Both the position numbers and the translations under genes were made by a program. This document shows positions 1-64,000 of a stretch of 64,000 nucleotides of DNA, piece by piece; within the stretch, counting starts at the first letter, position 1; every line of letters begins with the position of its first letter. The stretch is from Rhizophagus irregularis. Lineage: Eukaryota; Glomeromycota; Glomeromycetes; Glomerales; Glomeraceae. The stretch lies in NCBI RefSeq assembly GCF_026210795.1, contig NC_089439.1, forward strand, positions 744,001-808,000, given 5' to 3'. A model generated the notes under the pieces. The model was not told the origin of the DNA. It saw only the letters and a program-made list of their open reading frames with translations, and made no database searches.

Positions 1-83
1 CACTTATTAATCTCTTTTTAACTGATTCTAACAGATAATTTATCCCTTTATTTTCATGTTGGAGTCGACACTCCTTTTGCATG

Positions 84-329
84 TTATTTGATATATAAGC
101 AGGTTGTTTCAGGATCAAAGGTAATAGAGATGCTTTTTTCTGATGCTTTTAAGTTGCGCAGTTCTTTTTGAAGTCGTAATAAATGCAATATTTCACTGGT
201 TGTATTAGAAGTTATTTTGACCAAGACCCTAACTATATCTCCCACTTTCATTTCACTAAGATTCTCCTGGACAATATGCTGAACCAATTTTCTGATAGTC
301 TCTTCTTGCGATACTTGGTATACATTCAC
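84..329 (-). CDS. Small hypothetical ORF, 81 aa
   Basis: An open frame of 81 codons with mixed, charged residues. It is rich in Leu, Glu and Lys and looks helical in the middle (around residues 44-65). I recognise no family. It sits just outside the repeat field that begins near 340, and the bases upstream of its Met run straight into that repeat. It may therefore be the last exon of a gene cut by the repeat rather than a complete gene. Amino-acid use is less biased than in the AT-driven spurious frames nearby, which is the only reason to list it. Confidence 0.25.
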   Translation of the reverse strand: MNVYQVSQEETIRKLVQHIVQENLSEMKVGDIVRVLVKITSNTTSEILHLLRLQKELRNLKASEKSISITFDPETTCLYIK

Positions 330-335
330 TGCTAC

Positions 336-520
336 TAGTCAAAAAAGGACAATTCGGCCTAAATTTGACCAGGTCAAATATAGGTCAAATGATGGTCTAA
401 CTTGTGTCAAATTGAGGTCAAATTTTTGGGTGCATTTAAGGTGCCAATCGTTCCAAATTCAGACTAATTATTCGATCATTATTTAGGCTTAAATTGACCA
501 ATATTTCACTAGTCAAAATG
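336..520. repeat. GGTCAAAT-rich short repeat tract
   Basis: The motif GGTCAAAT and close variants recur at least five times, and the string actagtcaaaa occurs near both ends (about 335 and 508). This suggests a small insertion with short direct repeats, or a local tandem expansion. From 520 to about 930 I see only AT-rich sequence with no coding or structured signal. Confidence 0.4.
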
Positions 521-929
521 GTCCAAATCAGATAGAAATTAATCATCTGATTTTAATCTGATTTATAACTCAATTGGCTGATTTTTTAAAAAAGGCAATG
601 TTTCATTTGGGTTCTGAGTGGTTGCCACTCAGACATAATTCAGAATAAAAAAATCAGATATAAATCGGATATAAATCAACCATTCGACATTCAAAATTTA
701 TCAGATATAAATAATTAAACAATTTATTAATTTTAACAATTTAAAAGTTTAACAAAATAATATCTATTATTATACATCTATACTAATATACATATTTTAA
801 ATTATCCTATATTTTTCTAATGCAAATTCGAATTTACTACTATAACTAAAATCAGTAAACCTATAAAAAAAAGAAAGAAATAATTAATAAATTGTTTCTT
901 AAATAAGAAAAGTAAAGTTTCGAAATAAA

Positions 930-1815
930 TTTGAAACTTACTATCCATCCAATATTCGAAAAAAATCTACAAAAAAAGAAGAAACGGTTAGTATTCGTCT
1001 CTTGTCTCTTCAACTAAAAAATGTTAAAAGTTCCAAAATAAATTTGAAACTTACCATCCATCCAATATTCGAAAGAAATCTACAAGAAAAAACGGTTAAT
1101 AATCATCTCTTCAACAAAAATAATTTTTTGAAATTTACCAGCCTATTCAATGTATAAAAAACTAAGGATCTGAAGTCAATACCTACAAAATAAATGAAGA
1201 AAGTTAATTTTTAAAAAAAAAATTAATTTTTTTTATAAAAAGTTTCAAAATGAAACTTACCGATCCAAAATCCAAATACTCAAAGCCAATACCTACAAAA
1301 TAAACGAAAAAAGTTAATTTTTTTTAAAAAAAGTTTCAAAATGAAATTTCGAAACTTACCGATCAAATCCAAAGACCCAAAGCCGATACCTACAAAATAA
1401 ACGAAGAAAAGTTATTTTTAAAAAAAAAATTATTTTAAAAGAGTTTTGAAATAAAATTTCGAAACTTACCGATCCAAAATCTAAAGTCCTAAAGTCGATA
1501 CCTACAAAATAGAAGAAAATCAATTTTAAAAAAATTTATTTTAAAAAAGTTTTGAAACAAAATTTCAAAACTTACCGATCTGAAATATCCAAAGACGTGA
1601 AGCCTACAAAATAAATAAATAAAAATTATAAATAAAAAAAAATAAAAAATTTTAAAGAAGAAAAGTTTTAAACAAAACTTACCAACTAAACCAAAACTCA
1701 AAGACCCAGAGCCGATACCTACAAAATAAATGAAGAGAAGTTATATTTTTAAAAAAAAGTTTTGAAATGAAATTTCGAAACTTACCGATCAAATCTAAAG
1801 ACCCAAAGTCGATAC
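930..1815 (-). repeat. Tandem array of splice-site-like modules, about 90-110 bp period
   Basis: About eight imperfect copies. Read on the minus strand, each unit has an acceptor-like end (TTTATTTTGTAG), a roughly 30-base core (starting GTATCGGCTTTGGG in the better copies) and a strong donor-like start (GTAAGTTTC), then an AT-rich spacer of intron length. The cores are about 30-32 bases in the two copies I measured, so they do not keep one reading frame. The array resembles a multiplied intron/mini-exon cassette. Short ORFs across it are by-products of the repeat. Confidence 0.7.
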
Positions 1816-2084
1816 CTAATGTTCCAAAAAAAATCCGATCCGATCTGTATCCGCGGATCTGATTCAAAACAGATCAGATCGAATCATAAATTTTATGATC
1901 TGTGATTCGATCTGAATCAAAAAAATTTGATCTGATTTAGATCGAATCGAATCAGATCAACAATTCATACAAATTGGATCAGATCGGATTAGATTCGAGC
2001 GGATCCAGATCAGATCCGGATTAGATCAGATCCAAAAAGCCTTTTTTCATAAAAATAAGATGAAAAAATGCTCTGTTATTAAAT

Positions 2085-2410
2085 TGAAAACGTTGCGAAT
2101 TGTTAAGTTAATTGTTAAAAAACATTTCGCAACGTTTTTATTAAAATAATTGAGAACCGTTGTGAAACGGGTTTTTTATATTAAATTGAAATAAAAAAAC
2201 GTTTCGCAACATTTTTTTATTAAAATGATTAAAAACTGTTGCGAAACAGTTTTTTTTCATTAAATTGAAATAAAAAAACGTTTTGCAACGTTTTTTTATC
2301 AAAATATTAAAAAACCGTTGTGAAACGGTTTTTTATCAAAATATTAAAAAACTGTTGCAAAACGGTTTTTTATCAAAATATTAAAAAACTGTTGCAAAAC
2401 GGTTTTTTTT
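2085..2410. repeat. Palindromic minisatellite, first block
   Basis: Several units of the same repeat that fills 3.17-5.03 kb. The core CGTTTCGCAACG alternates with its reverse complement CGTTGCGAAACG, separated by T-rich and A-rich spacers, so each pair can fold into a hairpin. The stretch from 2,430 to 3,160 is AT-rich and holds nothing I can recognise. Confidence 0.85.
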
Positions 2411-4093
2411 TCATTAATTAGTAATATAATCCATGTACCAATCGGACCACCCCTTAAATCTGCATTTCCAATATAGGAATATCCACCAATTTTTAATTGA
2501 ATAGATTGAAATTTTTAATGAAAAAACTTTGACATTTGCTTTATTTTATTAAAGTATCAAAAATAGCTCTTAAAAAAGTCAAACTTTCACCAATAAACTT
2601 TAAATTTCTTCAATTCGTAATTTGTGTAACCATCAACACAAAACTGAAAAATTTTTTCACTTAATAATTTGAAAATAAATGCTTTAAATATGTTCAGAAC
2701 TTATATTTTAAGATAAAATTACCATTTTTAAATTCCTAAAGATTGATTTATAAAAGTTTCATATAAGCATTAAAAATGGAAAAATGGATTATTGTTAGTT
2801 AACCTTAAAATAGGAAATATTTTTACATTTATTATATCATTTTTTTTTTAATATTCTATTAATATATGTCCAAAGTATATATGTGTGAATTTTGAGACTT
2901 CTTGCTAGTACTTTTATTAGAAAAAAAAATGATAAATAATTTTTACTAAAATTTCGCTAATTGATGATATTTAAAAGCAATTCGCAAAATTTTGAGTTTT
3001 GAAATACTTAAATTTATATTTTTACAAAATAGATTTAATCTCTAAGTTTTTTTTAAAAAAAAATTTAATTGGTTTGGCTAAAAATTGACCGACTTTACTT
3101 TTTTAGAAGTGGAGATTTGATTTTGCCGATCACTAGGTCTGATTCATTCGTGGATCGGCAATTAAATTGAATAAAAAAACATTTCGCAAACATTTTTTTA
3201 TTAAAATATTAAAAAACTGTTGCGAAACGGGTTTTTTTTGTTAAAAATTGAAATAAAAAATGTTTCGCAACGTTTTTTATTAAAATAATTGAAAACCCGT
3301 TGCGAAATGGTTTTTTCATTAAATTAAAATAAAAAAACGTTTCGCAATATTTTTTTATTAAAATAATTAAAAACCGTTGCGAAACGGTTTTTTTTCATTA
3401 AATTGAATAAAAAAACATTTCGCAAATGTTTTTTTATTAAAATATTAAAAAACTGTTGCGAAACGGTTTTTTTTTCGTTAAAAATTGAAATAAAAAATGT
3501 TTCGCAACATTTTTTATTAAAATAATTAAAAAACCGTTGTGAAATGGTTTTTTTCATTAAATTGAAATAAAAAAACGTTTCGCAACATTTTTTTATTAAA
3601 ATAATTAAAAACTGTTGCGAAACGGTTTTTTTTCATTAAATTGAATAAAAAAATGTTTCGTAAACGTTTTTTTATTAAAATATTAAAAACCGTTGCGAAA
3701 CGGTTTTTTTATTCGTTAAATTGGAATAAAAAAACGTTTCACAACGTTTTTTATTAAAATATTAAAAAACCGTTGCGAAACAGTTTTTTTTTCATTAAAT
3801 TGAAATAAAAAAACGTTTCACAATGTTTTTTTATAAAAATATTAAAAAACCGTTGCAAAACGGTTTTTTTTTTCATTAAATTGAAATAAAAAAACGTTGT
3901 GAAACGTCTTTTTATCAAAATATTAAAAAACTGTTGTGAAACAGTTTTTTTTCATTAAATTGCAATAAAAAAACATTTTGCAAACGTTTTTTTATTAAAA
4001 TATTAAAAAACTGTTGCGAAACGGTTTTTTTTTCGTTAAAAATTGAAATAAAAAACGTTTCGCAACATTTTTTATTAAAATAATTGAAAAACC

Positions 4094-4213
4094 CACAGGT
4101 CGAAAAGTGAAAAATTAGGCACCAATCGGTCACCAATCAGGTAGCTGATTGGTGACTGATTGGTGCCTGATTGGTGCCTGATTGATGCCTGATTTTTCAC
4201 TTTTCGACCTGTG
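4094..4213. mobile_element. 120-bp MITE, CACAG ends, 3-bp target duplication
   Basis: The two ends are inverted copies: CACAGGTCGAAAAGTGAAAA at the left and its complement at the right. The centre is made of short tandem copies of ctgattggtgcc. The element interrupts a minisatellite unit after aaaaacc, and acc is present again on the far side, giving a 3-bp duplication (4,091-4,093 and 4,214-4,216). CACAG ends with a 3-bp duplication fit the CACTA/CMC superfamily. No coding capacity. Confidence 0.75.
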
Positions 4214-4437
4214 ACCGTTGCAAAATGGTTTTTTTCATTAAATTGAAATAAAAAACGTTTTGCAACGTTTTTTATTAAAATAATTAAAAACTGTTGCGAA
4301 ATGGTTTTTTTTCATTAAATTGAATAAAAAAACATTTTGCAAACGTTTTTTTATTAAAATATTAAAAACCGTTGCGAAATGGTTTTTTTATTCGTTAAAT
4401 TGAAATAAAAAACGTTTTGCAACGTTTTTTATTAAAA

Positions 4438-4724
4438 CTAGTATTCACCTGTTGTCTACGACAACAGTTAATATGTAATTCCGGCCAGAATTAAAAGATC
4501 TGCAAATAATTTCCTTTTTTAGAAATTTGTGTACCTGACAATTTCCTTTTATGAAATCCTGCATAACTCAAAATTTCAGTTTTTCGCCAGAAATAAAATT
4601 TCCTTTTTGGTTTTGTGTAACATTGGCGATGAATAGGAGTAGGGTTACACAATTCAAATGACTTATTTATATGGTTAATCTAAACATAACGCCCACGTGA
4701 TTGCAGTGTTTTTTAATATATAGA
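4438..4724 (-). mobile_element. Non-autonomous Helitron, 287 bp
   Basis: Read on the minus strand it starts TCTATATATTAAAAA and ends in CTAG. The hairpin CTGTTGTC-GTA-GACAACAG lies about eight bases before that terminus. It sits exactly between an A and a T of a minisatellite unit, with no target duplication. These are the defining Helitron hallmarks (5'-TC, 3' hairpin plus CTRR, A/T insertion). It is too short to encode the Rep-helicase and would depend on a partner elsewhere. Confidence 0.85.
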
Positions 4725-5036
4725 TGATTAAAAAACCGTTGCGAAACAGTTTTTTTTTATTAAATTGAATAAAAAAATGTTTTGCAAACGTTTTTTTATT
4801 AAAATATTAAAAACCGTTGCAAAACGGTTTTTTTATTCGTTAAATTGGAATAAAAAACATTTTGCAACGTTTTTTATTAAAATGATTAAAAAACCATTTC
4901 GCAACGGTTTTTTTTTATTAAATTGAAATAAAAAACGTTTCACAACGTTTTTTATTAAAATGATTAAAAAACCGTTGCGAAACAGTTTTTTTTCGTTAAA
5001 TTGGAATAAAAAACGTTTCGCAACATTTTTTATTAA

Positions 5037-5642
5037 GGGACAAATCGCCACTCAACCAGAGAATTTTAATAATGCCGATTTACGCAAATTATCGCTAAAA
5101 ATGGCTAATACTCCTTTTTTACCGGATTGTCATATCATCATGTGATATGATACACAAATTTTAAAGACGGTAATTAATAGTGACAATCCTAGCTAAGCCA
5201 CTTGCAAAGTTTGAAATCGCTAGAGTTTTGCGTCTTTGACTTTTCTATGTAGGAACGCAAGATTCCGACGGTAAATTTCCTATTAACCCAAATATTAGAT
5301 GAAAAATTTTTGAACATTTTTCACTGTAACTAAGCTATATTTGGTTTTTTATTTAGTTTTTAAATCTTTATTTAGTTTTATTTGAATCTTTTTAATATTC
5401 ACATTCTTTGTTAAACTTGTACAGTTTCTACTAAAACTACATATGTATACCTATAGTGCAAGTTTATGAAATATTTTTTTTGGACATGAAAGTTATTGTA
5501 TACTGTTTTTTTTCACTTATTGGAAAAAAAATTATAGTAAAGAACAAGAAATTCCAAAAAATTTTTTTTTATTAATTACAAAGCCCGTAAAATTAATTAT
5601 AGAATATCGATCATTTTCTCCGGTTGAATGACGATCTGTCTC
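5037..5642. mobile_element. 606-bp TIR element flanked by TTAA
   Basis: The ends form an imperfect inverted repeat of about 27 bases (left GGGACAAATCGCCACTCAAC; right the complement of GAGACAGATCGTCATTCAAC). TTAA is present on both sides (5,033-5,036 and 5,643-5,646). It interrupts the palindromic minisatellite. A TTAA duplication is typical of piggyBac-like elements, though the ends do not begin with the CCC common in that family. There is no transposase, so it would be a non-autonomous derivative. Confidence 0.7.
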
Positions 5643-5866
5643 TTAAATGATTAAAAAACCGTTGCAAAACGGTTTTTTATTCGTTAAATTGAAATAAAAA
5701 ACGTTATGTAACATTTTTTAAATAATGGATTCGAGTCAAAATCAGATTCATCTGATTTGATCCGTTTGGAACACTAAGTTGATAATCATGATGTTTATCA
5801 ACCAACATATGTAGCACCAAAAAATTTTTTTAAAGATTTTCAGTTTATTTTTTTTGTAAACTAACT

Positions 5867-6209
5867 ATGGACGCAGAAGACAACAATGAAGGAAGTTGTC
5901 ATAATTCTGAAGATGAAATTGATGCGTCCCTACCGGCAACACCAGCAAGAAGATTAAGTAATTTAGAATCGTTAGAAAATGCTCTAAATAATCAAGGCAG
6001 TTTTGTATGGAGCCATTTCGAAAAAGATGAAAATTTTAAATATAATAAAAGAGCTACCTGTACTTATTGCAGCAAAACTTATATATGTTCTGGGGGTAGT
6101 ACTACGAATATAACAAAACATTTAAAAAATGTTCATTCTATACAGCAAGAAACTCAGTCAACTGGAGTAAATGTTTTAGAAATGTTAAAAGCACCAAAGG
6201 TAAAAATAA
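5867..6209 (+). pseudogene. hAT-type BED zinc-finger fragment
   Basis: The frame starts with an acidic, Ser/Asn-rich stretch. A BED-type zinc finger follows at about residues 46-93: a conserved W-x-H-F start, paired cysteines in CTYC, and a final HLKNVH carrying the metal-binding histidines. BED fingers form the DNA-binding N-terminus of many hAT transposases and of host proteins derived from them. A donor-like gtaaaa follows residue 110 or so. The expected catalytic and dimerisation regions are absent, because GATC-rich repeat sequence takes over at about 6,228. I read this as the 5' remnant of a transposase gene. Confidence 0.6.
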
Positions 6210-6227
6210 CTTCTTATTTTATTTTTA

Positions 6228-6335
6228 TTTCATACATCGGGAAATTTTTTGGGGTGCAGATCTGCACAGATCTGCAGGTGACATTTTTGTGCAGATCTGC
6301 GACCCTGTCGGCAGTCTTTGAAAAAAAAATTCATC
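6228..6335 (+). repeat. GATC-rich repeat, copy 1
   Basis: Begins catcgggaaattttttgggg, followed by palindromic gtgcagatctgcac runs. The same leader occurs at 18,027 and, more diverged, at 6,597 and in reverse near 17,530, so this is a dispersed local family. Confidence 0.5.
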
Positions 6336-6596
6336 AAAAACTGCGCAGAATTTCAAGAAACAAAATTCTACGAAAATTTTTAAAAAATAAATAATGAAAT
6401 TCTGCGAAGATTATAAAAAAACAAATAACGAAATTCTGCGAAGATTTTTAAAAAATAAATATTCGAAATAATTCAAATATATTTAATTTCACTGATCATC
6501 ACAATTATTACAAACAATTTTATATATAGTAATTTATTTAATATGTAATTTATTTAATAAAATATATTCAAAAAAAATTGAAGAATTTCAAATACA

Positions 6597-6790
6597 CATC
6601 GGTAATGTTTTAGGAGTCAGGATCCACATGAGATCCTTATTTTCCATAAATAGTAAAGATTTGTGTGGATCCTTCCCCACCTTAGCAGATCCTTAGAATT
6701 AAAAAGTTTAAAGAATCCCGAAGGGTTTTAAATTTTAATTCAAAGATCTTTAAGGATTTAATATAATTGAATTTTTCATATTAATTATTA
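6597..6790 (+). repeat. GGATCC-rich repeat, copy 2
   Basis: Begins catcggtaatgttttagg and continues with ggatcc-centred short palindromes and the phrase ccttccccacc, which reappears in the copy at 18,027. No coding potential. Confidence 0.5.
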
Positions 6791-6803
6791 ATTCACATTT
6801 AAT

Positions 6804-7013
6804 TGTCCGGAGCGAAGCGAAGGACTATATATGTTTACGCACTATGATGATCTATGGAAATAACGTGTAAATTTTCAATCACGTGAGTTTCTCTGTCCAG
6901 GAATTCCAAGGCGTTATGCTGCTAATCAGCAGAAAATTACCGGAATTCCAAGGCGTTATGCTGCTAATTAATAGAATATCGCTACATCTTTATTATTATA
7001 CCTCGCTCCGGAC
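6804..7013. mobile_element. MITE-like element with GTCCGGAGCGA ends
   Basis: The left end GTCCGGAGCGA is matched by its inverted copy TCGCTCCGGAC at the right. Inside is a direct repeat of about 30 bases (ggaattccaaggcgttatgc at 6,900 and 6,951). A related start (gtccagagcgtagcgtagga) occurs at 36,264. I see no convincing target duplication. From 7,014 to 7,383 there is only AT-rich DNA. Confidence 0.5.
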
Positions 7014-7383
7014 TTCCAACGGTTCCCGTTTCCTAGTATTTATTATAAATTACTATATACGATTAAATTATAGATTAACAATAATATAGATTATTACATA
7101 AATTACATTTTAACGCGCTATATTTACTAATTATTTATGTATAAATTCTCTTAATACATCGAAATTAAACTTATATTTCCTATTATTTAGAAAAATACAT
7201 CATATCCTGTTACTGATAATTTAAATTTGCTTAATTTCTCAATAATATGATTACAGATACATAACTGTATAACGTCTTATTATTATCCAAATCTGTTAAA
7301 TTTACTAAAAAACGATTGATAAATATGATTAGTATTTATAAATGTTATTAGATTATTATTATTACTATAAATCAAAATTACCT

Positions 7384-9093
7384 TTATTCATCAATTGTTT
7401 GATTCTGATTAATATCATTGTTATTTTCGCCAAGTTCTTTATCGACTTGATCATTCTTTTGATCTTCATCACGATCATCATAATGGTGGTCATTACTCTC
7501 GCTAGTGTCATCCGAATTATCACATGTTTTACCTAATTCATCTTGTCTAACTTGTTTGGTAATCTCAGACGTTATTTCTTTAAAATTACAGATACAATCC
7601 TATAAATGAGATAAATTATCAACCATCTTTTTAATTAATATGAATTGCAATCGCATCTCTTACTTACCAAATATAAATCAAATCGTTTATGGAGAGCATT
7701 ATCGCTAACAGATATTCGTGGATGTCTAGGATTTAAAACAATTTCACAAACTGCCAACGTGAAAGCAGTATCCATCAATGTAGTCTTCTTTTTTCCCCAA
7801 GCCTTTTTCTTAATTGCTTCAATATATGGAAGAGCACCATCATCATCACTTATAAATAAACATTTAAACGCCTTTTTAGTATTATTTGAATTTTTAAAAG
7901 CCGTAATATCTTCAGCTCCTGCTGAAGTATTAATTCGAGTTAAAAGATTTTTGCCAAATATGTCAAACATTGCAGATCGGATATCTTTGGCCTTATCACA
8001 TCTTTGACTTTTAATTACGTCACGACACTAAAGAGAACATTTAATATTATTAGCTAAAGTATCATAATTAATACAAAAAATAACTAATATTACTAATATT
8101 ATAACTTACTAGAGGTCTGATGCGTCCCGAATAATACTGATTCCATTGTAAACCAAGTTGTTCGATATAACCTGGCTTTTCTTGTTCAAGTATACTTTCA
8201 AAACCTTTCTTGAATTCTGAATCATCAGGATAAAGACCAAGAATAGGTAGTTGAATTTTGCATGCTTTTGACGCCAAACTCTACAAAAATAAAATAAAAG
8301 AGTGTATATCAAATCATAAAAAGTATTTAATAATTATTTAGGTTTACCTTCCAATAGGAATCTTCAGGAGTAATTAATTGGTTAATTTTCTCTGAAATAG
8401 TATTTAGTTTTTCATTTGTTTCTTTTTGGAACACATCTTGCGAAGTTTTCATTTCATGAATCGCATCGTATATATGTTTATTTTGACCCAAATTCCTCTT
8501 TAAACCTTCAATCATATGCAAATAAAACGTCTTAGAAGTATCAACTGAAAAAAGACCAAGTCAATATTATGTCAGTGATAAATAATTAACAATTAATTTA
8601 AATTCGAATACTTGGAGCATTTTCCATTGATCTCAAAGTATTCATATTAGATGATGCATCAGCTAGTGGAGCCAATGTTTCTTCTCTATTATCATCACGC
8701 ATCTCTTGTTCTTGTATTTGTAAAAGATCACAAGAATCTTCAAAATTACGCGCTACTCTAGATTGTGAACCTGATGCAACAACTTCAATATTTGCATCTT
8801 GTCATTTTTGTGATGATTTAATAGACCTTGCTGCGGCTAAACGAGCAGCAATTTTATTTGCTTCACTTATTGCTGTCTTAGAATTAGTTACATTAGAAGA
8901 ATTTTTGCGTCTTGAAATTCTTTGATTAACTATATTAAATAAAAATAAACGAAATGTTTTCTTAATTTTGTATATAAAACGGTATTACGGTAATATACAA
9001 GACTATTCTTAATTTCATATATATAACGGTAATATTAAGGCTTGACCATAGCGCCATGCTAAATAAAAAATATTTACCTTTTTCTTTAGGCAT
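7384..9093 (-). CDS. Six-exon uncharacterised gene, about 425 aa, with one in-frame stop
   Basis: Six exons can be followed on the minus strand through GT/AG introns: 9,078-9,093, 8,612-8,929, 8,348-8,544, 8,110-8,280, 7,668-8,027 and 7,384-7,599. The product begins MPKEK. It has a basic, Ala-rich stretch in exon 2, a helical segment in exon 3, and a conserved-looking core in exons 4-5 that includes FDIFGKN and AVCEIVLNPRHPRIS. It ends in a very acidic Asp/Glu/Asn tail. I do not recognise the family. A diverged copy of the last two exons lies at 17,579-18,026, so it is repeated. It is divergent from the Plavaka transposase, with only 223 bases between the starts, so it could be a second gene of that element. 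Exon 2 has a TGA at 8,802-8,804, so this copy may be dead. Confidence 0.6.
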
Positions 9094-9316
9094 GACGGAA
9101 AATTCTAAGTGAATTTATTGAAACTTAAAAAGTAGAAGTTTAAGTTACTTTAAACTCCAAATATGATACGAATGAATTATTTTGTTTATCAAAAAATGGT
9201 AATTACCCATATGGTGATTAAGATCTGATCATATACAGATCAAATGTATTTTTTTTTAACCAAGTTACTAAAGTTATAATTATATAATTATTTTTCAACG
9301 TGTAATTATTATAATT
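9094..9316. promoter_or_regulatory. Shared divergent promoter region
   Basis: The only sequence between two divergent start codons. It is AT-rich, with a T-tract (about 9,250) and several tataatta-like stretches, but no specific operator can be named. Confidence 0.35.
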
Positions 9317-12300
9317 ATGTATCAATGTAACTTTTGTAAACGTTATTTTTCACGAAAACAAGACCTGACCCAACATTGTCACCAGCTTCACTCATATACC
9401 GACCATTCTCGTACATTAAATTGGGTTCAGGATCAACAATCAAGTTCTAATAATAATATACGGCAAAAAACTATTGATAATAACGTTTGGAATGAAATTG
9501 AAGGTTTAGATATCTTTTTACAAATGACAAGTGGTGACGACAAACAAAACAATGAGGTATTTGCATAAATTTTTATTAAAAATCATTGTAAAAATAATTT
9601 ATTAATCACTACTTATTAACTAATTTGTTAAGAAATTGGATTTAAATAATGCAGCAGACGTACCTATAGCCTTCAATGAATATACCTCTTTTCAGAATTA
9701 TGATTATACAGATAATGATATAAGTGAATATCATGAAATCACCCAATCGCAAGAAAGTAAAAGCATCTCTTCTAAAGCATCAAGCGAAGATTTTTGTGGC
9801 GTGAGTTTAGCTGATGCATATAAAGATTTGAATAACGATTCAGAACTAACATTATGGCCAAGTGAAACGTACAAAGAATTTATGATGGCTGTAACACAAT
9901 ATCACCTTTCTGATGCAGCCGCTGATTCTATGTTACGTATACTAAAAAAACATTGTACCGATCAACTTTCTGGATCTACTAGAAAAGGGCGCACATTTAT
10001 TAATAATATGGATGTTAAAGGTTTACAATTTAAAGAAAAAGAACTCCTTACATTTGAAGAAGAAATTTATAAATTACATTATAGGCCAATTTATGATGCG
10101 ATAAAAAGTCTGGTTTCAAATTCAGATTTGAGTAAAGACTTTCTTTTCAATTATGAAGAACAATGGGAATATGGTCTTGTAAGTATTTTAAGTATATACA
10201 GTATGTGTGTTGATATATTTGATATATTATAATAATAATTTTATTCTAGGATGGATCACTTGTACGTGTATATTCTAAACAAAATACTGCAGACTGGTGG
10301 CGTGAAAGATATAATCCATTTAGCAAGATTCTGGCCATTATGATCTACATTGATGGAACTACTCTTGATACTCTTGGGCGAAAATCTGAGTATCCTATTT
10401 TCTTAACCCTTGGAAATATTCCAAATTTACGCCGTAATTTACCTGATTCAAAGGTTCTTATTGGATTTTTACCACACTTAACTACGCGAGATAATAAATT
10501 GCGAAATTCAAAGGAATTTAAGCAAAAGCAACGGGACTTGAAGCATCGTGCTTTGAAATATTTATTAGGTCCACTTCTTAAGGAGGATGGTATATACTTA
10601 GCAATAAATGGAAAAGTTGAGCACTTTACCATTTATTTGTCTAGTATAATTGCGGATATGCTAGAAGCACAGGATATTTGTTGTACTTACAAGTCATATC
10701 GTACACGATGTCCCTGTTATAAATGTCTTACGCCCGGTGATCAATTAAATAATATGAATATTGAACAGGATATGATAGATTTACGTAATCATGAAAATAT
10801 GCAAGAAGCTATTGCTTCTCACAATGCAGAAAATTGTTCCATTCACGAATATGACAATTTTTTCTGGAATTTTAGGTATTAATTTATTCAAATTTATTTG
10901 ATGATTCCTTTTTTTTATTTAATTTTAAAATTATAATTTTTTTTTAGAATGATGAACATATATGATGCAGCAGCACTAGATCGTATGCATTTACAAGAAA
11001 TCGGATTATTTCCATATATGCTTGATTATACAAGAGATATGCTCATGTATCAGTATGGAAATCGAATAATCAGTAAAATGGACAATCGACTGGCTACTAT
11101 TACACGATTTAATAATTTAAGAATATTAAAAAAAGGTTATCAACAGGGTACAAAATTTACAGGAGGTGAAATGCGAGATGTTATGAAGATTATTGTATTT
11201 GTCCTTGATGAGCTGTACACAACAGATAATAAAATTAATCAAAACCAAACAGATAGTAATTTATATACTATTGCTTCATGTAAAAACCTTATTATATGTT
11301 ACATTAAATTTATTAAGATGTATATTACGTCACGAAAAAAGAAATTTAATGAAGATGATTTAAAAATCTTCGAAGTATGATTATTTCTTTAGTATAATAT
11401 TACATATAATTTTTTACTAATTTGTTTTTTTAATATAGCGTGAAATAATTGATTGGTCTAATGATTTTGTAAATATATTTGCGCAATTCTCCCCTAGTGG
11501 ACTTCAGTTACCAAAGCTTCATATGTGGAAATATCATACTATTCATACCATTCGGCGATATGGTGCATTAAATGGGCTGACAACTGAGACGTACGAAACG
11601 CTTCACAAAAATTGGGTTAAAAATCCATATAGAATGTCTAATAAAAAGAATACACATAATCAAATGTTAAAGACGGTATGTTATATATAATGCAATTTTC
11701 AGCCAAATAAATGTAAAAGATTTTTTTAACAATTTAAATATATTATTAGATTTGACGACAAATAATTACAAATACCATTACGAAAAAAACTATAAGTTTA
11801 AAACTAAATTCTATGAAATCACTCCTTTGGGAATTGCCAATAAGTGAAATATATACTCTTCAAGAAAAGCTTAAGCATGAAGAAAATATAAATGAATTGT
11901 GTATTGAAGGAATGGAACATTTAATTGCTTGTTTAGATATATACTTAGATGATATATCTAAGGTTGCTTGCCGAAACATAGGGGTTTAGGCAAGATGGCA
12001 TTTCGCCGAAAAGTGAAATTCTGCCGAAACTATATTAAAGTTATATTAAAAAACTGGTGAAACTTTGGAGAAAGGCGAAACTGCCGAAACTTATTATAAA
12101 TGCCGAAACTGCTGAAACTCTGCCGAAACTATAATAAATCTATAGTAAAATTTTGACGAAACTAATCGTAGGATTTTGAAGAGGTTTAGACAAGCAACCT
12201 TAGATATATCTAATGCATCGGCAAATGAAGAAATTTATTTAAAGATTTATGCTAACGGAACACTGTCAAATGGAGAAATCGTATATGCAACAAGTAAATT

Positions 12301-12686
12301 TCATGGTTACGCAAGATTTAGTGATGTTGCAATTGCAATGGGTGATACAGATTACTTAACTGACGGTGGATTATGTTATGGCAAGGCAAGTATTTATATA
12401 ATTTATTTTAACTAAAACTAAACACTATTTAATATTTTTATTTATTTTACAGGTATTAATGTTAATTGAAGTTTCGTTCCTTCCTAATCATCCTTATTTA
12501 TCTCTTGCTTTAGTACATTGGTATGATTACTATTCTAAACGATATCCCATAATGTATGAATGTTCCCATATGAAATTTGTAAATCATTATGATTTAATAC
12601 CATTTGAATCCATTGCAGGTTTAGTGCATATGGTAAAACGGTTTGATTTTAATAATGAATTTTTCGTAAATAAGTTTATTTTTTGA
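9317..12686 (+). pseudogene. Plavaka-type transposase gene, interrupted
   Basis: The first exon encodes a single C2H2 zinc finger (CNFCKRYF then HCHQLH). The third holds the Plavaka hallmark block IDGTTLDTLGRKSEYPIFL with GNIPNLRR, followed by a Cys cluster (CPCYKCL). Plavaka is a fungal branch of the CACTA-like DNA transposons, and this protein would cut and join element ends. Exons: 9,317-9,556, 9,633-10,178, 10,250-10,874, 10,948-11,374, 11,439-11,675, 11,750-12,385 and 12,453-12,686. The reading frame is kept across the junctions. Two lesions are visible: a TGA at 11,753-11,755 and a 244-bp MITE at 11,959-12,202. The intron after 12,385 appears to use a GC donor (AAG/GCAAGT). I could not find its terminal repeats. 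Confidence 0.85.
11959..12202. mobile_element. 244-bp hAT-type MITE inside the Plavaka exon
   Basis: Terminal inverted repeats TAAGGTTGCTTG and CAAGCAACCTTA, flanked by a perfect 8-bp duplication gatatatc (11,951-11,958 and 12,203-12,210). The body is built from repeated tgccgaaact. An 8-bp duplication points to mobilisation by a hAT transposase. The coding sequence resumes directly after the duplication. Confidence 0.88.
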
Positions 12687-13080
12687 AAATATATATAGTA
12701 AATAGTAGTATCCAATATACATGGCCTGGTAATTCAGTATTTTCGTATAAATACGTAATTCGTAATCCTGGTAATTAATTACCAGATTACTTGAAAAATA
12801 CGTAAATACGTAATTATTTACGTATAACGTAATTATTTATATATGACGTAATTAAATTAATATAAATATATATATATAATTAATAGATAATATAGTGCGA
12901 AATTATTTTGATCAACTTCCAAATTAATAAAACTATCTAAACCATAAATAGTAATTTATTTATTAAGTAAAAAAACTATAAAAAGTAATCATTCATTTTT
13001 TTTTTAACATTTAAAAAAGAATTTATAATTCTTTCGCGTTATAATATACTTCTTTTAAATCTTTTTAAGATATTTTAAAT

Positions 13081-15562
13081 ATGGATGACAGTAATGATAA
13101 TCAAAATACAATTATTAATCAAAATAAAAAAAAACGTGGTCGTCCAAAAACTGATATTTGGGATTATTTTAAGGAAGGGCCAAGAAATAGAGGGCATTGT
13201 TCAGCAGAATGTAATTTTTGTGGCTGGAAACAACAAGTAGGTCAGCCTATTGAAATGCAAGGACATATTGCTTTAAATTGTTTAAAGGTATCACCTGAAG
13301 TAAAGTCTTTATTCCTGGAAAAAGTAAAAAATAATGGACATCTCGGTTATAATAAAAAAATTAAAATTAGCCACAATCAGCCAAAAATAGATGAGATATT
13401 TGATTCAACCAAAATTGATCAAGCTAAAATTGAAATGGCAAATCGTGCTATTGTAAAATTTTTTGCTTGCTGCGGTATCCCTTTTCATATAATTGAAAAC
13501 CCTTTTTTCATTGATCTTCTTCGTACATTATGTCCGGGATATAATCCACCATGTAGACAAACTCTTACAGAAGATATGCTTAATGCGGAAATTTCACATG
13601 TTATTACTGAAATAAATCTTAAATTAAATAATGAAAAAAATCTTACATTGGGTACGTAATAATAATTTATTATAAAATATAATAAATTAAATTATTAATT
13701 GTAATTTCTTAATTTTTAAAGGAGTAGATGGTTGGACGAGTACTAGTGGACAATCACTTTATGCATTTGTTATTATTACTGGTGAAAGAAAAGAATATAT
13801 TCACTCAGTTCAAAATTTATCAAACTATTCACATACGGGAGAGTTTTTAGCAAATAAAATAATTGAGGTAATTGAAAATGTTGGAGTTACAAAATTTGCA
13901 GGAATAGTATCAGATAATGCATCTACAATGGTCATGGCAAAAAAGCTAGTTAACGATCGATATGGATTTATAATGCCAATTCGGTGCATTGCACATCATA
14001 TAAATCTATTAACCAATGATATTTGTAAATTAGAGTTTGCCCAATCAATATTAAAAAAATGTATGAAATTAGTTCATTTTTTTAAAGCATCTCATCGGGC
14101 AGGTGCAGAATTAACAGATGAAATAAAGGAAAATATGGTTAAAGGTGGTAAATTAAAGGGGTATTGTCAAACGAGATGGATGACTGCATGTGATTGTGTT
14201 TCTTCAGTTTTAAGATGCGAAGAAGCTCTAAAAAATGTTGGTATTTATTGATTATTTTTAATTATTTATTTTTAATTAATTTTAATAAATTTATCTAATT
14301 TTAGATAGCAAATAATAACCCGAATTACCTAAAGCAAAATATCAAAGAAATTATTACGAGGCGTTTTTTTATGGATATTGAAGAATTACAATTAATTCTT
14401 AAGCCAATAAAAGAAGCCATCAAATATTTAGAAATGAAAAATGCAACGTTAGCAGATTGTTTCTTACAATTAATAAAATTGTCATATTCAATCAAAAGCT
14501 TATCAGAAACTCATACTACTTTTCGACAACAATGCATTAAAGCATTTAATAAAAGGTGGATGCAGTTCGATTTTAGGTTATATATGTTAGCCTATTTACT
14601 TCACCCACTATACCGTGGTACGTATTTGATAAAATAAAATGATGATTTTTACCTTATTTAACAATTAATTAATTATTAATTAATTAAAATATCATAGGTA
14701 AAGGATTCCGAAATCAAGTATGCCGTAAAGTAGTTTATTGGGCAATTGAAAATATATGGATAAAAATGGGAGGCGGAGAAAATTCCAGTTCCAAATTAAT
14801 TGGGCAAATTGCTGCTTTTCGTGATAATCTTCCTCCTTATAATGATGAATTTGTTCCTAAATATTATACAGTTGAGCGTTGGTGGAGTTATGTAGAACAA
14901 GATGAAGGAGAAGAAAATTTTATCCAACAACTTGCATTAAAAATATTTTCAATAACTCCACACAATGCAGGATGTGAGAGAATATTTTCCGTGATGGGTT
15001 GGTATATGAATAAAAGGAGAACACGGTAAATATTTATTTTATTGTTGCTAGTTATTAATTTTTTTTTTGAATTTTAAATTTTAAGTAATTCCTTTCAATT
15101 AGATTAAGTGTGAATCATTTACAAAATCTTACGAAACTTCACACATATTATGTTTCAAACGCGAAAACTGAATTAAAGTATACGGCTAGAGATATGAATG
15201 TCAAGAATGATGAAGAGTTTTATCAATTGGTAAGAAATGGTATATATCAAAATATTAATGATGAAATTGGAGAGGAAGAATTAGATAATGAAGACGAAGA
15301 TTATGGTGATACAGAAGACGAACTTGTTGACATAGAAGAGTATGAAAAATTTGGGCATAAAAGTAACGATAGTGTTTTACAAAGTGAAAACTATTTTAAT
15401 TTTGTATCAAAGGAGCTAGTGGAATTATTAAAACTTCAGGAGCCGCGAGTAGTTATTGAACCCGTAAATGTTGATCATATTGTTGACCACGGTAACGAAA
15501 ATTTCGATATAGAGAAATTATTAGACCAACAATTTAGTGAAGATGATGATGTTAACGTTTAG
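13081..15562 (+). CDS. hAT transposase, five exons
   Basis: Exons about 13,081-13,651, 13,732-14,235, 14,305-14,619, 14,699-15,027 and 15,104-15,562. The N-terminus is basic (KKKRGRPKTD, an AT-hook-like run) followed by a BED-like Cys/His finger. Exon 2 opens with VDGWTSTSGQSLYAF and carries VSDNASTM, the region with catalytic aspartates in hAT/DUF659 proteins. Exon 4 ends in the hAT C-terminal dimerisation motif (AGCERIFSVMGW). The tail is strongly acidic. It would bind the element's ends and catalyse cut-and-paste movement. I see no stop or frame loss through the exons. The second intron needs a GTTGGT donor, which is unusual. This is the best candidate in the window for an active DNA transposase. 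Confidence 0.88.
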
Positions 15563-15844
15563 ATAGTCCATAACTCATATTCATTTGTTGTATATTTTGA
15601 TTTGTTTTATTTCTTTCAAAATTTTGAATAAAAGCTTCTAACAATTTTGCGTTCTAACATGAAGAATTTCTTCTTAATTTATTTTAAAGACAATAATTTA
15701 ATACATTATTTCATTTAATTTATTTTTAACAATTTTGTATAATTTTACTAATGTTTAACAGTTTTTATTTAATGCTTAACGAAATAGATTAATAATATTT
15801 AATGATCTAATTTAACAATTTACTTTAATAATGCTTAAGATTTT

Positions 15845-16905
15845 CAGAAACTGAAATCTACAAAAAAATAAAAAGAAAGAAACGTACGTTTCTTCAAATT
15901 TCAAAAGAATCCGCTCTCATACACGTACTTGTGTTCTAAGAAACCGAATCTACAAAAAATAAGAAACGTTAGTACGTTTCTTCAAAGTAAATTTCAAAAG
16001 AACCCGCCCCTATACACGTACCCGCGTTTCTTCAAAATAAATTTCAAAAGAACCCGCCCCTATACACGTACCCGTGTTCTTAGAAACCGAAATCTACAAA
16101 AAAAAATAAAAAAGAAAGAAACGTTAGACGTTTCTTCAAAGTAAATTTCGAAAGAATCCCGCATACACGTACTTGTGTCTTGTGTTCTAAACCGAAATCT
16201 ACAAAAAAATAAAAGGAAAGAAACGTTAGTACGTTTCTTCAAAGTTAATTTCGAAAGAACCCGCCCCTATACACGTACCCGTGTTCTTAGAAACCGAAAT
16301 CTACAAAAAAATAAAAAGAAAGAAACGTTAGACGTTTCTTCAAAGTAAATTTCGAAAGAATCCCGCATACACGTACTTGTGTCTTGTGTTCTAAACCGAA
16401 ATCTACAAAAAAATAAAAAGAAAGAAACGTTAGTACGTTTCTTCAAAGTAAATTTCGAAAGAACCCGCTCCTATATATGTACCCGTGTTCTTAGAAACCG
16501 AAATCTACAAAAAATAAAAAAGAAAGAAACGTTAGTACGTTTCTTCAAAATAAATTTCAAAAGAACTCGTCCCTATATATGTACCTGTGTTATAAAAAAC
16601 CGAAATCTACAAAAAATAAAAAGAAAGAAACGTTAGTACGTTTCTTCAAAGTAAATTTCAAAAGAACCCGCCCCTCTACACGTACCCGTGTTATAAAAAA
16701 CCGAAATCTACAAAAAAATAAAAAGAAAGAAACGTTAGTACGTTTCTTCAAAGTAAATTTCAAAAGAATCCGCCCCTATACACGTACCCGTGTTCTTTAT
16801 AGAAACCGAAATCTACAAAAAATAAAAAGAAAGAAACGTTAGTACGTTTCTTCAAAGTAAATTTCAAAAGAGCCCGCCTCCATATACTTACCCGCAGATT
16901 CCTGG
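15845..16905 (-). repeat. Minisatellite of about 103-bp splice-module-like units inside the hAT element
   Basis: About ten copies. Each has the palindrome GAAACGTTAGTACGTTTC, a Cys/Pro-like CG-rich stretch (acccgcccctatacacgtac) and ccgaaatctacaaaaaaat. On the minus strand the unit reads acceptor-like TTTTTTTGTAG, a short core ATTTCGGTTTCTAAGAACAC, then donor-like GTACGTGT. It lies between the transposase and the right end of the element. Confidence 0.85.
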
Positions 16906-17339
16906 AAGCCGAAACTTATTTATTTATTAAATAAAAAAAATACAATCTAAAAAAAAAGAGTACATTTTTAATGATTGGAATTGATAATCTAATCAAATCT
17001 ATTCCGATCAATTACGTAATTACGTACATCGTAAATAATTACGGTAAACGTAAATTATTTACGGGTACATTTGATTAATTACGAAGTCATAAATAATTAC
17101 GTTAAACGTAATTATTTACGGTAAACGTAATTATTTACGAAATACGTAATTATTTACGGTAAACGTAATTATTTACGAAATACGTAATTATTTACGTATT
17201 TCGAATTACGAATTACGTTTTTGGCCAATGATTTACCAGGCCATGTATAGTATCCAATATAATGTATAACATTTAATAATAAAGTAATCATAATATTAAT
17301 ATTATTAACAATAATATTCATATTAAATTAATTGAAAAA

Positions 17340-17536
17340 TTTTTTTAAAAAATCCTTAGAGTTTTTTATTTAAGGATCTTTAAAGAATCTGACAATTAAT
17401 AGATTCCTAAAAGATCCTTAAAAATTAGCAAAGAATTTTTAGGATTCCATGAATTTGCGAATCTTTAGGGATTCTATAGAAAATTATGGAATCCTTGTGG
17501 ATCCTATTCCGAAAAATATTACTGATGCAAATTTCC
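17340..17536 (-). repeat. GGATCC-rich repeat, reverse copy
   Basis: On the minus strand it starts catcagtaatatttttcgg and continues with ggatccacaaggattcc-like units, matching the copies at 6,597 and 18,027. It lies just outside the hAT element. Confidence 0.45.
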
Positions 17537-17578
17537 GAATTCTGAAAATTAATGTAATACAAAGAAATTCGACGAATG

Positions 17579-18026
17579 TTAAGAGAATTTTGAATCTAAA
17601 CTCTTGAGCTGTAAATTTTTTTGATTTAGATTAGTAAAATAAATTAATGCGGTGTAAAAATCATTATATACCAGATAATAACTTTGACTTACTAATTCTT
17701 CGTAACTACTACTATTACCATCATCAGCATTGCTCGATTCTTCGATCATAGACGAAATCTCTGGACTTTGTTCTGAATCTTCTTTCGCCGCTAACTCCTG
17801 CAACAAACGCGGAGTTACAGTAACTTTATTTTTGATCGATTGCTGATAATTGATTATACATTAATATTTGCGAAATATTTTAAAATTTTTAACTTCAAAG
17901 TACTGATGAACGTTATTATTACCATAAGAAAATCAACTCTCTTTAAAACTAACTTGTCGTTGCATTTAATCCTAGGGCTACTGGGATTTAAGACAATATC
18001 GCAGATGGCGAGTACATAAACCCAGT
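17579..18026 (-). pseudogene. Fragment of a second copy of the 7.4-9.1 kb gene
   Basis: The minus strand reads VLAICDIVLNPSSPRIK, closely matching AVCEIVLNPRHPRIS in the gene at 7.4-9.1 kb. A donor-like GTAATAAT follows, then an acidic Ser/Glu-rich last exon beginning after an AG at about 17,800. Only the last two exons are present. The upstream boundary at 18,027 coincides with the start of a GATCC-rich repeat, which appears to have cut the gene. The acidic character of the tail is conserved although its sequence is not. Confidence 0.6.
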
Positions 18027-18205
18027 CATCAGTAAATTTTTTGGGGTGCGGATCCTTAGGGATTCCAAAAATTCTGTAATTAGTAAAGATCTTTAAGGAA
18101 CCTTCCCCACCAGCGAGGATTCCCTATCATAAAATTTTTATAGAATCCTTAAGGATCCTAAGTTCGCCAATAAGGAATCCTTAAGGTATTTTTTATTTAT
18201 ATTTG
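18027..18205 (+). repeat. GGATCC-rich repeat, copy at 18 kb
   Basis: Starts catcagtaaattttttgggg, the same leader as at 6,228, then ggatccttagggattcc-type units and ccttccccacc. It interrupts the gene fragment to its left. Confidence 0.5.
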
Positions 18206-18224
18206 TCTATTATTATATGGGTTT

Positions 18225-18519
18225 AAAATTTGTGCGCACCTGCGCATGTGCGCACCCCCATGGATATATTATATATAAAAGTCAAAAATGACATTCTAAA
18301 CCCTTCATGGCTCATTAAGTAAAGTTGTAGAATAGGCAAAAATACGCATAGTAAATAAATTATTAAGGCTCTATAATATATACGTAAGAGTTGCGGCATG
18401 AATATTTAAAAAAATCGGGATTTTACTAAAGTCACGTGATAAATAATGATCGACAAATTTACTATATAAAAATTACCAAAAATGGAGGGTGCGCACATGC
18501 GCGGGTGCGCACAAATTTT
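18225..18519. mobile_element. 295-bp MITE with long GTGCGCAC-type ends
   Basis: The ends AAAATTTGTGCGCACCTGCG and the complement of AAAATTTGTGCGCACCCGCG form an inverted repeat of about 40 bases. The GC-rich alternating purine/pyrimidine ends stand out from the AT-rich surroundings. The interior has no coding capacity and contains gtcacgtgat. A target duplication is not clear because the flanks are themselves AT palindromes. Confidence 0.7.
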
Positions 18520-18956
18520 ATTTCCTTATTATATCATTTAATTTATTAATTTTATTTATTATATTTTATTTATTATTATTAATACATCTATTTATTATGT
18601 TCCATACATTATTATATATTTTTTTTAAAGCTAATTAATCAAAAGTATTAAATAAAAATAGCTTCAATAATTAAATACTAAAACCTGTATATTTTTTTTT
18701 TTTTTTTTTTTTTAATGATTTATATAAGCTTTATTGATATTAAGTTTATATACCATACAAATAAATTATCATGAGCTATATCCACCCAGTAGGATGCAAT
18801 CATCAAAATACCAATACAAATAAAAACAAAAGTAAATAAAAATTATTGATACTATGTTTATCTATAAAAAATTTTTTTTTTTTTTTTTTTTCCCCATTCC
18901 TTTTCCCATTCCTTTTCCTTTCAGAATTGATGAATTTGAATTCATAATAATGTTAG

Positions 18957-20555
18957 TCATGTTATTATTAGATCTGCTATAACATTGTCAATAATATTTT
19001 TTGTCTTCTTATAAGCCCAACTATACCACCAGTTGTTACTAATCAATAAGCACATCTGATCATGAGCTTTTTTCCCCATTCTATAACACTTTGATAAAAT
19101 AAAATTTTCATTCATTGAGTTTTCAGATTGTACTGTATCCAACTCAAATATAATATCATCCAGTACTACAGTTTGATCTTTCTGTGAAATTGGTAAATCA
19201 TTCTTTTTTGCAGAATGTTTATCCTGTCTTGACTGTTTCCCTTGTTGGTGACAGAATTTTAAATAACGGTCCATATATTCAGATTTATTTAATTTGTCTT
19301 TTCTTTCAATATTTCTATCTTTTTCCCATGCAATAGTAGCATTACATCTTGGCAGCCAGATTAGTTCTTTAAAGTGAATAATAAAAGAATCCAGGAGTGA
19401 GGCCAGAAATAAAATGTTCTTTGACTCTAAAAATCCAAATAACTGTTTTGATACTTTGGAAAGATTAGTGTTAATTTTAGCTTCCAGGGCTAATAAGCAA
19501 AAGTCAATAAATTTGTTGTTGTCATATTGTGATCCTAGTATCTGTTTTAGTTTCTCCCTTATGGCTTTAGGTGTATTTTTCTCCATATTACTCCATTTTT
19601 GAATTATATGAATCACATCATCTTGCATCCTGTTTTTAATTATAGGCCATAGATCCTTATTGGCATCACATTCAATAAAATGATATATGTCTTCTTCTTT
19701 GTTATCATTATACCTGGGACAAACAAAATCTTTGTATATATTTGGTTTTCGCTGTATAAGAGTGGCACCTATAGGGAGAAGTTTAGCAAATAGTTTAATA
19801 ATAAATATTAAATGCCAATGTTTTTTAACTGAAATACAATTAAACCCTTTATATCTGTGAATTAAGTTCCAAGTTATGTTCCAGGCAATTGGTATTTCAT
19901 GTCCATTGGTTTTTAGCATTGACCATTCTGCTGCCACTCTGGTATTCATTAGAGTTTTGATAAATTTTCTTAAGTTGTATTCAATTGGAATCTGTTTAAA
20001 AATTGGAAAAAATCTAATTGTTCTATTACTATAGTTAAACCTGTTGTTAAAGTAACATCTGCTGTTACTTGTGTTCTTAGCTAAATCATCTACTATTTCA
20101 TTCATAACATCTCCACTATGTCCCTTAACTTTCACTAATACTAGATCCATCTTTTTTTCTTGTAAAAGAATATCTATCTTAAGTAATATTAAAGAATTAG
20201 ACTGCTTCAATAATTTTCTGCCCGATTTATTATATTGATTGTTTATCATGTATATGGCGCTTTGACTATCTGTGTAAATCTTGATTTTTGCATTCATAGG
20301 ACCTGTGAGTAATGCTAGAAATATAGCTACTAATTCTGAACGTATAGATGAAGGCCATAGTGATATATTTGCTTGGGCTGACAAAGCAGGTTCATTATTA
20401 ACACAAAATGCCGCACCCATGTCTGTGTACACTAAATTAGGATCTTGTTTACCCATTGTTGTAGGGGTGCTTGGCTTGAGAGAACCATCTGTATAATATT
20501 CTACCATTGTTCTCTTTGCTAGTATATTTCTAATATTCATTAGTTGCATTTTCAA
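18957..20555 (-). CDS. LINE RNase H and C-terminal region, 532 aa
   Basis: An RNase HI domain spans about residues 18-160, with the four acidic positions visible in YTDGS (D23), SELVAI (E74), YTDSQSAI (D96) and the end of GHSGDVMNEIVDDLAK. It would degrade the RNA of the RNA/DNA hybrid. The C-terminal half has a Cys/His cluster (CPRYND then HFIEC), as in LINE zinc-binding tails, and an IWLPRCNATIAWE motif. A related motif occurs in an ORF inside the Polinton-like element at 52,579-53,019. The upstream connecting region continues in other frames at 20,728-21,441, so this ORF is a piece of a larger broken protein. Confidence 0.85.
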   Translation of the reverse strand: MKMQLMNIRNILAKRTMVEYYTDGSLKPSTPTTMGKQDPNLVYTDMGAAFCVNNEPALSAQANISLWPSSIRSELVAIFLALLTGPMNAKIKIYTDSQSAIYMINNQYNKSGRKLLKQSNSLILLKIDILLQEKKMDLVLVKVKGHSGDVMNEIVDDLAKNTSNSRCYFNNRFNYSNRTIRFFPIFKQIPIEYNLRKFIKTLMNTRVAAEWSMLKTNGHEIPIAWNITWNLIHRYKGFNCISVKKHWHLIFIIKLFAKLLPIGATLIQRKPNIYKDFVCPRYNDNKEEDIYHFIECDANKDLWPIIKNRMQDDVIHIIQKWSNMEKNTPKAIREKLKQILGSQYDNNKFIDFCLLALEAKINTNLSKVSKQLFGFLESKNILFLASLLDSFIIHFKELIWLPRCNATIAWEKDRNIERKDKLNKSEYMDRYLKFCHQQGKQSRQDKHSAKKNDLPISQKDQTVVLDDIIFELDTVQSENSMNENFILSKCYRMGKKAHDQMCLLISNNWWYSWAYKKTKNIIDNVIADLIIT

Positions 20556-21603
20556 GTTATCATCATCTATCCATCTGTGAATCCATATGTCTTGGACTAT
20601 CGGTAGGCTAATTATGGGATTTGGAGCTGATGTTGATAACTGTCATCAGGTATCGAGACATTAAATTAATGGGTTGATGACAGCCATTCACTAGGAAAAC
20701 TCCAGCCGCACATATTAGATTCTTTATTTAATATTGCCACTTTACAGCAGTGAGCTGGTATATGTCCTGCCAACCAATTGTTCCATTATCATTATATCCC
20801 AGACGATAATTCACTATAATCCCCTGTTCATGGCATCGTATCTTATTAATTTTGCCTAATGACCATACATCTGAATCTTCCCGAATAAAAATAACTTGTT
20901 TACGGCGCGCGTCCGGTATGATATCCAGTAAAAAGGCCCAATGATCAACTTCAGCAATTTTCATATCATCAATTATTGTCATATTATTTATTCTGGATGT
21001 GCACAAATGAGCCACATCACGATACCATCTAGCTACCCTTCCTTGTACTGGGAGTAATGCTAATCTATGGTATTGCTTTCATGTCATAAGATGTATACCT
21101 CTAATAAATAATTGATCAATATAGAATATCGAATAATGTGGGCTTTGGTTGATCTGGAATATATATTTTGTAAGCTGATACTGTTTAAAGAACTTTAATA
21201 ATGGCTCTTTTCCTTCTGAAACATTCCAGGTTGTTCTATCAATCGGGTCCGTTGCTATAGATATATCGAGAACTTTAGCTATTACTAATGCATTAAATGA
21301 GACGTTTTTCCTAGTTTGAAGTTTTATCCAAGGCATTACGTGAAGATCACAGTCAAAAATCGGATCTGTGATCAGTAATTTAAGCTGCGCGTCTCTGAGA
21401 CTGATATGTGTAGATATCTCTACATGTGAATCACTATTCATTCTAATCGTTAAGTCCGTTATAGTATTGATACAAAATATTTTCCATCAATGGTTCAATC
21501 CAAGACACCCCTCATGAAATATCAGTGACGAAGGTGTGTTCTTAGGTAATTTCATCCAGTTTTTAACCAACTTCATTACTGGAGCGAATACGTGATTCCA
21601 ATC

Positions 21604-22443
21604 TTACTCTGTCAATGTCATGATTTGAGCTATATACATCAGTCTAGGTATTAATACTCTATTGATTAGGTAAATACATTGACCAGCTGGAACGAACTTC
21701 CTATGGACTGTGTCACAAAAATTTTTAATTGTCGCGGATAGGCGTTGCATCCATCTTCTCCTATTCGGCTTGTTGGAGAACCAGACCCCGAGATACCTTA
21801 TTTTGTCGTCAGTGGCTTGAACTATAGAATGATCCCGACCTAATTCAATAGTTTGTTCTTGTCGTTCTACTGTCGTGTTGATGATTATCATTTCCGACTT
21901 CTTAGTGTTAATGTCGATATCATTAATCGAATAAAATTCGTTTGCTATATCTACTATCTTTTGCATCCTAAACTTTGAGGACTCTAGAAATACCGTATCA
22001 TCCATATATGCATATACGGGAACCTGAAGCCTGTATTGCATCCATGTTTTAGGATCATTAATATCATTCGGCCAGTTAACTTTCATTTCATAGCCGCTAT
22101 CTTTAGTTTGTTGTATTCTTACTATAAGCAGATTATAGAAAATTCGCCATAGTAGTGGAAAGAGTGCATCGCCCTGATCAAGTCCATCTTTTCCGGTGAA
22201 CCCATTACTTAAACCATATGCAGTGGCTACTCTAAGGGATCTGTGTTTGAAAAGGGCTATAATCCATTCGACCAACATTGCTGGAATGTCTATACAAAGC
22301 ATGGCTCATTTTAAAACATCTAACCCAACTGAATCAAATGCCTTTTTCATGTCCTGTGTGAGGACCCATAGTTCTTTTTTATTTTCCCTAGCGTCCTCAA
22401 TAAAATTGTTGACTAGGTGTATTGGTTCGTTTGTGCATTCTCC
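21604..22443 (-). pseudogene. LINE reverse transcriptase, partial
   Basis: RT motifs can be read in order. LTQDMKKAFDSVG (the first catalytic Asp) is upstream of the main frame at about 22,330-22,370. LDQGDALFPLLWRIFYN follows, then AYMDDTV (the YxDD catalytic pair), then IRYLGVWF. The first motif is separated from the main open frame by a stop just upstream of 22,302. The N-terminal fingers region and the endonuclease are missing because the element is truncated at 22,443. Confidence 0.85.
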
Positions 22444-22984
22444 TTAAGTATATCACAACGTATAGTGCGAATTCTATATCGGAATTATCTGATAGTCAAA
22501 TTCAAACTATTGTTGATTATTTCTCCAAGAATCCAAACACTGAATTACCAGATGATCGGGATGGCACTATTATCGATTTCGAAGAGGATATTTTGAATGA
22601 TCAGGATAATGTATTGGTTTCAGTAACGCGGGTGAGGTAAGCATTCCAACTGCGCCTATTCCATTAACTCATGTCTCCAATTCTTCAGATGATTCCTCCA
22701 GCTTGAAAAAATTGGATGCCAAGGTAAAGGTAGTGCCACCTATTCCTTAACCCGAGACTCTAGTCCATGACCGTTCCTATTTTCGCAACAAGACATTGGA
22801 TCAATATCCTAATTTATATAGAGAATTTAGTAGTGAAGATTTTGATTATTATGGAATTAATGATGAGACATTATGCCCATTATGCAAGTTAGATCATGAT
22901 GATGAGGAAGGTATAGATGGTATGTATAAATCTGAATCTTACTTTATTAAATGTGAACAGCGCGAAATTGAGATAACTGCATAG
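22444..22984 (+). pseudogene. Rhizophagus-type Cys-pair protein, truncated and decayed
   Basis: Readable pieces include SELSDSQIQTIVDYF, an acidic stretch (DFEEDILND), then after a change of frame near 22,637 SIPTAPIPLTHVSNSS, and finally DQYPNLYREFSSEDFDYYG with CPLCKLDHDDEEGI and a matching later Cys. A TAA at about 22,748 breaks the middle part. I recall the family as common in Rhizophagus but know no function. The CxxC-...-C arrangement suggests metal binding. The 5' part is cut off exactly where the LINE begins. Confidence 0.55.
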
Positions 22985-23098
22985 TCTCATTATCTTGCGG
23001 GAGATGATCTAACTATTTTTTTGAAAATATGATAAGAAATATTAGACAGCTTTCTATCCGGGATTTAAATTGATCTGTAATCATAGAAAAAAGGAAAC

Positions 23099-23653
23099 AT
23101 GAGCAAATCCAATAAAATATTAACTCCTGAATACCTGGATTGGCATGCCAAATTAACTGGGTTACCAAGTGTTTTGACAGATAGGATTCGGTCCAGCTTA
23201 TACAAAAAATATAAAAAAGAAACTGGGTATGAGCCATGGCAATTATCAGAAGATCGCCTCATAAATTCAAAGCCAGAAAACAAAGTATCCAATTTATCTT
23301 TTCCCTCCTCCGGTGAGCAATGTGAAGAAAAAGGGCCTATCACTTATGAAACTAAACCCGATCCAGAATTGATTATCAAATCCGTCTTAGAGCACTTCCC
23401 ATACTTGAAATTCGGAAATAGTTTCAGAGGGATTGATAATTATAATTTTACATCTCTTCAGCCATGGAACTCACCATGCCCTATTTGTGATGGAAAACAT
23501 GGGAATTATGGATTACATGGCTCATGGTACTGCGAAAATGGGAATCAGCTCCCTTATGATCCTGAATTAGCGAAATTGTATTTCCAGGATAAGTTGGAAT
23601 ATTGTCTTACCTGCAATACTTCAAGTAAACTCAAGTTCGCGATTGTGGCTTAG
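23099..23653 (+). CDS. Hypothetical Cys-pair protein, 184 aa
   Basis: A single-exon frame with no stop. The N-terminal third is basic and helical (LTPEYLDWHAKLTGL, RSSLYKKYKKETGYEPW), the middle is Pro/Glu-rich, and the last third holds CPICDGKH, a HGSWYC site and CLTC, so four to six cysteines could bind zinc. The FRGIDNYNFTSLQPWNSPCP block looks conserved and is one I recall from repeated Rhizophagus proteins. It lies 114 bases after the decayed gene at 22,444-22,984, which has a similar CPLC motif. No known function. The start is the first Met, shortly after an A-rich leader. Confidence 0.55.
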   Translation: MSKSNKILTPEYLDWHAKLTGLPSVLTDRIRSSLYKKYKKETGYEPWQLSEDRLINSKPENKVSNLSFPSSGEQCEEKGPITYETKPDPELIIKSVLEHFPYLKFGNSFRGIDNYNFTSLQPWNSPCPICDGKHGNYGLHGSWYCENGNQLPYDPELAKLYFQDKLEYCLTCNTSSKLKFAIVA

Positions 23654-23666
23654 ACCGGTCATGTGG

Positions 23667-23720
23667 ACTGATCACCTGAAATGCGCAATACAATATCGGA
23701 CACCTATACGTCAGGTTGAT
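23667..23720 (+). promoter_or_regulatory. Repeated ACCTGA...TCAGGT element, copy 1
   Basis: gatcacctgaaatgcgca is followed 23 bases later by tcaggttgat, an inverted pair ACCTGA/TCAGGT. The same 18-base block recurs at 24,911-24,932, also followed by tcaggttg. Both copies lie upstream of Rhizophagus-type genes, so this may be a promoter or transcript-end element of a duplicated block. Confidence 0.35.
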
Positions 23721-23805
23721 GTCATATTTATCATATAAAATAGAAAATTTTATTTCTCAAAAGGTTATTCCCACAGATCTATCGTAAAAAAATATCTCGT
23801 AAAAA

Positions 23806-24462
23806 ATGGTGACTATTTTTACTTTTAATGCTACCACTCATATCCCTACTGATCCTCAGGTTCTGGCAGTCTATAACGGTTTGAATAGGGCCCAAAGAGC
23901 CACGTATGATACTCTCGCTACTGACCGGGAAAGAAGCATTTTCTTGAATGGAATTGCAGAAGAAAGGAGAAAATCGGTATGTTTGCTTAGATGGTATACA
24001 TTTGCCTTTGAACTTTTCACTGAGATTTGTTATAAATGATAGTGGTGGCGTCGCTTAATTGATTTATTTCATTAGCGACATTATCTCAATCTTATTCATG
24101 CTGTGATTAATTTACTTTCGGTCATCGGTTTTAATGTATGGAGCTACTTTTAAAAACAAGATGGTAATCAAGATTTCATTAAATGCTGGGACGATTATAA
24201 GCATGAACAAGATGCTACCCTTTACCAATTATGTATTCTTTTTGGAACTCATATTGTGATCATATTAATTACATCAATAATAGACAGATTGTTTTACAAG
24301 TTTCTAAACGCGATATTTATCATCGTTCCAGTCATTATTGGGGTAGTGTTGGCGGTAGTGGGAGAACTAACTTGGATGTTGCCAAATATCGCGATTTCTT
24401 TTGTAGGAGTTGGGATATTGTTTGCAGAAAGTGCTATGTATTATTTTAGTGTATCCCGTTAA
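23806..24462 (+). pseudogene. Multi-pass membrane protein gene with four in-frame stops
   Basis: One frame can be followed throughout: TDPQVLAVYNGLNRAQRATY, then FLNGIAEERRKSVCLLRWY, a WWRRLIDLF segment, HAVINLLSVIGFNVWSYF, and two strongly hydrophobic C-terminal segments (HIVIILITSII and FIIVPVIIGVVLAVVGELTW). Four stops (TGA and TAG near 24,018-24,023, TAG near 24,054, TAA near 24,132) interrupt the frame with no loss of phase. At least two look like Gln codons changed by a C-to-T step. The family is one I recall as dispersed in Rhizophagus, probably a membrane protein of unknown role. Confidence 0.65.
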
Positions 24463-24546
24463 TAATAATGATGGTGAGGTTAGATCTTGAAGGATGTCAC
24501 TGCCTACGTTCACTCAGTGTTGTCCATTTTCCATATCCCAAGCATT

Positions 24547-24854
24547 TTAAGACTGTCCCATACTATGTCCCATTTCGCTCTGAAGCGATGTAATGATTCT
24601 ACTGATCGATTCGAAATCAGTTGCAATTCGAGTAAAATTATTATGGTAGGTTTCTAGAACCTGTTTGACTTCGTTATATTTTCCAGACATATTATTAATC
24701 ATAGAGATGAAATTCTGGGCCTCCGTTGCATAGTTAGCATCACGGAAACTCATTTTTGTGGTAAGATCGTTATTAATTTTCAGTTCCGATTTGTTCAGTG
24801 ATAGTAGTGTTGATCGAGAGTTTGTTTCATCGGCACTTTTTTGCTTTACGTCCT
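24547..24854 (-). CDS. Coiled-coil protein, last exon
   Basis: Open on the minus strand from an acceptor-like atatatggtag at about 24,855 to TAA. The product is helical throughout, with heptad-like spacing (FISMINNMSGKYNEVKQVLE, IATDFESISRIITSL), and ends SMGQS. The codons before the first Met (24,753) are open and of similar composition, so the exon is probably longer than the Met-to-stop frame, and the first exon is not identified. The organisation is similar to the coiled-coil genes at 30.5-35.2 kb. Function unknown. Confidence 0.45.
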
Positions 24855-24910
24855 ACCATATATGGTGATGAATCCTTGGATATTTTCGGAGACTGCGGTA
24901 TTCCTAAACT

Positions 24911-24972
24911 CGATCACCTGAAATGCGCAGAAGATATTCGGTAAAATTCTTGCCGAGCCTTTCATCAGGTTG
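24911..24972 (+). promoter_or_regulatory. Repeated ACCTGA...TCAGGT element, copy 2
   Basis: Second copy of gatcacctgaaatgcgca followed by tcaggttg, with a longer spacer than copy 1 (23,667). It lies about 440 bases before the RING gene. Confidence 0.35.
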
Positions 24973-25008
24973 TTTCTTTTTTCCGAACCCGCATCATATA
25001 TTGCAGGT

Positions 25009-25340
25009 AGATCTTATATTTCTATTGGCTAGAAGTGAGAAGAGTCTTCTCGGTTATCATATGACATAGCATATATCACAAGCTACAGTAAAACTCCCGA
25101 TTTATTTTCACATGTTTTTTTTACACATATTCCTCATGATGTAATAATAACTGATCATAAATAAAAAAAAAGAGAAAATTATTTCTTTACTAATCGCTTA
25201 TTTATTATGCCATATAAAATGATAAGCAAAGTGTATTACATATAACGAATATGATTAATCGATAGATTCTACTTCTATTGGTTGGTAGTGAGAGGAATCT
25301 TCACGATTATCATATGATATAGTATGCTACCTTATTTTCT
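25009..25340 (+). repeat. Direct repeat of about 65 bp upstream of the RING gene
   Basis: ttctattggctagaagtgag...ttatcatatgacatagcata at 25,018-25,075 recurs as ttctattggttggtagtgag...ttatcatatgatatagtatg at 25,272-25,330. The pair lies within 400 bases of the RING start codon and may mark an expanded promoter. A pyrimidine-rich tract (ctctttttttttcacc) directly precedes the ATG. Confidence 0.5.
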
Positions 25341-25413
25341 TACCCGGCTTATCAATTCAACCCTTACCATGAAGTATAAATAGACTGACATAAACTCTTT
25401 TTTTTTCACCTTA

Positions 25414-26130
25414 ATGGCGTCCCGGAAATCAATCGCATTGCTCCTAATGAGTTTGGGTCATAGAGTAGCCCCTGATCTTTTCTCTGAACCCCCCCAGAGA
25501 GCTGAACCTTGTTTGGCTTGCAAAAGGGAAATTATAAACTCACATGCGATGTTCCAATGTGGACATACTTTTCATATTAGTTGTTGCAATGCATCTTCAG
25601 TCCGCAAAGAACGATGTCCAGAGTGCCGAAGCAATGTTATCAAACAGCTTGAAAAGCTCGGTTGGAAAAATATGAGTAGAGAAGAGAGATTGTCAGCTTT
25701 TATATATGAGGTGTCAACTGAAGTGATGGAAATTGATAGCAATTCATCAGAAGTAATCCCTCAGGACCAACCCTCAGTGATTCTACGAAAATTATCTCAA
25801 AGAGTCGGCAAGGCCGATTCCAATGCCATCTATTGCTATTACGAATTTGGCTTAGCACTAACCCTTCGTCTCAATGAATTAATAGGAAAAGGGAAGAAGA
25901 GGGCACAAAATACATTAAATAAGGAGGTTCAGAGTTATTTACCAGCTGGTACTTCTCTAGCCGTGGCAAAGGATAAAATTAAAAAGGCTAGAAAAATGGT
26001 TAAACTTTTTAGTGATAATCCATCTAGAATTCAATTTGTTCGTTCATTTTCTGTAGACCAGCTCTCGACTTTTAACGAAGATGATATCAACTTCATAAAA
26101 TCAAAATTACCAAAGCCTGGGACGCCATGA
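25414..26130 (+). CDS. RING-finger protein, probable E3 ubiquitin ligase, 238 aa
   Basis: A C3HHC3-type RING sits at residues 33-71: C33, C36, C49, H51, H54, C57, C68 and C71, written [19 protein letters not shown] and CPECRS. RING domains bind E2 enzymes and promote ubiquitin transfer. Residues 140-238 form a long basic, helical tail ([54 protein letters not shown]). I recall this tail from many Rhizophagus proteins, where it is attached to different N-terminal domains. It is single-exon and intact, and is preceded by a duplicated upstream block. Substrate unknown. From its end to about 26,690 the DNA is T-rich with short ttatgtcttt repeats and no gene. Confidence 0.8.
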
Positions 26131-26759
26131 ATATGCGAAACACCTCGAGTGTTTTATTATGTTCTTTTATGTCTTTTTTATGTTTTTTTATGTCTTTATA
26201 TCTTTATGTTGTACGTACAACGATATGTCATATTTCCCTTCAATAGAAACTCTTAGCATGTGGTCTCATAGATGATGTGAGATCATACTAGATATTTTTG
26301 TAGATATGCAATTTTTCCCTTCAGTAGTCATTTTTAGTCTGTGTGATCTTTTTTTCTCATAATTGATTAGGAACATAATAGATAAATTTGTAGCGAATGA
26401 AGGGATAACAAATCTTATATGTCAAACTCTCATATGTCTGAACATTCAAGCACTTAGCTTTTTTTTTTGGCCTGGCCAGCCATGATACTCGATAAAAGTA
26501 TTTTTCATTTTTTTAATCTGTTTTGCAAAGTTTTATTTATATACTGATTGGGTCCTAAAGAGACCTTGCAACACATATATGCTAACATACTATCTACCCC
26601 ATAAAAGTGACGGTATGAATCAATTAAGTATTATTTACAATTATGAAAAAATAATAGCTAGTCTAAAATACAGCATAGCAAAGTAAAATAAATTTTGTTA
26701 CTAACTATAAAAATCACTCTTGATCGTCTAGCTCATTATAATTAATATAAATATTAATC

Positions 26760-27428
26760 GTTTCAGCGCTCTGAGAAAATGAGGCGTCACGGGTCTAGAA
26801 CCAGAAGAAGGTGGTCTTGATAGAGAGGGTATTGTTGGACGCAATCTATTAGGAGAAGGAATCGCTCGAGGAATTCTTGATGGTTGTCTTCTACTCGTGT
26901 TAGATGATGTTGTTCCTATATTAGCTACATTGGGACGTTGTGTTCATAGAAACAATAAGCATTTTAGGGTATATCTTTTTCATATACATGACAGCGCAAG
27001 CGTGAAGAAGAATATCACAAAATAAATACCAGATTCTTTCCAAAATTCTGTAGAGAACTCTTCGTAATAATGTTCTCCAATAAGACTTCTCTTCTTCTTT
27101 TTACCCCCGCCTTAGCACCTGCCATAGCTTCTTTATAGGCCTTAGTCGTCTATATTTAACCAAAGATATCAGATCAGAGCTGGGTAAAATAATCATATCA
27201 AATGCTTTGAATGCACTTACATAGTATGCTTGGGTTAGAGTTAAAAATTTCTTATTACAATCTCCCCCAGTGAAGTAATTAGTATTATTTACTCGGTTAA
27301 TTTCATTCGCAATATCTTCCCAGAAGTCTTTCTTATTACGATTTGGAGTTCGGTAGTATACTTCGTTCCCATTTTTACGTTCATCAATAAGTATTCAGGT
27401 TTGTTTGTCATTCCACTGTGCAGACATT
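26760..27428 (-). pseudogene. Myb/SANT-like (trihelix-type) gene, decayed
   Basis: On the minus strand the first exon begins MSAQWNDKQT and continues ILIDERKNGNEVYYRTPNRN, DFWEDIANEIN and FLTLTQAYY, a Trp- and acidic-rich Myb/SANT-like DNA-binding domain (about residues 5-70). A GT donor at 27,220 and an acceptor at 27,150 bound a short intron. The second part includes a readable EHYYEEFSTEFWKESG, but only after a change of frame, and a Ser/Pro/Arg-rich tail lies near 26,760-26,940. A TGA at 27,395-27,397 follows the tenth codon. Such domains occur in transposon-derived regulators in this lineage. From 27,430 to 28,051 I see no gene. Confidence 0.6.
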
Positions 27429-28051
27429 TTTACGAACAAGAAAAAGTTTTATTGAAGAGGTGAGGTAGCGTGGTAAGCAAGAAGGGCTTGCTTTTATGTG
27501 ACATGATTTAAATGAGCAACGCAATGAGCTGTGAATAAATTAGCGTCGTAATTGTATTAAGGCTAAAAAATATAATGATCAATCTAATGATTAATCGAAT
27601 AATAAAGGTGGCTTAGTTACTGCGCAAATCTGATTGCCCGATCCTCGTGACTTGAGTTGCGGGAAGATTGCGAGAAAGTGCCGGGAACTATCTGGGAGCT
27701 AAGGTGATACAAATTTTTATGTTATACATCATATCCTGTTAATCACGAGAGATCCATGCACAGCGCCTATGGCCAAACCGCATGTAAATATAAAATTAGC
27801 TTAGCCCGAGAGAGGATCTATATAAATTCCAATCTAATAAAAATGAATTTGAGTTTAGCGTAGCAATATGTAGTCTTACTAAATTGGCTACGAATAAATA
27901 AAACTGCTATAATTCATTAAAACTGCTTAATCAGCAAATTCGTATAAATTTGAATCTGATATTTATTAGAGTATAATATTGCTAAATCAGCTAAAATCGC
28001 TAAAACATTATAAAATCATTATAATCTGTTATAATCTATTAAAACACTAAT

Positions 28052-28726
28052 ATGGATTTAGATAGTAGTGCCTATTATAAGCTTAGTTCAGTTAGACTTG
28101 GTAATGTAAACTTTAAAGAATATCAAAGAATATCTGGAGAATTAGGTCTTTTACGTGATCGATATGATTATAAAACACCAGAAATGTGGTGTTCTCGCAT
28201 TCGTGTTCTATTTAGAAAAATACTAGAAGAGAATCCAAGAATCTTTTCTAAGAATGGATACATTACAATGATTGGAAAACATATTGAAAGAAGTGATAGA
28301 GTTCATGGTCTTCGATCCAATTATATATATTGCAGTGTATGTGACTCCTTAGTTTTCATATCTAAAACTCCTTGTTTAGAAACTTGCTATCGAGATAACC
28401 ATCTTAAGAGATGTATTAATGGAGATCAAAATGAACATGCAAGAAGAAAAGAAATTCTCCAATCTATTGATGAAAGAGAATCTACTATTTGGGTATATAA
28501 ACAATATATATTACAAGAAGAGGCTAAACTTAATCGTCTCCGTCTAGAGCTTTTCTTCCCATCTACCTCACACTCAGAAAAGGATAAATTGGCATTGATA
28601 TCATATGATTATGATGCTCGTTCAGTCAGCTATGAAGCTTACCTTTCGGCCAAAGCAACTATGGCAAAAAATACTATGCCCAATGCTCCAAATTTAAATC
28701 CATTTCGTGTTTCATCTGCCAGGTAA
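28052..28726 (+). CDS. Hypothetical protein with a Cys/His cluster, 224 aa
   Basis: A single-exon frame with balanced composition. The middle carries YCSVCDSLVF, then CLETCYRDNHLKRC, which has the spacing of a possible zinc-binding module. A helical Glu-rich stretch follows (ESTIWVYKQYILQEEAKLNRL). There is no signal peptide or membrane segment. I do not recognise the family. The start is the first ATG after a long AT-rich leader with repeated tataatct/taaaatc motifs (27,900-28,050). It is intact. The downstream 28,727-29,640 stretch is AT-rich, with no ORF or repeat I can support. Confidence 0.55.
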   Translation: MDLDSSAYYKLSSVRLGNVNFKEYQRISGELGLLRDRYDYKTPEMWCSRIRVLFRKILEENPRIFSKNGYITMIGKHIERSDRVHGLRSNYIYCSVCDSLVFISKTPCLETCYRDNHLKRCINGDQNEHARRKEILQSIDERESTIWVYKQYILQEEAKLNRLRLELFFPSTSHSEKDKLALISYDYDARSVSYEAYLSAKATMAKNTMPNAPNLNPFRVSSAR

Positions 28727-29654
28727 GAAATGATTCCACCAACTTCTTATCAGTCATCAAATTGGCTGAGAGGCGCTACGCATAGAAGTGATACAGGCAA
28801 ATTATTTATAATATTTCTGTATGTAAATCAGCCAAAAGGCACTGTATTGAGATTGGAGGATGGGACAGAAATCACAGTAGTTTAAAAAACTAATTCTGAC
28901 TATTGTTTTCAGCTGAAGATTAATATCATATATTATACTTTATTTTTTTGCGAAATGAATAGCTATATAATCTGCACGCATGATCGCCTAGTATAATTGG
29001 CCGAAGGTGCTATCACCTATTGTTAAAAAAAATAAAATAAAATAAAAATTATTAAATGAAAACAAATTCCAATCCATTGTAAAAATAAAAAATAAAAAAT
29101 AGATGAAAGAAAGGCATATTGTTATAATATGACCGGTGACTGAAATTATGATGACCGACCAGCATTAAAAAAATATAGTGCCGGTAAAAATTGATAATTC
29201 TGGCCAACAGTGATGATCACCCTCGGTGATTTGAAGTAAAAATACTAAAAATACTAAAAAAATAAAATTCTTAGAATTTAATGGTATTTTTTAATATATT
29301 AATTAAAATAAATAAAGGAATAAACTAAAATCGGTTTTTAAAAACTATTTAGATAAAAAGAATAAATATTAGTTACCGAATATTTCAGGTCAACCCAACT
29401 GCTGGTCAACCTCCCGGACTATCAATCTAACCAAAAAGAATACAATATTTTATAATAGATTAGTAATCAACTGTGGACATAATCAGCATTCACTAATTAA
29501 TTATTTTTAACTATAATATAGAGAGCTAAAAGAAATAAAAAACCTATATTATTACAGAATAGATCAGAAGCAGACAGACCGCACATTACACAATTCACAA
29601 TTATTTATACAGAGGGTAGTCTAAACATGACATTGATTTTTTTAGTTATATAGA

Positions 29655-29885
29655 TAAAAAAAATGTTGTTTCGGTAGTTTTTTCATAAATTGATATGAAA
29701 ATGCTGAAACAGCACTTTTTCATAAATCAATATGAAAAAAAAATGCTGAAAATGCATTTTTTTCAATAATTGATACGAAAATGCCATTTCGGCATTTTTT
29801 TCTTAGGTTAATATGAAAAAAATATCATTTCAGCAATTTTTTTCATAAATTAATATAAAATGCTGAAACAGCATTTTTTCCTTAT
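29655..29885. repeat. Palindromic minisatellite, about 57-bp unit
   Basis: Four to five units, each with a small palindrome (aaatgctgaaacagcattt or aaatgccatttcggcattt) between cataaattgatatgaaa spacers. The plan resembles the 3.2-5.0 kb array but the sequence does not. Confidence 0.75.
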
Positions 29886-29925
29886 TATAAATTTCACAGC
29901 TCCCTATGAATGATGGACTCTTGTT

Positions 29926-32710
29926 ACATATATTTATTACATATTCAATATATTGGATGGTATTTTATATGGAATCCCAATTGGAAACATCGAATATTTT
30001 GAAATATATATTTCTTATTTTTTATTTCTCTCTTTCTCTTCATGCATTAAAAGAGTACGTAATTTATAGACACATTCTATTAATGTTCAATTATAATGTG
30101 AACACGTCTCACGTTTCATTCAATTGCGTGATTTTAATTAGTAGAGTAATGACGAAATTTTTATTTTACACGTAATAAACGATATGCAGCAATGATTTAT
30201 TTTATCCAAGAGAAAATTTTCTTAAATATAATTTTTCAATACTCGCTTTATTTCAAAATTTAATAATCGAAAGACAAAAGAGAAATATCTAGTAAAATTC
30301 TTAACTTTCATAATCCTATTTCTATCATTTATTATAGAAAAAGTATTCACACCTAATCCTTACAAATAAAAGTATAAAACTACAAATAAAAAAAAAAGAA
30401 ATACGCATCACAAAAGAGATACGTATAACAAACTAAATATATGATTCAAATTTAACCACCAATAGCACGCTTCTTTTGTTTATTAAAAAATTTAGTCTGG
30501 CTCTCTCTCCAAAGATCCACAGCAGCTTTTAAATGTTGGAGTGATTCGTTGGTTATCTCGTATATGGTTACACCTAGATTTACTTTAACTTTATTCATGT
30601 TTATTTCATAATCTTTTAATTTGCCGCGAACTTCTTTCAAACCTGCTGCCGTCTCATCAAGGTGTCCTCTCATATTCTTTATATCATTGATAGCTTCAGC
30701 GGTTAAATCAAAATTCCTTTTACTGGTATTGTCGATATTATAATCTCCGACTTCTACTTGGGCTTCAAAAAGACTTTCAGAGACCACTTTAGTTTTCTGT
30801 TGAACCTCTATGATCAGCTTCATAGCATCATCGACCATAGTTCTAAATTCCATTATGGCCTTCTCCAATTTTAATATACGTATTTTGAAGAAATCGGAAT
30901 TCATAAAAATACTGGGAGTTCTGGAGAATTTATCGATCATGGATTTGACTTCGATTTCGAAAGTGTTATGAACCGTTTTACTTTCTACAAACATTTCACG
31001 TAAAGCGTCTCCTGCTTTGTAAAGTAATTCAGAGTAATTTTCAAGGTGACGTGAAGCGCTTGCCCCAGTGTTCTTGTGAGCTGGGCTCATTCTCAGCATG
31101 ATTGCAAGCGTATTATATGAGTCAACATGCCGTGTAATTTCACCTGGTGCTATTTTCTCAAAATAACAAATTAGTATGCAAATATGATAAACAAAGAAAA
31201 GAAAAAAATTTTTTTCTAACCAGGAATTTTGGCTAAACTTATATCCCTGAAAAGGTCAGTTGTACAACTTGTAAATTGTTCGACAACTGGATTATGAACT
31301 GGATGAGGTAACTAAATTTGAAAAAAAATGTTTGTCAAAAAAAAAAAAAAAAAAAAAGAATTTTAGGGAAGCTAAAGAAATATTCTATTATTTACATGTG
31401 GCATACCGGGAATGAGTATTTTAAGCTGTTCAAATAATATACGAATTAGTAATAGTTTTAATAAAATCAATTAACGATAATGATATTTTTACAACCATAT
31501 GATTTAGGGATTTCCATTTAGATTCATCTTGCTAATTGAGCCAACATAAAAATAAACAAAACGTATTACATATATAAACCGAACCGATTGCAAAAAAAAA
31601 ATGCATATATGAATTTTTTGAATTTACCACAAAAACTGTCATTAAAAGTACAATGAAAGTGATGAAAACGCTTTTACGCATTATTTTCTCGTTACAAAAA
31701 TCCATTAGTTTCATTTTGCTTATACCATCCATTTTCTTCAATTTATTCACTTTATCAGGTTTATCTGGTTTATCCATTTTATCCGATTTATTTTTATTAT
31801 CCATTTTATCCATTTGTATAAGAGTAAAGTAGTTTGTAAAGCAAAGAGGAAAGTTTTGCTAAATTATTTCTTTTTTTTCGAAAAAAAAGATTGGTATTTA
31901 TAATGTATTTTCAATAATGATTAGATGGATTATAATCGTATCTTTGCATATAATTAGTACATTTATTGTATTGTTATAGCGAAATAAAGTTTTAATGAAG
32001 TGAGAAAACATTTAAATTACATCTTTTTTTTTTATATATAGTTGAACTTAAAATACAGTAAAGATTACTAATTGCTTCATCTAATTATCTAATTATACCT
32101 TTATCATTTGAATTTTGATCATCTAAAAGATTACGTATTTTTCATTGTTGCAAATAAATTCTCACATTTTAAAACACAGCAAATATATTAATTATATATT
32201 CAAACTTAATTATCGATTAGGTATTAATGGTGAAGAACTTTACGAAAAATATTTCACATGTTTTGTTTCTAAAAATAATTTATTCTCGAACGAATATTTA
32301 CATAAAAACGTCATTGATTTTCATATGATATTTAAGGAGTTACTACTTATTTGGCAGATCATGAGTACACAATTCCAAAAACTGTCTTTAATGGAAAAAA
32401 CTCGAAAGGAAACTTAAAACACAATATTTTGATTCTGTTGTTTTATTTATTTCACGCAATTGAACTTTATTATTTATATTGAGGCTTTTATTCACTGTAA
32501 TTTATCACAAGAAAAAATTGCAAATACAAAATGAGTCACGAAGTACTATATAAGGCAATGCAGTATTATAATATATTGTACGTGAATACATGGGTATATT
32601 TTTATCGGATAGATCTATGAATTAACAATTTCTTTGGCAAACCGCAACCTCAATCTCATAAAATCAATAAACTTACTTTCTTATAATAACAAGTTATTAT
32701 TAGAATTTAG
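29926..32710. repeat. Segmental duplication, copy 1
   Basis: This stretch matches 33,420-36,165 in the same orientation. The left margins share acatat.ttattggatggtattttatatgg-like text and the right margins share ttctttggcaa.ccgcaa.ctcaatctcataaa. Each copy holds one coiled-coil gene on the minus strand. The rest (31,860-32,710 here) is AT-rich with only remnants of shared reading frames, and the 32,710-33,400 spacer has nothing recognisable. Confidence 0.75.
30452..31813 (-). CDS. Membrane-anchored coiled-coil protein gene, copy 1
   Basis: The first exon (31,628-31,813) encodes a repetitive Lys/Asp-rich leader (MDKMDNKNKSDKMDKPDK) and a hydrophobic segment, SVFITFIVLLMTVFVV, most likely a signal anchor. 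It ends at a GT donor. One or more short exons follow between 31,260 and 31,560. The last large exon (30,452 to at least 31,099) starts within MLRMSPAHKN and is helical to the end (KIRILKLEKAIMEFRTMVDD, INMNKVKVNLGVTIYEITNE), ending LWRESQTKFFNKQKKRAIGG. The likely product is a type II membrane protein with a long coiled-coil domain. No known family. A duplicate lies at 34,017-35,224. Exact small exons are uncertain. Confidence 0.6.
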
Positions 32711-33419
32711 GAGCGCATTTAGCGGCCGTCACATTGCTACGTGATGACTTTTGCCCGTAGTCTCAAAACTCTTGATGTAATGCTTAGACTTTTAAACCTT
32801 TACATGAAATACTTTATAATTATAGACTTGGTATACGTGCGCTTGTACGTCTCAAGTTTGATTTTTTTTACGTACTACCATAAGACTGGACATGCAGTAC
32901 CACATCAATTTCACATATAAATAAGAAAATTTTCTCACACTACACCTTTTCGTTACTTAATACTACAAATACGAATTTCATCATTTTACCATTTATACAA
33001 ATGAACCAGCAATTTTACCGTATATACAAATGAATCAATTTACCGTAATACATAAAATGAATTTACTTTACGCAAATTGATTATTTTTTTTTTTTTTTTT
33101 GACGCGTTACTAATTTTTAAATATGTCACATTTATACGCCATATGATGTAATACAAAAATATAATTACATCAAAAATTTGCAACTTAATGTTTCACTACA
33201 ACATCATGAAAGTAAATTATTAAACTTCATCATTATAGATCATTGGCTTAATACCATATGAATGATCATCCAAATCATTAATATCCGTTCAAACAACTGA
33301 TCCAAACTCTAACACAACTTACCCGATTTAAAACTGATTTAGTCTCGGGATATAACTCATTTCTAAAAGAATTAATAAATGAAAAATTTTAATAATAGTT
33401 GTTGAATATGATGTTAAAT

Positions 33420-36165
33420 AAATTCATATACTACATATTTAATATGATATTGGATGGGTATTTTATATGGAGATCCAAAAGGGTATCCCGATCGAAACAT
33501 CAAATATTTTATTTGTTATTGAAATATATATATACATTTCTAATTTTTTTTCCCCCTCTCTTTTTCTTCAGTATAATATTTCTCTGCTTCTTCTCATTGA
33601 AGGAGCACGTAATTTATAGACACATCTTATCAAAGGTTCAATTATAATGCACGAAAAAGACACGTTCATTCAATTGCGTGATTTTAATTGGTAGAGTAAT
33701 GACGAAATTATTATTATATTACACGTAATAAACAATATGTAGCAGTGGTTTATTCTATCCAAGAGAAAATTTCTTAAAATATAATTACTCAATACTCGCT
33801 TTATTTCAAAATTACATAATCGAAAGACAAGAGAGAAATATCTAGTAAAATTCTAAACTTTCATAATCCTATTTCTATCATTTGTTATAGAAAAAAGTAT
33901 TCACACCTCCTCTTCTTCTAATCCTTACAAATAAAAGTATAAAACTATAAATAAAAAAAAAAGAAATACGCATCACAAAAGAGATACGTATCACAAACTA
34001 AATATATGATTCAAATTTAACCATCAATAACACGCTTCTTTTGAGACTATATCTCCAAAGATCTACAGCAGCTTTTAAATGTTGGAGTGATTCGTTGGTT
34101 ATCTCGTATTCGGCTGCACCTAGATTTATTTTAACTTTATTTATGTTTAATTGATAATCTTTTAACTTGTTGTGAATTACTCTCAAACTTACTGCCGTCC
34201 CATTAAGGTATCCTCTCACATTCCTTATACCATCAATAGCTTCAGTGGTTAAATCAAAATTCCTTTTACCAGTATCATTGTCGATATTATAATCTCTGGC
34301 TTCTACTTGAGCTTTTAAAAGACTTTCAGAGATCTCTTTAGTTTTCTGTTAAACCTCTATGATCAGCTGCATAGCATTATTGACAATAATTCTAAATTCC
34401 ATTATGGCCTTCTCCAATTTTAATATACGTATTTTGAAGAAATTGGGTTTTACGAAAATACGGAAAATTCCGGTGAATTTTTCGATGATGGCTTTGACCT
34501 CGATTTTGAAAGTGTAATAAACCGTTTTACTTTCTACAAACATTTTATGTAAAGCGTCTCTAGCTTCGTAAAGTAATATGGAGACATCTCGAAGGCGCTC
34601 TGCAGCTATTTTTCTAGTGTTCTTGTGAGCTGGGCTCATTTCCAGCATGGTTGCAAGTTCATTATAGGAGTAAACATGCTGTATAATTTCATCCAGTGCT
34701 ATTTTTCAAAATAACAAATCAGTATATATGCAAATATGATAAGAAAAAAAATTTTTTCTAACCAGGAATTTCGGCTAAACTTATATCCCTGAAAAGGTCA
34801 CTTGTAAATTGTTCGACAACTGGATTATGAACTGGATTATGTGGTAACTCATGTGGCTTATGCTGTTCAAATAATATACGAATTAATAATAATTTTAATA
34901 AAATCAATTAACGATAATGATATTTTTACAACCAGAAGATTTGGGGAGTTCCATTTAGCTTCATCTTGCTAGTTGAGTCCACATAAAAATAAACAAAACG
35001 TATTACATATATGAACCGAACCGATTACAAAAAAAAATGCACATATGAATTTTTGAATTTACCACAAAAATTGTCATGAAGAGAACAATGACAACGATGA
35101 GAATGCTTATACACATTAATTTTTTATTTTCATTATTCATTAGTTTTATTTTGTTTATACCATTCATTTTCTCTTTATCCGGTTTAGCCGGTTTATTCAT
35201 TTTATTCAATTTAGTAATATGCATTTCATTTATTTGTAAAGCAAAAAAGGGAGATTTCTTAGTTTTTTTCTTTTTAAAAAAAAAACAAATTGGCATTTTA
35301 TATAAATCAAGCAACTTATTAGTATAAAAAATCTGCTGAGCAAGGAGAGCAAGATGCCCAAAACAAATTAAATGAATTGAAGGAGCATAAATAGTAATGT
35401 TTATCTTTGAATCATTAATAATTAATTTATATGGAATTTTAAAAATTATACCGCCATATATTAGTATGTTTATTGTATTATTGTATAGTTACTGCCTAAA
35501 CAAAGCTTTATAAGGTGAGAAAACCTTATTTAAAATACATTTTTTTTTTCATTATTGAACTTAAGATTACCAATTATTTTATCTAACTGCATCATCTATT
35601 TTATCATAGTACTAAAAAAATTACGCTATAAATGTAATTTGAACCTTGTTTTTTCCTATTAAATAATTCCAATTCTACTAATGTTTAATTATCCTATTAT
35701 CACAAATAATAAAATAACCTTATATATGCATGTTTATATACAGCTATTTTTTTCACATGATTATTTTTGTGAGTTGATTACCGATTAGGTATCATTGATC
35801 ACACGATCCCAAAAACTCTCTTTAATGTTAATATTCTGATGATGACTGTACACAATATTTTAAATTTTGAGATGTTGCTTTATCTGTTATTTCACGCAAT
35901 TGAACTTTATTTTAAATTGAGGTTTTATCACTATTTTTATTATTATTCACTGTGATTTGTCATGTAATTTAACTCCAAACACATTCTATATATTTTTCAT
36001 TCATGTATGGAAAAAGGTAAGGCAATGCAGCATTATAATATACGTGGGTATATTTTTATTATTGATAATAATATATAATGTATTCAGATTAGATCTATCG
36101 ATTATCGATTTTCTTTGGCAAGCCGCAATCTCAATCTCATAAAAAAATTACTTTCTTGATAATAA
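33420..36165. repeat. Segmental duplication, copy 2
   Basis: Tandem partner of 29,926-32,710, diverged by substitutions and many small indels. The interval 35,330-36,165 holds no gene. Confidence 0.75.
34017..35224 (-). pseudogene. Membrane-anchored coiled-coil protein gene, copy 2, dead
   Basis: It has the same plan as copy 1. The first exon (35,063-35,224) has a Lys/Asn-rich leader and the hydrophobic segment ISILIVVIVLFMTIFVV. The last exon includes MSPAHKN, MFVESKTVYYTFKIEV, FFKIRILKLEKAIMEF and KDYQLNINKVKINLGAAEYE. Where copy 1 has GTT CAA CAG, copy 2 has GTT TAA CAG near 34,350, a single C-to-T change that ends the frame about 100 residues into the exon. A short deletion also removes part of the C-terminal Trp-Arg region. 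Copy 1 looks like the functional one. Confidence 0.65.
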
Positions 36166-36263
36166 CAAATCGTATTAAAATGTAAAAAGAATATGAATAT
36201 ATGGAAATTTATCAGAATATATGTAATTATCAATATGTGATTCTATTTCGGTATAACTTTATT

Positions 36264-37020
36264 GTCCAGAGCGTAGCGTAGGATGTTCTATCATCGTCAA
36301 ACCCATGCAATATTCCTTCCTTCTTCATCATGTTTACTCCTGGTTTTTCCTATTTTGATTGCACTTTCTTTTGTTACACTAATTTTTTTGTATCGCTATT
36401 CACTATTGTCGTGACGCATGAGGCACAACAAAAACATTTTCTTCTTTCCGGAGCTTCGTGTAAATGTGTAAAAACTTTGAAATCGCAAATAAGGAAGGTG
36501 AGAGTTCCTTGTCTTTTGTTATTTTCGCGTCTCTTTTTTTGTATCTGAGAACGTTATTAAGCCCTCTTTTTTTTAGGAACATTGAACTTCAGTATGAACT
36601 TTGAAATCACAAGAAAGTGAGTTTCTCAGAATTTTTGGATCTTTTGTTTTTGTTTGAAGTATTATATATTAGTGCTCTTTCTCTCTTTTTTTTTTAGGAA
36701 TACTTTGGACTTTGGTATTGACTATGAAATCACGAATAGAATGGTGAGTTTCTTGATTTTTTTTTATTATTTTGGTGACTTTTTTTATTTGAGAGTACCT
36801 ATTAATACTCTTTTTTTTTAGGAACACTAGGGGTCTCAGTTGGGCTTTGAAATCACAAGAAGGTGAGTTTCTTAAGGTTTTTTTTAATTATTGTTTTTGC
36901 TTCTTTTTTTTATTTGAGAACGCTATTAACATTCACTTTTCTTTTTTTAGGAATATCTGATCTAAAGAATTTGAGTAAATGACGCGACGGACTTTAACAG
37001 TTTCTGTTTCCTAGTATATA
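36264..37020 (+). repeat. Repeat element with a tandem mini-exon-like array
   Basis: It starts gtccagagcgtagcgtagga, resembling the MITE-like end at 6,804, and ends near tgtttcctagtatatattta, resembling 7,028-7,041. Inside, four units of about 120-130 bp each have a pyrimidine tract plus TTTTTTTAG, a 40-46-base core ending in ttgaaatcacaagaa, and the donor-like GTGAGTTTCTT. Cores lie at 36,577-36,616, 36,698-36,743 and 36,822-36,862. Core lengths are not multiples of three, so no constant protein is encoded. From 37,021 to 37,937 there is no gene I can support. Confidence 0.65.
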
Positions 37021-37937
37021 TTTATATAATGAAATTTATTTGCTACAAATGCATTTGATTAAAGGTGCGTTATAAGAAAAAATTGAATAAATTATTGTTA
37101 ATCTATGGAAAATTTAGTTGATTTATACAAGAGCAGAATATCTTTATTAATTACAGAAAACTTTGCTACTTATCATTATCATATTAATGACAAAGTATTT
37201 TGGCCCTACCACAAAGAGACTTCATTTCTTAAGAAGTGCTGTCTATGCTCCACCCTGTAAAAACATACGCATAGCGCCATACTACTGTTCCACAACCAAT
37301 CGGTCCTATCGCTGGACTACAGCAAAATCTGGTACCCAGATGATTCATGATTATTGATCGCAAAAAGAGGAGAACTTTAAACCGTTTATAAAGATTTATA
37401 ATTTGTAAATCTGGCATGGGACGCAAATCTGGCATAAAGACGTGATTTGAATACTTGCTAATGTCCCTTAATAATTTATAAACTTGTTTTTATTTTAATA
37501 TACATTTTAAATAAATAATTGTTTATTATTGGATGATTAAACACATTAGATGATAATTTTTGCAATTCTGTCATTTGTTTGCTATTCAATCTTTATTTTC
37601 TCGACATATTTTTCTTCACAGTTAACTTTCGCAGTTTAAAATGATTATATATTTTCACAATTGAGTCTACAGAGAGTGCAGAGTATAGTCTACTGGTCAA
37701 TACTACTATACTCTATAGTATAGTGATGAAATATAGTATTTTAATTATTTTGTGATTTGCGTAGAGTTTACTTTTTTGTTAAATTTGGAAAATCCGAATA
37801 ATCATAATTCGATCATCAACTTATAAATGACTAAAGGGTCACCAATGATTATAAGCCAAATTTATTTTTCCCACTAGAAATTTTCTCTCTTTAACTGAAC
37901 CAATAATTTTATTTTCTTAACCGGTTTCTCTTTCAAA

Positions 37938-38893
37938 ATGCAATCTGATGATTTTTGTGATTTATTCGAAGAAAGATATTTAAGTGATAATGGAGATAAT
38001 GATGTCCCAATTAATCTTATTTGTTAATTATCATTAATTAATAAAAAAATTTTATTTTTTTAGATTGGATTTCATTTTATACTATTTCTTGGGTACAAGC
38101 GTCGTTAAATATTTTACATTCCTTTATCAGTGAAGATATCTGGTACAAAACTCCAGATAATACCAATGTGGCTGAATCATGCCATGCAAATGATAAATCG
38201 TTATCACTTGAAATTGCAGTTTTAAGATAAAATATTAACTATTTATTTATTTATTTATTTATATTTAATTAATATTTTATCATTATTATTCAGAGCTAAA
38301 AAGTATGGTAAAATAAATTTCATTACATGTCAAACTCAAGATCAATATGGTATTAGAAAAACCGGGAAAGATCTTGGGGTTGCAACGCGAGAAAAGCAAG
38401 CAATACATAGATCCAGTTAGTATTATTTTAAAAATTGGTGAAAATTTTTATTTACTATATTTTTAACTTTATTTGATTTTTTTATAGTAAAAAGAAATTG
38501 TTCTAATAAGGTTGAGCCGTCTGCACTGAAAAAAAAAAATAAATCGAAGAAAGTCACCCAAACTTCAACATCATCAATTGTTAATGATGATCTTGAAAAA
38601 GAAAAACAAATGATTTCTTTGAGAGAGAAAAAATTTGAACTAGAAGAGAAAGAGCTGAAACTTGAGAAGGAAAGGTTGGAAATCCTTAAATTAAAGCGAG
38701 AATTAGGAGTTACGGATAGGTTTTTTTAGACATGATAAATATTTAAAAAAATAAATGCTGAGCGTTTATTTTTTTTTTATTTCTTATTTAGTATTAGATT
38801 AGATATACTTATTTCTTTTTAAATAGGCAATTAGAACTGATCTATTTACCTTTTACAAAAGGCTTTGATGATTGTTTAGCAATAGACACTTAA
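37938..38893 (+). CDS. Multi-exon Rhizophagus-type gene with a charged coiled-coil tail
   Basis: Start MQSDDFCDLFEERYLSD. Exons about 37,938-38,022, 38,064-38,226, 38,294-38,419, 38,488-38,719 and 38,828-38,893. The middle reads WISFYTISWVQASLNILHSF and VAESCHANDKSLSLEIAVLR, then KTGKDLGVATREKQA, a pattern I recall from repeated Rhizophagus proteins in which the AES.HA and GKD blocks are conserved. The fourth exon is Lys-rich and then a strong Glu/Lys coiled coil (REKKFELEEKELKLEKERLE). The second intron starts ATAAAATATT where GTAAAATATT would be expected, so splicing of this copy may be lost. If it is not spliced, a TAA follows at once. Function unknown. Confidence 0.55.
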
Positions 38894-39451
38894 AATTATG
38901 TGATATAAATATTTCAAATTAAAAATAAATAAATGAAAGAAAGCAAATTTTAAAGAAATATTAAAAATTTTATTATATTTATAAAATTTGTCGTATTGCA
39001 AAGAAAATTTGTCATATCGCAAAGAGATTTTTCCATTTTATGAGTTAAAAAAAAGGGTATTTTCGGAAATAATACTAGAGTTCCCGGATATTTCACTTCA
39101 ATAAATTATTTGTTATACTATATAGTACGATGCAATATTTATCTAAGTATTCAAAAATTCTGAACTCAGCTAAGCGAGTAGACTCAATTGCTGTAACATA
39201 TTATATTAAATCGCCGTGATGTCGTAATTATTAATGTCAAAGATACAAAAATTATACAAAATAAATATTTTTTCTGGTTCTGCCGTAGATAATTTGTAAT
39301 CCGTAAATCTATAATGCTGGTCTCGATGATTCGTTAAATATTTAAATGGTAAAATCCATATTTTGTGATGCTGTAATTTCAATTCGGCAATTCCGACGGT
39401 ACCTATACTTAGAATATAAAATAAAATGTAGGTTATTAATAAACTATAATA

Positions 39452-39969
39452 CACAGTGAAATTCGATAAACCGGATTTGGGCCTAAACCACTGCCTAAAC
39501 CGGACTTTTTTGCTGGAACCAAATCACGTATATTAAAATAGGCTCGATATACTGGAGTTTACTAGTAAAAGCTCGATATTCGCTATAACGGATCAATTTT
39601 CTAACCAGCAATAGTAAAAATGATTCGATAAACCGGATCACGTGACTGAGAACCAATAAAATTTAAGTAACGTGATGCGGTAAATCTTAAATTTGGCCGG
39701 AATTATAAAAATCTTAATTCCGGCTGAAGTTAAGTATTACTTATATATCAATTAAAATATTTTATATTCATTTTCATGACCTCTATAACTTAAGTCTTGA
39801 TGAAAAAATCAAATTATAGTGTATATTAGTTTTATTAGCATGAAAATTTTTTAAAAATTCAATATAATAGACTTTCAATATATCGAAATTTTTTCGCTAA
39901 ACCGGATATCCCGATAAACCGGATATTTTTAGTGGAACCGATAGATCCGGTTTATCGAATTTCACTGTG
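39452..39969. mobile_element. 518-bp Tc1/mariner-pogo type MITE, TA-flanked
   Basis: Inverted ends CACAGTGAAATTCGATAAAC at the left and its complement at the right, flanked by TA (39,450-39,451 and 39,970-39,971). The interior repeats gctcgatat and cgataaaccgg motifs and has no transposase. CAGTGAAA-type ends plus a TA duplication are typical of pogo/Fot1-like elements. The 38,894-39,451 stretch before it has no gene. Confidence 0.85.
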
Positions 39970-40066
39970 TATTTTAATATTATGCAATTTACACATCCAT
40001 ATTCGGGATGGGTAACCAAGCAAATAATAAATTACATATCTAATAAATAAAGGTAGTAGATTCTTT

Positions 40067-40095
40067 GCTCCTCCTCCTCCTCCTCCTCCTCCTCT
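40067..40095 (+). repeat. (CCT)n microsatellite
   Basis: Nine or so uninterrupted CTC/CCT triplets. The apparent poly-Gly in the opposite frame comes from this run. Confidence 0.9.
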
Positions 40096-40184
40096 TTCAT
40101 CGGCAACTTCTTCCCTTTTGTTATCGGGTATTTCAATACTGACTATATGTTGTGGCATCTCTCGACATTTGATAGTGACTTCTA

Positions 40185-40490
40185 AAGTCTTATTTCGCCA
40201 TTAAAGTCAAAACTACGATAAAAGTTCACTGCAATATTTGGTGCTAAAACCTTATAGAGAAGATTTGAAAGCCACAAGAAAATCTCGTTGAATTAAACCA
40301 AAACTTGTCGGATTTCTTGCCAATGAGGATCCTGTTGCTGTAAAGTATGCTGAATCTACATCGAAAACTTGTGAAGAAACCGGTGTAATTTTTGAACTAA
40401 GAAAATGTGATAAAGAACAATTAGAAGAATATTTATATAGCGAGTCAATAAAAGGAATAATTATTAGGGCCATGATTAGCAAAAATCTTA
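40185..40490 (+). pseudogene. Fragment of a methylenetetrahydrofolate dehydrogenase gene
   Basis: Readable pieces in one frame are PYREDLKATRKSR, then after a TGA at 40,289-40,291 IKPKLVGFLANEDPVAVKYA, CEETGVIFELRKCDKEQLEE and SIKGIIIRA. These match the N-terminal catalytic region of FolD/MTD1-type enzymes, which oxidise 5,10-methylene-THF in one-carbon metabolism (PKLVG, VKYAE...CEE.G, and the NGII-like strand). Only about 90 of some 320 residues are present and no introns are visible, so this is a duplicated or retroposed fragment rather than the working gene. Confidence 0.65.
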
Positions 40491-40797
40491 CGTTACACTT
40501 AATAAAAAGTCATGTGATCTAATATTGTAATTTAATTGGTTGCACTATGTCTTACAGGGCATGCCGTAATATATGTTCACGGCCCTTAATGATTAAGGAT
40601 GAAGTTCGATATATAAGTACTTATAAAATATAACCTGTTTAATAATGTCCTCTAGTACACATATTATCTCCCAATAGCAAAACTTTCAAAATAAAATGAG
40701 TGAATGTTTCTACGTGCTGACATTTTCCAAAGTGTTTTTTTTTTTTTCAAATGATATTTTAAACTTTATAGAATGTTCGTACAGTACACATGATTTA

Positions 40798-41161
40798 GGG
40801 ATTAGCATAATTAGAATCGATTTTAAAATTGACTAATCGCGATTAATCGTTTCTAATCGATTGTGCATCATTAAATTTGTGGCAGGGAAATTTCCAATGA
40901 TCACAAATTTAACATATAAATCAATTTTTTGCATTTAAAATAAAACGTTTATTGCCCGAATAATCAGTGATCGGCGGTAACTCTGGCCAAGCTTATAATT
41001 CAGACCAGAATTAAAACTTTAGTATAAACGCTAAGATCTGATGACACGTGATTTATAATTTCGTATTTCGGGCTGGTACTATAGTTTCAATTTTTTATTT
41101 GATAATCGAGTTTAATCAGATTTTTGATTAATTCAATTTTGACAAAATCGATTCTAATCCC
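40798..41161. mobile_element. 364-bp MITE with GGGATTAG ends, TA-flanked
   Basis: Left end GGGATTAG followed after seven extra bases by AGAATCGATTTT. The right end is the inverted form without the extra bases. TA occurs on both sides (40,796-40,797 and 41,162-41,163). A Tc1/mariner-type MITE is the simplest reading. From 41,164 to 43,220 I find no gene, only AT-rich DNA. Confidence 0.65.
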
Positions 41162-44100
41162 TACGCATGATTAGCTTCGTATATTAAACATACAATAATT
41201 ATCAATTTGTTGATTATTTTTAAAATTAATTACGTTGTACAGTAGTTTGTAGTAGAGACCTCTCAAAGATTTTAAAGTCAAGTTAAATGGTACATTCTTT
41301 TATTTATATTCATAAAGATTTCAATAATACACTATATTACTACGATCAAGGTATTATTGGCGCAAGGTACAGTACATTGGATACCACGCAAAAATCACTT
41401 TCAATCACGTGACTTCTAACGTTTCTCTACATAAAGGCCAAAATTACCTTGACAACACGGAACATATAGAACGATCCAAATGATGAGTCACCAGCGTAGA
41501 TGATTTCGCTGTGAATAAAGATAAATGAAGAATACTCCAACCCACATACAGACCGATGGTACCTCTACTACATCACATAAGAAAACTCTTAATTCAATAC
41601 GTCCTTTCATCCTTTCATCCCCGTTAACGCTTTTACGCAGGTTGATGATGTAATGGCTAACGCACAATTAAGATATGACTATCGATTGAACGAGGAAGCG
41701 TGCAAATTCCTTAGAAGTAAAATACGCTTTCACTAGACGTACTCCGCCGTCTAGTGATGATGAAGATCAAAACAACCTAAGAAACATATCATATCCGAAA
41801 CGCTGGATGTTGTGAATTATAAAACATCCATCAATCAACTTCGTTCACTGCCACATGAATAATTACACACCCCCTTTTTTATAAAGGACAATACAAAGTT
41901 TTTTTATTAGTAACAGCACCGTTCGTCTATGACAGTATTTACAGGTGGTATTTTTATGAAGGGAATGGATTCATAATCGTGATACAATACTGCAGGATTT
42001 ATTAAATTATTTTGTTATATAGTTTTTTTTAATGGTTCGTTTTATAATTTAGCCTAGGAACTGGTTATGTCTCAAGTTCTATAAAACAGTAAGCAGGACA
42101 TACTGTATATGTTTGTTTAGTCTAGCTTTTTGTAATTTTAGCAACTTACAGTTTTGTTATACCTCTATCTTTATTATAAAAATAAAAATAAAAATTACCT
42201 CGAAAACAATTTGTAATCTGACTTTTTTTATTCTGTTAAATCGAAAGACGTATACACTATACAGTGACGTATACAGTGTAGTCGGAATTAATATAGAATA
42301 ATGGCACATAAAAAAAAATTGTGAAATCAGTGCTTATCAGTGCCGCCACTCTGCCATATCCTGACTTGATTCTCATAGCCGAGTGGGAACGACACAATCT
42401 TTAGCTTAAGAGTAGCAATTTGTTATTCATAATTTCAAAACCTTTATATATTAACGCCAAATCACATAATAATTTTTTTTTTGTATATTACAGAAAATTA
42501 TTTTTGATAAAATGTATCAATTGTATCTAGAAGCTACGAGTTACTGTTAATATGGGTATAAAAATTCACACTTTACAATTATATCGTGCATTGAAAAATA
42601 ACAGCAATTTTTACGGTGTTAAAATAATATTATTACAAATTGTAATAAGTAATAACTATATTATTAACTCATAGAACAGTCAATATATCTTAGTATATTT
42701 TTATTTTGTTTTATGAATAAAAAAGTATATTCATAGCAAACTTTTTTTTTTTCCAAAAATTGACAGATCGACAAAATGATCGGCTTTAGAGGCTTTCACA
42801 AAATCAATAACTAATTTTTAATTTTTTCTTGATAAATACTATAGTTTTGGAATTCGGAAAAATATGCTGGTAGATTCGAAAGATTTTGAATAAATAAAGA
42901 TGCCCGTTCCTGCCCGACAGCCCAAGTGTGTGAAAATCATAAAAGAATATTCGAAACCCTAATTGAAATTAAATTTGGCAATTGATTTGGGAATTTCCAA
43001 ATGAACTTCCTAATTAGGTAAAGTCATTAAATTATTCAATGATCAAAAAAGTCGGGTACCTGATTTTCTGTTTACTTTGAGTGATCAAAACAAAAGATGT
43101 TATCTTCCGTATTCTCCGTGTGAGAGATCAACTTTATATAACAATTTGTTATTTAAAAATCAAAGATTTTTTTCTTCGCAATAAAATCTTTTTTTTTTTT
43201 ACCGGTTATTCAAACCGAAAATGAAACCGGATTCAAACAAAACTCTTTGGGGTTTATTAGTGATATTTACTAGTGTGTTGACAATTTTTGTGACAACTTA
43301 TGTTAGTGCTTATACAATAAATACCTATAATCATTCTGAAGGAGATGCTTACATCTCACCAATAGGATATTTTACGCTTATAGATGGAAGTCAATTGCTT
43401 CGATTTTATCGTCCACTTAACAATGGAAAGTGTAATGAACCAGATTTACACATAAGACTTCTACATGTGAATGGGACAATGACACCTCTTGTTGTTCAAA
43501 ACTTTTCGATTCCAAAGTTTAATTTTTGTCGAGTAGATACGGATGTATTATCATCTGATTATATCATAGTAACCAATCTTGGCAGGAATAATTTATTTTA
43601 CATACTATACTATAATATATCTGATACCGACTATAGTCTACCATTTGGAAGATTTATTGCTGAAGTGGATTTAGATGGAAATATATTAGGGTAAAAATCC
43701 TTTTATAAACAATTTATGCAAAAATGTTTATCTAACATAATTTATTTTTGTACGACAGCAAAAATTGGCTCGGTCACAATAATTACTATAATGGTAGTAT
43801 AGTTGGACGATTAGGAAAATTTAAATTTATTTTTGATTCGTCCGATACATTTTATTATATGAAATTAGCTGATATTCATGATCCTGATACTTTGGAGTGG
43901 CAAAAGTTTAAAATAACGTAAGTTTCACATAAACTTTATTAATCAATTTATAAAATTTATGTTAATTTTTAATTTCTTAGTCCTACTGGAAGACTCCAAA
44001 AAGGAGAAAGTGGATTAATATCTCGTAAAGATTTAAATCTTCAATATAATAATCCTATATATTCATTTTTAACGATTGATAGTGGACTTGGATTTGTTTA

Positions 44101-44272
44101 TTAAAAACGCTATTCCTCACAAGTTAATGCGGAACTGCAACCAAGTTTATATATTTATGTTAATTTTTACAAACCTGAGAATGAAAAAAAATTAACTGAA
44201 CCATTTATTATTTATCAAACATCCACTCCAAATTTATCTATGAATTTTGCAATGTGTTCAGTAGATGATAAG

Positions 44273-44755
44273 TCGTCGGGCTGGTAGTGTGTCTCGCTAG
44301 CGCTCAACCCACCTCGGCCTCGCGGCCTCGCAGTACCTACATCCCCCCTCCGTGGGGTAGGGAATCCCCTATATCTGTCACCATCTGTCATTAACATCTG
44401 TCATATAATAATATACTAAAAAAGAATGAAATAAGGGAAAAGAGAGGAAAATACGATAGAATCAGAGGGGTATGACAGATATGACGGATATGACAGATGT
44501 TTCAGAAAAATCGGGAGAGGATACTCCCAGAAAAAAGTTTTGATTTTACCCCCCCAGATCTGTCATTCTGTCATAGATCTGTCATATGATCAGGATTCAG
44601 TCTATTCATCTGTCGGAAGCAGTGAGATAGCAAACCGAGTAAACAGGTAGGTTAATAGCCCCTAGAAGGTCTGTAAAGCCACAGAGAGATAACCGGGTAG
44701 AAGCGCGAATCTTTGGAAAAAATATATTCGGCAATTGAAGATTAGGTAACTATAA
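44273..44755 (+). repeat. Left terminal inverted repeat of the Polinton-like element
   Basis: Begins tcgtcgggctggtagtgtgt and contains several copies of gacagatatgac-like motifs, likely recognition or origin sequences. The inner boundary lies at ggtaactataa. Confidence 0.9.
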
Positions 44756-44765
44756 GTAACATACA

Positions 44766-45281
44766 ATGATAAACTTACACGCCGCCACTTCTCTTGCCGA
44801 AGATCTTGGTCTCGATCTTGTAGACATCTATGGAATCCGTAAATGGATCCAAATGCAGGCTTCGCCCTTCAACGACCCGGACATAGTAAGAGAGATGGTC
44901 AGAAACCTTCCGATCAAAGAATTCGGAAAACATCTCAAGATAAACAGACTCTGGTACAACGGTTGTAAAGCCGAGTTGTGGAAGCGATATAAAGAAGCTG
45001 AGGAGGTATACAAACAGGCAGTAGACTACTACAGGGAGGCCATTGGCAATTTCAATGAAGCCGATCAGAAAAAATACACTAGGTTCGCAGGAATGGTGGC
45101 AGTAGAAAGAGCTCTTCTCAGATGTGGCTTTATAACGCAAGAGTCCGACTGGGAGAAATGGACTCAAATAACGTACAACATCCAATTGCTTAAGGAAGGC
45201 CGCACTCTTGATGACTCGGACGATGAATCAGATGATGGAGAGGTATCTCTCGATGACTCGGATGATGAGGAATACTTTTAG
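44766..45281 (+). CDS. Polinton-like element: acidic-tailed protein, 171 aa
   Basis: First gene inside the left repeat, about ten bases from its inner edge. It is helical and mixed-charge (KAELWKRYKEAEEVYKQAVD resembles a single TPR-like hairpin) and ends in a strongly acidic tail (DDSDDESDDGE). I recognise no family. It points inwards towards a zinc-ribbon ORF on the other strand. The acidic tail would suit a DNA- or histone-facing accessory protein, but that is speculation. Confidence 0.65.
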   Translation: MINLHAATSLAEDLGLDLVDIYGIRKWIQMQASPFNDPDIVREMVRNLPIKEFGKHLKINRLWYNGCKAELWKRYKEAEEVYKQAVDYYREAIGNFNEADQKKYTRFAGMVAVERALLRCGFITQESDWEKWTQITYNIQLLKEGRTLDDSDDESDDGEVSLDDSDDEEYF

Positions 45282-45290
45282 AAGGCGGTA

Positions 45291-45611
45291 CTAATCTGTC
45301 TTTCTCTTTTTTGCTTCCTTAAGGCATTTATCAATACACTGTTTACACGCGTCATCAGACTCTAAAATTTTTTGCCCAAGTTTTTTGCATTGCCTATTAT
45401 ACGCCGTCTGATGTCTTTTAGCCGCGGTTTCTTTTTTCTTCTCCTTGGTTTTCTTTTTGATAACCCAGTCTATCCCAGTAAAAGTATTCTTATGCATCCC
45501 ACAAACTACACAGTCACCATGTAAACGATAGCGGCCATTTGTGGTCATATCTTGTATTTCACTAGCAGTCTCGGTTTCCTTCTTACACTTTAGGCAGTAA
45601 AATCGTGTCAT
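45291..45611 (-). CDS. Polinton-like element: small zinc-ribbon protein, 106 aa
   Basis: I chose the internal Met at 45,611 because the residues before it lie over the integrase gene on the other strand. The first 50 residues hold FYCLKCKKET, then NGRYRLHGDCVVCG, a two-CxxC ribbon of the DUF5679 type. I know that type from adenovirus-like, Polinton and giant-virus proteins. The remainder is a very basic Lys-rich tail with a final Cys pair, which suits nucleic-acid binding. It converges with the neighbouring plus-strand gene. Confidence 0.65.
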   Translation of the reverse strand: MTRFYCLKCKKETETASEIQDMTTNGRYRLHGDCVVCGMHKNTFTGIDWVIKKKTKEKKKETAAKRHQTAYNRQCKKLGQKILESDDACKQCIDKCLKEAKKRKTD

Positions 45612-45655
45612 CTTAAGATTTGAAGTCCGAAATCTTTCCTTTAATTTGTCGTAAT

Positions 45656-46747
45656 ATGTCGCATTTAGAGAATTATTACAAATACTACAATCTCTCCGGA
45701 GTACCGGCACGAATTCTAAAAGGTGAGGAGCACTACAACCTATATAAAAAGCCCCTAAAGGAGAAGTCATCAGAGCGTCCACAAGTAGTTGTATGGAAAC
45801 CAAATGCAACACATCAGGCAGATCTTGCAGAGATGCCAGTCGACCCCAAAGGATTCCACTATTTCCTCGTAGTGGTGGAAGTCGCGGGTAAACAAGTCGA
45901 TGCAGAACCCCTAAAGGATAAAACTGCAAATAGGGTTCTAAACGGGTTTGTCAAAATCTACAGAAGAAATCGTATTAAGCCACCAACACACAGACTGGAG
46001 ACAGATTCCGGATCAGAATTCACTAACGACCAGGTACGTGATTTTTTCCTGAACAGCCTAGGGGTAATGATGAGGTTCGGCGAACCAGGAAGACACAAAC
46101 AGCAATCATACGCTGAACGAGCCATCCAAGCAATCCAGGAACCTCTCCTAAAACGAATGGTGGCACAGGAGTTGAAGACCGGGGTGACATCCGTGGAATG
46201 GTCAGAAGATTTCCGTGATGTAGTTAATAAAATAGATGAAATCTGGCAGAGAAATCCCCCAGACATTCCGACAGGGTCACCCAAAGTGTCAAAAAAGACA
46301 GAACTTCTCTCTGAAGGAACACATGTCCGAGTCAAGTTAGACGAACCTATTTCAGTACTCGGGAATAAACTCCATGGAAAATTTCGTACAGGTGACATAA
46401 GATGGAATCCCAATATCCGTGTCATCAAAAAAATGATCCTCTCACCCGAACAGCCTCCTACGTATCTTCTTGATGGACCACACGGGCGTCTAGGTGTATC
46501 CAGATGTGCGTACACCCGAAAAGAGTTGCAGATTGTTCCAGAAAATGAACATCCCCCACCTGACTCCGTGATAAGAGGGCAACCCGAAAGATTTGTACCT
46601 GAGCGGATACTCCGGCATCGCATCAGGAAGGGTCAAGACCAGTATCTAGTCAAGTGGGAACGATACCCAGATACCGAAGCCACTTGGGAACCCGCTGACC
46701 GGTTGGAGGAGGATGTCCCTGCCTTAATCCGCAAATTTTGGGAATAA
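45656..46747 (+). CDS. Polinton-like element: DDE integrase with chromodomain, 363 aa
   Basis: The rve-type catalytic core has acidic positions D56 (HQADLAEMP), D117 (ETDSGSEFT) and E154 (SYAERAIQ), giving a D,D-36-E spacing. A C-terminal chromodomain (about residues 315-362, YLVKWERYPDTEATWEPADR) resembles those used by integrases to target methylated chromatin. It would insert the element and generate the 6-bp duplication. I start at MSHLENYY. The ORF is open back to an earlier Met, but those codons overlap the divergent zinc-ribbon gene. No reverse transcriptase or RNase H adjoins it, so it is not part of an LTR element inserted here. Confidence 0.9.
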   Translation: MSHLENYYKYYNLSGVPARILKGEEHYNLYKKPLKEKSSERPQVVVWKPNATHQADLAEMPVDPKGFHYFLVVVEVAGKQVDAEPLKDKTANRVLNGFVKIYRRNRIKPPTHRLETDSGSEFTNDQVRDFFLNSLGVMMRFGEPGRHKQQSYAERAIQAIQEPLLKRMVAQELKTGVTSVEWSEDFRDVVNKIDEIWQRNPPDIPTGSPKVSKKTELLSEGTHVRVKLDEPISVLGNKLHGKFRTGDIRWNPNIRVIKKMILSPEQPPTYLLDGPHGRLGVSRCAYTRKELQIVPENEHPPPDSVIRGQPERFVPERILRHRIRKGQDQYLVKWERYPDTEATWEPADRLEEDVPALIRKFWE

Positions 46748-46761
46748 AAAATAAATATTCC

Positions 46762-47541
46762 CTATTTTTTGTCTCCTCGATTCACATCAGAAACTATCGG
46801 GATAAAAACATTCTTCTCATTACAAGTAAGGGCGATATGTTCACGTGATTCATGGACATCATAATTGTAACGTTTCAGACACGTCCGGCTCAATCCAATC
46901 TCCCTATGCTTGTAATCGCTTAAAACCGCGAGATTCTCAGTGATTACACAATCAGGGGTTAGTTTGATTGACACACCTTTTACCATGCCGAATGTCCTAC
47001 CAGAACCCGGAGCGCCAGATATGTTATGTGTAATACTCTTGTCGATATCCAACCCTAATTCTTCAGCGGCTTCCCTCTGAATAAAAGACGCGTTAGCACA
47101 AGTGTCTGCTAAACACTGAATTGCTATCCCATTGACCTTCCCATCCAGCGCTAAAAGATCTTTAGTATTCTCCAAACGAGCTATGTCAATATCCATCGGG
47201 TCATCTTCCCTGATATCCTCTTCTTGTTTTTCCTCAACTAGGTCTTCCGGAATCTCCGTACTTTTACGAGCAGACTTTAATTCTTCCCGAAGAATCTCGC
47301 GGAGTAATTTTCTAAAATCTGCAGACCTTAATAAACTTAATGAATCATTTTTGGTGACGGCTTTTATAAGTGTGGGCTTACTACTAGTAACCTTCACAGG
47401 AATCTTAATAGGAGTCATTTTAACTGATTTTTTTGGAACAGATTTAAGAAGTTTCGAGATACTTACACCCTTATCCGAGTTTACTTTTTTTTGTACTTCG
47501 AACCGCACAAATCCGAAAACCACCTTCCTCATCGGGAACAA
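46762..47541 (-). CDS. Polinton-like element: retropepsin-like aspartic protease ORF
   Basis: The C-terminal half (about residues 130-250) reads VNGIAIQCLADTCANASFIQ, with a D-T-C/G-A type active-site motif in the setting of a retroviral-type protease (hydrophobic strand, DTxA, then FI). LSDYKHREIGLSRTCLK follows, where the typical flap/LG strand would be. The N-terminal half is Lys/Ser-rich linker. This ORF overlaps the end of the Gag-like ORF by about 70 bases in another frame, a layout that retroelements are known to bridge by translational read-through. Function would be processing of the particle polyprotein. Confidence 0.65.
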   Translation of the reverse strand: MFPMRKVVFGFVRFEVQKKVNSDKGVSISKLLKSVPKKSVKMTPIKIPVKVTSSKPTLIKAVTKNDSLSLLRSADFRKLLREILREELKSARKSTEIPEDLVEEKQEEDIREDDPMDIDIARLENTKDLLALDGKVNGIAIQCLADTCANASFIQREAAEELGLDIDKSITHNISGAPGSGRTFGMVKGVSIKLTPDCVITENLAVLSDYKHREIGLSRTCLKRYNYDVHESREHIALTCNEKNVFIPIVSDVNRGDKK

Positions 47542-48865
47542 TTTTCAAGTCATCAAAACTCGCGGTATTAGTATCAATATCCATAGCATCATCATTAAGA
47601 TCGAGGTTTCTCATTGCTCGGGCTAATTCCAGATCATCGCGTCTATCTTTAGCCTTCTGAAGTCTCTTTGGAAATCTTTTAGACGTCTCATATCCCATAA
47701 TAAGATCAATAACATGTTGATCATCCTCACTAGTCCACTCAGGAGCATCAGGGTCACCAGGGTCATCACCAAAATCATGATCTACATAACCATCATCCCA
47801 ATCAGGATCCTGATGATCCTGAACAACGCGTGGCCGTGGCTTTGGCCGAACAGGTTTAATCTGTTGTCTATAGACCGGTGGTTTACGAACTGGCTTAGAT
47901 GCTTGTAATTGTTTAAATTGTGCCTGGAAATTCTTGGTAAGTTCCTCGGCCTGCGCCTTGAGCAATTCTTGTAATCGTTCTTGAGTAATAACGTCTGTCG
48001 ACCTTTGTATTACAGCACCTTCGTGTGGAGTCACGGGATGAGTATAGCCAGCCAATTCCTCTTTTTTAGCCTTTTCAATACCCTGGCGCCTTTGTAATCC
48101 ATAGAACATTTCACCCTTTCGTCGCTCAAGATCACTCAATCTATCGATTAATATATTAAGAGGCGCCGCCCCGATTCTGGAAGCTTCAATAACGTTTTCC
48201 GGCAAAAGTCCTCTATAGAACTGGTCAGTAACCATAATTCGATTATATCCTACAATATCCCCAGCCCTCTCAACTCGCTTATAGTAAGATCGAACAGGTT
48301 CACCTTGTTCCTGGTAAAGATTACTAAATCGTATCTGAAGTCTTTCTTCCACGACGGTTGGAAAATTTGTACGCATATGCATAAATGCTTGATCCAGGAG
48401 AATCCCCTGTAAGACTATTGGTTGATTCTGGACAGCAGCATTAAATGGACCTCCATGATTTCCCAACCCATTAACGGGTTGATGAGTAGGACGTCCGCCC
48501 GCACGCCTCCACTGCTCTTCAACTTTAAAATTCGTTCTAACGATATCAGCGCGTGATGGGAAAAATGCATCTCCAACGGTTACCGCCGCATTACCTGCAA
48601 CCCTTGAATATACATCAGCATCAGACCCGGGTAAGTAAGTACCAACATGTAATCCATTAGCAACCTCAGGAACAGCTAAAGCTCTGAACGCTCGGCGAGT
48701 AGCACCGGCTCCACCATTTGCAGTAGCCACTAACCGAATATTCGAGAGTTCCCAATTTTTTCCAGTAAGTTCTGCATCAAACCACCTCGCCGCTTCATCT
48801 CTCATACAGCTACGAAGAACCCCCATCGCTCGCACCCGACCAGGAGGCGCACCGGCATCGTCCAA
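47471..48865 (-). CDS. Polinton-like element: Gag-like structural ORF, 464 aa
   Basis: The sequence carries the signature of a Ty3-type Gag capsid region. AARWFDAELTG resembles the AxxWF start of the retrotransposon Gag family, and RFSNLYQEQGEPVRSYYKRV, VTDQFYRGLLPENV and LNILIDRLSDLERRKGEM resemble its conserved helices (Q..GE.V..Y...F, ...F..GL). A large insert separates the first block from the rest. The C-terminal third is basic and Pro-rich, then acidic, without a CCHC knuckle that I can see. In retroelements such proteins assemble the particle. Here it fills the place of the missing jelly-roll capsid. Confidence 0.7.
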   Translation of the reverse strand: MDDAGAPPGRVRAMGVLRSCMRDEAARWFDAELTGKNWELSNIRLVATANGGAGATRRAFRALAVPEVANGLHVGTYLPGSDADVYSRVAGNAAVTVGDAFFPSRADIVRTNFKVEEQWRRAGGRPTHQPVNGLGNHGGPFNAAVQNQPIVLQGILLDQAFMHMRTNFPTVVEERLQIRFSNLYQEQGEPVRSYYKRVERAGDIVGYNRIMVTDQFYRGLLPENVIEASRIGAAPLNILIDRLSDLERRKGEMFYGLQRRQGIEKAKKEELAGYTHPVTPHEGAVIQRSTDVITQERLQELLKAQAEELTKNFQAQFKQLQASKPVRKPPVYRQQIKPVRPKPRPRVVQDHQDPDWDDGYVDHDFGDDPGDPDAPEWTSEDDQHVIDLIMGYETSKRFPKRLQKAKDRRDDLELARAMRNLDLNDDAMDIDTNTASFDDLKIVPDEEGGFRICAVRSTKKSKLG

Positions 48866-48956
48866 TGGATCAATACCAACGGTATTAATATACCCTAAAA
48901 GTTATCAATAAAAAGATTAAGATCTTCATCTTCCCGACCATGAAATATGGGGGCAG

Positions 48957-49661
48957 CTATACCAACGGCAGCCATATCGTATTTTGTGGATGGTTGAGAG
49001 GAGGTGGAGGAAGGTTCAATTGTCTGATCCGAAACCATTGTACTTGGATACGCAGAGCGGCTATTTGTTGGAAAAGTCGATTCCTAAGACGTCCCAATGT
49101 CCGAATTCCAAAAAGAACCCGATTATTGGCATATACAAGCCGATTTCGTGCCACATCACGCTCGCCTATAGCTCTATTACGTTCACCTATAGCTCTATTA
49201 CGTTCTCCTCTCATAAGATTATATTGCTGCTGAAGACGACGATTAGTCGTCCGCATACCACCAAACTCACGTTCCAATTCAGCCAAATTAGCTTCTAAAC
49301 TAGTAATAGTATCTTGTACGTTATTTAGCTCATCTTGTGTAAGACCTAACAAACCCGTTTGAACCTCGAGTTCATCTTGTAATTCATCACGTTCTTTTCG
49401 AGATCGATCGCGTTCCGCTTTTAATATATCGCGTTCTTCGTATGTTTCTCTACAGCGATGAATTAATAAATTAAGAGCATGTTTAAGACGATGGTTTGCA
49501 TTTTGTACATCTCGATTAACAACCATGCGATCACTGACAGTTAAAAAATCTGTTAGATCCTTAATTACCGCAACTAATGGTATATTATTCATATCACGCA
49601 AATCCCTAGGAGGCGGTCCAGTAGGCTCTGAAGGAGTATAAATTGCAATTGGTGTCGACAT
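48957..49661 (-). CDS. Polinton-like element: coiled-coil protein, 234 aa
   Basis: A Pro-rich start (TPSEPTGPPPRDL) precedes a very long coiled coil (about residues 60-190) with Arg/Glu heptads, including three tandem GERNRAI-type repeats. It lies directly upstream of the Gag-like ORF, on the same strand, and diverges from the ATPase gene with about 30 bases between starts. It could be a separate structural or scaffold protein, or part of the Gag module. Confidence 0.65.
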   Translation of the reverse strand: MSTPIAIYTPSEPTGPPPRDLRDMNNIPLVAVIKDLTDFLTVSDRMVVNRDVQNANHRLKHALNLLIHRCRETYEERDILKAERDRSRKERDELQDELEVQTGLLGLTQDELNNVQDTITSLEANLAELEREFGGMRTTNRRLQQQYNLMRGERNRAIGERNRAIGERDVARNRLVYANNRVLFGIRTLGRLRNRLFQQIAALRIQVQWFRIRQLNLPPPPLNHPQNTIWLPLV

Positions 49662-49692
49662 CGTATTTAAACTAAGATAGAATAAAATTCAA

Positions 49693-50916
49693 ATGGATCT
49701 TTATGTATACAATTTGGACGAGTACACGACCGACTCGAGACAGGGTAATGAGTTTGCCCCATCATGGCCTTTCCGTCTTGCCGTAGCAGGAAGTTCTGAC
49801 TCGGGTAAGACAACTATGATTATTAATTTGTTAATGGGAGACAAGAAGGCAAAGGAGGATGGCGAAAGGTACATATTATGTGATGCGGTAATTCTAGTTG
49901 GCAGATACCTCGATGAACCGAAGTGGGCAGTTGTACGTGATTTTTTCAAAGAAGAAGAAATTCCGTTTACCGCAGTATCCCATAGTGAGATTCCAAATGT
50001 TAAGGACTTCAACTCCACCCAGGCTACTGTGGTAATCTTCGAGGATTTGATGGATGCGCCTAAAAAAACCCAGGATCTCATCACTGGATTTTTTACACAC
50101 GGGCGTCACAAAAATATCTCGTGTATCTATGTGGCCCAAAGATTCTTTACCATTCCCAAGGCTATTCGTGAAAATGTGAATTATATTTCCCTACATGGAG
50201 GTCACGGAAGTTTGACCGATACTAAGAGGATCATCCGCCAGTATACAGAAGAATCGGAGTCACTAGCTCCAGTAATCGATGACCTTACTCTGCAACGCGA
50301 ATTTATAGTATTTGATCTTAGAAGATCCAAGAGCGATCCGTTATCTATTCGGGTTAGATGGGATACTAGTCTCAGTTCGATCACCGATCAATCTCAGTTC
50401 GATCCTAGTTCGATCTCAGTTCAATCCCCGTTCGATCCGAGTTTGAACCCAGTTCGATCAAAGTTCAATCCGAGTTTGAACCCAGTTCGATCAAAGTTTA
50501 GTTCCTATGGCCAGAAAGCCGTAGCTGAAGCAAAAAAGTCCTCCCAGCTAATCGAGTTTGCTCGGGAATATCCATCGCCTAAAGAGAGAAAACACCTTCT
50601 CGTATCTGGTGTTATAGCTAAGAACGCAGATACCTGGATTAAGTACGTCTTTCGGGAAGCCTACGGACTATCTGGTAAAACCCTGGGATCAGACTTCCAA
50701 AAATTCTTAGCAAAAGTACGGGATAGGACCACGAAGACTGAAATTCCAAAACCTGAGACCGTAAAGGAGTTATTCTCCCGATATGAAGTCCTGAAGTCTA
50801 GTCACCCTTTGGATAATAAAAAATTAATAGAAGGCATCGGGGTCCTTTTACAGATCTTTTCTAAGGGTCATATGGACCGTCGAGCATTACGAGTAGGGAT
50901 CAATAGTATTTTGTAA
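49693..50916 (+). CDS. Polinton-like element: A32/FtsK-like packaging ATPase, 407 aa
   Basis: P-loop at residues 32-41 (AGSSDSGKTT), Walker B at 113-119 (VVIFEDL), and the later TGFFTHGRHKNISCIYVAQR block match the A32/FtsK-HerA packaging ATPases of Polintons and large DNA viruses, which pump DNA into particles. A low-complexity linker of repeated FDPS/NPVRSKF units (about 220-275, visible as tandem cagttcgatc repeats in the DNA) joins it to a basic C-terminal domain of unknown type. It is the only recognisable morphogenesis gene besides the Gag-like module. Confidence 0.85.
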   Translation: MDLYVYNLDEYTTDSRQGNEFAPSWPFRLAVAGSSDSGKTTMIINLLMGDKKAKEDGERYILCDAVILVGRYLDEPKWAVVRDFFKEEEIPFTAVSHSEIPNVKDFNSTQATVVIFEDLMDAPKKTQDLITGFFTHGRHKNISCIYVAQRFFTIPKAIRENVNYISLHGGHGSLTDTKRIIRQYTEESESLAPVIDDLTLQREFIVFDLRRSKSDPLSIRVRWDTSLSSITDQSQFDPSSISVQSPFDPSLNPVRSKFNPSLNPVRSKFSSYGQKAVAEAKKSSQLIEFAREYPSPKERKHLLVSGVIAKNADTWIKYVFREAYGLSGKTLGSDFQKFLAKVRDRTTKTEIPKPETVKELFSRYEVLKSSHPLDNKKLIEGIGVLLQIFSKGHMDRRALRVGINSIL

Positions 50917-50929
50917 GAATCTGGTTGCT

Positions 50930-51481
50930 TTAGCAACCCATCTCGCGAAGTTTTTCCGCAGAAGCCCTAAGAATCATGGCACTTTTTTTACGTCCTTCGA
51001 AGTCAATCCGTAGCATCCTAGCTTTTAATCCAATAGCTCCTAAGGCTCGAGAAGCAAAGTTCTTAGTCATCGGATTTCTTACATGATTTACATAGTTCTC
51101 ATAGAATGTAGTAAAGGGTTCATCAATACCATCCGGATATGTATTCCGTAAGAACTGATATAAGGCAATTTCCCCACTGTCACATCCAATGGCTATAAGC
51201 TGTTCAAGAAGCCACTTCCTAGTATCCTCGTATGAATCTCCGTCCATAATTTTCATATCTAGTCTTTGTGTGAATAATTGCGTAAAATCCGCATTACTTG
51301 CCCGACGGATAATCTGGACCAACTTATCCCTGGCAAGTCCCAAGGCTTGTAAAGGTTCACTCTCGTCACCAATCTTCTTTATAATCTGTCTATACAACAC
51401 GCTGGATAATCCTCTATATGCCGCTTTTGCAGAGAATACTCCACAGTTCTGACACTGGTTTATTACGATTGATGTTGACAT
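50930..51481 (-). CDS. Polinton-like element: unknown protein, 183 aa
   Basis: Converges with the ATPase gene, leaving 13 bases. Near the start there are two cysteines (NQCQNCG). The rest is helical with basic patches (RSLGAIGLKARMLRIDF-like end). No family recognised. It is too small for a jelly-roll major capsid. The 51,482-51,809 gap contains short repeats around gaccggagga. Confidence 0.6.
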   Translation of the reverse strand: MSTSIVINQCQNCGVFSAKAAYRGLSSVLYRQIIKKIGDESEPLQALGLARDKLVQIIRRASNADFTQLFTQRLDMKIMDGDSYEDTRKWLLEQLIAIGCDSGEIALYQFLRNTYPDGIDEPFTTFYENYVNHVRNPMTKNFASRALGAIGLKARMLRIDFEGRKKSAMILRASAEKLREMGC

Positions 51482-51809
51482 GGCTATCTTTCTTTGATTA
51501 TTCGCTCACTTAGTATCCTTCACAATCTTTTTTATATATTGTTATCTTTAAATACCTGTCATTTGTATAAAAAAAAATAACTGGCATTAAGGGATCAACT
51601 GTTGGAAAGACCGGAAGACCAGAGGACCGGAGGACTCACCATTAGGAAGCACAGTCCTTGCACAACTTGTCCGTTAAGTCACTTGGGCTTACAGGCATGA
51701 GACATTCCCTACACAACTCAATATTAAGCTCTGCAAGTCTCGGGGCATGGTCCTCCAAAGTTCGTGGATGACCGGAAGGACCGGAGGAAGGTGTCCCGTT
51801 AGTCGTATT

Positions 51810-52226
51810 CTACTGTAAGATAAAATCATCATATTCATCTTGGTCAGCTTGAATAGCGGCTCTGATTTGTTGTATATTATTGAAAGTTAACCGCTGGCCA
51901 TCAAGATTTTCCTCATTATAGCGTGTTTCATTGATGATTTCATCTATAAGCTCCTCCTCTTCAGAATGAACAAGGTAGTAGTCCTCAACTACCTCGTAGT
52001 CACTCTCAACCAGTCTATGATACGTTCTAGTACCGTGTTGAATATAGCGTCCTGTATCTGTATTTAAATATACAGGTTGTTCCTGGGGTGGAGGCGGTAC
52101 GGTTTGTCTACGGACAAGCCTTCCATCGATATAATCATGGGATTCCATAACTATTCGATTAAAGGTATCTCCACCAACACGGATTGGACGTCCGGTTATA
52201 GGATTAGTTATATAAGGGTATGACAT
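51810..52226 (-). CDS. Polinton-like element: protein with two NPxTGRxI motifs, 138 aa
   Basis: The N-terminus reads ITNPITGRPIRVGGDTFNRI, and a second version, YLNTDTGRYIQHGTRTYHRL, follows some 45 residues later. The NP.TGR.I..G...Y..L pattern is known from small adaptor-like domains of large DNA viruses and virophage-like elements. The C-terminus is acidic. Two copies in one small protein suggest a bivalent adaptor. Confidence 0.6.
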   Translation of the reverse strand: MSYPYITNPITGRPIRVGGDTFNRIVMESHDYIDGRLVRRQTVPPPPQEQPVYLNTDTGRYIQHGTRTYHRLVESDYEVVEDYYLVHSEEEELIDEIINETRYNEENLDGQRLTFNNIQQIRAAIQADQDEYDDFILQ

Positions 52227-52578
52227 GTCTTTTTTCTGTACGTGTCTACATACCTAATTGTTATCTTCAATTTACAATAACCAAGTGACATCGTCATCAG
52301 TCCTTGTCAAGGCAAACATGGCATAGTAGCCTTTATCTTTATTAAATTTATTTAACGAACTTACAAAAATAAAATAAAATTTTCAAAGTACAAAAAAGAA
52401 AAATAAAATTAACTAAAAACAAAACTATATAGTCTCCAAAACAGTAATAAAGCTATAAAATTAATTCGAAAGGAAAAAAATCGCATAACATTAAAACTAT
52501 CCTGATCCCCCGCCTAGATATATTCCAACCTAAGAAGAAGCAACTATGCAAACAAACCAACGAACAATGCACCCATTA

Positions 52579-53019
52579 TTAAAATCGACACACCACCCTG
52601 CAAAAGCTGTTAGTAAGTTGCACCGTTAGACGACCCATAAAACCCGAATAGTGATTAAACCAAGGCAAACCATATTTCATCGAGTTCTTTAAATAATCAA
52701 CGTCGGAGTCACGTGCGGCGTCGGAAAGGGTCGGAGGAGGTAAAGTTGAGAAAGGTAAGTACGTGGACTTTGGCAAATTTGAAGGCCGAGAAAGTTTAAG
52801 TTTATGAGTAATATTCATCGCGTTTTCCCATTTAGATTTATCATAAGAGCGCGGTAGCCAAATTCGTTTTCTGATCTTTTGGATAAAGTGATTGTGGATA
52901 GCAGAGATAACCTTCATCGCGGAATTGCGTGGAACAGAAAGTTCTTCAAAAAATGCGACAAAGGATTTCGGAAGACAGCCACGGACAAGGCTATATGAAG
53001 TCCAATCAGTCCTTGTCAA
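52579..53019 (-). CDS. Polinton-like element: ORF resembling a LINE C-terminal tail, 146 aa
   Basis: The segment FVAFFEELS...HNHFIQKIRKRIWLPRSYDK, then WENAMNITHKLKL, parallels the LINE protein at 18,957-20,555, which has FGFLES...IHFKELIWLPRCN, then WEKDRNIERKDKL. The shared IWLPR..(x)W-E pattern and spacing suggest common descent. Short repeats (gtcatcagtccttgtc near 52,290, 53,000 and 53,055) surround it, so it may have been added to the element. Function unknown. Confidence 0.5.
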   Translation of the reverse strand: MTRTDWTSYSLVRGCLPKSFVAFFEELSVPRNSAMKVISAIHNHFIQKIRKRIWLPRSYDKSKWENAMNITHKLKLSRPSNLPKSTYLPFSTLPPPTLSDAARDSDVDYLKNSMKYGLPWFNHYSGFMGRLTVQLTNSFCRVVCRF

Positions 53020-53431
53020 AAAATGCGAGGATGCCTGATGATGAGGTTACATGGTCATCAGTCCTTGTCGCAAAACACGAGGATACCTGATGAATAAGTT
53101 ATTGGATTATTGGCCTAAAAAGCATTCATGGAAAAACTATGGATTATATTACAGAAAATGTGAACGGAGTTCATGTCACGTGATACCCTGAACAAATGTG
53201 TAGAGTGTCACGTGATTTCATGCGGTACGTAGATCATTTCCTTTTTGGGCGATACCCGTTCCACAAAAAATCGATTTTGGTAAAAATGCGTTTGGAACCT
53301 TGTGTAACATAAATTTCCTTTTTCGGTAATTCGGGATTACGCGGTAATGCCGGCCGGATCTAAAAAATATGACTCTGCAGGGTAATTCCTACGAAAGTCA
53401 AGTACAAAATGCTTACTCCTGTTGAGTCCAT

Positions 53432-53836
53432 TCATACCACTCCCAGTCCCCAAGGATCGCCTCCCCATCTTTGTTCACTTAATGCATACTCTATGGTTTC
53501 CCTCTCTTGGGGGTCCACGACCATCCCATTCCTAAGCATTTTCTCCATAATATAAAGCTGATCCTCGGTGAGGCGGTTTATCCATCTTTTATAGAGGTCG
53601 TTTACATCTTCAAACGTTATCCAGTCAATTTCCCTCTTTATATAATGCTTTCCGAGAGCTCGGATTTCACAGTACACATCCCCGATCATAGTGGCATAAT
53701 TTTTCCACCTCTTATATGCCTCTCGACGAACTTCCTGCCACCACACTCTATCTACCTTACTCGCTGCAATAAGGTCAGTATCCGGGATCTTTGCGATAAT
53801 GCGTTCGACTATTTCTACTGGTAATCGGTCCAACAT
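53432..53836 (-). CDS. Polinton-like element: F-box protein, 134 aa
   Basis: Residues 2-45 form an F-box: LDRLPVEIVERIIAKIPDTD followed by LIAASKVDRVWWQEVRREAY, with the LP.E....I...I, L...S.V...W layout. F-boxes link substrates to SKP1-CUL1 ubiquitin ligases. The C-terminal 90 residues are acidic and helical with no known repeat. An F-box carried by such an element suggests interference with host ubiquitination. Confidence 0.7.
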   Translation of the reverse strand: MLDRLPVEIVERIIAKIPDTDLIAASKVDRVWWQEVRREAYKRWKNYATMIGDVYCEIRALGKHYIKREIDWITFEDVNDLYKRWINRLTEDQLYIMEKMLRNGMVVDPQERETIEYALSEQRWGGDPWGLGVV

Positions 53837-53945
53837 GATGTTATGTTACTTATACTATAGCTATCTTCAATTACTGTATGCCTATTACACATGGATAAAA
53901 AATATAGACTAAATTCGTACAGGATCGTAGGACCACAGGAGCCGC

Positions 53946-54416
53946 TTATGCAAGAAGTTCTGTTAAGGTTTTCTCAGCCTCGTTTTTAGTAATAGCTCGC
54001 TTTGGGGGACCGGTTGATGAGTCCTTAGTCGCATTATAATACAATTCGAAGAGGGCCTCAAGCTTATCTAGGAGAGCTTGTTTATTCTTGTATGATTCGC
54101 GGATTTTTGCTATTTTAGCAGTATATGCCGCATTATCTGGGAAGAGTTTTCTGGCCACGAACTTCACATATGATACAGGAGAATTTGCCGTTTGGATTCG
54201 CTTGATATACTTCACGTGGTCCTGGACGAGGTAACTGGTTTTGCTAAACCCAGATACTAATGCGACTACTATAGTATCTTTTAATGCGCGGATAATCTTG
54301 GGGACAGTTTCGTCAGAGACAACATTAGGCTGAATGCGCGATGCCTCGTAAATAACCTCCTCACTAGTGCTGTCAGTGCTGTTAACAATGCTTGCGAATT
54401 CGGTATATGTTGACAT
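53946..54416 (-). CDS. Polinton-like element: unknown helical protein, 156 aa
   Basis: Thr/Ser-rich acidic start, then helical segments (KIIRALKDTIVVALVSGFSK, KNKQALLDKLEALFELYYNA) and a basic PPKRAITKNEAEK end. No family recognised. It lies in the minus-strand block running from the helicase to the F-box gene, with short gaps that suggest ordered expression. Confidence 0.55.
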   Translation of the reverse strand: MSTYTEFASIVNSTDSTSEEVIYEASRIQPNVVSDETVPKIIRALKDTIVVALVSGFSKTSYLVQDHVKYIKRIQTANSPVSYVKFVARKLFPDNAAYTAKIAKIRESYKNKQALLDKLEALFELYYNATKDSSTGPPKRAITKNEAEKTLTELLA

Positions 54417-54498
54417 GATTCTTTGTACTTTGTAAAAAATATAAATCTTCAGTTACCTGTTCATTCGAATGAGAAAAAATAAATATGAACCTCAGGGT

Positions 54499-55035
54499 TT
54501 ACACTTGGGATACTGCAAGACAGTAGAAGCGTCGCTCGGCCTTTTGCATCAATGGAGAGCCTGGTCTATATAACCAGGGGATAGCGACTTTCTGGATTAT
54601 CCTAGCCGCTTTATTGTTCCTTCTTTCTATATATCTCCTAAAGGCATTCTGGATCATTTCAGCATGATGAGTATAATAGTCGAAATTAAAATGCTTTGGG
54701 CAACTATATAAATGTAGTCGCACCGCTTGATCCATGAAAGCGTCAGCTCCCCATCCGCGATCAATAAAAGATTTACAGTAGGTACAGTACCACCTATTTG
54801 GTAGTCGTGATACTATTCTCCTAATGTGCACAATATAAGCATATACAGCTTGACGAGACCTTGGATAAGGTAGCCGCCTATGAAAACCTATTCTACTACA
54901 AGTCTCATAATATTGCACAGCATTCTGAATGCGCTTAGCCCACGCGTGGAAACTTTCGTCGTCTTGTCTACCTAATCCGTCAGTGTTTTGCATTTGGGTA
55001 TCTCGTAAGATTACATATCCCATAGGTTTATTCAA
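54499..55035 (-). CDS. Polinton-like element: protein with a Cys/His site and IQ-like helices, 178 aa
   Basis: YCTYCKSF with a later HLYSCPKHF gives a CxxC...H...C-type site around residues 80-115. The C-terminus has two IQ-motif-like helices (MIQNAFRRYIERRNNKAARI then IQKVAIPW). IQ motifs can bind calmodulin, and this pattern is common in Rhizophagus proteins. Role in the element unknown. Confidence 0.55.
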   Translation of the reverse strand: MNKPMGYVILRDTQMQNTDGLGRQDDESFHAWAKRIQNAVQYYETCSRIGFHRRLPYPRSRQAVYAYIVHIRRIVSRLPNRWYCTYCKSFIDRGWGADAFMDQAVRLHLYSCPKHFNFDYYTHHAEMIQNAFRRYIERRNNKAARIIQKVAIPWLYRPGSPLMQKAERRFYCLAVSQV

Positions 55036-55086
55036 TTATGCCATCACGATATGTCAGTAAAAAATATACATACCGGTCCCTAGCAA

Positions 55087-56940
55087 TCATGTCCAGATAA
55101 CCTTGTTCGCATTTTTCACATGGCAGTATCCCGCGGTTTCAAACTTGAAAGTCTTTAGAGTCGTATCTGCATTCTCTGAACAAGTGAAAAGCGCGGGGCT
55201 ATCTGGCTGTTCTTCTAAAATAAATCCGTCTGTATGGATACGTCGTACTTTATCCTTGTATGGTTGAATTGCCTCAGATGTGATTTTGCGACCACGTGCT
55301 AATAAGAATGGGGCGATCCTGGGATACTCACCTTTGAAGGGATTACCCGGGTTTGTAAACTGGAATCGCCACTGGTCGGATCCTACTGGTATGATAGAGT
55401 CGAGTGTATGGCCCTCTGGAAATGTAAATGGGTCTGTTTGATCTGCGGTGAGTGTCTTGTAATTACGCTTCCTCTGGCATAATGCTCCCCATAATGTGTT
55501 GAGGACTCGCTTTGCCACGCGGCCAGCTATGCCACCCTGGTTTTTAATTTTGAAGAGGAAGTGTACATACTCACCGAATATTACAGTTTCAGGGATTCTC
55601 GCTTCTCTATCATATATCAATGCATTTGGCTTCCCATCCTGTATTAACTGTATATTGAGACCAAGTTTTTTTGCTCGTTGTAAGTCGATGAATGTATAGA
55701 TTCCCCTTTTATTCTGTCGGAAGAGAATATTATTCCCACTTATTTTGGCACGGAATAATCCATACAAGGCATAACCCCTGTGGTCGACAAAGTCATTAAG
55801 TGTCTGGAATTTACCCCGTCTGATTGGAAAGTTCACGTTTGATTGTTGGATACTCGGGTATAAACTTGTTGCGTCATACTGTCTTCCATAGCCCTTCCAC
55901 TCGTTATCTGCCCAGATTAATCCTCCCATCATTGCATCACTTAACCACTCCGCTTCTATCGGGTCAAGAGGATCATTGGCTGGAATTCCTACACTTAATC
56001 GTTCGAATAACCAGAGAGCCGTTCTTTTGTAAGACCAGTTATGGTATGATAAGTCGATTCCTAAACCGAACTTCTTTGTCTCCTGTAGAAAGGAATTCCG
56101 CTCCTCGTGGATTCTCTGATATGCTTCTTCAAGAGTTTCATATACTCCAGTCTTACGGTTTTTCTCGACGGAGATGAAAGAACTTTTGGAATTCTTAGTT
56201 TTTTGAAACTGCGCAATTGTGCAAGACTTAACTGTTTTGCCGTTGTATATTGTGACTACATTATTGGTCCCATCTTCATGGTATACAATGGGTAAATTAC
56301 GCTTTTTATCTATTTTACTGGGGTGGAGTCTTCCAGGATTTAACGTGAGGGAGTAATGGCCTTCTGATAGGATGAGAGTCGCACGTCTATCGGACTTACT
56401 CTTAGAGATTCGGGTAATGTCCCCCACAATATTAATTGCGAGACTTCCTGCGAGTTGTTCAACCTTGTCCATGCATGAAACTGGGATGGGAGCATCGCGA
56501 TTGAGACCTAATGCCTTTTTGATATACTCGGGCTTTTCGATTGACTTTGGCATTTTAGAGAATGTGCCGTAAATATTTTTTAGGCATTCATACAGGCAAT
56601 CATTTAGCTCCCCATTGCATCCTCCTGCGGCCGGTGGACTATCTCTTGCATAAATTATGAATCGTTCAAAATAATCAGGGTCTGCGTCATCCGGTAGTTG
56701 TGCTTCATCATAATGGTCTAATAGTGAAAAGAGGCTGGCTGGTTGGTTTCCTGATGTCCATCCACCGGGTTTCCAGTTTTCATAGGGAAGTAGGATCTGG
56801 AACTTTCTATCTGGAAATCGCGTCTGGAGAGTCTGACCGAGTCTGGCGATAGCTCCTCTGGAAAAGCGAGCACCGGAATACTGAAGTTCCTTGATGTCAG
56901 GTCGTGTTGGTAAAGTGCGGGCAATTCTTGAGTATTGCAT
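55087..56940 (-). CDS. Polinton-like element: protein-primed family B DNA polymerase, 617 aa
   Basis: Polymerase motif A is YDATSLYPS (D356), motif B is KRVLNTLWG (about 477-485) and motif C is HTDGF (568-572). These define the palm domain of protein-primed PolB enzymes that replicate linear elements from their inverted ends. The N-terminal 220 residues contain NDCLYECL (C115) and SEGHYSLTL (H195), an arrangement like an OTU-type cysteine protease. This reading is tentative. It is the replicative core gene of the element. Confidence 0.88.
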   Translation of the reverse strand: MQYSRIARTLPTRPDIKELQYSGARFSRGAIARLGQTLQTRFPDRKFQILLPYENWKPGGWTSGNQPASLFSLLDHYDEAQLPDDADPDYFERFIIYARDSPPAAGGCNGELNDCLYECLKNIYGTFSKMPKSIEKPEYIKKALGLNRDAPIPVSCMDKVEQLAGSLAINIVGDITRISKSKSDRRATLILSEGHYSLTLNPGRLHPSKIDKKRNLPIVYHEDGTNNVVTIYNGKTVKSCTIAQFQKTKNSKSSFISVEKNRKTGVYETLEEAYQRIHEERNSFLQETKKFGLGIDLSYHNWSYKRTALWLFERLSVGIPANDPLDPIEAEWLSDAMMGGLIWADNEWKGYGRQYDATSLYPSIQQSNVNFPIRRGKFQTLNDFVDHRGYALYGLFRAKISGNNILFRQNKRGIYTFIDLQRAKKLGLNIQLIQDGKPNALIYDREARIPETVIFGEYVHFLFKIKNQGGIAGRVAKRVLNTLWGALCQRKRNYKTLTADQTDPFTFPEGHTLDSIIPVGSDQWRFQFTNPGNPFKGEYPRIAPFLLARGRKITSEAIQPYKDKVRRIHTDGFILEEQPDSPALFTCSENADTTLKTFKFETAGYCHVKNANKVIWT

Positions 56941-57024
56941 TTTTATGTATATGATTTGTCTTCAACTATAAATAATATCTTTCTATATATATACGAAAAA
57001 AAAAGAAATAATCTCAAATAGCGC

Positions 57025-57813
57025 TTACAATATGTCGTTGATAGCGCCCTCAGTATCCTCTTCGTCCCAGTCATCGATGATTCCATTGGCGGCCTCCCAT
57101 TCACGTTCCATATCAGTTTTTGGACGTTCCTCGGGGATCTCTCGCGCTTTACCCTTATCTGCCCTCATAGTTTCATAACCAGAGGGGGTGGGAATAATCT
57201 CGGCATTACGATTCTCCTTGTATATTCTTATTAAATCTGCGAGTTCTTTACGGCTAGGTATTTTAGGTAAGTATCCATTATATTCAATCCAGTCCTTGAA
57301 GCGGTCTACTACCTCCATAAGGTAGTACTGGTACTCGTCCTCAATACGCGTTGTGGGACATTCCTCTATTTCAAACGCGAGTATTTCCCAGTCATATTCG
57401 TCTGACGCGTCTTGGTACTTAGCCCATAATTCCTTACCTGTATTGTAGAGATCATTGAAGACCTGGTCCTTTAAATTTTTAACCCATGGTTTGCGATCCC
57501 ATCGGTGTCTTTCTTGCCAAGCCCAGTGCGCTCGAGTGCCTTCCTTTGGTTCAGGATCCCGGTCAACTTCTGGTTCTGTGTCAGGTTCTGGGATAAATTG
57601 CTCTTCAGAAGCCGGTTCTGGGTCAGGCTTAGTGACAGATGCAGAAGATTCTGCGGGATACTCGGGTTGTTGTTCAGCAGCTGGGTTCACAGTTGTAAAA
57701 TCTGAGTCTGATAATAAGTCGTCTAAGACGTCGTAGTTATCTGGCTCGGGGGCAGAACGGTTTTTCAGGAACTGGGTTTGCAGTTGTAGAATCCGAGTCT
57801 GATAACAAGTCAT
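57025..57813 (-). CDS. Polinton-like element: acidic Pro/Glu-rich ORF, 262 aa
   Basis: The first third repeats EPDPEP-like units. The rest has Trp/Tyr-rich helical stretches (HWAWQERHRWDRKPWVK, YYLMEVVDRFKDWIEYNGYL). The motif YDVLDDLLSDSD near its start is also found at the end of the neighbouring helicase ORF, reflecting a direct repeat in the DNA at about 57,700-57,755 and 57,785-57,840. Confidence 0.55.
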   Translation of the reverse strand: MTCYQTRILQLQTQFLKNRSAPEPDNYDVLDDLLSDSDFTTVNPAAEQQPEYPAESSASVTKPDPEPASEEQFIPEPDTEPEVDRDPEPKEGTRAHWAWQERHRWDRKPWVKNLKDQVFNDLYNTGKELWAKYQDASDEYDWEILAFEIEECPTTRIEDEYQYYLMEVVDRFKDWIEYNGYLPKIPSRKELADLIRIYKENRNAEIIPTPSGYETMRADKGKAREIPEERPKTDMEREWEAANGIIDDWDEEDTEGAINDIL

Positions 57814-59356
57814 CTAAGACGTCGTAGTCATCTAGCTTGGGGGCAGATGGTTTTTCTTCCCTTAACTCTTGTAAACGTTCTTTTAAGTGGTCAGGCTTAG
57901 GTGGAAGCGGTGGAGGAGTTTTGCGAATTACAGGTGCGGGTTTTTCTTCAACGGGTTTGGGTTTTTCCTCTGTGGGTTCGGGGTTTTTCTCAGCGGATTT
58001 TTCCTCAGCGGGTTCGGATTTTTCTTGTACGTCTTGTGAATTGTTAGCTGGATTATATATATTTGCCAAGAACTTATCCAAGGCATTGGGGTCTGATGCG
58101 GGTTTCTTAGAAGTCTCTATATCAATTCCTTCTATATCTATCTCGTCTGTTTCGTGGATCCAGTTTTTGCCGAGGTATTTATTGTAAAGATCCTCCCTGG
58201 ATATGCTATATACTCGGGTTAACTTTTTATTTATATAAGTCCGATTACTATTTATACTCAACTCATTTGATAGGATTCTAGAAGCGTTTATCTTTGATAA
58301 GGGTGTAATGCCACGAGTTTCGCAATATGAAGTATATACCCTATAAAATTCTTGAACAGGTAGGTCGGTCATATAATTTTTCACTATGAGGTATGTGTCC
58401 TTTATAAATTGGAATAGCGGTGGAAGAGTTGAGATGATATGTTCCTGTTTGGATGTTGTCATGGGTGGCGGATTTCCATTGAAGTCTGAGTAAGTATTCG
58501 CAATGGCTCTCAAATAAGCATAGAATGCCTCACTGGCGCCTGGGTATTTCATAGCGTCACCGAGTTTTTTGAAGTAGTTGAGGTCTCCCTTGCGGGATGG
58601 TGACACATCCAAGAACACTGTGCGCCTATCATCATTATCCACTCTGAGAGCATTTTCGTTGGTTAGGACGATAGTAGACATAAAGTTTTTATAATGTGTT
58701 GGTGTCTTGTATTTTTCATGGATTTCCATTATGTCACTCGTTACCTTATCCTTTAAAGAGCGATACAGATTATTCCACTGGCTTTTTTCCGTGGGCATTT
58801 CCTCGAGAAGAAGAAGAATCTTACCCTGTAATTGCCCATTGAAACTTCCACGAATCGTCTGAGGATCGCTGGTCTTATAAACGAGTTGAGTGCCTAGGAC
58901 GCTGCGCTGAATGAAATCTGTTATAATGCCTTTGCCCCAACCCTGTCCAGATTTCAGGTAAAGGATCGAGTACATCTTCCTTCCAGCAGATACACCGGCC
59001 AACCACTTGATGATATACTCAGTGAGATTCCAATCACCCGAACACCAGATATCCTGAATGTGAGAGAAGATAAATTTAACCGCGAGGTGAATTGTAGACT
59101 CAAAGGTGGATATCGGACGCAAGACGTGGAGGAATCCCGGGAAGATATTTAGATAGAGTTGGCCGGTTAAGGATCTGAAGATTTGCTGTTTATGGGGATC
59201 ACAGGTTGCATTACATACATCGGTATTCTCGACCATAAACCATTTGTAGATGTTGAACTCGGTCTTTTGAGAGGGTCCTTGTTCAGGTTGTGTGTAGAAT
59301 ACCTTCATAATTGGACGGATAAGTTTACCAATATTTTTGTCAATAACGTGTTTCAA
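57737..59356 (-). CDS. Polinton-like element: SF3 (D5-like) helicase, 539 aa
   Basis: Walker A SGQGWGKG (136-143), Walker B ILLLLEEM (180-187) and motif C FMSTIVLTNEN (225-235) are in the order and spacing of superfamily 3 helicases (DUF5906/D5 type) that unwind viral and transposon replication origins. The C-terminal 120 residues are Pro/Glu-rich (EEKPEP-type repeats). A short minus-strand ORF lies directly upstream (59,353-59,550). It is next to the right terminal repeat and probably leads the minus-strand gene block. Confidence 0.85.
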   Translation of the reverse strand: MKHVIDKNIGKLIRPIMKVFYTQPEQGPSQKTEFNIYKWFMVENTDVCNATCDPHKQQIFRSLTGQLYLNIFPGFLHVLRPISTFESTIHLAVKFIFSHIQDIWCSGDWNLTEYIIKWLAGVSAGRKMYSILYLKSGQGWGKGIITDFIQRSVLGTQLVYKTSDPQTIRGSFNGQLQGKILLLLEEMPTEKSQWNNLYRSLKDKVTSDIMEIHEKYKTPTHYKNFMSTIVLTNENALRVDNDDRRTVFLDVSPSRKGDLNYFKKLGDAMKYPGASEAFYAYLRAIANTYSDFNGNPPPMTTSKQEHIISTLPPLFQFIKDTYLIVKNYMTDLPVQEFYRVYTSYCETRGITPLSKINASRILSNELSINSNRTYINKKLTRVYSISREDLYNKYLGKNWIHETDEIDIEGIDIETSKKPASDPNALDKFLANIYNPANNSQDVQEKSEPAEEKSAEKNPEPTEEKPKPVEEKPAPVIRKTPPPLPPKPDHLKERLQELREEKPSAPKLDDYDVLDDLLSDSDSTTANPVPEKPFCPRAR

Positions 59357-59578
59357 ACTTTTACTATCCGGGTCCCACCAGAAAACCCCATGAGGATCTG
59401 CACAGGGAATGAAATAACTGCAAAGATACCTCTTGGCTTGATCGAGTCACTCATACTCTTTGCAGCGACAATAAGCCGTTTAAGCTCATTGATACTAAAG
59501 GCTTTCGTTTGTTCACCGAATTTGGGGATAACTTGAGCTTGAGTGGTCATTTTTTCGTTCTATTAAATCGAGTACTAA

Positions 59579-60063
59579 TTTATAGTTACCTAATCTTCAA
59601 TTGCCGAATATATTTTTTCCAAAGATTCGCGCTTCTACCCGGTTATCTCTCTGTGGCTTTACAGACCTTCTAGGGGCTATTAACCTACCTGTTTACTCGG
59701 TTTGCTATCTCACTGCTTCCGACAGATGAATAGACTGAATCCTGATCATATGACAGATCTATGACAGAATGACAGATCTGGGGGGGTAAAATCAAAACTT
59801 TTTTCTGGGAGTATCCTCTCCCGATTTTTCTGAAACATCTGTCATATCCGTCATATCTGTCATACCCCTCTGATTCTATCGTATTTTCCTCTCTTTTCCC
59901 TTATTTCATTCTTTTTTAGTATATTATTATATGACAGATGTTAATGACAGATGGTGACAGATATAGGGGATTCCCTACCCCACGGAGGGGGGATGTAGGT
60001 ACTGCGAGGCCGCGAGGCCGAGGTGGGTTGAGCGCTAGCGAGACACACTACCAGCCCGACGAC
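59579..60063 (-). repeat. Right terminal inverted repeat of the Polinton-like element
   Basis: Inverted copy of 44,273-44,755, with no differences seen by eye apart from the outermost base, followed by the second copy of gataag. Confidence 0.9.
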
Positions 60064-60537
60064 GATAAGGGTATAGGATATCAATGTGTTATTCAATTAA
60101 GAAAAACGACTGAAATTGATCCACTTAATAAAGATATTTATTATGGTCATAATTTGGTATTAATTGTTTCATTTCTTTCGTCTGGTTCGGTCACTAGGAT
60201 TGTACAATTAACAGGAAATTATGCGAAAGCTGATTTGGTTGTTAAAGTCCCTTTTGTTTATGGAGGTTATTTATTAATGTATAAGAATAGCGTATTAGGC
60301 GTAGATGGAGTACGAGGGTGTTTACTTCGAGGAGATATTTTTGATACTAATGACATGTTTAATTCAACTTGGGATATACCCCCCGATTTTACAATTCAAT
60401 CTCCATGCATTATTATTTATAATTTTATTTATAAAACTTTGATATGATTTGGAAAATTACTCCAACAGATTTAACAATTGTTTCAACGGATGTGCCAACA
60501 TTTCTTTACATTGAAGGTGAAAATTTTATTTACTGTA

Positions 60538-60612
60538 CTTAATCGGAAGGGAAATTAACCGGCGGGCAGAATTAACGTTAATTCCTTACCGGTAATTTTA
60601 CTCCCAGTTAAG
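60538..60612. repeat. 75-bp near-palindrome in an intron of the split membrane gene
   Basis: cttaatcggaagggaaatta at the left is mirrored by the complement of cttaactgggagtaaaatta at the right, around a central gttaat/attaac core. It may be a tiny MITE. Confidence 0.45.
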
Positions 60613-62559
60613 ATTTTATATATGTATTTATTTTTTATTTTTATACGTACGTATATATAGATAGTGAACTTGCCTTGAAATCGGCAAAGATTAGTTCAGT
60701 TAATCCAAAATATGGTGAAACAATCACTTTAGGAAGAACTACTCTTGAAATTAATTATGAAGTTCCAATTTCATTATCGATTCGAAATATCACCATCTAT
60801 CAAGTTAACGGAACAAATATTCTTATGCGACAAACCACTTCTGGTAAAGCATCAGAGTTTTTCACAATAGAACAAAACAAAATTACTTTAAAAGTATTGC
60901 CGAGTACCTTTAATGTACCAAGTGCTGAATATCATATATCTATTGATCCAAATTTTGTAATGCAAAAGGAAATTAATGAACCCATAGATAGACTTCAACA
61001 TTCATCGTGGGTTGTCATTACTGGTAATTATTATTTTATATGATTATTCAAATTCTTCACTTATAAAATTCTAAATTTACTTATAAAAAAAAAATAGATG
61101 CGTTTAATGATACTTATGCAGGTATATTATAATTAATTTATTCAAGAAAAAAAAAATAAATAATTATTTATAATTTTTTTAATTAAATTTATTTTAGAAT
61201 CTTTTACTGGATCAATTAGATTAATACCTGAAGGAACAAAACTTTTTTATCAAAATAAAAAAGAATTTGTTGATCAACTACTACAAGAAATTTCATTAAT
61301 TCTTCCTGTTGATCGTGATAGATTAAAGATCAAAGATCATCAACAAGTGGATAGTTCGACCAAATTTGAACAATTAATTATTCCTTTACAAATCGAACCC
61401 ACAAGGAATTTATCTCAGAGAAATACTAATAATTTATATCACGATTTAAATCATATGATTCTAAATAAACAATATACTGAAATTTCTAATTATCAGTATG
61501 CTTCACTATTAGATCAATCTTATGGATATAAACTAAATGGTAAATTTATCGTTATAATTATCATTAAATTTGAATTTATTGTTAACCATAATATTATTAC
61601 TTTTTAGCCGGTATTAAAGATATTATACGAGATAATAAAGAAACGATATTAGCCGCTATAGTTGTTTTTTTTATCATAATTATTGTATTTTTATGGGCTA
61701 AAAGAAAAGGAGAAAGTGAGGATAACGAGGAAAATGAGGAAAATGAGGATGAAGAGGTAATTTGTATCCGTGTTTTGTTTAAATTAGATACTAATATTTA
61801 TTATTAATTATACTAGAGATCAAATATGATTATATTGAAAGTCGGATTATCTCTTATGGATTTTGTCTTGGATGGGTTATTCATATACAAAAATGGATAT
61901 GACATTAAAATACTTTTCATTCCAAGGTTCGTAAATTAATAATTGTATATTAAAGAAATTAATTAATACTGATATATTTGTCTTTAAAATAATAGTTTAG
62001 TGATTTTTGCATTTGCATCAATCTTTAATTTAATATTGGCAATGTCGTTAATAATATCCGAAAACTTTAAGCACGATAATTTTAAAGAATGGCTTAAAAA
62101 AAATTCAATTGTCGCATCAATATTTACACTTTTTTCAGCAACGAATGTTGAAGTTTTAAATATCTTATCCTCAAAAATAGGCGGATTCAAAATGTTTTCA
62201 GCAAATTTTATGGATAATACAATCTCAATAATATTTTGGTCTAGTATAGTTAATTTTGTTGTTAAAGATATTCCTCAATTTGGTATTCAGGTAACTTATA
62301 ATTATTGCTGTTATTATAATTATTATTATTAAATTTCATAATTAATTTAAAATTTTTTATATATATACAGGTTTATTATATAACACATGTTATATCTTAT
62401 AATGTTATTCCATTTTTAACTCTTGTAACAAGTAGCGCAATGATCGTTTTAAATATCATCGGAAAATTATATAATATAATCATAGAATGCCAAAAACGAA
62501 GTAGTGGCAATGATGATGATTATGATGATGATGATGATAAAGAAGCCATTGAAGCTTGA

Positions 62560-63263
62560 ATTATATTAAAATTATAAAATTATTGTAGATATTGTTTTTG
62601 ATATATGTAAATATTTATTATTATAAATAAAAATATTTTAAAAAAATAATGTTTATATTTGTATAATATTATTATATTTGTATAATACTGTATCTAGTAT
62701 TACAATTTAATAAATATAATTGGGTTGCACAATGATCTTGGGACTCCTGACATCGTGATGATCAGCTGACACGATGCAAAAAATATTTTTAATGTTTGGT
62801 TCGATTTTGATAATATTCGATTCTCGGTAGTTCTTGTATTATTAAAAGTTTTTATCATTTGTAGAAATGACTAAATTAGTTACATTTACAGTATATTTGA
62901 AATATTACATGCTCATACTAAAAAGTCACCTCTTTAGAACACAAACTAATAATTTTAAAAAATTTCTGTTCGGTTTTACAATTTCATGATTTTAAGTTTT
63001 ATTACAAAATATTACATAATATACATAATATACAAATAAATAAAAAAAAAAATAATTTAATTTTTGTTCCAAGATACAGTAAATATAAATTTACGAATGA
63101 ATAAAAAATTAATCTTTTTTTTTTAAAAAAAATTATGCGAGAATAATTATAAAAACTAATAAACAACTCACACGAAGGATTATAAAACTTGGTAGGAATG
63201 TTTATTGTCAAATATTTTAATTTTAAATATGGAAATAATAAATAAATATTTGCTGTACATTGT
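62560..63263. other. AT-rich intergenic region
   Basis: No gene or clear repeat. It separates the 3' end of the membrane-protein gene from the 3' end of the proline-rich gene, so it should hold two convergent transcript ends. Confidence 0.5.
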
Positions 63264-64000
63264 CTAGAGCTTAAAAAACCAAGCTCCGCAATCACCATCA
63301 GGAATCTCATCCCTTTTCCGCGTAGAACCATCCTTACAATGATCCGTTGAATTTGATTTATTAACAACAAATTTTCCTACATCAGGTTGTGGATGTGGCA
63401 CATTATCTGGTGGTAGTGTTGGAGGTTGTGGTGCTGGTGCTGGTGCTGGTGTTTTAGGTGGTTCTTTTGGTGGTGCTGCTGGTGCTTTAGGTGAAGGTGG
63501 AGGTCCTGCTTTTGGCGCTTCTTTTGGTGGAGGTGGAGGTGGTGTTTTAGGTGGAGGGGCTTTTGGCGGAGAAGGTGCTGGTGGTCCTGGTGGTCCTCCT
63601 GGTGGTCCTCCTCCATCTCCTGGTGGTCCTCCTGGTGATCCTCCATCTCCTGGTCCTCCTGGTGATCCTCCATCTCCTGGTCCTCCTGGTGGTCCTCCAT
63701 CTCCTGGTCCTCCTGGTGATCCTCCATCTCCTGGTCCTTTTCCATCAGCAGGTGCTTTTCCATCAGGTGCTTTCGGTTGAGGTTGATCTTTTGGCGCATC
63801 TGGTGATTTTGGCGGAGGTGGTTCTTTTGGTGGCTCCTTTGGTGGCTCCTTTGGTGCAGGTGGAGGTGGAGGTGGAGGTGGTTCTTTTGGTGGTTCTTTT
63901 GGTGGCTCTTTTGGTTCAGGTGGAGGTGGTGGTGGTGGTGTTGGTGGTGGCTCTTTTGGTTCAGGTGAAGGTGGAGGTGGAGGTGGTGGCTCTTTTGGTT
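63264..64000 (-). CDS. Proline/glycine-rich protein with a short Cys-containing tail, partial
   Basis: The minus strand is open from the window edge to a TAG at 63,264-63,266. Read in this frame it is a series of EPKEPPPPPP-type and GDGGSPGGPGD-type repeats, followed by KAPPPKTPPPPPPKEAPKAG and APAPAPQPPTLPPDN-like text. A non-repetitive C-terminus contains DHCKDGSTRKR and GDCGAWFF. Another frame through the same repeat is also open (Gln/Glu/His-rich), but it lacks the sensible C-terminus. Proline-rich, collagen-like repeats suit an extracellular, cell-wall or spore-surface protein. The N-terminus, and so any signal peptide, lies outside the window. Confidence 0.6.
   Translation of the reverse strand, partial: PKEPPPPPPPSPEPKEPPPTPPPPPPPEPKEPPKEPPKEPPPPPPPPAPKEPPKEPPKEPPPPKSPDAPKDQPQPKAPDGKAPADGKGPGDGGSPGGPGDGGPPGGPGDGGSPGGPGDGGSPGGPPGDGGGPPGGPPGPPAPSPPKAPPPKTPPPPPPKEAPKAGPPPSPKAPAAPPKEPPKTPAPAPAPQPPTLPPDNVPHPQPDVGKFVVNKSNSTDHCKDGSTRKRDEIPDGDCGAWFFKL

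Follow-up and report, generated by a model that had tools for sequence, protein, structure and literature searches.

A Polinton-like element of Rhizophagus irregularis with a Gag and retropepsin module and no detected jelly-roll capsid gene

Polintons, or Mavericks (Polintoviricetes), combine a chromodomain rve integrase, a viral family-B DNA polymerase (PolB) and an A32/FtsK-type ATPase with long inverted ends and a short target duplication. The element described here shares all of these, but no jelly-roll major or minor capsid gene and no Ulp1 gene was detected among its scanned reading frames; it carries Gag and a retropepsin instead, and adds an SF3 helicase gene. Polintons without a major capsid protein (MCP) are on record (PMC4028283, PMC7805220), and the cited part of PMC7805220 reports them from Glomus intraradices, that is, Rhizophagus irregularis. 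Those are probably the same elements as ours.

Two other groups invite comparison. Mavirus-group virophages and EMALEs share with our element PolB, an rve integrase, an ATPase and a separate SF3 helicase gene, the last being a feature of maviruses and not of classic Polintons in the cited part of PMC11071308. A PolB that lacks an exonuclease, combined with such a helicase gene, marks the mavirus group, and of this pair the helicase is present in our element. EMALE02 may have swapped its morphogenesis module with a Polinton-like virus, according to the passage cited from PMC8547959. Capsids in that group remain jelly-roll, whereas the exchange proposed here would cross to a retrovirus-type capsid; the Pfam scan of our element's ORFs found no mavirus-type jelly-roll MCP, penton or cysteine protease. 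With Ty3/Gypsy (Metaviridae) Gag-Pro, PEG10, Arc and PNMA/MOAP1, the element shares the fold of the capsid domain, a retropepsin beside Gag and a Gag/Pro frame junction; one relative adds similarity to Retrotrans_gag, and some distant relatives add a CCHC knuckle. Unlike Ty3/Gypsy elements, it has no detected reverse transcriptase, RNase H (no Pfam match to either in 21 scanned ORFs) or LTRs, and it has a DNA polymerase and a packaging ATPase. Ginger DNA transposons exemplify a Gypsy-type integrase common to DNA transposons and LTR elements (PMC2836005); polymerase, ATPase and Gag are not mentioned for Ginger in the passages cited from that paper.

Element boundaries and DNA-side genes

The window, the whole stretch of R. 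irregularis DNA analyzed, is 64,000 nucleotides long, and a 15.8-kb insertion occupies its positions 44272-60063. Its ends are as follows.

44267..44271, unstranded: left target-site duplication GATAA (GATAAG if 6 nt)
44272..44755, plus: left terminal inverted repeat, 484 nt
59580..60063, minus: right terminal inverted repeat, 484 nt
60064..60068, unstranded: right target-site duplication GATAA (GATAAG if 6 nt)

The arms, found by repeat search and rechecked for identity, are 100% complementary over 484 nt. Both flanks read GATAA(G); a duplication of 5 nt leaves the arms symmetric, and one of 6 nt makes a single base asymmetric. Within the element the repeat search listed no direct repeats of at least 60 nt that could be LTRs, and showed only the inverted ends. 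Between the ends lie a coiled-coil/Gag/retropepsin module and four DNA-side genes.

45620..46747, plus: integrase, rve core and chromodomain, first ATG at 45656 (PF00665, E 1.3e-8; PF00385 Chromo, E 9.2e-18)
49693..50916, plus: A32/FtsK-type packaging ATPase, 407 aa (Pox_A32, PF04665, E 1.3e-10)
55087..56940, minus: organellar/viral-type family-B DNA polymerase of 617 aa (DNA_pol_B_2, PF03175, E 3.5e-6)
57737..59356, minus: SF3/D5-type helicase (DUF5906, E 7.3e-18; Pox_D5, E 1.7e-4)

The integrase has the catalytic residues D68, D129 and E166 at spacings of 60 and 36 (D-60-D-36-E), and compared copies are identical at 342 of 363 residues. The DNA_pol_B_2 match lies barely above cut-off, and PolB is conserved across 29 sequences, in whose alignment an N-terminal Cys and His are invariant. 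Priming by a terminal protein is a Polinton trait, and in this connection the two residues suggest an OTU-like domain of the kind that PMC11071308 describes. Searched against solved structures, PolB matched nothing up to E 1, and the ATPase had one match, at E 0.27, which we took as chance. The initial annotation had named PolB, the SF3 helicase, a packaging-type ATPase and 484-bp inverted ends, and the above-cut-off Pfam matches and complementary arms bear it out. Its label of Polinton-like element fits the ends and the set of PolB, integrase and ATPase; the separate SF3 helicase is a mavirus trait and not one of classic Polintons (PMC11071308, cited part).

The Gag and retropepsin module

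What stands in the place of the capsid genes? Three minus-strand ORFs make up the module.

46762..47541, minus: retropepsin-type aspartic protease, active-site motif LADTCA (Asp_protease_2, E 3.4e-8; gag-asp_proteas, E 2.5e-6)
47471..48865, minus: Gag-like capsid protein, open part in the window copy, N-terminal part missing, identity established via relatives
48116..48355, minus: part of Gag (model range 271-350) matching retroviral/PEG10 capsid C-terminal domains
48957..49661, minus: coiled-coil ORF, 234 aa

The Gag-like stretches quoted in the initial annotation do lie in ORF 47471-48865, with the coiled-coil ORF beside it and the predicted DTCA protease, above cut-off for Asp_protease_2, downstream. 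In the window copy the Gag reading frame breaks near 48,900; in the intact copy L007 it extends to an ATG equivalent to ~48,973 and overlaps the end of the coiled-coil ORF. The module extent given earlier, 46762-49661, counts that overlap in. The coiled-coil ORF adjoins Gag in the window, L007 and L043, and is fused to a Gag-like part at the type-B loci L046 and L049. It passed the Pfam cut-off for Mis12 (E 4.5e-6), which we read as a coiled-coil artefact.

The Pfam scan of window ORF 47471-48865 gave no Gag match, and in this respect the predicted match failed; it was recovered on relatives and by profile. One relative passed the Retrotrans_gag cut-off, the best match of the capsid profile in the PDB was the PEG10 capsid domain, and a fold search with the structure model of an 86%-identical Gag protein returned capsid chains of PEG10, MOAP1 and HIV with modest E-values. 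An earlier model from a shallow 38-row alignment (pLDDT 35) was left out of the fold search. The Gag of the element is thus predicted to have the retroviral capsid fold, as established on relatives and chiefly for the C-terminal capsid domain. A CCHC knuckle was found in none of 120 lineage-A homologs listed, of 190 found, and is kept in 24 of 110 distant (type-B) homologs. By BLASTP, the intact L007 Gag matched six type-B proteins at E 2e-28 to 4e-20 and gave nothing convincing against the other capsid type (L046, E 0.011; P0193, E 0.11). Comparing the profiles of the capsid parts of lineages A and B with each other gave 100%, but the two alignments had rows in common, so the kinship of A and B rests on pairwise BLASTP.

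The retropepsin forms a genome-wide family in R. irregularis. Gag and Pro lie within one frame in L043, and Gag is joined to protease past the frame junction in the database protein P0001. At the A-rich junction, copies with A9 would need a -1 shift and copies with A8 a +1 shift; slippage or splicing is therefore as likely a route to Gag-Pro as -1 ribosomal frameshifting.

The remaining ORFs are these.

44766..45281, plus: ORF of 171 aa, acidic C-terminus
45291..45929, minus: ORF with DUF5679 (E 1.8e-17); ATG-started form 45291-45770
50930..51481, minus: ORF of 183 aa, conserved in clade II (86.9% identical)
51810..52226, minus: ORF with a weak 2-cysteine adaptor match, below cut-off (E 5.4e-4)
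53432..53836, minus: ORF with a weak F-box match, below cut-off
53946..54416, minus: ORF of 156 aa
54499..55035, minus: ORF of 178 aa
57025..57813, minus: ORF of 262 aa, acidic/low complexity

The Pfam scan covered all 21 ORFs of at least 120 aa overlapping the element. In none of the 21 was there a match to a double or single jelly-roll capsid, nor was there an ORF of fitting size; no Ulp1/adenain-type cysteine protease was matched, the protease found being aspartic. Double jelly-roll proteins are about 450 aa or more, and the largest unassigned ORF, at 262 aa and of low complexity, is therefore too short for one. The earlier statement that the spare ORFs are too small for a major capsid agrees with this, and no jelly-roll turned up elsewhere in the element at the level of Pfam.

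Linkage across the genome and alternative explanations

In a survey of the R. irregularis genome, Gag lay within 4 kb of the ATPase at 78 of 89 listed Gag places, where 0.65 would be expected (the count drew on 89 of the 93 Gag matches listed, 101 of the 108 for the ATPase and all 71 for PolB; second fragments of listed copies were omitted). In 61 of these 78 places the gap between Gag and the ATPase measured 807-931 nt. This linkage holds in two clades, and the module also occurs in a second element type with a different PolB. Among type-B-like Gag places, 14 of the 54 used were linked to an ATPase, while the other 40 had none nearby among the matches listed and may represent the donor retroelement; this count drew on 54 of 91 Gag, 57 of 150 ATPase (lineage-A rows and second fragments omitted) and 8 of 150 protease matches among those listed. 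Gag is under purifying selection, and the protease is under strong constraint (ratio 0.11). The alignments A1, A2, A3, A4 and A5 held 38, 50, 29, 41 and 8 hand-picked rows. Viral contigs scanned with Gag, ATPase, PolB and the PolB alignment yielded no relative, nor did a scan of a plasmid collection.

Could the module be the relic of a single LTR retrotransposon that inserted into a Polinton, leaving Gag-Pro functionless? Gag and protease are indeed of retroelement type, but the repeat search showed no direct terminal repeat around the module, and no reverse transcriptase was matched in the 21 scanned ORFs. With 78 of 89 Gag places near an ATPase, a one-off insertion is excluded; linkage, regular spacing, occurrence in two clades and selection rule this account out unless all copies stem from one functionless insertion, and we consider it extremely unlikely overall. 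A jelly-roll capsid too diverged to detect, with Gag as an accessory, is improbable. Several small ORFs lack any Pfam match at the sequence level, and the capsid gene of an early Polinton of Phytophthora infestans was at first missed (PMC7805220, cited part); against this, the largest unassigned ORF is short and of low complexity, and the named ORFs (two hand-extended) span 12,865 of the element's 15,792 nt. The passages cited from PMC10640383 also report five R. irregularis genomes without MCP, but that negative weighs little because the same passages report no A32 ATPase or D5 helicase in R. irregularis, both found here.

Nor do we give much credence to a satellite that relies on another virus to package its DNA and uses Gag-Pro for entry or interference. 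Virophages and Polinton-like viruses can need another virus or interfere with it, according to the literature, and a giant-virus region is reported from R. irregularis strain 4401 (PMC10640383, cited part), but the element carries its own polymerase and ATPase. The strongest competitor, still unlikely, keeps Gag-Pro without enclosing DNA: Gag would be a nucleoprotein inside the cell, would target integration or would package element mRNA, with the ATPase otherwise employed. A chromodomain integrase and residence in the host genome are in keeping with a transposon, and lineage-A Gag lacks a zinc knuckle in all 120 matches listed. Yet Gag and ATPase are tightly linked in two clades, and in some type-B-like places too, the protease is kept under constraint, and a viral-type packaging ATPase has been retained.

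Proposed mechanism and significance

The gene set, the homology of Gag and protease, the capsid fold of a close relative, the ATPase linkage in two clades, the second element type and the selection on Gag lead us to favor, as the somewhat more probable reading, an R. irregularis Polinton whose jelly-roll and Ulp1 genes were replaced by an LTR-type Gag and retropepsin, and whose ATPase loads DNA into a Gag shell. The initial proposal that the particle module was exchanged for a Ty3-type one thus withstands, within the limits given, the search for a jelly-roll, the Gag match and the test of a one-off insertion. DNA packaging in the shell was put forward there as a possibility, and it keeps that strength here.

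How might such an element propagate? The virion genes (jelly-roll capsid proteins, Ulp1-type protease) would have been exchanged for Gag and retropepsin of an LTR-type retroelement, in that direction, while the integrase, PolB, helicase, packaging ATPase and long inverted ends were retained. PolB would most likely copy the element as linear DNA. Gag, produced alone and partly as Gag-Pro across the A-rich frame junction, would assemble a shell; the ATPase would handle or load DNA, the presumed cargo in place of RNA; and the retropepsin would mature the shell by cleaving Gag. The integrase would then insert the copy, giving the 5-6-nt target duplication. More tentatively, with the chances slightly against it, Glomeromycotina may harbor a whole assemblage of double-stranded DNA viruses or transposons that integrate and have Gag-type shells loaded by an A32-type ATPase, an assemblage in which viral/organellar and PF00136-type PolBs share Gag-Pro-ATPase and the capsid domain has been swapped between elements.

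These findings offer a possible answer to why R. irregularis Polintons show no detectable MCP, a point noted in the cited part of PMC7805220. They suggest that a jelly-roll DNA virus lineage can trade its capsid for a retroviral-type capsid plus the matching protease. Fungi are, per the passage cited from PMC10640383, a kingdom without a known infecting double-stranded DNA virus; if particles exist, DNA packaging in a Gag shell would be testable in nature, in a fungus. The Glomeromycotina assemblage, if true, would be the first lineage uniting a retroviral capsid with DNA-virus packaging machinery.

Composition of the element

The element is an insertion of 15,792 nt on contig C11 of the searched genome (146.7 Mb, 32 contigs). 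Its features in window coordinates are:

44272-60063: the insertion, with GATAA(G) at either flank
47471-48865: Gag-like ORF, of which 48055-48865 is the capsid part
near 47490: Gag/protease junction
48957-49661: coiled-coil ORF

The 484-bp inverted ends described in the initial annotation are borne out, matching each other perfectly over 484 nt. The G+C content of the element is ~0.39-0.44 versus 0.22-0.37 outside it, in steps of 2 kb. The surrounding sequence contains repeats and other ORFs:

2134-5720 and 15933-16894: tandem arrays, periods of ~79 and ~102 nt
18957-22302, minus strand: ORFs containing YTDGS and YMDD-like stretches, which by eye resemble what is left of the RNase H and reverse transcriptase of a different retroelement
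30157-31737 and 33710-35172: a ~1.5-kb stretch in two copies, 80-97% identical piecewise, ~3.5 kb between them

What does the element encode? Pfam matches an integrase (rve core and chromodomain, with D, D and E at spacings of 60 and 36), an aspartic protease, a Pox_A32 ATPase, a DNA_pol_B_2 polymerase, a DUF5906/Pox_D5 helicase and a DUF5679 ORF, confirming the PolB, SF3 helicase and packaging-type ATPase proposed initially. Jelly-roll capsid, Ulp1 protease and reverse transcriptase families have no Pfam match in any of the 21 element-overlapping ORFs of at least 120 aa, so by Pfam no other ORF of this set offers the jelly-roll capsid that would have contradicted the initial reading. The Gag-like ORF alone also gave no Pfam match of note. 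Its frame is broken near 48,900 in the window; the copy at L007, another R. irregularis locus, is intact and open from an ATG overlapping the end of the coiled-coil ORF. The best 120 of 190 Gag homologs all bear Rhizophagus irregularis names, which points to this fungus as the host. Across 29 aligned PolB sequences the palm motifs are conserved, and a Cys and a His at the N-terminal side are invariant. We infer that these residues may resemble the OTU-like domain that a passage of PMC11071308 reports in Polinton-type polymerases.

Linkage of Gag with the element's genes

Is Gag a chance passenger? The genome holds at least 93 matches to Gag, 108 to the ATPase, 150 to the protease, 211 to the coiled-coil ORF and 71 to PolB. 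Among the matches listed, an ATPase lies within 4 kb of Gag in 78 of 89 Gag places, versus 0.65 expected by chance, with a gap of 807-931 nt in 61 of the 78. Gag likewise lies within 10 kb of 41 of 71 listed PolB places (0.98 expected); the remainder have Gag at 10-40 kb (21) or none (9). When Gag, ATPase and PolB matches listed are assigned by thresholds of our own to clades I and II of the window's lineage, Gag agrees with the ATPase in 76 of 78 cases and with PolB in 41 of 41. Decayed copies, or partners beyond the matches listed, may be the source of the 11 listed Gag places without ATPase and 23 ATPase places without Gag. No in-frame stop interrupts 32 of the 70 near-full-length Gag matches listed. 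The clade II locus L043 keeps the same order, integrase, Gag-Pro, coiled-coil, ATPase, with Gag and protease in a single 721-aa frame. This shared order, together with the ATPase linkage among the matches listed, speaks against a one-off Gag insertion. Clades I and II also fall together in a maximum-likelihood tree built from 38 capsid parts, filtered by identity and with several long branches: their 18 rows make up a single group (support 100/99), and the rows of a distant second element type, type-B, lie outside it.

The Gag-Pro junction varies. Of 30 clade I loci, 27 carry an A-run of 8 (8 loci), 9 (18) or 11 (1) there, the pattern not being found in the other three. Both frames can be placed at 26 clade I loci, and at 25 of these Gag and protease lie in different frames. 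L043 has A7 and one frame. Across L001-L030 and L043, run length (7 to 11) goes with the two genes being in one frame or in separate ones. From sequence, Gag-Pro fusion may be read as regulated or as drifting.

A second element type and possible capsid exchange

Distant protease matches (27-33% identity) fall at eight loci, L045-L052 (G000 contigs C3, C8, C9, C23, C14, C11 and C7). Pooled over these loci, not all of which show every part and none of which shows the element ends, the type-B genes are:

rve-like integrase, below the Pfam cut-off
A32 ATPase, Pox_A32 E 3.6e-8
PF00136-kind polymerase, E 6.7e-42
coiled-coil ORF fused to a Gag-like ORF
retropepsin-like ORF, below the Pfam cut-off
coiled-coil ORF with a likely membrane span

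These loci are a second integrating element type, with a PF00136-type PolB, sharing the A32 ATPase, coiled-coil/Gag and retropepsin-like ORF. Its ATPase is 38% identical to that of the window's lineage, and those type-B homologs that bear a name come from several genera of Glomeromycotina. Adjoining a broken type-B element at L045 is a long ORF (L045:372-4070) that by eye appears Helitron-like.

The L049 Gag aligns to the window Gag (28%, E 5e-26); at L046 this position is taken by a different type of capsid (E 0.02). Because these unlike capsids (L046:2034-4445, L049:2509-4605) each follow a similar coiled-coil region, swapping of the capsid domain is suggested. Among the matches listed, an ATPase lies within 8 kb of type-B-like Gag in 14 of 54 places versus 0.38 expected. 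At the other 40, for example G000:C29:3004383-3007589, identity is 40-57% and the listed ATPases all lie more than 15 kb away. The protein P0170, which represents those 40, has a CCHC knuckle and a DTGS protease. This Gag-Pro group may be the donor retroelement or another, third element type.

Between clades, the integrase is identical at 342 of 363 residues (94%), PolB at ~86-88% and the ATPase at 87%, far above the coiled-coil ORF (~55%) and Gag capsid part (45-47%). Nei-Gojobori counting on one between-clade pair of copies gives the ATPase a dN/dS of 0.095 and the part of the protease compared 0.11. The ratio rises to 0.28-0.30 in the Gag capsid part, 0.46-0.47 in the Gag C-terminus and 0.58 in the coiled-coil ORF. 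The higher dS of the capsid part (~1.7 versus 0.77 for the ATPase) and its lower identity suggest an exchange of this part from one lineage to another.

Precedents and a proposed Gag shell

Passages of earlier reports describe an undetectable MCP, none yet found, in Polintons of Glomus intraradices (R. irregularis) (PMC7805220) and Polintons without MCP, protease and ATPase (PMC4028283); unlike the latter, the present element retains the ATPase, with a different protease. Exchange of a whole morphogenesis module has been suggested for a virophage, but there the incoming module is another jelly-roll set (PMC8547959). PMC10640383 reports five R. irregularis genomes to be without an MCP match, and without an A32 or D5 gene; its search therefore missed these elements. 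We recognised no description of a Polinton with Gag in the titles and abstract starts of the open-access papers listed.

In Polintons, PolB serves replication, the ATPase handling and the integrase integration. By analogy, PolB would replicate the element, the ATPase would handle its DNA and the integrase would insert it. Judging by homology, Gag would form a shell, with the retropepsin as putative maturation protease. The proposal that Gag and retropepsin stand in place of a jelly-roll capsid and cysteine protease gains support as an interpretation from the ATPase linkage and the lack of jelly-roll or Ulp1 matches by Pfam. Given that linkage and the apparent loss of the jelly-roll and Ulp1 genes, we infer that the Gag shell would hold the element's own DNA.
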